From assembly GCA_001704065.1 (NCBI GenBank), contig LHBX01000065.1:1-32828 (forward strand): a DNA stretch of 32,828 bases. Reading direction: 5' to 3'. Under the pieces are notes generated by a model. The model was not told where the DNA came from. It ran no database searches and saw only the letters and a list, made by a program, of their open reading frames with translations. The position numbers and the translations under genes are program-made. This DNA is from Pelagibacteraceae bacterium GOM-A1 (GTDB lineage Bacteria > Pseudomonadota > Alphaproteobacteria > Pelagibacterales > Pelagibacteraceae). Positions 1-32,828 of the stretch are shown here, one piece after another; the first letter of the stretch is position 1; each line of letters begins with the position of its first letter.

Positions 1-889
1 GAGTAATTTAATTACAGAGGATAAACAAAAAAACAAACTAGAAAAGGCTTTTGAGATTTTAAAAACTATGGCCTCCAAGCCTTCTGGGTTGATTGGACTT
101 ACAATTGTATTATTTCATGTAATCTTAGCATTAATAAGCCCTTACATTGCACCATACGATTATAAAGCTATTAGCCCAAATACCATGTTACTTGCACCTT
201 CAGCTGAACATTGGTTTGGAACAGATAGCTTAGGTAGAGATGTTTTTACAAGAACAATACTTGGAGGTCGAACAGCTCTTACGGTAACTTTCTTTGGATC
301 ACTTATAGCTCTTTTGTGGGGAGGTTTACTTGGAATTTTTTGTGGTTTAGTTGGAGGTAAAATTGATGATGTTGTAATGAGAGTTGTTGATGCGTTTCTT
401 TCTATCCCCTGGATACTTGCAATGTTATTAATTGTTTCTCTTTTAGGAACATCAACAGAGGTTTTAATTCCTGCACTAGGTTTTTTTTATGGTAAAGGAA
501 TAGTAAGAGTTGCTAGAGCTGCTACGCACGATGTTATTGCTAAAGATTTTATAGTTTCAGCCAGAGCTAGAGGTCATAGCAACATGTCTATTATTTGGAA
601 TGAAATTATTCCAAATGTTAGAGACGCTATATTAGTAGAAGGAGCAATGAGATGGTCTTGGATGTTATTAGGATTTAGCTCATTGTCATTCTTAGGTTTT
701 GGTGTAAGTCCCCCAACACCCGATTGGGGCTTAATGATCTCCAATGCAAGAGGATTGATGTCGTTTGCATATTGGTCTGTAATTGCTCCGATAGTAGGAT
801 TAAGTTCGTTAATTATTGGAATAAATTTAACTGCTGATGCATTTGCAAAAGCTTTAGGAATTGATCGTTCAACAAAGGCACCTGTTTAA
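1..889 (+). CDS. dppC: ABC importer permease, DppC/OppC type (5' partial)
   Basis: Inner-membrane permease subunit of a peptide/nickel/opine-type ABC importer. The first hydrophobic segment (IGLTIVLFHVILALISPYIA) runs into the family's APYDY and FGTDSLGRDVFTR motifs. The cytoplasmic EAA loop that contacts the ATPase is visible as ARARGHSNMSIIWNEIIPN, followed by two more membrane segments ending near SLIIGINLTADAF. An ATG at 68 gives 273 aa, but the same frame is open back to base 2 with no stop. DppC proteins normally carry a short cytoplasmic tail before the first helix, and the extra residues (EKAFEILKT) look like that tail, so the gene probably starts outside the window. Its TAA is followed at once by the ATG of the ATPase gene. 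The substrate cannot be read from the sequence: the binding protein and first permease are missing. Confidence 0.9.
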   Translation, partial: SNLITEDKQKNKLEKAFEILKTMASKPSGLIGLTIVLFHVILALISPYIAPYDYKAISPNTMLLAPSAEHWFGTDSLGRDVFTRTILGGRTALTVTFFGSLIALLWGGLLGIFCGLVGGKIDDVVMRVVDAFLSIPWILAMLLIVSLLGTSTEVLIPALGFFYGKGIVRVARAATHDVIAKDFIVSARARGHSNMSIIWNEIIPNVRDAILVEGAMRWSWMLLGFSSLSFLGFGVSPPTPDWGLMISNARGLMSFAYWSVIAPIVGLSSLIIGINLTADAFAKALGIDRSTKAPV

Positions 890-2917
890 ATGAATGAAAT
901 AATTGAAAGCGTTAAAAATTTATCAATTGGATTTAACAGTCAGAAGGGCAAACAAATTTCAATACTTAGAAATGTTTCAACCAATATAAAAAAAGGAGAG
1001 ACTGTAGGGATTGTAGGGGAGTCGGGTTCTGGAAAAAGCACATTAGCACTTGCTATGATGGGCTATATAAAACAAGGCTTATTTCCTCTTAAGGGTGAAT
1101 GCCTCTTTAAATCTGAGGATTTATTGAAGATGAACAGTAGACAGCTAGAAAAAATTAGAGGTAGAAAAATAGCTATGATACCTCAAAATGCAGGACAAGC
1201 ACTAACACCAAATTTAAAAATTGGATACCAAATTGATGAGGCATTAAGATTACATACGGATCTAAACAAAACAGAGAGAGATAAAAAAATTTCTGAGTTA
1301 CTAAATAAAGTTAGACTTCCTTCACCAGAAACTATGGCTTTTCGTTATCCTCACGAGCTTTCTGGAGGACAGCAACAAAGAGTGGCTGTTGCAATGGCAT
1401 TGGCTGGCAAACCAGATTTACTTTTGTTAGATGAGCCAACTACTGGATTAGATGTTACAACACAAGCTCATGTATTAGAACTATTAAGATTTATAGCAAA
1501 AGATACTGGAACATCTATGATCTATGTTAGTCATGACCTTGGAGCCATAGCACAAGTTAGTGATAGAATAGTTGTAATGTATGCAGGAGAAATTGTTTTA
1601 GAAGGACCAGCAAGAAAAATATTAAAGGAACCTATTCATCCTTATACTTATGGATTGTTAAAATCGATACCTAAACTCTCATTAGCTGGACTTCCAGCTT
1701 CTATGCCAGGAAGCCAACCTCAGCCTGGAAGCATAAATGAAGGTTGTAGTTTTTATGATAGATGTAACTTAGCGACTGATAATTGTAAAAAAAATTCACC
1801 AAATCTGGAATATATTAAAGAATTAGATACCAATGTCAGATGTTTTAATTATAAAGAATTAATAAACCAAAATAATAATTTACAAACTTCAATAACAAAA
1901 AAATCAAATAATAGTGAAGCAAATGAAGTTTTAAAATTAAAGGATGTTTCAATTAGTTATGCAAAGCAGAAATTTTTTGATCAATTATTAAATAAAATTT
2001 CTGATCAAAACCCAACAGTTAAAGATATAAATATAGATATAAAAAAAGGAGAGACTATTGCCCTGGTTGGTGAGTCTGGAAGTGGCAAGTCTACTATCTT
2101 AAAATCAATTGCTGGCTTACTCAAAACAAAAGATGGTCAAATTAAATTTGAAAATGATCGTATTTTATCTTCTGATTTAAAAATGAGAAATCCAAATGAT
2201 CTGCGAGCAATACAACTTATATTTCAAAATCCAGACGAGTCATTAAATCCAAACCACACAGTTGAGCAAATACTTTCTCAACCTCTAAAGTTGTATTTTA
2301 ATTTATCGGGAGAAGAATTAAAAAAAAATATAATCGATCTACTAAAAAAAGTAAGGTTAGGAGAATTTTATATGTCAAGATATCCTAGACAACTATCAGG
2401 TGGTGAGAAACAAAGAGTTGCAGTTGCAAGAGCATTTGCTGCTAAGCCAGATATAATTTTGTGCGATGAGGTTACATCTGCTTTAGATGTTTCGGTTCAA
2501 GCAGCTGTTTTAAACTTATTACAACAATTAAAAGAAGATCTAGGAACAACCTATGTATTTGTTTCTCATGATTTGGCTGTTGTTAGAGCAATTAGTGATA
2601 GAGTTGCAGTTTTATATCAAGGAAGATTATGTGAAATTGGTCCTTCTCAAAATGTCTACAAATTTCCATCACATCCTTATACTGAAGTATTATTAGGTGC
2701 TGTTTTGGAACCAGATCCAGATATAAAACCAAAATTAGTAGCTGAGGATATAGTAGAGGAAAAACCCCCTGAGAAAGGCTGTTCTTTTCAAGGAAGATGC
2801 CCTAGGAAAATAGGCGATATTTGTAATTTAGAGGTTCCACCATGGCAAATAGGTGAAAATGGTAACGCTATTAGATGTCATATTAATATTGATGAATTAG
2901 CAAGTTTACAGCAGTAG
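890..2917 (+). CDS. dppDF: Fused double ATPase of the peptide-type ABC importer (DppD-DppF)
   Basis: Cytoplasmic ATPase with two complete ABC cassettes in one 675-aa chain, replacing separate DppD and DppF. Cassette 1 has Walker A GESGSGKST (residues 43-51), signature LSGGQQQR and Walker B LLLLDEP. Cassette 2 has the same Walker A at 394-402, signature LSGGEKQR and Walker B IILCDEV. Each half ends in an oligopeptide-transporter C-terminal module with four cysteines: CSFYDRC...C...C after cassette 1 and CSFQGRC...C...C at the C-terminus. In some DppD proteins this cysteine set holds a [4Fe-4S] cluster; whether it does here is inference. The gene abuts the permease (TAA-ATG), so the two are surely cotranscribed. 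Both cassettes look catalytically intact, although the second Walker B reads DEV where DEP is usual. Confidence 0.95.
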   Translation: MNEIIESVKNLSIGFNSQKGKQISILRNVSTNIKKGETVGIVGESGSGKSTLALAMMGYIKQGLFPLKGECLFKSEDLLKMNSRQLEKIRGRKIAMIPQNAGQALTPNLKIGYQIDEALRLHTDLNKTERDKKISELLNKVRLPSPETMAFRYPHELSGGQQQRVAVAMALAGKPDLLLLDEPTTGLDVTTQAHVLELLRFIAKDTGTSMIYVSHDLGAIAQVSDRIVVMYAGEIVLEGPARKILKEPIHPYTYGLLKSIPKLSLAGLPASMPGSQPQPGSINEGCSFYDRCNLATDNCKKNSPNLEYIKELDTNVRCFNYKELINQNNNLQTSITKKSNNSEANEVLKLKDVSISYAKQKFFDQLLNKISDQNPTVKDINIDIKKGETIALVGESGSGKSTILKSIAGLLKTKDGQIKFENDRILSSDLKMRNPNDLRAIQLIFQNPDESLNPNHTVEQILSQPLKLYFNLSGEELKKNIIDLLKKVRLGEFYMSRYPRQLSGGEKQRVAVARAFAAKPDIILCDEVTSALDVSVQAAVLNLLQQLKEDLGTTYVFVSHDLAVVRAISDRVAVLYQGRLCEIGPSQNVYKFPSHPYTEVLLGAVLEPDPDIKPKLVAEDIVEEKPPEKGCSFQGRCPRKIGDICNLEVPPWQIGENGNAIRCHINIDELASLQQ

Positions 2918-2974
2918 TTATGACATTTATTTTATTTCCTACTCAGTCTCAATTTAATATAAGAAATCTTCTTT

Positions 2975-5197
2975 ATGAAAATAAATAATGTAGTTGTAAT
3001 TGGTTCTGGAACAATGGGAAGCGGTATAGCTGCACATTTATGTAACGCAAATGTTCCTGTTACTTTGTTGGATTTAACTACAGAAATTAGTCAAAAGGCT
3101 AAAGAGAGAATAGGAAAATCTAGACCTCCTTTGTTAATAGATAAATCAAAATTAGATAATATACATGTAGGAAACATTGAAGAAAACTTTGATGTGGTTT
3201 CGAATGCAGATTGGATTGTAGAAGCTGTTGTAGAAAGAATAGATATAAAACATAATATTTACGAAAAAATTTTTAAACATAGAAAAAAAGAGTCTGTTGT
3301 TTCATCTAATACCTCATCTATTCCAATAAGTGTTCTATCAGAAAAATTATCCGATCAAGACAAAAAGGATTTCTGTATAACTCACTTCTTTAATCCTGTT
3401 AGATACATGGATTTACTTGAAATAGTAAAAAGTAATGAAAGTGATTTAGATAAAGTTAAACTTTTAAAAGACTTTTGTGAAATAGACTTAGGTAAAGGTG
3501 CAATTATCTGTAATGACACTCCAGGATTTTTAGGTAATAGAATTGGAGTTTACGCAATGCAAATTGCAATGACCGAAGCATTTAATATGAAACTTGGTGT
3601 AGAAGAGGCTGATGCTGTCTTTGGCAGACCAATGGGTATACCTAAAACTGGGGTATTTGGATTGTATGACCTAATTGGTATTGATTTAATGGCAGATGTA
3701 TTGAAAAGTTTTATTAAAGAGTTACCTGAAAGTGATCCATTTCAACCTGTAGCAAGAGAAATGCCACTTGTAAAAAAATTAATAGAAACTGGATATACTG
3801 GTCGAAAAGGAAAAGGTGGATTTTATAGAATGAATAAAGAGGGTGGTAAGAAAATTTTAGAGGCCATCAATCTTGAAACTGGGGAATATTCTCCTTCAAA
3901 AAAAATAGATATTAAATCTGAAAAAGTTGATTTAAAAAAATTAATTAATCGTGGAGATAAATATGGAGATTATGCTTGGTCAGTAATTTCTAAAATAATA
4001 AAATATTCTTCCTCATTAGTTCCAGGCATTACAGATAAATTTAATGACATTGATGAAGCAATGAGACTTGGCTTCAATTGGTCTAGAGGGCCTTTTGAAA
4101 TGTTAAAAGAAATTGGAGTAAATAATTTTTTTCAAAAAATTGATAATTTTGAGGGAAATAAATTTTTAGAAAATTTATCAAAATCCAAAGATGAAAATTT
4201 TTATGGTGAGAGACAACAATATACTGAAATTGAAACTTTAGGAAAAATTAAACCAAGAGCCCTTAAACTTGATAAAAATAATTCTGCTGAAATTTACAGA
4301 TTTCCTGAATTTAACATTGTTGAATTTACAACTAAAGCAAACGCTTTGGATTATGACTCAATGGATTCTTTAAAAAACGCTACAGACAAACCATTGATAA
4401 TTATTAATGAAAGTATGCAGTTTTCTGCTGGTGTTAATTTAACATATACTATGAATTTTGCAGATAAAGGTGACTTTAAATCTATAGAAAAATTTGTTGG
4501 TTATTTTCAAGAAACATGCAAACACTTAAAATACTCAAAATTTCCAGTCGTTTCAGCACCATCAGGTCTTACACTTGGAGGGGGTTTTGAAGTTTTAGTT
4601 CAAAGTAACTTTGTTGCTTCGCATACAAATATTGTTGTTGGATTAGTTGAAACATTGGTTGGTTTAGTTCCAGCTGGAGGAGGATGTAAAGAAATGTTAT
4701 GGCGATGGTCTCAAACAGATGAAGCAAAAAATGATCCAGATTTTGCACCTTTAAAAGTTTTTGATATAATTGGTTATGCAAAAACTGCAACATCTCCAGT
4801 AGAAGCTGAACCTCTAAAGTATTTAATCCCTGAAAACAAAAAAATTATGAGCAGAAATAGTTTATTAAATGAAGCTAGAAAAATTTTGGATAAAAATAAA
4901 GAATTTACTCCTCCAAAAGAATGCACATTTAATTTATCTGGCAAATCTTTAAAAGATAAAATGGTTGGTATGTTAGAAAAACTGTATAACGATAAAATTA
5001 TATTAGATCATGGAATGATGGTTGGAACAGAGCTAGCAAATGTTTTAAGTGGTGGTGATACAACTATAGATAAAACGCTTACAGAAGATCAGTTGTTTAA
5101 ATTAGAGTTAGATGCTTTCATGAAATTAATCGAGACAAGTAAAACCCAAGATAGAATTAAACACACATTATCAACTGGAAAACCTCTAGTTAACTAA
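2975..5197 (+). CDS. 3-hydroxyacyl-CoA dehydrogenase / enoyl-CoA hydratase, bifunctional
   Basis: Two consecutive steps of fatty-acid beta-oxidation in one 740-aa protein. Residues 1-180 form the NAD-binding Rossmann domain (GSGTMGSG near residue 10) with the catalytic His-Glu pair at H137 (THFFNP) and E149. The 3HCDH C-terminal domains follow (DTPGFLGNR, then about 185-400). Residues about 430-640 are a crotonase fold with both hydratase glutamates, E539 (GGGFE) and E559 (GLVETLVG), 20 residues apart as in rat enoyl-CoA hydratase. The dehydrogenase-then-hydratase order is the reverse of E. coli FadB but is known in an alphaproteobacterial family of about 750 aa. A thiolase partner is not in the window. 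The last 12 bases overlap the convergent cyclophilin gene. Confidence 0.92.
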   Translation: MKINNVVVIGSGTMGSGIAAHLCNANVPVTLLDLTTEISQKAKERIGKSRPPLLIDKSKLDNIHVGNIEENFDVVSNADWIVEAVVERIDIKHNIYEKIFKHRKKESVVSSNTSSIPISVLSEKLSDQDKKDFCITHFFNPVRYMDLLEIVKSNESDLDKVKLLKDFCEIDLGKGAIICNDTPGFLGNRIGVYAMQIAMTEAFNMKLGVEEADAVFGRPMGIPKTGVFGLYDLIGIDLMADVLKSFIKELPESDPFQPVAREMPLVKKLIETGYTGRKGKGGFYRMNKEGGKKILEAINLETGEYSPSKKIDIKSEKVDLKKLINRGDKYGDYAWSVISKIIKYSSSLVPGITDKFNDIDEAMRLGFNWSRGPFEMLKEIGVNNFFQKIDNFEGNKFLENLSKSKDENFYGERQQYTEIETLGKIKPRALKLDKNNSAEIYRFPEFNIVEFTTKANALDYDSMDSLKNATDKPLIIINESMQFSAGVNLTYTMNFADKGDFKSIEKFVGYFQETCKHLKYSKFPVVSAPSGLTLGGGFEVLVQSNFVASHTNIVVGLVETLVGLVPAGGGCKEMLWRWSQTDEAKNDPDFAPLKVFDIIGYAKTATSPVEAEPLKYLIPENKKIMSRNSLLNEARKILDKNKEFTPPKECTFNLSGKSLKDKMVGMLEKLYNDKIILDHGMMVGTELANVLSGGDTTIDKTLTEDQLFKLELDAFMKLIETSKTQDRIKHTLSTGKPLVN

Positions 5198-5833
5198 TAA
5201 CTTTAGATTTTTAATATAATCAGGCTTTAATACATAGGTTGATTTATTTCCCGCTTTAATTTTTTTTAAAGAGTCCATCCCTGCAATTACTCTTCCAATT
5301 GGAGTATATTCACCTTGATATATTGGTATATCTATTAAAGTGATAAAAAATTCGCTATCTTCTGTATCGAATTGATCTTTCCTAGCAAAAGCCACAGAGC
5401 CAGCATTAAATAAAAAATTACTACTAAGCTCAGATTTAATTGTTCCTAAGCCAGACTTACCGGTTCCTACTTTAGAATAATTTAGATTAGATACATTTCC
5501 ATATTCAATATCTCCAGCTTGTATTAAAGTATTTTCTATTACTCGATAAAAAGTTGAACCATTATAGGAACCTCTATTTATTAACTTCTTAAATCGATTT
5601 ACAGCTTTAGGTGCAATTTTAGGATCTAATTCTATTAGAACGTTACCGCATTCAACCTCCATAATTGCAATATTCTGCTTATCTCTGAAATCGATGTTAT
5701 TTAAATCGATTTTTTTTACAAAAAGACATTTATTATTTAATATATAAAATGAACCTAAAGTTAAAATAATAAGCAGAATAAGAAAAATAAATAATATTTT
5801 TTCAGATAGCGATGGTTTAATTTTTTTTATCAT
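5186..5833 (-). CDS. Membrane-anchored cyclophilin-type peptidyl-prolyl isomerase
   Basis: Peptidyl-prolyl cis-trans isomerase predicted to act outside the inner membrane. A single hydrophobic segment (about residues 14-33) is a signal anchor, placing the catalytic domain in the periplasm. The cyclophilin core is clear: FYRVIENTLIQAGDI carries the catalytic Arg and the following Gln of the CypA FxRxIPxFMxQGGD motif, then GLGTIKSE, FNAGSVAFAR, SEFFITL and IGRVIAGMDSL. The domain is short, as in bacterial PpiA/PpiB. The gene begins directly after the stop of the secreted HEXXH protein gene (TGA-ATG on the minus strand), so the two form an operon. Its 3' end overlaps the 3' end of the convergent beta-oxidation gene by 12 nt. 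Confidence 0.9.
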   Translation of the reverse strand: MIKKIKPSLSEKILFIFLILLIILTLGSFYILNNKCLFVKKIDLNNIDFRDKQNIAIMEVECGNVLIELDPKIAPKAVNRFKKLINRGSYNGSTFYRVIENTLIQAGDIEYGNVSNLNYSKVGTGKSGLGTIKSELSSNFLFNAGSVAFARKDQFDTEDSEFFITLIDIPIYQGEYTPIGRVIAGMDSLKKIKAGNKSTYVLKPDYIKNLKLLVN

Positions 5834-6565
5834 TCAAAAAATAAACTTTTCATCTATTTCTTTAAGACCCTTTATTAAGAAATTTTTCTTCTTAGTTAGA
5901 ATATTATCTTTTTTAATTAATAAATCTATTTCTTTAAAGTTTGTTTTTAATAATGAATAAATTTCAGCCATATCTTCTTCAGCTGTGCTCATTGAATATT
6001 CTGTTAAAAAGCCTTTCGTAACTTCTAAATCTAAACCTAATAAATCAGTACATGTAGAACATGATGCGTAAGAAAAATCTTTATTATTAAGTTCACTCCA
6101 TTGATTTCTTTTAAAAAGCTCAGGAAAACTGTTATCAATCATATGAAATATTTCATGATGGATCATTCTTTCGAAATAGTTTTGGTTAAATGTTAAGTCT
6201 AAGATTAAAGTCCTGAATTTATTATCTGGTATCCCTCCTGTATTAATGCCTGAAATTTGTAAGTTTTTGCATAGAACTACAAATTTCAAATTTATTTTCC
6301 TTAAGAAATTTGAGTTATAATCCCTCAGATTATTTTGAATTGTCTTAAATTCACGATCCAAATCACTATTATTAATGCCGTTACATTTAATATTATTTGT
6401 ATCACCTATTACAAAACCTCTTTTCGATACCAAATATTTGATACCATTTAAATTATCAACCTTATGAACTTTTAAATTAGGAATTTTAATCAAATTATAT
6501 ATTGCATCTGCATTTACATAAGAAAAATTAAAAAATAATAGAAATATTAATATAATGTATCTCAT
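5834..6565 (-). CDS. Secreted protein with HEXXH zinc-peptidase-like motif, unrecognised family
   Basis: I do not recognise the exact family. The 243-aa product starts with a signal peptide (hydrophobic residues 3-16, likely cleavage near VNADA). At residues 137-141 it has HEIFH, a perfect HEXXH zinc motif, within a hydrophobic helix context (RMIHHEIFHMID). About 55 residues later, EEDMAEIYSLL (196-206) could provide the third, glutamate ligand of a gluzincin and resembles the E-x-x-A-E helices of several secreted zinc peptidases. A Cys-x2-Cys pair lies at 169-172. It is therefore a candidate periplasmic metallopeptidase, or a degenerate relative that only binds metal. It is cotranscribed with the membrane-anchored prolyl isomerase, which suggests a shared envelope-protein quality role (inference). 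Confidence 0.7.
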   Translation of the reverse strand: MRYIILIFLLFFNFSYVNADAIYNLIKIPNLKVHKVDNLNGIKYLVSKRGFVIGDTNNIKCNGINNSDLDREFKTIQNNLRDYNSNFLRKINLKFVVLCKNLQISGINTGGIPDNKFRTLILDLTFNQNYFERMIHHEIFHMIDNSFPELFKRNQWSELNNKDFSYASCSTCTDLLGLDLEVTKGFLTEYSMSTAEEDMAEIYSLLKTNFKEIDLLIKKDNILTKKKNFLIKGLKEIDEKFIF

Positions 6566-6618
6566 TTTAATAATTTTGATGATATTAGATATAATATGAA
6601 TGTGATAGGATTTATTTA

Positions 6619-6753
6619 ATGAAAAAAAGAAAAAGAAAAAAAAATATTAATAGAGATCATGAGTCAGTGCCTAAGATGTTTGCAAAAAAATATATATATT
6701 TCTATTATCCCTTTTTCTGGATCATTCTAATAATATTCTTATTACTAAAATGA
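6619..6753 (+). CDS. 44-aa basic single-pass membrane peptide upstream of agmatinase
   Basis: Small ORF of 44 codons plus stop. It starts MKKRKRKKNINR, a highly basic head, and ends in a hydrophobic segment (YIYFYYPFFWIILIIFLLLK), the pattern of a single-pass membrane peptide with its basic N-terminus in the cytoplasm. Support for it being real is the junction: its TGA (6751-6753) overlaps the ATG of the agmatinase gene (6750-6752) as ATGA, the classic translational-coupling arrangement seen elsewhere in this window. It fills the gap between the divergent HEXXH gene and the agmatinase. No clear Shine-Dalgarno precedes the ATG and the function is unknown. A short AT-rich ORF could arise by chance, so confidence is moderate. 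Confidence 0.55.
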   Translation: MKKRKRKKNINRDHESVPKMFAKKYIYFYYPFFWIILIIFLLLK

Positions 6754-7703
6754 CAAAGTCTAAAAAACCTATTCAGCCTGTTAGTGGTACAGAAGTTCCA
6801 AGATATGCGGGCCCTTCTACATTTGCAAGATTACCTGAGCTAAGAGATGTAGAAAGTTGTGATGTTGCTATTGTCGGAGTTCCATTTGATTCAGGAACTA
6901 GTTATAGACCAGGTGCAAGATTTGGCCCACAAAGTATTAGACAAGCATCTAGACATTTAAGGACTAATTATCATCCTAATTATGATGTAGAACCATTCAA
7001 AGTACAACAAGTTGCAGATGCAGGTGACATTACTTGCAATCCATTTAATATTGATGAAGCCATCAAACAAATTGAAGTAGGAGCAACCGATTTATTAAAT
7101 AAAGTTGGAGGAATAATAAGCCTTGGAGGAGATCACACAATTGCTGTGCCTTTGCTTAGAGCAGCCAATAAAATGAATAATGGACCCGTATCACTTGTTC
7201 ATTTTGATGCTCATTTAGATACCTGGGATACCTACTTTGGAGCACCATATACGCATGGCACTCCATTTAGAAGAGCTCGTGAGGAAAATTTATTTTTAGA
7301 TGATGCCTCTATGCATGTAGGTATAAGAGGTCCACTTTATAGCAGAGATGATATAAAAAATGATGAAAGCTTTGGATTTAAAATTATTCATTGTGATGAA
7401 TTTCAAACAGAAGGAATTGATAAAATCGTTGAAAGAATAAAAAATAGAGTAGGTGATAATGCATTATATTTGTCCATTGATATTGATGTATTAGATCCAG
7501 CATTTGCACCAGGCACAGGAACACCTGAAATTGCAGGAATGACCACAAGAGAAATGGTAAACGTCCTCAGAGGTTTATCAGGCTTAAATTTGATTTCTGC
7601 AGATGTAGTTGAAGTTGCACCTGCTTATGATCATGCAGAAGTAACCTCTTTAGCTGCAGCAACAATTGTTTATGAATTAACAAATTTATTTGCAAAATCA
7701 TAA
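6750..7703 (+). CDS. speB: Agmatinase-family ureohydrolase
   Basis: Binuclear-metal hydrolase that removes urea from a guanidino compound; in this family usually agmatine to putrescine plus urea. All metal-binding motifs of the arginase/agmatinase fold are present: GGDHTIAVP, HFDAHLDTW and SIDIDVLDPAFAPG, plus HGTPFRRA, typical of agmatinases, and GTGTPEIAG. The length of 317 aa is normal. Related enzymes act on guanidinobutyrate, guanidinopropionate or free guanidine, and substrate cannot be assigned by eye. The start overlaps the 44-aa peptide stop (ATGA). An aldehyde dehydrogenase follows 20 nt downstream, which would fit polyamine or guanidino-aldehyde breakdown. Cytoplasmic. Confidence 0.9.
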   Translation: MTKSKKPIQPVSGTEVPRYAGPSTFARLPELRDVESCDVAIVGVPFDSGTSYRPGARFGPQSIRQASRHLRTNYHPNYDVEPFKVQQVADAGDITCNPFNIDEAIKQIEVGATDLLNKVGGIISLGGDHTIAVPLLRAANKMNNGPVSLVHFDAHLDTWDTYFGAPYTHGTPFRRAREENLFLDDASMHVGIRGPLYSRDDIKNDESFGFKIIHCDEFQTEGIDKIVERIKNRVGDNALYLSIDIDVLDPAFAPGTGTPEIAGMTTREMVNVLRGLSGLNLISADVVEVAPAYDHAEVTSLAAATIVYELTNLFAKS

Positions 7704-7723
7704 AGAAAGGATAATTTGCGCGG

Positions 7724-9157
7724 ATGATTGAAAAGAGAAATTTTTATATTAATGGTTCATGGGTTCCCCCAAAAAACCCAAAAGATATTGAGGTCATAAA
7801 TCCAGCAACAGAAAAAAAATGTGCAGTAATTTCTTTAGGCAGTAAGGAGGATATTAATGATGCAGTTTTAGCAGCTAAGGAAGCTTTTAAAACTTGGGGA
7901 TTTACCTCTAAAGAAGAAAGATTGTCGTTATTAGAAGTTTTTTATTCATTATATAAAAAAAGATGGAATGATATTACAGACGCAATTATTCAAGAGATGG
8001 GAGCACCAAAAGACTTTGCTTCAAAACTACAAACAGGAACTGGCGCGAGTCATACAAAATCATTTATTCGTTATCTAAAAGAATTTGAATTCGAAAAACC
8101 TTTGGGAGATCATGCAAAAAATCAAAGAATAATATACGAACCTAAAGGTGTGTGTGCGTTAATAACACCGTGGAACTGGCCAATAAATCAAGTTACTTTA
8201 AAAGTCATTCCTGCATTGGCCTCTGGTTGCACTATGATTTTAAAACCTTCAGAACTAGCACCTTTATCGGCAATGATTATAGCTGAGTTAATAGATGAAG
8301 CAAAATTTCCAAAAGGTGTTTTTAATTTAGTAAATGGAGATGGGGAAATGACTGGAGACGCATTAACAAGTCATCCAGATGTAAATATGATTTCATTCAC
8401 TGGTTCTACAAGAGCAGGAGCTTTAATTTCTCAAAATGCTGCAAAGGACTTTAAAAGAGTAAGTTTGGAACTAGGAGGAAAAGGTGCAAATATTATATTT
8501 GAAGATGCTGATGCTGAAGCAATTGAAAGAGGTGCATTTAGATGTTTTAGAAATTCAGGACAATCATGTAATGCTCCTACAAGAATGCTTGTTGAAAAAT
8601 CAATATATAATGAAGCGATAGAAAGACTGAGAAAATACGCAAATGAATTTAAAGTAGATGATCCAAATAAAAATGGGGAGCATATCGGTCCTGTAATTTC
8701 TGAAACTCAATTCAATAAAATTCAAGGTTTAATTCAAAAAGGAATAGATGAGGGAGCAAAATTAGTTGCAGGTGGAATTGGAAAACCAAACGGATTAAAT
8801 GATGGTTATTATGTAAAACCGACAGTTTTTGCTGATGTAAAAAATGAAATGGAAATTGCAAGAACAGAAATATTTGGTCCTGTTTTATCTGTTATTCCAT
8901 TTGAAACTGAAGAAGAGGCAATTAAAATTGCAAATGATACTGATTATGGATTAACAAACTATATTCAAACTCAAGATAAGGAAAAAGTCCAAAGAGTTGC
9001 CAGAAAACTTAGATCTGGAATGGTTGATGTAAATGGTGCTGGTATTGCAGTTGATGCACCTTTTGGAGGTTTCAAACATTCAGGAATTGGAAGGGAAGCA
9101 GGTAAAGAGGGATTACTTGAATTTCTAGAAGTTAAATCTGTAGGTGGTTGGAATTAA
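7724..9157 (+). CDS. NAD(P)-dependent aldehyde dehydrogenase
   Basis: Oxidises an aldehyde to the carboxylate in the cytoplasm. Family motifs in order: TPWNWPINQ and MILKPSE (cofactor binding), FTGSTRAG, LELGGKGANI with the general-base Glu, SGQSCNAPTRM with the catalytic Cys, and EIFGPVLSV. The length of 477 aa is usual. A purine-rich AAAGG at 7706-7710 precedes the ATG. It sits 20 nt after the agmatinase-family gene, so a role with aminobutyraldehyde or guanidinobutyraldehyde is plausible, but the superfamily is too broad to name a substrate. Its stop region overlaps the convergent deacylase gene by 4 nt. Confidence 0.92.
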   Translation: MIEKRNFYINGSWVPPKNPKDIEVINPATEKKCAVISLGSKEDINDAVLAAKEAFKTWGFTSKEERLSLLEVFYSLYKKRWNDITDAIIQEMGAPKDFASKLQTGTGASHTKSFIRYLKEFEFEKPLGDHAKNQRIIYEPKGVCALITPWNWPINQVTLKVIPALASGCTMILKPSELAPLSAMIIAELIDEAKFPKGVFNLVNGDGEMTGDALTSHPDVNMISFTGSTRAGALISQNAAKDFKRVSLELGGKGANIIFEDADAEAIERGAFRCFRNSGQSCNAPTRMLVEKSIYNEAIERLRKYANEFKVDDPNKNGEHIGPVISETQFNKIQGLIQKGIDEGAKLVAGGIGKPNGLNDGYYVKPTVFADVKNEMEIARTEIFGPVLSVIPFETEEEAIKIANDTDYGLTNYIQTQDKEKVQRVARKLRSGMVDVNGAGIAVDAPFGGFKHSGIGREAGKEGLLEFLEVKSVGGWN

Positions 9158-10341
9158 TTTATAGATTTATCTTTTACACCTTTTAAAAAGTCTAGACATT
9201 TCTTTAATTCACTAAGTTCTATATATTCATCAATTTTATGAGCCTGTTCAATCGAACCTGGTCCACAAACCACAGTGCTAATCCCAACTTCTTGAAAGAG
9301 TCCAGCTTCTGTTCCAAATGAAACAGCTTCTCTTGAATTGTCACCAGTTATACTAGAAACAAATTCACAAGCCTCAGAATCGTTCAATCTATTAAATCCA
9401 ACTACTTCGCCTATAATTTCTTTTTTAATATAGGCATCTGAAAAAACTTTTTTCATTTCTGGTAATAATTCTTTATCAACATAATCGTCTATTATTTGAT
9501 TTACAAAATCTCCATCTTCTCTAACCACCGGTCTAGTTTCCCATTCAACTTTACATTTATCAGCGATAACATTATGAGCTATACCACCTGAAACTCCACC
9601 AACTGATAATGTAGAATATGGTGGATTAAATATACAATCTTTAGGAGCTCTATCTTTTAGTTTTGATCTAATTTCTAGTAATTTATTTACATACCTCGAT
9701 GCATATTCAACTGCATTGACACCTTGGCCAGGTTTAGAACTATGACCAGCTAAACCACCAAAGTGAACTGTATATTCATTCATACCTTTATGGGCATCAA
9801 TGATTTTCATATTGGTTGGTTCACCAATAATACAAATACCATCTTTAATATCTCTTTTTTTTAATTCTTTTATTAATAATGGTGCGCCGATGCATGCGGT
9901 TTCTTCATCGAATGTAAATGAAAAGTGAATGTCTCTATCTAAATTATTTTCTTTAAATACAGGAGCATATGCTAGAGCACATGCAATAAAACCTTTCATA
10001 TCACAAGAACCTCTCCCAAATAATTTCTCATTTTTTATAGTTGCAACAAATGGATCAGTAGACCAGCCTTTTGAAACCGGGACTACATCTGTATGACCTG
10101 AAAGAATAATAGGTTTTTTACCATTTCCATTTTTAGATTTTAAAGAAGCAAAAAGATTAACTCTTTTTTTATCACCATCAAAAATTCTAAATGAAGTAGC
10201 TCCTAAATTTTTTAAAATATCATCACAATAATTAATGAGACTATTATTATCGTTTCCAGAAATAGTTTTGAAAGCAATCAAATCTGTCAATATTCTTATT
10301 GAATCTTTATAAATTTTATCAGGATTATTTTCTGTACTCAT
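9154..10341 (-). CDS. argE: Acetylornithine deacetylase (ArgE), M20 family
   Basis: Zinc-dependent amidohydrolase predicted to deacetylate N-acetylornithine in arginine synthesis. M20 metal-site motifs are present in order: SGHTDVVPV with its His and Asp, GRGSCDMKG with the bridging Asp, FDEETACIGA with the catalytic and ligand glutamates, GEPTNMKIIDAHKG, and a C-terminal AHKIDEYI supplying the last His. The central dimerisation (lid) domain lies around GLAGHSSKPGQGVNAVEYA. The length of 395 aa fits ArgE. Related M20 enzymes such as DapE or acetylcitrulline deacetylases cannot be fully excluded. Only 25 bp separate its start from the divergent CsaA start, so promoters for both must overlap or lie inside coding DNA. 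Confidence 0.85.
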   Translation of the reverse strand: MSTENNPDKIYKDSIRILTDLIAFKTISGNDNNSLINYCDDILKNLGATSFRIFDGDKKRVNLFASLKSKNGNGKKPIILSGHTDVVPVSKGWSTDPFVATIKNEKLFGRGSCDMKGFIACALAYAPVFKENNLDRDIHFSFTFDEETACIGAPLLIKELKKRDIKDGICIIGEPTNMKIIDAHKGMNEYTVHFGGLAGHSSKPGQGVNAVEYASRYVNKLLEIRSKLKDRAPKDCIFNPPYSTLSVGGVSGGIAHNVIADKCKVEWETRPVVREDGDFVNQIIDDYVDKELLPEMKKVFSDAYIKKEIIGEVVGFNRLNDSEACEFVSSITGDNSREAVSFGTEAGLFQEVGISTVVCGPGSIEQAHKIDEYIELSELKKCLDFLKGVKDKSIN

Positions 10342-10366
10342 TTACAAATCATTATATATTAAATTT

Positions 10367-10708
10367 ATGAAAGAACAAATTACGTATGAAGACTTTGATA
10401 AAGTCGATATTAGATTGGGAACAATTATTTCTGTAAGAAAAAATGAAAAAGCAAGAAAACCTTCATTAGTTGTAGAAGTTGATTTTGGAGAAAAGATAGG
10501 GATAAAACAATCTTCAGCTCAAATTACTCATTATTACAATGAAGAGAATCTTAAAGGAAAACAAGTAATAGGTGTTTGTAATTTTGCAGAAAAAAATATT
10601 GCAGGAGTTGTATCACAAGTATTAATTCTCGGAGCTATAGATGCAGAAGGTAGAGTAACTTTAGTTCATCCATCTCAAGAAGCAGAGAATGGATTACCAA
10701 TTGCTTAA
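10367..10708 (+). CDS. csaA: CsaA-like tRNA-binding domain protein
   Basis: A 113-aa stand-alone tRNA-binding (EMAP/Arc1p-type OB-fold) domain, the size of CsaA, which in Bacillus has chaperone and export-related activity. Typical features are DFDKVDIRLGTI at the start, the ARKPSLVVEVDFG strand, SSAQIT near the middle and the NFAEKNIAGVVSQVLILGA segment shared with the C-terminus of methionyl-tRNA synthetase. The gene ends TAA directly followed by the ATG of the LysE-type gene. It heads a run of eight same-strand genes ending at 17778. The cellular role in this organism is not known. Confidence 0.9.
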   Translation: MKEQITYEDFDKVDIRLGTIISVRKNEKARKPSLVVEVDFGEKIGIKQSSAQITHYYNEENLKGKQVIGVCNFAEKNIAGVVSQVLILGAIDAEGRVTLVHPSQEAENGLPIA

Positions 10709-11299
10709 ATGCATCCAGAACTATTATCATTAAGTTTATTTTTTTTTGTTACCAGTTGCTCACCTGGCCCAAATAATATTGTTGCATCTCATTCAGGTTT
10801 TAATCATGGAGTAAAAAAAACGATACCTCTAATGTTGGGTGTTATATTTGGTTTTACCTCAATGCTATCTTTAGTCAATTTTGGGCTAATTAATATTTTT
10901 AAATTATATCCAATAATTCAAAAGATTTTAGTTTTTACAGGGTCAGCATTTTTAGTTTATTTGGCTTACAGAATTTCATTTTCTAAATCATCAAATCAAA
11001 AAGAAAAACTAGAACCTGTTAAATTTATAGAAACATTTCTTTTTCAATTCTTAAATCCAAAAGGAGTAATCGTTGCTATTATTGCAGTATCAACTTATAT
11101 CGAATCTGGAGATAACTTTTTTACTTATTCTTTCTGGCTCCTAACTTCTGCCTTTTTCTTTGCTATATTTAGCATCTTATTTTGGACTTTAATTGGTAAA
11201 TTTATGAGAAAATTCGCGACAAATGAGAAATTTATTAAATGGTTCAATTATGTTATGTCAGCGCTTTTATTAGGCTGCATAGCTACATTTTATTATTAA
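10709..11299 (+). CDS. LysE/RhtB-family amino-acid exporter
   Basis: A 196-aa integral membrane protein with about six hydrophobic segments. The N-terminal SPGPNN motif is the RhtB/LysE signature (family consensus TPGPN), and the conserved FLNPKG occurs near the middle. LysE superfamily members export amino acids or similar solutes by proton exchange; the solute cannot be predicted here. The start codon follows the csaA stop with no gap, and its own stop is 2 nt before the chosen aconitase start, so it lies within the operon. Streamlined marine bacteria often retain such exporters, so their presence is not unusual. Confidence 0.88.
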   Translation: MHPELLSLSLFFFVTSCSPGPNNIVASHSGFNHGVKKTIPLMLGVIFGFTSMLSLVNFGLINIFKLYPIIQKILVFTGSAFLVYLAYRISFSKSSNQKEKLEPVKFIETFLFQFLNPKGVIVAIIAVSTYIESGDNFFTYSFWLLTSAFFFAIFSILFWTLIGKFMRKFATNEKFIKWFNYVMSALLLGCIATFYY

Positions 11300-11301
11300 A
11301 T

Positions 11302-13971
11302 ATGAAACCAGGAGACAAAAACTCGTTCAATTCGTTAACTAAAATTTCAGTTAACGGCAAAAGTTATAATTTTTACTCACTGAAAGAGGCTGAGAAAAAT
11401 GGTTTAGCAGGTATATCAAAGCTTCCAAAATCATTGAAGGTCTTACTTGAGAATTTGTTAAGATTTGAGGACGATATAACGGTTAATAAAAATCAAATTG
11501 AAGCTATTAAAGTTTGGTTAAAATCTAAAAGTTCTAACACAGAAATTGCATATAGGCCTGCTAGGGTGTTGCTTCAAGACTACACTGGAATTCCTGCAGT
11601 TGCAGATTTAGCAGCAATGAGAGAGGCTGTAAAAGAAAAAAATAAAGATCCAAGTACTATCAATCCATTATCATCAGTTGATTTGGTAATTGATCACTCT
11701 GTACAAGTAGATAAATTTGCAAATAAAAATTCTTTAAAAGAAAACGTTGATATTGAATTTAATCGGAATGCAGAAAGATATTCTTTCCTTAAATGGGGTC
11801 AACAAGCATTCAATAATTTTAGAATAGTTCCTCCAGGAACTGGGATATGTCATCAAGTCAATCTGGAATACCTTTCAAAAGTTGTTTGGAATGAAAAATA
11901 TAAAGATGAAGAATACATATTTCCTGATACTTTAGTTGGAACAGATAGTCATACAACTATGGTAAATGGCTTATCTGTTTTGGGTTGGGGAGTAGGCGGA
12001 ATTGAAGCTGAGGCTGGAATGTTAGGTCAACCTATTTCGATGTTAATACCTGAAGTTATTGGATTTGAAATGAAGTCAAAAATGCCGGAGGGTACAACAG
12101 CAACTGATCTTGTTTTAACTGTAGTTAAAATGTTGAGAGACAAGGGAGTTGTTGGAAAGTTTGTTGAATTCTATGGTGAAGGACTAAAAAATCTGACTTT
12201 AGCAGATAGAGCTACTATAGCAAATATGGCACCTGAGTATGGTGCAACTTGTGGTTTTTTCCCAATAGATGATGAAACTTTAAAATATTTAAAATTCTCA
12301 GGAAGAGATGATCAAAATGTTGAAATTGTAAAACAGTATGCTCAAGAACAAGGACTTTGGGCAAGTTTAGATGTTGAATTTACAGACACACTATCTTTAG
12401 ACATGTCAACTATAGTACCAACTATTTCTGGGCCAAAACGTCCACAGGATAAAGTTCTACTTACTAACGCATCATCAAATTTTAAAAAAGTATTTTCAGA
12501 AATTACAAAAAAAGAAGAGCCAAATATTTATGATGTTGAAAAAGAAGATTTTAAAATAACCGATGGCGATGTGTTAATTGCTGCAATCACTTCTTGTACT
12601 AATACTTCCAATCCAAGTGTACTAATTGGAGCAGGTTTACTTGCAAAAAATGCAATTGAAAAAGGTTTAATGACTAAGCCCTGGGTAAAAACATCTTTGG
12701 CACCTGGATCACAAGTAGTTACAGATTATCTAGAAAAAGCTGGGCTAAATATTTATTTAGATAAGTTAGGATTTAATTTAGTTGGTTATGGATGTACCAC
12801 TTGTATTGGTAATTCAGGTCCATTAGCCGATAATATATCAGACTCCATAAAAAATAATAATATTTATGCTGTCTCGGTTTTATCTGGAAACAGAAACTTT
12901 GAAGGAAGAATTTCACCTCTAATAAAAGCAAATTATTTAGCGTCTCCGCCATTAGTCGTTGCTTATGCAATAGCAGGAACTATGAGATTTGATTTGTACA
13001 AGGATCCATTAGGTAAAGATAAAGATGGTAAAGATGTTTTTTTAAAAGATATATGGCCATCTAACAAAGAAATAGAAGAAACATTGAGAAATTCATTAAA
13101 TGCAGAAATGTTTATAAAAAGATACTCAAATGTTTCTCAAGGACCAGAACAATGGCAAAAAATTAAAACAGAGGAAACCAATATTTATAATTGGGAAGAT
13201 AATTCAACGTACGTAAAAAAACCTCCGTTTTTTGACAACCTTCCTGATAAACCAGAAGGATTTAAAGAAATTAAGGATGCAAGACCACTATTAATATTGG
13301 GTGATAGCATTACCACTGATCATATTTCACCTGCTGGATCAATTCAAAAAGATAGTCCAACTGGAGAATATTTTATGAAACACCAAATACTTCCAAAAGA
13401 CTATAATTCCTATGGAGCAAGAAGAGGCAATCATGAGGTTATGATGAGAGGAACTTTTGCCAATATAAGAATTAGAAATGAAATGGCACCTGGTACTGAG
13501 GGTGGTTTTACTAAGTTGTACCCTGAGGAAAAAGTAATGCCAGTATATGATGCGGTTGTTGAATATAAAAAAAGAGGTACCGATTTAGTTGTAATTGGTG
13601 GTAAAGAGTATGGAACTGGTTCTTCTAGAGATTGGGCGGCCAAAGGAACCAAACTTTTAGGTGTAAAGGCTGTTTTTGCAGAAAGTTTTGAGAGAATTCA
13701 TAGATCAAATCTTATAGGAATGGGTATACTACCATTACAGTTTAAAGATGGAATAAATAGAACTAATCTAAAATTAGATGGCTCAGAACTATTTTCTATT
13801 ATTGACTTAGAAAAAGGCATAGATCCTAGAGATGAAGTTGATGTTGAAATCAAATATGTCTCTGGAGACATCAAGAGAATTAAAATGTTAAGTAGAATAG
13901 ATACTAAGAACGAATTAGAGTATTACAAAAATGGTGGAATTTTACAATATGTACTTAGGAACATGATTTAA
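11302..13971 (+). CDS. acnA: Aconitate hydratase A
   Basis: Interconverts citrate and isocitrate in the TCA cycle using a [4Fe-4S] cluster. The 889-aa length and domain layout match the AcnA/IRP1 type. The cluster cysteines are in TSCTNTSNPS and in GYGCTTCIGNSGPL. VGTDSHTTMVNG, GDSITTDHISPAGSI and the swivel-domain GSSRDWAAKGT are all present. A longer frame opens at 11239, but its first 21 residues (MVQLCYVSAFIRL...) overlap the exporter gene and look nothing like aconitase. I therefore chose the ATG at 11302, just after the exporter stop and preceding MKPGDKNSF. The stop overlaps the next start (TAATG). Confidence 0.97.
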   Translation: MKPGDKNSFNSLTKISVNGKSYNFYSLKEAEKNGLAGISKLPKSLKVLLENLLRFEDDITVNKNQIEAIKVWLKSKSSNTEIAYRPARVLLQDYTGIPAVADLAAMREAVKEKNKDPSTINPLSSVDLVIDHSVQVDKFANKNSLKENVDIEFNRNAERYSFLKWGQQAFNNFRIVPPGTGICHQVNLEYLSKVVWNEKYKDEEYIFPDTLVGTDSHTTMVNGLSVLGWGVGGIEAEAGMLGQPISMLIPEVIGFEMKSKMPEGTTATDLVLTVVKMLRDKGVVGKFVEFYGEGLKNLTLADRATIANMAPEYGATCGFFPIDDETLKYLKFSGRDDQNVEIVKQYAQEQGLWASLDVEFTDTLSLDMSTIVPTISGPKRPQDKVLLTNASSNFKKVFSEITKKEEPNIYDVEKEDFKITDGDVLIAAITSCTNTSNPSVLIGAGLLAKNAIEKGLMTKPWVKTSLAPGSQVVTDYLEKAGLNIYLDKLGFNLVGYGCTTCIGNSGPLADNISDSIKNNNIYAVSVLSGNRNFEGRISPLIKANYLASPPLVVAYAIAGTMRFDLYKDPLGKDKDGKDVFLKDIWPSNKEIEETLRNSLNAEMFIKRYSNVSQGPEQWQKIKTEETNIYNWEDNSTYVKKPPFFDNLPDKPEGFKEIKDARPLLILGDSITTDHISPAGSIQKDSPTGEYFMKHQILPKDYNSYGARRGNHEVMMRGTFANIRIRNEMAPGTEGGFTKLYPEEKVMPVYDAVVEYKKRGTDLVVIGGKEYGTGSSRDWAAKGTKLLGVKAVFAESFERIHRSNLIGMGILPLQFKDGINRTNLKLDGSELFSIIDLEKGIDPRDEVDVEIKYVSGDIKRIKMLSRIDTKNELEYYKNGGILQYVLRNMI

Positions 13972-14615
13972 TGGATGAAGATATTGAAATAATAAATACC
14001 CAAACACGTAATGAAAAAATTAAAAACTTTTTCATAAATAATAAAAATACTTTAATTTCGATATTAGTAATAATTATTTTGGCTTTAATTGGTTACTTTT
14101 CTTTTGAAGAATATCAATCTAGCAAAAGAAAAAAATTAGCTGATAAATACGACTTAGCTGTAATAAAATATGAAGCTGATAATAAATATAATGTGATCCC
14201 AGATCTTAAAGAGGTGATTAATGCTAAAGACAAAACATATTCTCCTCTAGCTTTTTATTTTTTGCTAGATAACGATTTGATAAATTCAAAAGATGAAATT
14301 AACAATTATTTTGATATTTTAATTAATGATATTGGCTTGGATAAAAAGTTTAAAGAGCTAACAATCTTTAAAAAAGGCCTATATAATTCAGATTTTTCAG
14401 ATGAAAATGAATTGTTAGCTATTTTTAATCCTTTAATTAAAGCGGATAGTATATGGAAACCACATAGCCTTTATATTATGGCAGAATATTATTTATCAAA
14501 AAATCAAATGCAAAAATCAAAAGAATTTTTTGAGCAAATAGTTAGTCTTGAAAATAATAACTCTAAAATAAAAACCAAAGCTCAAAAAAGGCTAAGATCA
14601 AGTTTCAGTGAGTAG
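13971..14615 (+). CDS. YfgM-like tetratricopeptide membrane protein
   Basis: A 214-aa protein with a charged cytoplasmic head, one membrane segment (about residues 27-46, STLIS-like run to IGYFSF) and a periplasmic helical region with TPR-like repeats; the clearest is near the C-terminus (YIMAEYYLSKNQMQKSKEFF). This architecture matches E. coli YfgM, a SecYEG- and PpiD-associated ancillary protein. The gene is followed directly by a BamB-type lipoprotein gene, the same order as yfgM-bamB in E. coli, which strengthens the call. It starts inside the aconitase stop (TAATG) and overlaps bamB by 8 nt. Exact function here is inferred from family and neighbours. Confidence 0.75.
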   Translation: MDEDIEIINTQTRNEKIKNFFINNKNTLISILVIIILALIGYFSFEEYQSSKRKKLADKYDLAVIKYEADNKYNVIPDLKEVINAKDKTYSPLAFYFLLDNDLINSKDEINNYFDILINDIGLDKKFKELTIFKKGLYNSDFSDENELLAIFNPLIKADSIWKPHSLYIMAEYYLSKNQMQKSKEFFEQIVSLENNNSKIKTKAQKRLRSSFSE

Positions 14616-15876
14616 GATAGTATTATATTTCGTCTTTTTACTTTTATTATCAAGTTGTGGTCAAAGTAATAAATCTGTAGAAAATACTAATTCTAAGATT
14701 TTATTTGAAGAAATTAAACCAATTCAACAACAATTAAATCCCAATACACAAATAAATCTATCTAAATTTGTTAAAGATAATAGTTTTATAAATAATAATA
14801 CAAATAATAATGGAAATATAAACTTTGAGCCAACATTTAAAAAAAAGAAAACGTTTAAATTCTCAAAGATTAAACAGTTTAATTCAATTGATACAGATAT
14901 TTTATTTATCGAAAATAATGATCTTATTTATTTTGATAACAAAGGCACAATATTTAGAATTAATGAAAATTTTGAAACTTTGTGGAAAGCAAATCATTAC
15001 TCAAAGAAAGAGAGAAAACTTAATCCAATATTATATTTTAATTATATAGATAATAAAATTCTTGCCGTAGATACTCTTTCAAATATTTTTTCATTTAATT
15101 TAGATAATGGGGAACTAAACTGGAAGAAGGATAGTCTATCTCCATTTAATTCAAATATTGCTATAAAAAATGATAAATTTGTTACTGTTGATTTTGATAA
15201 TGTAATCAGATGTTTCTCAATATTAGATGGAAATGAATTATGGAATTTTAAAACAGAAAACACATTCATTAAATCTCAAAAAAAATTATCTGTAATTATT
15301 AAAGATGACATTGTTTATTCACTTAATAATTTAGGTGATCTTACGGCATTAAATATTAATGATGGGAGTTTAGTTTGGCAAACACCTACTCAGAGCAACG
15401 AAATATTCTTAAATGCATTTAGTCTAAAAAATTCAGAAATGATTTTGAATAATGAAACAATATATTTTTCAAATAACAAAAATGAGCTATTCTCAATTGA
15501 TACAAGAACTGGCATAGTAAAATGGAAACAAAATGTAAATTCCAGTTTAAAGCCTACGATTTCTGAAAATTATATTTTTAATATTTCTGAGGAAGGATAT
15601 TTATTTGTAATTGATACTGAGACTGGAAATATAATAAGGATAACTGATGTTTTCTCGACTTTTAAAAAAAGAGAAAAAATTAAACCGATAGGTTTTGTTA
15701 TTGCTAAAAATAAAATTTATTTGTCTACCGATAATGGACGAATTTTGATTATTAATTTAACTAATTCTGAAACAGAGAAAGTAATTAAATTTAATAATGA
15801 AAAAATATCTAGGCCATTTATTAATAATGCTAATATTTTTTTAATTAAAAATAATGGAATTATAAGATCAAATTAA
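14608..15876 (+). CDS. bamB: BamB-like outer-membrane assembly lipoprotein (beta-propeller)
   Basis: Periplasmic lipoprotein of the BAM complex that inserts beta-barrel proteins into the outer membrane. The signal sequence ends in a lipobox (LLLSSC, Cys at about residue 17). An Asn-rich linker of about 70 residues follows, then PQQ-like propeller blades marked by recurring W-containing motifs: LWKANH, LNWKKD, ELWNFK, LVWQTP and VKWKQN. The 422-aa length is somewhat above E. coli BamB, owing to the low-complexity N-terminal linker. The start is GTG at 14608, overlapping the YfgM-like gene by 8 nt (GTGAGTAG), chosen because it places the signal sequence at the very N-terminus. E. coli has der next; here it is a cupin gene. 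Confidence 0.88.
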   Translation: MSRIVLYFVFLLLLSSCGQSNKSVENTNSKILFEEIKPIQQQLNPNTQINLSKFVKDNSFINNNTNNNGNINFEPTFKKKKTFKFSKIKQFNSIDTDILFIENNDLIYFDNKGTIFRINENFETLWKANHYSKKERKLNPILYFNYIDNKILAVDTLSNIFSFNLDNGELNWKKDSLSPFNSNIAIKNDKFVTVDFDNVIRCFSILDGNELWNFKTENTFIKSQKKLSVIIKDDIVYSLNNLGDLTALNINDGSLVWQTPTQSNEIFLNAFSLKNSEMILNNETIYFSNNKNELFSIDTRTGIVKWKQNVNSSLKPTISENYIFNISEEGYLFVIDTETGNIIRITDVFSTFKKREKIKPIGFVIAKNKIYLSTDNGRILIINLTNSETEKVIKFNNEKISRPFINNANIFLIKNNGIIRSN

Positions 15877-16307
15877 TGTTATTAAAATTTTTAGAAAAAA
15901 TTGGAAGAAAAAAGGTAGTTTTAGATAGAGGGCCGTCTCACCCAAAATTTAATAAAGCTAAACCATGGATGAATAGATATTATTTATTATTTAGGAATAG
16001 ACCAAAATGGTTTCCATTTAATATATTAATTCATGAAATGTTGGATGATGATCATGGAGATGGAGTTCATAATCATCTATTCCCTTATATTACAATAATT
16101 TTGAGAGGTGGTTATTGGGAAACTACTAAAAAAGGCAAGTTCTGGAGAAAGCCTGGATATATTGGATTTAGATCAGCCAATGCATATCATAGAGTAGACC
16201 TTGAGCCAGGAACAAGGCCAATGACAATTTTTATCTCTGGACCTTTTGGATTAAGAAAAGGACCAAGATCAGAATACGGTATCGATTTTAATTCAAAAAA
16301 GAATTAA
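15876..16307 (+). CDS. Cupin-fold protein of unknown function
   Basis: A 143-aa small protein with a single cupin-type beta-barrel. The first cupin motif is visible as HNHLFPYITIILRGGYWE (two His and later a Glu), and the second as ANAYHRVDLEPGTRPMTIFISG, with one His. These could bind a single metal ion, as in small dioxygenases or isomerases. The N-terminal part (YYLLFRNRPKWFPFNILIH) is unusually aromatic and resembles hydrophobic contact or membrane-surface segments. No signal peptide is seen. It is embedded between bamB and zapE with 1-nt overlaps on both sides (TAATG). I cannot name a substrate. Confidence 0.75.
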   Translation: MLLKFLEKIGRKKVVLDRGPSHPKFNKAKPWMNRYYLLFRNRPKWFPFNILIHEMLDDDHGDGVHNHLFPYITIILRGGYWETTKKGKFWRKPGYIGFRSANAYHRVDLEPGTRPMTIFISGPFGLRKGPRSEYGIDFNSKKN

Positions 16308-17362
16308 TGCAAAAAAGTTTTGTTAAAGAGTTTAAACTTTACTGCAAAAAAAAAAATCTAGATGTTAATTCTCATCAGATAAAACTCATAAAAACATTGG
16401 AGGAATATTATAAATTAAACTACAAATCTTTTATATCAAAAATTTTATCACAAAAAAATTATAAAAAAGGCTTTTATCTTTATGGAGATGTCGGTGTCGG
16501 CAAAACCATGATATTAGATTTTTTTTTCAACTTAGTTGAAGGTAAAAAATTAAAACTTCACTTCAATGAGTTTATGCTTAGCTTTCACGACTTTGTTCAC
16601 CAATCTAAAGATAAAAATGATGAAAATAAATTAAGTAAATTTGTTAAAAAATTAAAATCGAAAGCAAAATTAATATATTTCGACGAGTTTCAAGTTACAA
16701 ATATTGTAGATGCAATGATACTTGGAAAATTATTTGATGAAATATTTAAAGAAGATTTAAAAATTATTGTAACATCTAATATAAAAATTGAAAATTTGTA
16801 TAAAGATGGGTTGCAAAGAGATCAATTCAAACCTTTTATAAAAATAATGCAAAAGCAATCATTTGAATATCAATTAAATATAGATGATGATTATAGAAAG
16901 TCCAAAGGTAATAAAACTCAAAGATATTACTCACCTTTAAATCAAGAAAACAATTTTAAAATAAACAAATTATTTAGAGTGATGACTAAAGATAAGGATT
17001 TAAAAGAAAAGATTTTAAACATCAAAGGAAGAAAATTTATTTTAAAAAATTTTTATGATGGAATTGTTCGATTAACTTTTAAAGAAGTATGTGATAAAAA
17101 TTTAGGATCAGAAGATTATATAAAAATAGTAAAAAATTGTTTTTTTATAGTTATGGAAAATGTACCAGCATTTAATGATTTAAACTCAAATCAACAACAA
17201 AGATTTATTACTTTTTTAGATATCGTGTATGATCAAAATATACCTATGGCTATTAGTGCAGAACAAAATATTGATAAACTTACATCATCAAAATTATTGG
17301 AAAAACCATTTAAGCGTACCATTAGCCGATTATATGAACTAACATCTAATAAGCATTTATGA
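16307..17362 (+). CDS. zapE: AFG1/ZapE-family AAA+ ATPase
   Basis: P-loop ATPase of the AFG1/ZapE family, linked in E. coli to the division ring and in mitochondria to protein quality control. Motifs: Walker A YGDVGVGKTMI (about residue 58), the conserved HFNEFMLSFHDFVH loop, Walker B LIYFDEFQVTNIVDAM, sensor-like VTSNIKIENLYKDGLQRDQF with Arg residues, and a C-terminal DIVYDQNIPMAISAEQ region. The length of 351 aa is typical. The translation is very rich in Lys, Asn and Ile like its neighbours, giving no sign of transfer. It overlaps the cupin gene by 1 nt and the yjbQ gene by 4 nt (ATGA). Confidence 0.9.
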   Translation: MQKSFVKEFKLYCKKKNLDVNSHQIKLIKTLEEYYKLNYKSFISKILSQKNYKKGFYLYGDVGVGKTMILDFFFNLVEGKKLKLHFNEFMLSFHDFVHQSKDKNDENKLSKFVKKLKSKAKLIYFDEFQVTNIVDAMILGKLFDEIFKEDLKIIVTSNIKIENLYKDGLQRDQFKPFIKIMQKQSFEYQLNIDDDYRKSKGNKTQRYYSPLNQENNFKINKLFRVMTKDKDLKEKILNIKGRKFILKNFYDGIVRLTFKEVCDKNLGSEDYIKIVKNCFFIVMENVPAFNDLNSNQQQRFITFLDIVYDQNIPMAISAEQNIDKLTSSKLLEKPFKRTISRLYELTSNKHL

Positions 17363-17778
17363 GACAAGAATTTTTTAATCTTGAACTTAAAACAAATGGT
17401 CAAAAATTATATGAATTTACCAATCAAACGATAGACTGGATAAATAAAAACAATTTTAATAATGGTATTTTAAATTTAAGCATACAGCACACTAGTGCAT
17501 CTTTAATTGTTCAAGAAAATGCTGATCCTGATGTTCAATCAGATTTAATTAATTATTTTGATAAAATTGCTCCAATGGATAATAAATTATATATTCATAC
17601 AATAGAAGGTAAGGATGATATGCCAGCTCATATAAAGTCAGCTTTAACTAACAATCAAATATCCCTCAGTATAAAAAACAAACAACTTTTGTTAGGAACT
17701 TGGCAAGGAATTTACCTTTTTGAACATAGGTTAGCTTCTACAAAAAGGCTTATTATTCATCATTTTATTGGAGATTAA
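17359..17778 (+). CDS. YjbQ-family (UPF0047) protein
   Basis: A 139-aa member of the YjbQ/UPF0047 family, annotated in many genomes as secondary thiamine-phosphate synthase because family members can complement thiE mutants weakly. The true role is unsettled. Family hallmarks are LSIQHTSASLIVQENADPDV, a conserved Asp-rich loop ending in HTIEGKDDMPAHIKSAL, and LLLGTWQGIYLFEHR. The His and Asp residues form the presumed metal or catalytic pocket. Translation is coupled to zapE through ATGA. Its TAA (17776-17778) touches the stop of the convergent photolyase gene with zero intervening bases, so no terminator fits between them. Confidence 0.9.
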   Translation: MRQEFFNLELKTNGQKLYEFTNQTIDWINKNNFNNGILNLSIQHTSASLIVQENADPDVQSDLINYFDKIAPMDNKLYIHTIEGKDDMPAHIKSALTNNQISLSIKNKQLLLGTWQGIYLFEHRLASTKRLIIHHFIGD

Positions 17779-19197
17779 TTAATTTTTTAAAGTTTGAAAT
17801 GCTTTTAGAGCTGCGTTTCTAGCTTCTTCATGCACGACTATTGGGGAAGGGTAATCAGAACCAATTTTAGTTTTTATAGCTTCCTGATATTTAGTTTCCA
17901 TTTCCCATGGTTTATGAATAAATTTACTTGGAACTCTCTCTAATTCAGGTACCCATTTTTTTACATACAAACCTTGTTTATCAAATTTTTCACCCTGCAA
18001 TATAGGATTAAAAATTCTAAAATAAGGGGCTGCATCTGCACCACAGCCAGCAACCCATTGCCATTGTGCAACATTGTTTGCTTCATTAAAATCTAACAAA
18101 CAATTTCTAAAATATTTTTCACCCTCTTTCCAATTAATTCTTAAATGTTTGACAAGAAAAGAACCAACTACCATTCTAATTCTATTATGCATCCAACCTG
18201 TTTCATAAAGTTGTCTCATCCCAGCATCAACAATTGGATATCCAGTCATACCATTTTTCCAAGCTTTCAAATTTTTTGCATTTTTATCCCATGGAAATTT
18301 ATCAAATTCTTTTCTTAAATTACCTTTTAGCATTTGAGGGAAGTAATTAATCAAACTATGAGAAAATTCTCTCCATCCTAATTCATTTAGATATTTTTTA
18401 ACGCTAATATTTTTTGATTTATATTTATAACATTTGTCCCAAATATTACTTACGTGTATTTGACCATTTCTTATAAATGGTGAAAGTTTTGATGAACCAT
18501 TTATAGCTGGATAATCTCTATCAACTCCGTATTTCAACATTCTATTTTCGATAAAATCATTTAAATATTTTTCGGATTGTTTTTCTGTTGGGTCCCAATA
18601 TTTTTCAAATTTTTTATACCAATTTTTCTTTGGCAAAATTTGATCTGGGACATTATTATTTTTGAATAATTTTATTTTGCTCTTAGCTCTTTTTACGTTT
18701 AATGATTTGCTTGGGATACTATCCAAGTAAATTTGCTCTCCAATTCTCCAAAATGGACTATAAACTTTATAAGGGCTTCCATCATCTTTTGTAACATTAT
18801 TATATTCATTAAGAACATTTCCTTTAAAGCATTTTGAGAGTATTTTATTTTTTTCAAAAATTTTAATGAGATCATCATCTAACTTTAATTGAGATGGCTC
18901 ATATATTTTATTCCAAAAAATAGAAATTTCTTGTTTGCCTTTGATTTTACTAAAAAAAGTTATCTCATCAGAAAATACTAATTCTAATTCAATATTGTAT
19001 TTTATTAACTCATTTTTAAAATTGATTAAAGATTTACTTACCCACCATTTTTGTGCTTCTCTAATATTATCGAAATTTTCCTTGTTATAAATATATAATG
19101 CTGTGACAGTATCATAATTATTTGTTGCATAAGATAACGCAGAATTATTTTTTATTCTAAAATCGTCTCTTATCCAAACAACAGCTTTTTTTGACAT
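17779..19197 (-). CDS. phrB: Deoxyribodipyrimidine photolyase (class I)
   Basis: Light-driven repair enzyme that splits cyclobutane pyrimidine dimers using FAD, expected in a surface-water bacterium. The N-terminal antenna domain starts VVWIRDDFRIKNNSAL. The FAD domain has YSPFWRIG, LGWREFSH and the hallmark TGYPIVDAGMRQLYETGWMHNR, then FLVKHLRINWKEGE and NVAQWQWVAGCGADAAPYFR, which contain the tryptophans of the electron-transfer chain and the FAD contacts. The length of 472 aa is typical for a bacterial class I CPD enzyme, and the sequence resembles this group more than a cryptochrome. It is the last gene of a four-gene minus-strand run, 5 nt after the ammonia-lyase-like gene. Confidence 0.93.
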   Translation of the reverse strand: MSKKAVVWIRDDFRIKNNSALSYATNNYDTVTALYIYNKENFDNIREAQKWWVSKSLINFKNELIKYNIELELVFSDEITFFSKIKGKQEISIFWNKIYEPSQLKLDDDLIKIFEKNKILSKCFKGNVLNEYNNVTKDDGSPYKVYSPFWRIGEQIYLDSIPSKSLNVKRAKSKIKLFKNNNVPDQILPKKNWYKKFEKYWDPTEKQSEKYLNDFIENRMLKYGVDRDYPAINGSSKLSPFIRNGQIHVSNIWDKCYKYKSKNISVKKYLNELGWREFSHSLINYFPQMLKGNLRKEFDKFPWDKNAKNLKAWKNGMTGYPIVDAGMRQLYETGWMHNRIRMVVGSFLVKHLRINWKEGEKYFRNCLLDFNEANNVAQWQWVAGCGADAAPYFRIFNPILQGEKFDKQGLYVKKWVPELERVPSKFIHKPWEMETKYQEAIKTKIGSDYPSPIVVHEEARNAALKAFQTLKN

Positions 19198-19202
19198 ATG
19201 AT

Positions 19203-20336
19203 TTACTTTCTGCCTTTAGATAGCAATTGTTTGTAAAGTTTTACATCTGCATTACCTTCGCATCCAATAACTAAAACGTTAGATTTTTCGTTAAGATTTA
19301 TTAATTTCTTTGTTTTAGGATTATTACAGAGACTTATAAGACTGATAATTCCTGGTGTAGCACATTCACCACCTATTATTGATCTTTTACTCAGTTTCTT
19401 GTCTTTAAGCATTGCAACAGTTTTAGGAACTTTTGAGTCATTTACAGTGACACAACAATCACTAGCCTTTTTTAATACATGCCAAGGTATGAGAGACATT
19501 TCATTGCATGACATACCACCCATTATACTTTCTTTTTTTATTTTAATTTTTTTTAAACTTTTGCTTTTTATGCTTTGAAGTACACAATCAGCTCCATCAG
19601 GTTCAACTATTATTATTTTAGGAATTCTCTTGAAATATTTTGCAACTCCTGCAACTACACCTGCTGCCATGCCACCAACGCCAGCTTGAAGGAATATATG
19701 TGTAATATAATGCGTAGTTTGTTTTGAAATTTCTTTAATCATAATTGAATAACCAGCCATAGTCAGCAAAGGAACATAACTATAATTCTTCGTAGATACA
19801 TCTTGAACAATATTCCAATTATTCTTTTTTGATAATTTTTTACACTCGTTTAATGAGTTTTCGTAATTACCTTTTACCCGAATTACATCAGCTCCAAATT
19901 TTTCAATTTCTTTTACTCTTGCTTCACTTACATATTGACTAACAAATATTTTACATTGTAAACCCAACCTTTGAGCGCCCCAAGCAACTGATCTACCATG
20001 ATTTCCAGCTGTTGCAGATGATATTATTACATTTTTTTTCCTTTTAGATATTTTTTCTACAGCATATGCTCCACCTAAAGCTTTAAATGATTTTAAATGA
20101 AATCTTTTCGACTCATCTTTGTAAAAAATATTATTAAGTTTTAAATTTTTGTTTAGTTTCTCTAATTTTAATAATGGTGTTTTTTTATAGTTTTTCCACT
20201 TAGATATAGAATTAAACGCGTCAGTGATTATTTTTGACGAAATGATATTTAAAATATGGTTTCGATTAAAATTATAATTTTTATTCGATAAAAATTTTGT
20301 AAGTTTCCATTTTCTATAACTATCAAAGCTTTTCAC
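19203..20336 (-). CDS. PLP-dependent diaminopropionate ammonia-lyase-like enzyme
   Basis: Fold-type II PLP enzyme closest by eye to diaminopropionate ammonia-lyase (DpaL/YgeX), which releases two ammonia and pyruvate from 2,3-diaminopropionate. PLP lysine K85 lies in ESKRFHLKSFKALGGAYA. The phosphate/substrate loop is SATAGNHGRSVAWGAQ, and THIFLQAGVGGMAAG and VEPDGADCVLQS follow. E. coli DpaL uses Asp120 for the D-isomer and Asp189 for the L-isomer. Here the first is Ala110 (ATAGNHG rather than ATDGNHG) while the second is kept (D179, IVQD), with the same 69-residue spacing. Start is GTG, one base after the upstream ligase stop. A threonine dehydratase or related lyase remains possible. Cytoplasmic; nitrogen release from an amino acid. 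Confidence 0.8.
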   Translation of the reverse strand: MKSFDSYRKWKLTKFLSNKNYNFNRNHILNIISSKIITDAFNSISKWKNYKKTPLLKLEKLNKNLKLNNIFYKDESKRFHLKSFKALGGAYAVEKISKRKKNVIISSATAGNHGRSVAWGAQRLGLQCKIFVSQYVSEARVKEIEKFGADVIRVKGNYENSLNECKKLSKKNNWNIVQDVSTKNYSYVPLLTMAGYSIMIKEISKQTTHYITHIFLQAGVGGMAAGVVAGVAKYFKRIPKIIIVEPDGADCVLQSIKSKSLKKIKIKKESIMGGMSCNEMSLIPWHVLKKASDCCVTVNDSKVPKTVAMLKDKKLSKRSIIGGECATPGIISLISLCNNPKTKKLINLNEKSNVLVIGCEGNADVKLYKQLLSKGRK

Positions 20337-20337
20337 T

Positions 20338-21663
20338 TTAACAGTCTAGAGTATTCTGTCTTTCCCATTTTGTAATTGGTTTGGACTTATCAAATTTTTC
20401 GTTATCATTAAAATCTTTTAATTCCGAAGTCCTTAACTTGACATAACTTTTAATTACTTCTTTTCCAAATGCTTTATTCATTTCTTTATTATTTTCAATT
20501 TTATCAAGAGAATCTTTTAGTTCATTTGGTAATTTAGAAAGGTTTGGATATTTTTTATAATCCTCATACATATTACAAAAAAGAGGTTTGCCAGGATTAA
20601 TTCTTTTATTTAATCCCTCCATTCCTGCAGCTAATACACTAGCTTGAAGTAAATAAGGATTTGCGGATCCATCCATAAGTCTTAATTCAAATCTTCCTGG
20701 ATCAGGAACCCTTATCATATGTGTACGGTTATTTCCTGTATATGATATACTGCTTGGAGACCATGTGGCACCAGATTTTGTTGGTGCAGCATTTATTCGT
20801 CTGTAACTATTTATTGTTGGATTAAAAAAAGTAGATAAGGATGAAGCATGTTTCATGATGCCTCCTAAAAAGTTATAAGCTGTCTTGCTTAGCCCAAGCT
20901 TATCATGTTTATCAAGAAAGATATTTTTCTTTCCTTTCCATAAAGAAATATGTGCATGACATCCGTTACCAGTTAAATTTTCAAAAGGTTTTGGCATAAA
21001 TGTTGCTCTCAAATCATGCTTTTCTGCAATAGTTTTAACCATAAATTTAAAAAAAGTGTGTCTATCAGCAGTTTTTAGACAATCTGAATAATCCCAATTC
21101 ATTTCAAATTGCCCATTAGCATCTTCATGGTCATTTTGATAAGGACCCCATCCCATTTCAATCATACAATCACAAATTTCTTTTATAAGCTCATATCTTC
21201 TCATTAATGAAGACTGGTCATAACAAGGTTTAGATTGAGTATCTCTATTATCAGCAATTGTGTTCCCATCAGGAGAAATCAAAAAATACTCACACTCCAC
21301 ACCTGACTTCATGCTGTATCCCAATTCAGATAATTTTTTTATTTGTTTTTTTAACATCACTCTTGGTGAAGCATCGACTGGTTTACCATTCATCCATAAA
21401 TCCGAAGCCAACCAACCAACTTCTTTATTCCATGGTAGTTGAATTAAACTGTCAGGATCAGGTATTGCAAACATATCAGAGTCCGCTGGCGTCATATCTA
21501 ACCAAGCTGCAAATCCAGCAAATCCAGCACCATTTACTTGCATATCTTTTATCGCATGAGCAGGAACCAATTTTGATCTTAATACACCAAATAAATCTAC
21601 AAAACTTATTAAAAAATATTTAATTTTTTTTTGTTTTGAAATTTTAAATAAATTTTTTGCCAT
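20338..21663 (-). CDS. Glutamine-synthetase-like ligase, GlnT/GmaS type (paralog 1)
   Basis: ATP-dependent gamma-glutamyl ligase of the glutamine synthetase superfamily, 441 aa, the size of rhizobial GlnT and of gamma-glutamylmethylamide synthetase. Catalytic-domain residues are kept: E123/E125 (VECEYF), E180 and E187 (HEDANGQFE), H236 (NGCHAHIS), Arg in NSYRR, and E326/R328 (FELRLMDGSANPY). The ammonium-site residues are not: the flap Glu of true synthetases (GYEAP) is Trp301 (GATWSP), and the Asp50 position reads Ala (GAGFAGF). Amines such as methylamine or polyamines are therefore likelier acceptors than ammonia (inference). The 1-nt gap to the ammonia-lyase-like gene indicates one operon. 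A second paralog lies at 27256-28725. Confidence 0.88.
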   Translation of the reverse strand: MAKNLFKISKQKKIKYFLISFVDLFGVLRSKLVPAHAIKDMQVNGAGFAGFAAWLDMTPADSDMFAIPDPDSLIQLPWNKEVGWLASDLWMNGKPVDASPRVMLKKQIKKLSELGYSMKSGVECEYFLISPDGNTIADNRDTQSKPCYDQSSLMRRYELIKEICDCMIEMGWGPYQNDHEDANGQFEMNWDYSDCLKTADRHTFFKFMVKTIAEKHDLRATFMPKPFENLTGNGCHAHISLWKGKKNIFLDKHDKLGLSKTAYNFLGGIMKHASSLSTFFNPTINSYRRINAAPTKSGATWSPSSISYTGNNRTHMIRVPDPGRFELRLMDGSANPYLLQASVLAAGMEGLNKRINPGKPLFCNMYEDYKKYPNLSKLPNELKDSLDKIENNKEMNKAFGKEVIKSYVKLRTSELKDFNDNEKFDKSKPITKWERQNTLDC

Positions 21664-21680
21664 CTAATAACGTAACACAA

Positions 21681-21845
21681 TTATTTAAAAAATGATAAAA
21701 AGAAATCTTTGTAATAAATTAAATTTACACCAATAATAATTAATATTGCTATAATTACTCCATACTTTGCTTTTGGCCATGCAAGACGTGCCATTTTGCT
21801 AGGAGTTTTATTTTCATTTTGATTATTTTCTTCAGAATTTTGCAT
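21681..21845 (-). CDS. 54-aa single-pass membrane peptide
   Basis: ORF of 54 codons plus stop, reading MQNSEENNQNENKTPSKMAR, then a hydrophobic run (GVIIAILIIIGVNLIYY) and a short tail ending FLSFFK. A hydrophilic Asn/Glu-rich head followed by one membrane span is typical of real small membrane proteins. The ATG lies one base after the T-run of a terminator, leaving no room for a Shine-Dalgarno. Translation may use read-through transcripts, a leaderless start, or the internal Met18 (MARLAWPKAKYG). It lies 17 nt upstream of the ligase gene start and could be its operon leader gene. Function unknown. The product vaguely resembles the upstream 73-aa protein only in having one membrane span. Confidence 0.5.
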   Translation of the reverse strand: MQNSEENNQNENKTPSKMARLAWPKAKYGVIIAILIIIGVNLIYYKDFFLSFFK

Positions 21846-21884
21846 TAAAAAAAAAAGAGGGCACAGTATTTCATGCGCCCTCTT
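21846..21884 (-). terminator. Rho-independent terminator closing the amt/mgs cluster
   Basis: On the minus strand, 7 nt after the stop of the 73-aa gene, there is a perfect 8-bp stem AAGAGGGC / GCCCTCTT (21877-21884 with 21855-21862) with a 14-nt loop, followed by a run of ten T (21845-21854 region, ten A on the plus strand). The GC-rich stem stands out sharply in this AT-rich sequence. It is the only textbook intrinsic terminator I find in the window. Confidence 0.88.
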
Positions 21885-21891
21885 AAAAGTT

Positions 21892-22113
21892 TTAACCGTC
21901 TGTTATATTACTTTTCCAGTCGTTAGCACTTGGTTTTTTTCTGACAATTGTATTCATCTTACCATCTTCTTGTTTAGATGAAATAATATGCCAGCCAACC
22001 CAAATAAGAATTGCTATTATAACTAGCACTCCTTCCGAACCAACACCTGGATAGACAGATCCTTGTACCTCAGAGGCACTTAAATGATCTATCCAATTTG
22101 ATACTGTTGCCAT
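21892..22113 (-). CDS. 73-aa small membrane protein following amt
   Basis: Unrecognised 73-aa protein with a soluble head of about 25 residues (IDHLSASEVQGSVYPGVGSE), one membrane span (GVLVIIAILIWVGWHII) and a basic, polar tail. It begins 13 nt after the Amt stop and has a near-perfect Shine-Dalgarno (AAAGGAGGT) overlapping that stop, so it should be translated strongly with or above the transporter level. It occupies the position where many bacteria place glnK, the PII regulator of Amt, but it shows no resemblance to PII. A role as an Amt-associated subunit is inference from position. A terminator follows immediately, making it the last gene of the cluster. Confidence 0.78.
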   Translation of the reverse strand: MATVSNWIDHLSASEVQGSVYPGVGSEGVLVIIAILIWVGWHIISSKQEDGKMNTIVRKKPSANDWKSNITDG

Positions 22114-22119
22114 TTACAT

Positions 22120-22128
22120 ACCTCCTTT
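22120..22128 (-). promoter_or_regulatory. Strong Shine-Dalgarno for the 73-aa gene
   Basis: Minus-strand AAAGGAGGT lies six bases before the ATG of the 73-aa gene and overlaps the TAA of the transporter gene. It is closer to the anti-SD consensus than almost any other start in the window, supporting both the reality of the small gene and a high translation rate. Confidence 0.8.
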
Positions 22129-23527
22129 ATCTACTGGCCGAGACTACAGCTTTTTCGTCTTCTTTAGCCTCTTCCATAATTGTATAGTCAAGTCCTGCAA
22201 GTTCTACTTCTCTTGGTATTCTTAATTTACCCATTCCGTGAAGAACTTTTGCAATTATATATCCAGGAAGCATACCTAGTACAAAAAACATTATTATTGC
22301 ACCGATAAACATTCCAAGAGGATTAATTGCTGCATAATTAGTTCCATCCCACATAGCTCCAACACTGTATCCAGATGAAGGATAACCATTTAAAACGAAA
22401 CCACATATCACAAGACCAACAAATCCAGCATAACCATGAACAGCTACTGCTCCAACTGCATCGTCGATTTTATATTTTTTCTCGACCCAGTAATGCATTT
22501 TGTAAGCTATAACTACTCCGATCATACCGATTATCATTGATTGTATTGGATGATATAAATCATTACCTGCAGATGCACATATTATTCCCGCAAGTCCTGA
22601 TGAATAAGTCCAGAAGGGATCTCCCTTCGAGATCACATATCCTGCTAACAACCCTCCAGATAACGACATTAAAAAGTTCATCGTTATTCCGCTAAGTGTG
22701 GTTGGAGTTAGGTAGATGTTCGTTGCAGTAAAGAAAGTTACACCTTCCATACCATATTCAGGTCCAAGATCATAAATCGGAACATTACATGCAGCGTAAA
22801 AGCCCCAAAAACCTGTATAGATTAAGAATAATCCAACAGTCACTAACCAAGGATTTCTTGGTCCAATGTTTCTTGGTTCTCCGCTAGATGAAAATTTTCC
22901 AATTCTTGGTCCTAAAACAATTAGAACACCTAAGGCAAAACCTCCGGCAATTGCGTGAATTACTCCGGAAGCATAAGCATCGTGATATCCTAATATTTTT
23001 AACATCCATCCATCAAAATGCCATCCCCATGAAGCATCTATTGTCCAGAAAACAGATCCAATTGCAATTGCAAGTATTCCAAATGCAAAAGTAGTTATCC
23101 TTTCAATAACCGCTCCAGATACAATTGAAGCTGCAGTCCATGAAAATAATAAAAAGGCTGCCCAGAAGACACCCATTATATGATCATTAAGATTTACGGC
23201 CATCAATGCATTTGTAGGATTAGCAAGATCATTTCCACCAAATCCTCCTCCAAGAACTAGACCAGTACTTTCGGTCATAATCGAAGGAGCTAATCCAGGT
23301 CCTGTTGGAAATGCCCAGTATATCCACCAACCAAAGAAAAACCATGTGACTGTTACCAGTGGTATCAGCATTGTATTTTTCATAAGAGTGTGTTGGTGAT
23401 GTTTGTAACGAGATGCCCCAACTTCATACATACAGAAACCCACGTGGATCAAAAACATAAGAACCACAGTTACCCAATAGTAAAATTCTGTAAATAAGGT
23501 TGTGAGAGCACCTAATTGATCAGTCAT
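22127..23527 (-). CDS. amt: Ammonium/methylammonium transporter, Amt family
   Basis: Inner-membrane channel-like importer, 466 aa with about 11 spans. Conducting-path residues are present: Phe128 (AmtB F107), Trp in SWGWHFDGW, D183, the twin histidines H191 and H364 (AVHGYAG), and Phe243 (F215). Two differences appear by ungapped comparison: the outer-site Ser219 is Cys247 (GFYAAC), and the C-terminal GLDxxxHGE motif reads GLDYTIMEE. That tail normally couples subunits and meets GlnK, and no glnK is nearby. Translation starts from a good AGGAGAGAG (23532-23540). Placement after glutamate-synthase-like genes suggests uptake of ammonium or methylammonium for the same pathway. A 13-nt gap links it to the 73-aa gene. 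Confidence 0.95.
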   Translation of the reverse strand: MTDQLGALTTLFTEFYYWVTVVLMFLIHVGFCMYEVGASRYKHHQHTLMKNTMLIPLVTVTWFFFGWWIYWAFPTGPGLAPSIMTESTGLVLGGGFGGNDLANPTNALMAVNLNDHIMGVFWAAFLLFSWTAASIVSGAVIERITTFAFGILAIAIGSVFWTIDASWGWHFDGWMLKILGYHDAYASGVIHAIAGGFALGVLIVLGPRIGKFSSSGEPRNIGPRNPWLVTVGLFLIYTGFWGFYAACNVPIYDLGPEYGMEGVTFFTATNIYLTPTTLSGITMNFLMSLSGGLLAGYVISKGDPFWTYSSGLAGIICASAGNDLYHPIQSMIIGMIGVVIAYKMHYWVEKKYKIDDAVGAVAVHGYAGFVGLVICGFVLNGYPSSGYSVGAMWDGTNYAAINPLGMFIGAIIMFFVLGMLPGYIIAKVLHGMGKLRIPREVELAGLDYTIMEEAKEDEKAVVSASR

Positions 23528-23608
23528 ATTTCTCTCTCCTATTAATAGTTAATAGACTCTATGAAATTTTTTTTACGCTGACAATTTTATTTTATTTATA
23601 AAAAGTAG

Positions 23609-23633
23609 AAGTTAATAATTATTTTATCAACTT
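23609..23633 (-). repeat. Inverted repeat in the amt upstream spacer
   Basis: Arms AAGTTAATAA (23609-23618) and TTATCAACTT (23624-23633) pair at nine of ten positions around a 5-nt spacer. It lies just downstream of the 136-aa gene stop and about 80 nt before the amt start, within the only sizeable spacer (116 nt) of the cluster. It could be an operator, a processing or attenuation hairpin, or chance in AT-rich DNA. The rest of the spacer shows a TATAAA-like stretch but no convincing -35/-10 pair. Confidence 0.35.
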
Positions 23634-23643
23634 GAAATTGAAA

Positions 23644-24054
23644 TTAGAATTTTAAATATGCTTTTTTAAGGTCAACCAGAGGATGATTCGGGGACATTTG
23701 AAACTTTACCAATAATTCTCTAGCTATCATATCTCTATCCTGCTGATTATTAGGTAATTTTATTTTACTTGGTATCGTTACCCAACCGTTCGCATTTCTA
23801 TCGAATACAGCAGGTCTATTTTCTTCATAACCCATATGTACATCTTCTAACCAATTAAGATCATCCCAACCCATAGCTTCTATATATTTTTTTAAAAATG
23901 GAGTGAGTCGACTATAGTCAGGCAAAAGATTAACGTCATATCGATAGCCAATTGTTTGGCCAATCATTTTTTCTCTAGCAGTCTCTTTTTTCTTGCCTAA
24001 TTGACCTTTGATCTCTTTTGATTTGACTTTTTTCTTACCTTTTTTCTTTGGCAT
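23644..24054 (-). CDS. Lys-rich 136-aa protein of unknown function, mgs cluster
   Basis: I do not recognise this family. The first 30 residues are extremely basic (MPKKKGKKKVKSKEIKG, then KKKETAREK) and probably disordered. A more ordinary globular part follows, with DYSRLTPFLKKYIEAMGWDD, LNWLEDVHMGYEENRPAVFD, GWVTIPSKIKLP and a final LLVKFQMSPNHPLVDLKKAY. No membrane span, metal motif or signal peptide is seen. It lies 8 nt after the FMN-subunit gene, in the same direction, so it is cotranscribed with the three synthase subunits. It could be a fourth subunit or assembly factor. The basic head could bind nucleic acid or an acidic partner. These roles are inference. Confidence 0.75.
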   Translation of the reverse strand: MPKKKGKKKVKSKEIKGQLGKKKETAREKMIGQTIGYRYDVNLLPDYSRLTPFLKKYIEAMGWDDLNWLEDVHMGYEENRPAVFDRNANGWVTIPSKIKLPNNQQDRDMIARELLVKFQMSPNHPLVDLKKAYLKF

Positions 24055-24062
24055 ATTTGCTA

Positions 24063-25454
24063 TTAGATTTTATGGAAATCTTTAACTCCTACTGTATGAT
24101 TTGTTCCTGCAAGTGGCACTTTAGCTAAAGCAGAAGCCTCCATTGTTAATGCAGCCATATCTTCTGGCTCTAGCGAGTGAATATTTGTTTTTCCACATGC
24201 TCTAGCCAACAATTGAGCCTCCAATGTCATTGCGTGCAAATAGTTATATACTCTTAATGCAGCGTCATCAGGATTTAATCTTTTTCTTAATTTAGGATCT
24301 TGAGTAGCAACTCCTACCGGACATCTACCCGTGTGACAGTGATAGCAATGACCTGCGGGAACACCCATTTCTTTTTCAAAGTTAGATTCTGGTATTTCCT
24401 TATTGCAATTTAAAGCCACCATTGCGCCTGTTCCGATTGCAATTGCGTCTGCACCAAGTGCTAAAGCTTTAGCCATATCTGCTCCATCTCTAACGCCACC
24501 TGCATAAATTAAAGTTACTTTTCCAGTTTTACCTACATCATCCAAAGCTCTTCTTGCTTCTCTAATTCCAGCAATTCCTGGTATACCTGTGTTTGCAGCT
24601 GCAATGTGTGGTCCAGCACCTGTTGAACCTTCCATTCCATCAAGATAAATTGAATCTGGATCACATTTTGCTGCCATCCTTACATCATCATACACTTTAG
24701 CTGCTCCAAGTTTTAATTGAATTGGCACTTTGTTTTTTGTTAATTCTCTAAGCTCTTGAACTTTTAAAGCTAAATCATCTGGACCCAGCCAATCAGGATG
24801 TCTTGCTGGAGATCTTTGATCAATACCCGCAGGTAGCGATCTCATTTCTGCAACTTGGTCAGTAACTTTTTGACCCATCAAATGACCACCCATTCCAACT
24901 TTTTGTCCTTGTCCAATAAATACCTCAATTCCATCAGCTAGTTGTGCATGGTGTGGGTTAAAACCGTATCTTGATTGTATGCACTGATAAAACCATTTTT
25001 CTGAATATCTTCTCTCATCTGGTATCATACCACCTTCACCAGAACATGTTGCGCTACCAGCCATTGTAGCACCTCTAGCTAATGCAGTTTTTGCTTCATA
25101 AGATAAAGCTCCAAAACTCATTCCCGTTATGTAAACTGGAATATCAAGTTCAATTGGATTTTCACATCTTGGACCAATAATAGTTTTGGTCTCACATTTT
25201 TCTCTGTAACCTTCAATAACAAATCTTGTTAATGTCCCTGGCAAGAAAACTAGATCATCAAAAGTAGGTATCTTTTTCATCAAAGCCATTCCTCTCATTC
25301 TGTATCTTCCTAATTCCGCTTTGATATGAATGTCGTCCATAACTTCAGGAGTAAAAATAGCGTTGTGTCCTAACAAACTTTTGTTTCTTGAAGCTATTCC
25401 ATTACCATTAGAATGTCCGTTTGACTTTCCATTACCATTTTTTTTCTTTGCCAT
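24063..25454 (-). CDS. FMN-binding glutamate-synthase-like subunit (MgsC/GlxD type)
   Basis: The reductive-amination subunit of a split glutamate-synthase-like enzyme, 463 aa. After a Gly/Asn/Lys-rich disordered head of about 22 residues, the FMN-barrel motifs are seen: PVYITGMSFGALS, GSATCSGEGGM, QLKLGAAKVYDD, YLDGMEGSTGAGP and LIYAGGVRDGADMAKALALGAD. An iron-sulfur cysteine set follows (GHCYHCHTGRCPVGVATQDP), resembling the 3Fe-4S motif of GltB. In N-methylglutamate synthase this subunit joins the released amine to 2-oxoglutarate. The start sits inside a good SD context (AAAAGGAGC) in the preceding gene, whose TAA directly abuts the ATG. Electron donor unknown; no GltD-like subunit in the window. 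Confidence 0.9.
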   Translation of the reverse strand: MAKKKNGNGKSNGHSNGNGIASRNKSLLGHNAIFTPEVMDDIHIKAELGRYRMRGMALMKKIPTFDDLVFLPGTLTRFVIEGYREKCETKTIIGPRCENPIELDIPVYITGMSFGALSYEAKTALARGATMAGSATCSGEGGMIPDERRYSEKWFYQCIQSRYGFNPHHAQLADGIEVFIGQGQKVGMGGHLMGQKVTDQVAEMRSLPAGIDQRSPARHPDWLGPDDLALKVQELRELTKNKVPIQLKLGAAKVYDDVRMAAKCDPDSIYLDGMEGSTGAGPHIAAANTGIPGIAGIREARRALDDVGKTGKVTLIYAGGVRDGADMAKALALGADAIAIGTGAMVALNCNKEIPESNFEKEMGVPAGHCYHCHTGRCPVGVATQDPKLRKRLNPDDAALRVYNYLHAMTLEAQLLARACGKTNIHSLEPEDMAALTMEASALAKVPLAGTNHTVGVKDFHKI

Positions 25455-26309
25455 TTAAATTGCTCCTTTTTTTTCTGTAGGTTCAAGAGCATCGTAATTC
25501 CAAAGTTTTTTTCCTGCTACAACTTTGGTCATCTTAGAAACATCGAAGTTTTCTCCGATCTCCGCAACCTTTAATTTTCTTTTAAGCCAGTCTTGATCTG
25601 AATCAGTTAATTCAGCTTCGACAGCATCACTACCAAATGATCCAATTTTTCCACCTACAAAAATTGTCCCATCATACATAGAATCTCCTAAATTTATTCC
25701 AACATCTCCAAGAATAATAATTCGCCCTCTCTGCATCATAAAACCTGTAAAAGCACCAGCATCTCCGCCAATAATTATTGTTCCACCTTTTTGATCAATT
25801 CCTGTTCTGGCACCTACGCTTCCTTTGCATATCAGATCTCCACCTCTAATTGCCGCACCGAAACAAGACCCTGCATTTTTTTCAATTACTACTTTTCCTG
25901 CCATCATATTTTCTGCACATGACCATCCCACTCTTCCATTAATTCTAACAATAGGACCATCCATTGATCCACACCCAAAGTAACCCAAACTACCTTCAAA
26001 TATTAAATTTAATTTATTGAGAATTCCAACTCCCAAGCTATGTTTTCCCTGTGGGTTCTTTATTACAATAGTTCCGTATCCATCTTTCATTAATTCATCA
26101 ATTTTTTTATTTGCTTCACGACAATCCATGTTCTTAACGTCAATTTCAGTTCTTTTATTAAAATCTACATCATATGTCCCAAAGTAATAAAAATTCTCTG
26201 CCTCATCTGGATTAAAAAATTTTTGTTGTGTTTTTCCAGTTAAGACTTCTGTATGAAGTCCCATTGATTGAGCTTTACTTTTTTTTTCTGATGTTTTTAA
26301 ATTTGCCAT
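25455..26309 (-). CDS. GXGXG-domain glutamate-synthase-like subunit (MgsB/GlxC type)
   Basis: Right-handed beta-helix subunit equivalent to the C-terminal domain of the GltB large chain. The repeating GxxG strands are plain: EGSLGYFGCGSMDGP, NGRVGWSCAENMMAG, EKNAGSCFGAAIRGGDL, GSVGARTGID, GGDAGAFTGFMMQRG and GDVGINLGDSMYDGT. At 284 aa it is longer than usual GlxC/MgsB proteins as I recall them (about 225-230 aa). The extra part is an N-terminal segment of roughly 60 residues (TEVLTGKTQQKFFNPDEAEN) that I do not recognise. It has a structural role tying the amidotransferase and FMN parts together. It overlaps the upstream gene by 13 nt and abuts the downstream one, so tight coupling of the three subunits is expected. 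Confidence 0.88.
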   Translation of the reverse strand: MANLKTSEKKSKAQSMGLHTEVLTGKTQQKFFNPDEAENFYYFGTYDVDFNKRTEIDVKNMDCREANKKIDELMKDGYGTIVIKNPQGKHSLGVGILNKLNLIFEGSLGYFGCGSMDGPIVRINGRVGWSCAENMMAGKVVIEKNAGSCFGAAIRGGDLICKGSVGARTGIDQKGGTIIIGGDAGAFTGFMMQRGRIIILGDVGINLGDSMYDGTIFVGGKIGSFGSDAVEAELTDSDQDWLKRKLKVAEIGENFDVSKMTKVVAGKKLWNYDALEPTEKKGAI

Positions 26310-27238
26310 ACTTTAACTTCTCCATCAAAAGGATCATAAGTTTCGATTTCTTGTGGTAATATTGATCTTATTGCAATTTCCTCTGACCCCATTGCAACTA
26401 AATCATCTGACTCATACAATACTAGTGGTTTTGCAGCCATTGTATCTTTCGCCATTCCTAAGCTATCTTTTGTAGCAACAAAATAAGTAAATACCCCATC
26501 TAAACCGACGAGAGACTCTTTCATTCCCTCTTCTAATGTAGCTCCATTTCTCATTTTTTCTGCAAGATATACAGCGATTAATTCAGAGTCACATTCTGAC
26601 ATAAATCTCATGCCCTTGTTTTCCAATACTCTTCTATTATTCCAATAGTTTGTTAATTGTCCATTATGAACGACTGACACATCGCTAAAAGGATAACCCC
26701 AAAATGGGTGAGCAGATTTAATATCCACTCCCGACTCTGTTGCCATCCTAGCATGACCAATTGCATGTGTCCCGACAACTTTATCTAAATTATATCTGTT
26801 ACAAACAACTTCAGCGTTTCCTAGATCTTTAATTACTTCTAGAGATTTTCCCATAGATAATATTTCTACACCTTCAACACTTTCTATTTTTTGAGAAAAT
26901 TCCATTAAATCTTTGTCATACTGAATTTCATATCGTAATGAATAAGGAAGAATTCTATCTTCTTTTATCACTTTAGCGCCTAGCTTAGAAAGATAAGAAT
27001 CAACAATTTTTTTTCTTTCGTCATAAACTGATACATCTTCTTTTACTGAAGAACTTCCCTCTGCAACATTTTCACCAACCTTAAATCGCATGATGAAATT
27101 TTGACCGTCAGTTTTTCCGTATAGAGCGTATCCTGTTGAATCTTCTCCTCTATGCTTTAATGCTTGAAGCATACCTTGAAGTTCAAAACCAACGTTTGAA
27201 GTATTTCCTCTATGAATTAATCCTGCAATCCCGCACAT
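26297..27238 (-). CDS. Class II glutamine-amidotransferase subunit (MgsA/GlxB type)
   Basis: Ntn-type amidotransferase of 313 aa that removes the gamma-amide or gamma-amine of its substrate. The catalytic Cys2 is exposed after Met removal (MCGIAGL). HRGEDSTGYALYG, GHARMATESGVD with AHPFW, SVVHNGQLTNYWNNRR and SECDSELIA form the standard substrate pocket. It corresponds to the N-terminal domain of GltB and to MgsA of N-methylglutamate synthase, where gamma-glutamylmethylamide rather than glutamine is the donor. An SD-like AAGGAA precedes the ATG. It lies 17 nt after the glutamine-synthetase-like gene, so maker and user of the gamma-glutamyl amide would be produced together. Confidence 0.9.
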   Translation of the reverse strand: MCGIAGLIHRGNTSNVGFELQGMLQALKHRGEDSTGYALYGKTDGQNFIMRFKVGENVAEGSSSVKEDVSVYDERKKIVDSYLSKLGAKVIKEDRILPYSLRYEIQYDKDLMEFSQKIESVEGVEILSMGKSLEVIKDLGNAEVVCNRYNLDKVVGTHAIGHARMATESGVDIKSAHPFWGYPFSDVSVVHNGQLTNYWNNRRVLENKGMRFMSECDSELIAVYLAEKMRNGATLEEGMKESLVGLDGVFTYFVATKDSLGMAKDTMAAKPLVLYESDDLVAMGSEEIAIRSILPQEIETYDPFDGEVKVWQI

Positions 27239-27255
27239 ATAATTTCCTTATTAAA

Positions 27256-28725
27256 TTATGGTAAACAATCCAGATAAGTATCAAGATCCCATTGTGTTGT
27301 TGCACCCAAGAATTTTTCCCACTCATCTCGTTTGTACCAATTAAATACTTTATACATTTCATCTGGCATTGATGATTTTATAACATCATCCTCCGCCAAT
27401 CTATCTAAAGCCTCACCTAAACTTAGTGGAAGTTTTTTAACATCTTTACCAGCTTTTTGAGCTTCATATATATTTCTAGACTCTGGTTTAGCTGGTTTCA
27501 TTTTTTTAGATATTCCCTCATCACAAGCTTTAAGTAATGCTGCACCTAATAAATATGGATTATGCATAGAGTCAACTGATCTGTACTCAAATCTACCCGG
27601 AGCAGATACTCTTAGACCACAAGTTCTATTTTGATAACCCCAGTCAGCATATACTGGTGCCCAAAAACCTTGATCCCATAATCTTCTATACGAGTTCACT
27701 GTCGAAGAACCAATTGCTGTTAAAGCTGGCAAGTGTTTCATTATCCCTGCGATTGATTGTAATCCAATCTTTCCAGGCAATTGCATATCCTTAGTATCTG
27801 GCATGAAAGTATTAGTTCCACCGGATACATAGCTAAAGACTTCTTCTACACCTGGAAGTTTTTTGTTACCCAATTTGTTTACTGATACTTTTCCACCTTT
27901 CCACAAAGACATGTTGGTGTGACATCCACTTGCTGAAACTCCCATAAATGGTTTAGTCATAAAGCAAGCTATAAGATTATGTTCTCTTGCTACTTGAGCA
28001 CAAATTTGTCTATACGTAGATAATCTATCAGCATTTCTTAAAACATTATCAAAAGTCCAGTTAAGTTCTAATTGGCCAGGTGCATCTTCATGGTCACCTT
28101 GGATCATATCAAGACCCATCGCTTTTGCGTATTCAATAACCTTCATAAACACAGGTCTTAATGATTCAAATTGATCAATATGATAACAGAAAGGTTTTGA
28201 GAAACCTTGTCCAGTTGGAGTTCCGTCAGGATTTTTTGTTAACCACATCATTTCAGGCTCTGTTCCAACTCTTAATTCTAATCCATGTTTCTTTTTGAAC
28301 TCATTCATGAAAATTCTAAGGTTACCTCTGCAGTCACTTGTTAAATGACCACCTGGATTTTTTCTTTCTTCTCTATTTCTAAAACATGTAACAAAAACTC
28401 TTCCAACTCTCTTATCCCAAGGCAATTGAACAAAAGTTTCTGGATCAGGTATTCCTACCAATTCCATAGCTTCTGGACCATAACCAATATAATTATTATG
28501 ACGATCTAAAAATAAGTTTGCTGTTGCTCCATAAACCAATTGAAAACCTTTTTCTGCAGTTCTTTCCCAATGATCTGCTGGTATTCCTTTTCCAACAACT
28601 CTTCCAGTTACTGAAATAAATTGATAATAGATATAAGTAATTCCTAATTCGTTTATTTTTTCTCTAACCTTTTTGACGAGTTTAGCTCTACCTGGTTGGT
28701 TTACGTGTTTTTCAAGATCCGTCAT
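27256..28725 (-). CDS. Glutamine-synthetase-like gamma-glutamyl-amine ligase (paralog 2, GmaS-like)
   Basis: Glutamine-synthetase superfamily ligase of 489 aa. Metal and ATP site residues are kept: E156/E158 (GTEPEMM), E213 and E220 (HEDAPGQLE), H269 (SGCHTNMS), NSYRR, NRT, and E380/R382 (FEYRSVD). As in the other paralog, the flap Glu327 that deprotonates ammonium is replaced: GFWAP (Trp355) stands where GYEAP is expected. The Asp50 position reads Gln (GFQLVY). With the MgsABC-like genes directly after it, a role as gamma-glutamylmethylamide (or other amine) synthetase fits better than glutamine synthesis; this is inference. A strong AAAGGGGG SD precedes the ATG. It is about 50 residues longer than paralog 1, partly in an insertion around GKIGLQS. 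Confidence 0.87.
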   Translation of the reverse strand: MTDLEKHVNQPGRAKLVKKVREKINELGITYIYYQFISVTGRVVGKGIPADHWERTAEKGFQLVYGATANLFLDRHNNYIGYGPEAMELVGIPDPETFVQLPWDKRVGRVFVTCFRNREERKNPGGHLTSDCRGNLRIFMNEFKKKHGLELRVGTEPEMMWLTKNPDGTPTGQGFSKPFCYHIDQFESLRPVFMKVIEYAKAMGLDMIQGDHEDAPGQLELNWTFDNVLRNADRLSTYRQICAQVAREHNLIACFMTKPFMGVSASGCHTNMSLWKGGKVSVNKLGNKKLPGVEEVFSYVSGGTNTFMPDTKDMQLPGKIGLQSIAGIMKHLPALTAIGSSTVNSYRRLWDQGFWAPVYADWGYQNRTCGLRVSAPGRFEYRSVDSMHNPYLLGAALLKACDEGISKKMKPAKPESRNIYEAQKAGKDVKKLPLSLGEALDRLAEDDVIKSSMPDEMYKVFNWYKRDEWEKFLGATTQWDLDTYLDCLP

Positions 28726-28740
28726 TCTTCCCCCTTTGAA

Positions 28741-28767
28741 TTTTCAGATCAAAAAGGTAACTGAAAA
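28741..28767 (-). repeat. Inverted repeat in the ligase leader
   Basis: Perfect 7-bp arms TTTTCAG (28741-28747) and CTGAAAA (28761-28767) around a 13-nt loop lie in the 67-nt spacer before the 489-aa ligase, ending near its Shine-Dalgarno. It could be a weak hairpin that tunes expression between the FAD gene and the ligase. A chance repeat is also possible. Confidence 0.3.
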
Positions 28768-28792
28768 AAAAACGTTTGTCTACTTAGATAAA

Positions 28793-30121
28793 TTAGCTCC
28801 AAGGAAACGGACTGTTCGATGTCGGATGAAGTTTTCCTTTTTCATATCTATCGAACCTAAACGGTTTTAATAATTCACTTTCATGACCTAAAATTTCTTG
28901 TGCAACAAGGTGACCAACACCTATCATTTTATAACCATGATTTGCATCTGCAATCATGTAAACATTTTCAAAAAATCTATCAAATATTGGGAATGAGTCT
29001 GGCGTCAAACAACCCAGTCCTCCTGATGGTCCCTTTCTATACAGATGAGATTTACCAACAAAACGTTTTTGAATATGTGCAAGTGCTGAAGTCCACATAT
29101 CTGAAAATTTATCAGTAGTTTGATATTCTGGAGAATCTATCCCATACGGATCAACATTAACTTCATCAAAATGTTTTTGAACAATGTAAGGTGATGTTCC
29201 ACCTTGAACTCCCAATCCTTCAATATCAGGTTTATAATAAATACCCCATAAGTCTTCTGTAATTATTTTACCATCTTTGTCAGAATAAAGTGGCGCATCT
29301 GTATCAACATGAATTACTGGAGGCGGTTTACCTTCATTAGTTTTTAAATAATTTGCATCTACACCCAATACACCCTCTTGTAAAAACCAGTACTTCCACA
29401 TTTCAACTTCATGCATTTTTCCATTTTTAGCATCTTTTATGTTTGTAGTTTTTGGTAACTCCAACATATTCCAAAAATCCCTTACCCATGGTCCTGCTCC
29501 AATAACTACTTGATCACAATCAATTGTACCTTTATCTGTAACGACGCCAGTAATTGCATTGCTGTTACTCCCTCTTTTAAAACCTGTAACCTTTACTCCT
29601 TTATGAACGTTTACACCGTTTGAATTTGCTTTTTTCTCTAGTGCTTTAATTGAGTCTTTATTAAATGCGTATCCACCTTTTTTTTCATGCAAGACTGATG
29701 TAATACCTTTTGCTTGCCAATCACTAAAAATTCCTTGCATATATTTCATGCAATCTTTTTCACCTTCTATAAATTCTGATTCATATCCAATAGCTTTTTG
29801 TTGTTCATAAATACTTGCAACATCTTTATGCATTACTTCTGGAGAAATTTGCATATAGCCAACAGCATTATATTTAAATGCCTCTGGATCACTTTCCCAA
29901 ACACTAACTGAATGAGCCATTAATTCTCTCATTGCTGGTTGAAAATAATTATTTCTAACAACTCCACATGCAATTCCACTTGCACCTGCGGCAGTGTCCT
30001 TTTTTTCTAGGACAACTACATCGTTAGGATTTTTATATTTTTCTGAAAGTTTCCAAGCAGTGCTTAACCCGTGAATTCCTCCACCAATTATAACAACTTT
30101 TGCTTTTGTCGGTAACGACAT
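28793..30121 (-). CDS. SoxB/DAO-type FAD-dependent amine oxidoreductase
   Basis: FAD-dependent oxidoreductase of 442 aa in the D-amino-acid-oxidase fold, nearest by eye to the beta subunit of heterotetrameric sarcosine oxidase (SoxB) and to MgdA. The dinucleotide-binding motif is GGGIHGLSTAW at residues 13-23 with the ribose-binding Glu40. GASGIACGVVRNNYFQP follows, as in SoxB proteins, and SGGLGCLTPDSFPIFD and IADANHGYKMIGVGHL close the C-terminal FAD site. Such enzymes oxidise N-methyl amines and pass the methyl carbon to tetrahydrofolate on a T-protein domain. The GcvT-like protein two genes upstream would supply that. SoxA, SoxD and SoxG partners are absent from the window. Confidence 0.88.
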   Translation of the reverse strand: MSLPTKAKVVIIGGGIHGLSTAWKLSEKYKNPNDVVVLEKKDTAAGASGIACGVVRNNYFQPAMRELMAHSVSVWESDPEAFKYNAVGYMQISPEVMHKDVASIYEQQKAIGYESEFIEGEKDCMKYMQGIFSDWQAKGITSVLHEKKGGYAFNKDSIKALEKKANSNGVNVHKGVKVTGFKRGSNSNAITGVVTDKGTIDCDQVVIGAGPWVRDFWNMLELPKTTNIKDAKNGKMHEVEMWKYWFLQEGVLGVDANYLKTNEGKPPPVIHVDTDAPLYSDKDGKIITEDLWGIYYKPDIEGLGVQGGTSPYIVQKHFDEVNVDPYGIDSPEYQTTDKFSDMWTSALAHIQKRFVGKSHLYRKGPSGGLGCLTPDSFPIFDRFFENVYMIADANHGYKMIGVGHLVAQEILGHESELLKPFRFDRYEKGKLHPTSNSPFPWS

Positions 30122-30173
30122 GAACGAACTTTAATTTTTTAGCAAAGGAAAGAATATAATAATTTTTATATAT

Positions 30174-30187
30174 AATTTATATAAATT
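30174..30187 (-). promoter_or_regulatory. 14-bp perfect AT palindrome, candidate operator
   Basis: AATTTATATAAATT reads the same on both strands and lies in the 89-nt spacer between the MarR-like gene and the FAD gene, about 50 nt before the FAD start. MarR proteins bind palindromes near their own genes, so it is a candidate operator or -10 region. Because it contains only A and T it carries little information. Confidence 0.3.
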
Positions 30188-30210
30188 CTAAATATTAGTG
30201 AGAATTTTAT

Positions 30211-30561
30211 TTAAAAACTCAAATTTTTGAGAGTTTTCAAATATTCGTTAAATTCATTAACAAAATTCTGTGTGGGTAAAACGTACTTTTTTCTATGGTC
30301 ATTTCCGGTTTTCTCGAGGTAGAAAAATTCTTTATCACAAGCTTCCTTGATCATGAGTGCAGATTTGGGCCTTGAGGTTTTAAATAGTCTAGTCTTAAGT
30401 TCTTCGACAGATAAGTTTTCATTTAACTTATAAGAATTCATCACAATCAACATCATGTGATAATGTGAAGGAGACTTTCTGAAAAAGTAATTACTGGATG
30501 TATGGGATAGTTTCATTTGATCTTCCCAAAATTCCAATAAATCCTTTGATGATTTTGACAT
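30211..30561 (-). CDS. MarR-like winged-helix regulator
   Basis: A 116-aa predicted DNA-binding protein. Residues about 50-80 (LSVEELKTRLFKTSRPKSAL, then MIKEACDKEFFYLEK) fit a winged helix with its recognition helix. The wing and following strand read GNDHRKKYVLPT, close to the D-x-R...T signature of MarR-type wings. An N-terminal helix and a C-terminal helix (FVNEFNEYLKTL) would form the dimer interface. Its ATG overlaps the stop of the DUF1989-aminomethyltransferase gene (TAATG), so it is translated within the operon rather than from a separate unit. Local control of the amine cluster is inferred. No ligand can be predicted. Confidence 0.75.
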   Translation of the reverse strand: MSKSSKDLLEFWEDQMKLSHTSSNYFFRKSPSHYHMMLIVMNSYKLNENLSVEELKTRLFKTSRPKSALMIKEACDKEFFYLEKTGNDHRKKYVLPTQNFVNEFNEYLKTLKNLSF

Positions 30562-32828
30562 TAAGATTTTACACGTGTTTTTTGAGGATCGTAATGTGGG
30601 AAACCAACAACTTTAGCAGGTATTCTTTTTTGATGTCCATCAATTTTACCAACTTCAACATTCATACCTATTTCTGAATGACCAACATCAATTCTGCACA
30701 AAGCAATATTTTTATTTAAAGTAGGAGATAGACATCCGCTTGTAACTACGCCAACTTGTGATCTTCCAATATGAACGCAATCACCGTGATTAGCTTTTTC
30801 TTTGCCTACAAGTTCTAATCCAACTAATTTCTTTTGGGGATTTTCTTTTCTCTTTATTAATGCTTCTTTACCAATGAAATCTGCTGTTTTTGTTTTTAAA
30901 GGAACCGTAAATCCAACACCTGCTTCAAACGGGTCAATTTGGCCATCAAATTCATTACCAAACAATATTAGACCAGCTTCAATTCTTAATAAATCTAATG
31001 CTCCAAAACCAGCAGGTATTAATCCTTCATCTTTTCCAGCTTCCATAAGCACATCCCAAACTGCTGGTGCATCAGAAGGATGACACCATATTTCATATCC
31101 TAATTCACCTGTATATCCAGTTCTAGAAACCATTAATGGAATTCCGCTAAGTTCTTTAACTCTACAAATTGTGAACCTAAACCATTGCAATTCTGAAATA
31201 GATGGTTGTGTTGGCGGAGTAAAAACAAACTTTTCTAAAATTTTTCTACTATTTGGTCCTTGTAGAGAAATAATTATTTGATCAGTAGAGTTTTTAACTA
31301 AAACATTAAATCTTTTCTTTTTTGCTTGCTCTTTTAACCATTCACCTGCGTATTCATCACCACATACCCATCTAAATCCATGATCACTCATTTTTAACAA
31401 TGTTCCATCATCAAACATAGAACCATTTTCATAACACATTGAAGAATAAACAATCTGTCCAACCGACAATTTTTTAACATTTCTAGTTAAAGTATAGTCC
31501 ATCAATTCTTCTGCATCCGGACCTAATATTTCAAATTTTCTTAAAGAGGATAAATCAATTAGAACTGCTTTTTCTCTACACGCTGTATATTCATTTATTA
31601 CTCCGTGTTTAGTGTAATCATTGGGCAGCCAATATCCTCTAGCATCAACAAAGTTTCTTGTTAACTTAGAAGTTCTTTCATGAAATCCTGTATTTTTTGT
31701 TAGTTTTAATTCTGAATCTGGTTTCATTCTAAATGCAAAAGATTTTGTAAATTCTCTTTTTTTTTCGTAAGTTCTAACAAAAATATCTGTAGGGTTCCAT
31801 GAATTACATGGATCTATATCACTTGGACAGGCTGATGTTCCGCAGGTTAAATCTTTTAAAGCTCTTAATATTACATAATCTCCAGGTCTAGCAAATGACT
31901 CATCAGAAAGTACGGTATTTAAGCCTCCTGCTGAGGTATTAAAAAATAAATTTATAGCGTGCCATCCCTTTTGTCTATTAACCCCAAAATTTTCCATAGC
32001 ACCACTTAAGTTATCTGAGCAATTTGGATGCCCAAAATAACCAGCATCTTCGTAATACTTCGATGTACAAGCAAGATTAAAAGTGTCATGTCTACCAACA
32101 GTATCTCTTATTACTTCTACTAAAGGCTCATGGTCTGTATCATAAAATTTTGAATACAATCCTGGTCCTGGAAATGTATTTCCCATAAAGGTCCTAGTTG
32201 TTTGCCAATCTAAACCTTTTTCAATACCTTTACCTAATTTAGCTGTATCAAAAGCAACAAAATCTGAACATTGTCTACCAGTTGGACAAATTATTTGAAT
32301 ATAATCTCCTTCTTTAACTTCAAAAGAAATCGCTGATTGTTTTGCAATATTTTTTTCGTCTAGAGGATCAAAAATTGGATCTGGAATTATTCTATGTTCT
32401 TTATAGTCAACAATATTATTTCTTTTAATAAATAAAGTTAATTCTGTTGGAGGATTTTGTTCATGAACCAACATATCATTACCAGGTGCAGAAAAGATGC
32501 AATAACATTTATCTTTTGAACTTATTTTAATTTTTTCTCCTGGTGGAGTGTCTTTATCAAAAAGGATTGAAGATTTAGATTTTGCTATTTTAAGATTTCT
32601 TTTTTCTAATTGGCGCAAAGCAATTTTCGAACTTTCTTCATTTCTATTTAAAATTTTAATTATATCATTTTCTGATTTAGATGATTTTAAATTCAAAATT
32701 GATGGATCCGAATTTCCATCAGAATTAAAAACAACTATTTCACAAATTTGATTTCCTTCATTATTAATAATTTCAATTTCATCATCCGGAAAAACCTGAA
32801 TTCCTGTTAATCCGCCGCCATTAACTAC
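30561..32828 (-). CDS. DUF1989-aminomethyltransferase (GcvT-like) fusion, 5' partial
   Basis: Large fusion open at the right edge. A TTG at 32696 would give 711 aa, but the frame continues another 44 codons to the edge with no stop, and those residues (GIQVFPDDEIEIINNEGNQI) resemble a DUF1989-like beta segment, so the start lies outside. Counting from that TTG, residues about 125-310 are a DUF1989 domain with its Cys/His set: GRHDTFNLAC (C210), GHPNCSDNL (H223, C226) and CGTSACPSDIDPC (C285, C290, C297). Residues 340-711 are a folate-binding T-protein fold (GSMFDDGTLL with catalytic-type Asp, ISLQGPNSR, SRTGYTGELGYEIW, IDPFEAGVGFTV). DUF1989 proteins include carboxyguanidine deiminase, and T-proteins collect methylene groups on tetrahydrofolate. 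The combined substrate is unknown. Confidence 0.88.
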   Translation of the reverse strand, partial: VVNGGGLTGIQVFPDDEIEIINNEGNQICEIVVFNSDGNSDPSILNLKSSKSENDIIKILNRNEESSKIALRQLEKRNLKIAKSKSSILFDKDTPPGEKIKISSKDKCYCIFSAPGNDMLVHEQNPPTELTLFIKRNNIVDYKEHRIIPDPIFDPLDEKNIAKQSAISFEVKEGDYIQIICPTGRQCSDFVAFDTAKLGKGIEKGLDWQTTRTFMGNTFPGPGLYSKFYDTDHEPLVEVIRDTVGRHDTFNLACTSKYYEDAGYFGHPNCSDNLSGAMENFGVNRQKGWHAINLFFNTSAGGLNTVLSDESFARPGDYVILRALKDLTCGTSACPSDIDPCNSWNPTDIFVRTYEKKREFTKSFAFRMKPDSELKLTKNTGFHERTSKLTRNFVDARGYWLPNDYTKHGVINEYTACREKAVLIDLSSLRKFEILGPDAEELMDYTLTRNVKKLSVGQIVYSSMCYENGSMFDDGTLLKMSDHGFRWVCGDEYAGEWLKEQAKKKRFNVLVKNSTDQIIISLQGPNSRKILEKFVFTPPTQPSISELQWFRFTICRVKELSGIPLMVSRTGYTGELGYEIWCHPSDAPAVWDVLMEAGKDEGLIPAGFGALDLLRIEAGLILFGNEFDGQIDPFEAGVGFTVPLKTKTADFIGKEALIKRKENPQKKLVGLELVGKEKANHGDCVHIGRSQVGVVTSGCLSPTLNKNIALCRIDVGHSEIGMNVEVGKIDGHQKRIPAKVVGFPHYDPQKTRVKS

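What the first reader, a model, noticed from the sequence alone, without database searches (positions are those of the whole stretch)
21892..32828. Compact N-methylglutamate-like amine pathway with a replaced dehydrogenase
In one direction the cluster carries a GcvT-like protein, a MarR-like regulator, a SoxB-like FAD enzyme, a GmaS-like ligase, three MgsABC-like subunits, an unknown protein, an Amt and a small membrane protein. The known methylamine route is GmaS, then MgsABC, then the four-subunit MgdABCD. Here MgdB, C and D are missing. One FAD protein plus a DUF1989-T-protein fusion could do that step, like a split dimethylglycine dehydrogenase. With Amt for uptake, the cluster would turn methylamine (or another amine) into glutamate nitrogen and a folate-bound C1 unit.
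Basis: partly seen in the sequence, partly recalled or inferred. Interest (0 to 1): 0.82.

Follow-up and report, generated by a model that had tools for sequence, protein, structure and literature searches.

The report
Likely dimethylamine pathway in SAR11 bacteria
A gene set beside the TMAO demethylase of an ocean SAR11 bacterium looks like the missing way these very abundant microbes use dimethylamine, by tying it to glutamate instead of attacking it with the known monooxygenase; the function is inferred from genome comparison and has not been tested at the bench.

Summary
The genes are real, but the proposed pathway needs changing. The "DUF1989-T fusion" is a TMAO demethylase (Tdm), which makes dimethylamine (DMA). 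MgdABCD is not missing: two soxBDAG-type tetramers lie on other contigs, one of them Mgd-like. The canonical GmaS lies just outside the coordinates (20338-21663). The finding's ligase (gs489) and Mgs-like trio are paralogues of GmaS and MgsABC; some relatives carry both sets. With an FAD enzyme and an unknown 136-aa protein (p136) they form a module; p136 occurs in 25 of 276 sampled alphaproteobacterial genera.

In 385 sampled Alphaproteobacteria, p136 (37 genomes) tracks Tdm (35; 26 shared). Among Tdm genomes it excludes the DMA monooxygenase: of 22 genera, 15 have p136, 6 Dmm, none both (two weak hits aside), 1 neither. Dmm is absent from 197 sampled genomes of the SAR11 order, yet HTCC1062 grows on TMAO as sole nitrogen.

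Best explanation: a DMA route in which gs489 makes gamma-glutamyldimethylamide, the trio makes N,N-dimethylglutamate, the FAD enzyme demethylates it, and MgdABCD finishes. The chemistry is inferred. The main rival is direct DMA demethylation by the FAD enzyme. The paper searches run listed no description of the module.

The parts
30561..32828 (-). tdm: TMAO demethylase type (DUF1989 + GCV_T + GCV_T_C), 755 aa, 5' end cut by the contig end
   Evidence: NF053776 1089 bits, cut-off 1100, model positions 18-762; PDB 9q59
30211..30561 (-).
   Evidence: no hit; 38; 76 of 80 named loci
28793..30121 (-). fad442: FAD-dependent DAO-family oxidoreductase; proposed N,N-dimethylglutamate dehydrogenase
   Evidence: module member
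27256..28725 (-). gs489: GmaS-like ligase of a separate clade; proposed gamma-glutamyldimethylamide synthetase
   Evidence: residues; tree
26297..27238 (-). MgsA-like class-II glutamine amidotransferase, Cys2 nucleophile
25455..26309 (-). MgsB/GlxC-like GXGXG protein, longer than the plasmid MgsB proteins (284 against 225-229 aa)
24063..25454 (-). MgsC/GlxD-like FMN glutamate-synthase domain; keeps Cys 370/373/378
23644..24054 (-). p136: conserved 136-aa protein of unknown family, marker of the module
22127..23527 (-). Amt-family transporter (SAR11_1310 counterpart by order)
   Evidence: (under the TIGR00836 cut-off, 181 against 343 bits)
21892..22113 (-). 73-aa small protein between amt and gmaS
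   Evidence: TIGR03105 618 bits, cut-off 470; 566 bits to RhGmaS 7cql

Best explanation
The cluster degrades TMAO. Tdm turns TMAO into dimethylamine (DMA) plus a C1 unit (known enzyme type). The module fad442-gs489-trio-p136 is an alternative to the DMA monooxygenase DmmDABC. Proposed chemistry, by analogy with the N-methylglutamate pathway: gs489 ligates DMA to glutamate with ATP; the three-subunit Mgs-like enzyme releases DMA from the amide and reductively condenses it with 2-oxoglutarate to N,N-dimethylglutamate; the FAD enzyme removes one methyl group, giving N-methylglutamate and a C1 unit; MgdABCD, encoded elsewhere, converts N-methylglutamate to glutamate and a second C1 unit. The canonical GmaS feeds free methylamine into the same synthase where MgsABC has been lost. 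Shown by sequence: gene content, order, paralogy, conserved catalytic residues, co-occurrence with Tdm, mutual exclusion with Dmm. Inferred: all substrates and reactions of the module. p136 has no assigned role.
For: (1) Linkage to Tdm: 12 of 15 SAR11 loci, 73 of 80 named loci; in the class sample p136 lies within 10 kb of Tdm in 13 of the 26 genomes that hold both, in 5 genera. An OpuAC binding protein (TmoX type) stands next to tdm in the 2 relatives checked. (2) Co-occurrence in 385 Alphaproteobacteria: p136 37, Tdm 35, both 26, Fisher p=2.6e-24. (3) Exclusion with Dmm: of 35 Tdm genomes, the 26 with p136 have 0 strong DmmC hits (2 weak), the 9 without p136 have 6 strong (1 weak); p=5e-5, or 1.7e-4 with weak hits counted; by genus 15 p136, 6 Dmm, 0 both, 1 neither. 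(4) 0 of 197 sampled genomes of the SAR11 order have PF11927, whereas HTCC1062 grows on TMAO as sole nitrogen and its authors expected an unknown DmmDABC isoenzyme (PMC8918994, passages). (5) gs489 keeps the GmaS amine-site and catalytic residues and lacks the ammonia-site Asp, but is a separate clade. (6) Two GmaS-like ligases and one Mgs-type synthase in the window genome suggest two amines. (7) RhGmaS makes the DMA amide only with Km 16 mM against 27 uM for methylamine (PMC7948447, section 4), so a dedicated ligase is plausible. (8) An Mgd-like tetramer is present.
Against: No biochemical or genetic data. 11 of 37 p136 genomes have no Tdm and 3 of 35 Tdm genomes have neither p136 nor a strong DmmC. 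In the SAR11-order sample fad442 occurs without gs489 in 7 of 100 genomes and Tdm without gs489 in 7 of 96: G063 (99% complete) has fad442 beside sugar-uptake genes, G004 beside canonical mgsABC-gmaS with no Tdm match, and G045/G084 beside tdm and Mgd. One relative (L222) pairs the trio with a GmaS-type ligase, with no fad442 in the stretch. Amt in the operon points to ammonium-like substrates. The amine-site residues are the same as in GmaS, so sequence does not show a DMA preference. fad442 matches known N-demethylating flavoenzymes only over about 230 N-terminal residues.
Confidence: 0.55

Rival explanations
1. The FAD enzyme oxidises free DMA directly to methylamine and a C1 unit, and gs489 plus the trio form a second methylamine (N-methylglutamate) pathway.
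For: Explains the Tdm link and Dmm exclusion equally well; fad442 without gs489 sits beside tdm and Mgd in G045/G084; a GmaS-type ligase replaces gs489 before the trio in L222; Lidbury 2017 mentions a predicted general amine oxidase expressed by HTCC1062 under nitrogen limitation (PMC5520151, passages).
Against: gs489 would duplicate GmaS, yet both are kept in the window genome and in many relatives (64 of 80 named loci reach glnT441); gs489 never occurs without fad442 in 93 of 93 SAR11-order genomes, unexpected if it served methylamine alone; the DAO-family relatives found by profile (sarcosine, dimethylglycine, amino-acid deaminase) act on amino acids.
Confidence: 0.22
2. The module handles ammonium or another amine (a GS-GOGAT-like bypass with Amt, or a longer-chain amine) and sits near Tdm because nitrogen-scavenging genes cluster.
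For: Amt in the SAR11 operon; gs489 relatives on Paracoccus and Ruegeria plasmids lie in other operons with aldehyde dehydrogenase or P450 and type-1 amidotransferase; 11 of 37 p136 genomes lack Tdm.
Against: Loss of the ammonia-site Asp (Val in 27 of 27) and of the flap Glu (Trp in 27 of 27), as in GmaS; exclusion with Dmm among Tdm genomes.
Confidence: 0.13
3. One reading: a methylamine pathway whose Mgd step is done by the FAD protein plus the DUF1989-T fusion.
For: The FAD protein and the fusion are near neighbours; the fusion has a folate-binding GcvT half.
Against: The fusion is Tdm-type. Complete tetramers exist elsewhere in the genome. Other genomes carry close Mgd relatives (MgdA 71-73% to R. 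etli) in the same stretch as the module (L216, L217, L219).
Confidence: 0.05

Closest known systems
N-methylglutamate pathway (GmaS, MgsABC, MgdABCD)
   Same: Ligase of GmaS fold with GmaS catalytic residues; three-subunit Mgs-like synthase; Mgd-like tetramer in the genome.
   Different: gs489 is a separate clade (29-32% to GmaS); trio 33-37% (A, B) and 50-53% (C) to the plasmid MgsABC; extra FAD enzyme and p136; linked to Tdm.
DMA monooxygenase DmmDABC (TMAO/TMA catabolic cluster of Ruegeria pomeroyi)
   Same: Proposed to fill the same pathway position after Tdm; mutually exclusive with p136 among Tdm genomes, weak hits aside.
   Different: Other protein families; PF11927 absent from 197 sampled genomes of the SAR11 order.
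TMAO demethylase of Methylocella silvestris type (NF053776; PDB 9q59)
   Same: Full-length alignment, same DUF1989+GcvT architecture.
Dimethylglycine dehydrogenase/oxidase and sarcosine oxidase beta
   Same: DAO/FAD domain shared with fad442 over the N-terminal half.
   Different: fad442 has no folate half of its own; soxB cut-off far from met (82 against 529 bits).
SAR11 methylamine genes of Sun et al. 2011 (glnT, glxBCD, two soxBDAG, SAR11_1303-1304)
   Same: Those authors proposed NMG-route methylamine use in HTCC1062 and noted SAR11_1304 beside an aminomethyltransferase (PMC3160333, passages).
   Different: In the passages seen they did not separate the second ligase-synthase set (SAR11_1305-1309 by inferred order) or propose it for DMA.

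Membership tests
TMAO demethylase (Tdm) | DUF1989 + GCV_T + GCV_T_C architecture, full-length match | tested here: met
TMAO demethylase (Tdm) | NCBIfam NF053776 curated cut-off (1100 bits) | tested here: not met
   1089.4 bits for a protein cut at the contig end; full-length relative G062 1081.7. Called a Tdm-type enzyme on architecture and best match, not as a formal member of this model.
GmaS | gs489 inside the GmaS clade | tested here: not met
   separate clades, GS489 97/97 and GmaS 100/99
GmaS | gs489 keeps GmaS catalytic residues (Asp177, Glu186, Arg312) and lacks the GS ammonia-site Asp | tested here: met
   27 of 27 gs489 sequences
GmaS | glnT441 (20338-21663) inside the GmaS clade and over the TIGR03105 cut-off | tested here: met
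   618 bits, cut-off 470
N-methylglutamate synthase MgsABC | three adjacent subunits: class-II amidotransferase with Cys2, GXGXG protein, FMN glutamate-synthase domain | tested here: met
N-methylglutamate synthase MgsABC | MgsC-like subunit inside the canonical clade | tested here: inconclusive
   divergent and canonical rows separate but with support 66/87 and one very long row; some genomes hold both copies
N-methylglutamate dehydrogenase MgdABCD | four soxBDAG-type subunits in the genome | tested here: met
   L014 3717-8820 (MgdA-like 59-62%, MgdC-like 42-44% to the tetramers beside plasmid mgs-gmaS; SoxD and SoxG by Pfam); a second operon in L017
DMA monooxygenase DmmDABC | DmmC (PF11927) present | tested here: not met
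   0 of 197 sampled genomes of the order; own genome none; control R. etli DmmC 234 bits
Sarcosine oxidase beta / MgdA | fad442 over the TIGR01373 cut-off | tested here: not met
   82 against 529 bits
DMA pathway via glutamate conjugates | ligation of DMA by gs489, synthesis of N,N-dimethylglutamate, its demethylation by fad442 | not testable with these tools
   needs enzyme assays

The most novel reading that the evidence does not exclude
Many Alphaproteobacteria, SAR11 among them, use dimethylamine through N,N-dimethylglutamate: a dedicated gamma-glutamyldimethylamide synthetase, a dimethylglutamate synthase with a new small subunit (p136), and a dimethylglutamate dehydrogenase, as a widespread alternative to the DMA monooxygenase.
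Probability: 0.45. Interest if true: 0.88.

Novelty: new variant of a known kind. Interest (0 to 1): 0.8.

Why it matters
SAR11 is among the most abundant bacterial groups in the ocean. It carries Tdm but no known way to use the DMA that Tdm makes; Lidbury et al. called this a bottleneck and linked it to the abundance of DMA-derived aerosols (PMC5520151, abstract and passages), while HTCC1062 nevertheless grows on TMAO nitrogen (PMC8918994, passages). A defined candidate gene set makes this directly testable. If right, it would change estimates of marine DMA turnover that rest on dmm gene counts, and would mean that some genes counted as gmaS or mgs in metagenomes may belong to a DMA route.

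Tried and rejected
Tried without result: AlphaFold2 models of fad442 (mean pLDDT 34) and p136 (43) from shallow permitted alignments were too poor for a fold search, so none was run. p136: no Pfam match in the window protein; among 20 members only stray single-member matches (best E 0.097); best PDB profile hit E 0.008 to an unrelated protein. p136 has no match in the plasmid collection. No Rfam match at gathering threshold and no tRNA in the window. A paper search on dimethylamine, gamma-glutamyldimethylamide and dimethylglutamate listed 20 of 5,312 papers; all 20 hold dimethylamine alone, so no paper held that word together with one of the others, but a paper with only the rarer words could have gone unseen. 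The search on Tdm structure was unhelpful.

Considered and rejected: the fusion as half of a dimethylglycine dehydrogenase (it is Tdm-type); Mgd missing from the genome (complete tetramers exist); gs489 as the canonical GmaS (separate clade; the GmaS is next door); gs489 as an ordinary glutamine synthetase (ammonia-site Asp and flap Glu absent). I did not settle which of the two soxBDAG operons is Mgd beyond identity and synteny.

Limits of the counts: p136 stands for the module in the class sample; its neighbourhood was read in 20 of the 37 p136 genomes, in stretches of 10-20 kb. DmmC was sought in 80 of the 385 class genomes. Both samples are draws from larger groups. The SAR11-order co-occurrence sets were typed from the lists and recounted. 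Related genomes are not independent; genus and family collapses are given for the exclusion test. The reference proteins that I call GmaS, Mgs and Mgd on plasmids are annotated there as type III glutamate--ammonia ligase, GlxC/glutamate synthase family and sarcosine oxidase subunits; the names are mine, from context. The paper library lacks most subscription journals; one paper I wanted was not held.
Full report
WHAT WAS GIVEN AND WHERE IT LIES. The window is the whole of contig C62 (32,828 bases) of a 1.33 Mb draft genome in 73 contigs, 95.4% complete. The 80 best named relatives of its ligase are Pelagibacteraceae records, two of them named Candidatus Pelagibacter ubique, so it is a SAR11 bacterium. 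G+C is 31%.

GENES. On the minus strand, in order: tdm (30561-32828, cut by the contig end), a 116-aa protein with no family hit, fad442 (28793-30121), gs489 (27256-28725), amidotransferase (26297-27238), GXGXG protein (25455-26309), Glu_synthase protein (24063-25454), p136 (23644-24054), Amt (22127-23527), two small ORFs of 73 and 54 aa, and then a second ligase, glnT441 (20338-21663).

CORRECTIONS TO THE FINDING. The DUF1989-GcvT fusion is a TMAO demethylase type: NF053776 gives 1089 bits along the protein (cut-off 1100, not reached) and the PDB TMAO demethylase 9q59 aligns over residues 2-754. The real GmaS is glnT441: 618 bits to TIGR03105 (cut-off 470), 566 bits to RhGmaS 7cql, 53-60% identical to the GmaS-type proteins of four plasmid islands, and inside the GmaS clade. 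MgdABCD is not missing: two soxBDAG-type operons exist, each with all four subunits by Pfam. The one at L014 3717-8820 has an MgdA-like subunit 59-62% and an MgdC-like subunit 42-44% identical to the tetramers beside mgs-gmaS on three plasmids (annotated there as sarcosine oxidase; read as Mgd from context). It is 80-83% (MgdA) and 67-72% (MgdC; one partial) identical to the tetramer beside tdm-fad442 in the other SAR11 family (L177, L178, L180). The second operon, in L017, is more distant (about 52% and 38-40% to the plasmid proteins). Sun et al. 2011 had proposed such operons as Mgd candidates in HTCC1062 without deciding between the two (PMC3160333, passages).

TWO PARALOGOUS SETS. In 4 of 15 SAR11 loci, and in 3 of the 6 single-contig genomes (L173, L174, L175), a second trio stands directly before glnT441, while the window-type trio and gs489 stand upstream of Amt. 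In those three it is 48-49%, 55-58% and 73-82% identical to the R. etli MgsABC. The trio in the window is therefore a paralogue of MgsABC. Of 93 genomes with gs489 in the order sample, 21 have the canonical MgsC. The window genome lacks it (apart from GltB only the window copy and three weak hits) but keeps GmaS. Two ligases with one synthase suggest two amines feeding one synthase.

LIGASE. Aligned with RhGmaS, all 27 module gs489 sequences keep Lys30', Tyr147, Gln175, Asp177, Glu179, Glu186, Asn188, Arg312 and Arg317. Like GmaS they have Trp at the flap position (RhGmaS Trp300) and no Asp at the GS ammonia site (Val; GmaS has Ala). They differ from all 18 GmaS sequences compared at three of the positions looked at (Tyr174 to Ile, His237 to Asn, Ala48 to Val); in the rows printed, window gs489 has a gate loop shortened by 5 residues and an insertion after the Asp50' loop (residue roles from PMC7948447, sections 4 and 7 and passages). 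The tree gives two separate clades, GS489 (27 rows, 97/97) and GmaS (19 rows, 100/99), with the Paracoccus and Ruegeria plasmid proteins next to gs489. So gs489 looks like an amine ligase rather than a glutamine synthetase, and is not a member of the GmaS clade. RhGmaS itself accepts DMA but with Km 16 mM against 27 uM for methylamine.

SYNTHASE AND FAD ENZYME. The amidotransferase keeps Cys2 and 60 other positions that are invariant across 28 divergent and 4 plasmid MgsA sequences. The divergent MgsC-like subunit keeps the cysteines at 370, 373 and 378 in 31 of 31 rows, while 9 of 15 canonical-group rows lack them (their role as iron-sulfur ligands is recalled from glutamate synthase). The MgsC tree separates the groups only weakly (66/87) and has one very long row, so clade status is inconclusive. 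fad442 is a DAO-family flavoprotein; a 22-sequence profile finds sarcosine oxidase, amino-acid deaminase and dimethylglycine dehydrogenase structures, but only over about 230 residues.

THE MODULE IN OTHER ALPHAPROTEOBACTERIA. p136 occurs in 37 of 385 genomes of a class sample, in 25 of 276 genera. In 20 neighbourhoods of 10-20 kb read, gs489-amidotransferase-GXGXG-GlxD-p136 stands in this order in 19 (in L221 with one further ORF drawn in between); in the other (L222) a GmaS-type ligase takes the place of gs489. fad442 is in the stretch in 17 of 20, and upstream of gs489 with at most one gene between in 15; it was not seen in L204, L221 and L222. Tdm is in 5 of the 20 stretches (L205, L206, L207, L216, L217), in three of them with a relative (75-77%) of the FMO-like protein encoded next to the R. 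etli dmm genes, which I read as Tmm (family; the name is inference). Mgd-like genes are in 6 of 20 (four with MgdA at 70-73% to R. etli, L208 and L215 only at 46%), canonical mgs in 3.

CO-OCCURRENCE AND EXCLUSION. Class sample of 385: p136 37, Tdm (NF053776 at E<=1e-100) 35, both 26; Fisher p=2.6e-24. The two lie within 10 kb in 13 of the 26 and within 25 kb in 15 of 26. DmmC (PF11927) was then sought in 80 genomes, all 46 with Tdm or p136 plus 34 others; 11 of 80 have a match. Of the 26 with both Tdm and p136, 0 have a strong hit and 2 have weak ones over the family cut-off (G256 5.6e-14, G560 2.8e-16). Of the 11 with p136 and no Tdm, 0 have a hit. Of the 9 with Tdm and no p136, 6 have a strong hit (G248, G314, G384, G476, G507, G533; the Tdm match of G314 is partial); G398 has none and G483 only a weak one, and both belong to genera whose other members have p136; G558 has neither. 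Of the 34 others, 2 have a hit (G238, G254). Fisher p=5e-5; with weak hits counted as present p=1.7e-4. By genus: 22 Tdm genera, 15 with p136, 6 with strong Dmm, none with both, 1 with neither, p=9e-5; by family 13, 5, 0 and 1, p=5e-4. This is the pattern expected of two alternative ways to do the same step.

WITHIN SAR11. In 197 sampled genomes of the order: fad442 100, gs489 93, Tdm 96, DmmC 0. gs489 never occurs without fad442 (93 of 93); 89 have both gs489 and Tdm, 7 Tdm without gs489, 4 gs489 without Tdm; part of these exceptions are drafts with contig ends at the cluster (for example G033, and its loci). All 80 named loci hold fad442 and gs489 (found with gs489); 48 show all eleven genes in one order and the rest a part of it in the same order.

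LITERATURE. Lidbury et al. 2017 found dmmDABC absent from all SAR11 examined and called it a bottleneck (PMC5520151, passages). The TMAO transporter paper PMC8918994 (passages) showed that HTCC1062 grows on TMAO as sole nitrogen source, though weakly, and suggested an unknown isoenzyme of DmmDABC. HTCC1062 locus numbers seen in papers fit the module: SAR11_1302 OpuAC, 1303 aminomethyltransferase, 1304 monomeric sarcosine oxidase, 1305 glnT, 1309 hypothetical, 1310 amt, 1313-1315 glxBCD (PMC3160333, PMC5069961, PMC2704228, passages); assigning 1304-1309 to fad442, gs489, trio and p136 is inference from order. SAR11_1302 and 1305 are both listed as lowered in sulfur-limited stationary cells (first value 0.22 and 0.19), consistent with shared regulation. 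Searches for DMA with SAR11 or Pelagibacter or related terms, for gamma-glutamyldimethylamide and dimethylglutamate and for the locus tags listed no paper that, by title and start of abstract, describes this module; I did not read all listed papers, and the library lacks most subscription journals.

EXPLANATION. Best supported: a DMA route through glutamate conjugates (see Best explanation), 0.55. That the cluster serves the DMA step at all I put at about 0.75, adding rival 1, in which only fad442 does it. Against it stand the genomes with fad442 or Tdm but no gs489, the p136 genomes without Tdm, the Amt in the operon, and the lack of any assay.

VERDICT. Observation partly confirmed, interpretation partly supported; new variant of a known kind (N-methylglutamate-type pathway), interest 0.8, because it gives a testable gene set for an openly stated gap in the metabolism of SAR11.

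Noticed in passing
window 20338-21663 and 21846-22126: GmaS is kept although the canonical mgsABC that stands before it in some relatives is absent; only 21 of 93 gs489 genomes of the order sample have canonical MgsC.
   Followed up: partly
L058 12523-18690; L059 9925-18965: Paracoccus TOH and Ruegeria SCSIO 43209 plasmids carry close gs489 relatives beside a second glutamine-synthetase-like protein, type-1 amidotransferases, and an aldehyde dehydrogenase or P450: perhaps another glutamylation pathway for an unknown amine.
   Followed up: no
window 23644-24054: p136 is very conserved (63-90% identity to the window protein in the 19 others aligned) across 25 genera of the class sample yet matches no family.
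   Followed up: partly
MgsC rows: Canonical-group MgsC proteins fall into kinds with (6 of 15) and without (9 of 15) the three glutamate-synthase-type cysteines.
   Followed up: no
L209 3416-6260: A further, more distant synthase trio (38-40% identity) lies downstream of an Amt near the module in G305.
   Followed up: no
L172 9432-14640: In G063 fad442 and the 116-aa gene stand without tdm, gs489 or trio, beside an FGGY kinase and an extracellular solute-binding protein.
   Followed up: partly
window 19203-20336: A PALP-family (threonine dehydratase-like) gene follows GmaS in the same direction and keeps this place in many relatives (53 of 80 named loci); its link to amine use is unknown.
   Followed up: no
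window 6750-9157: An arginase-family gene followed by an aldehyde dehydrogenase gene, plus strand.
   Followed up: no
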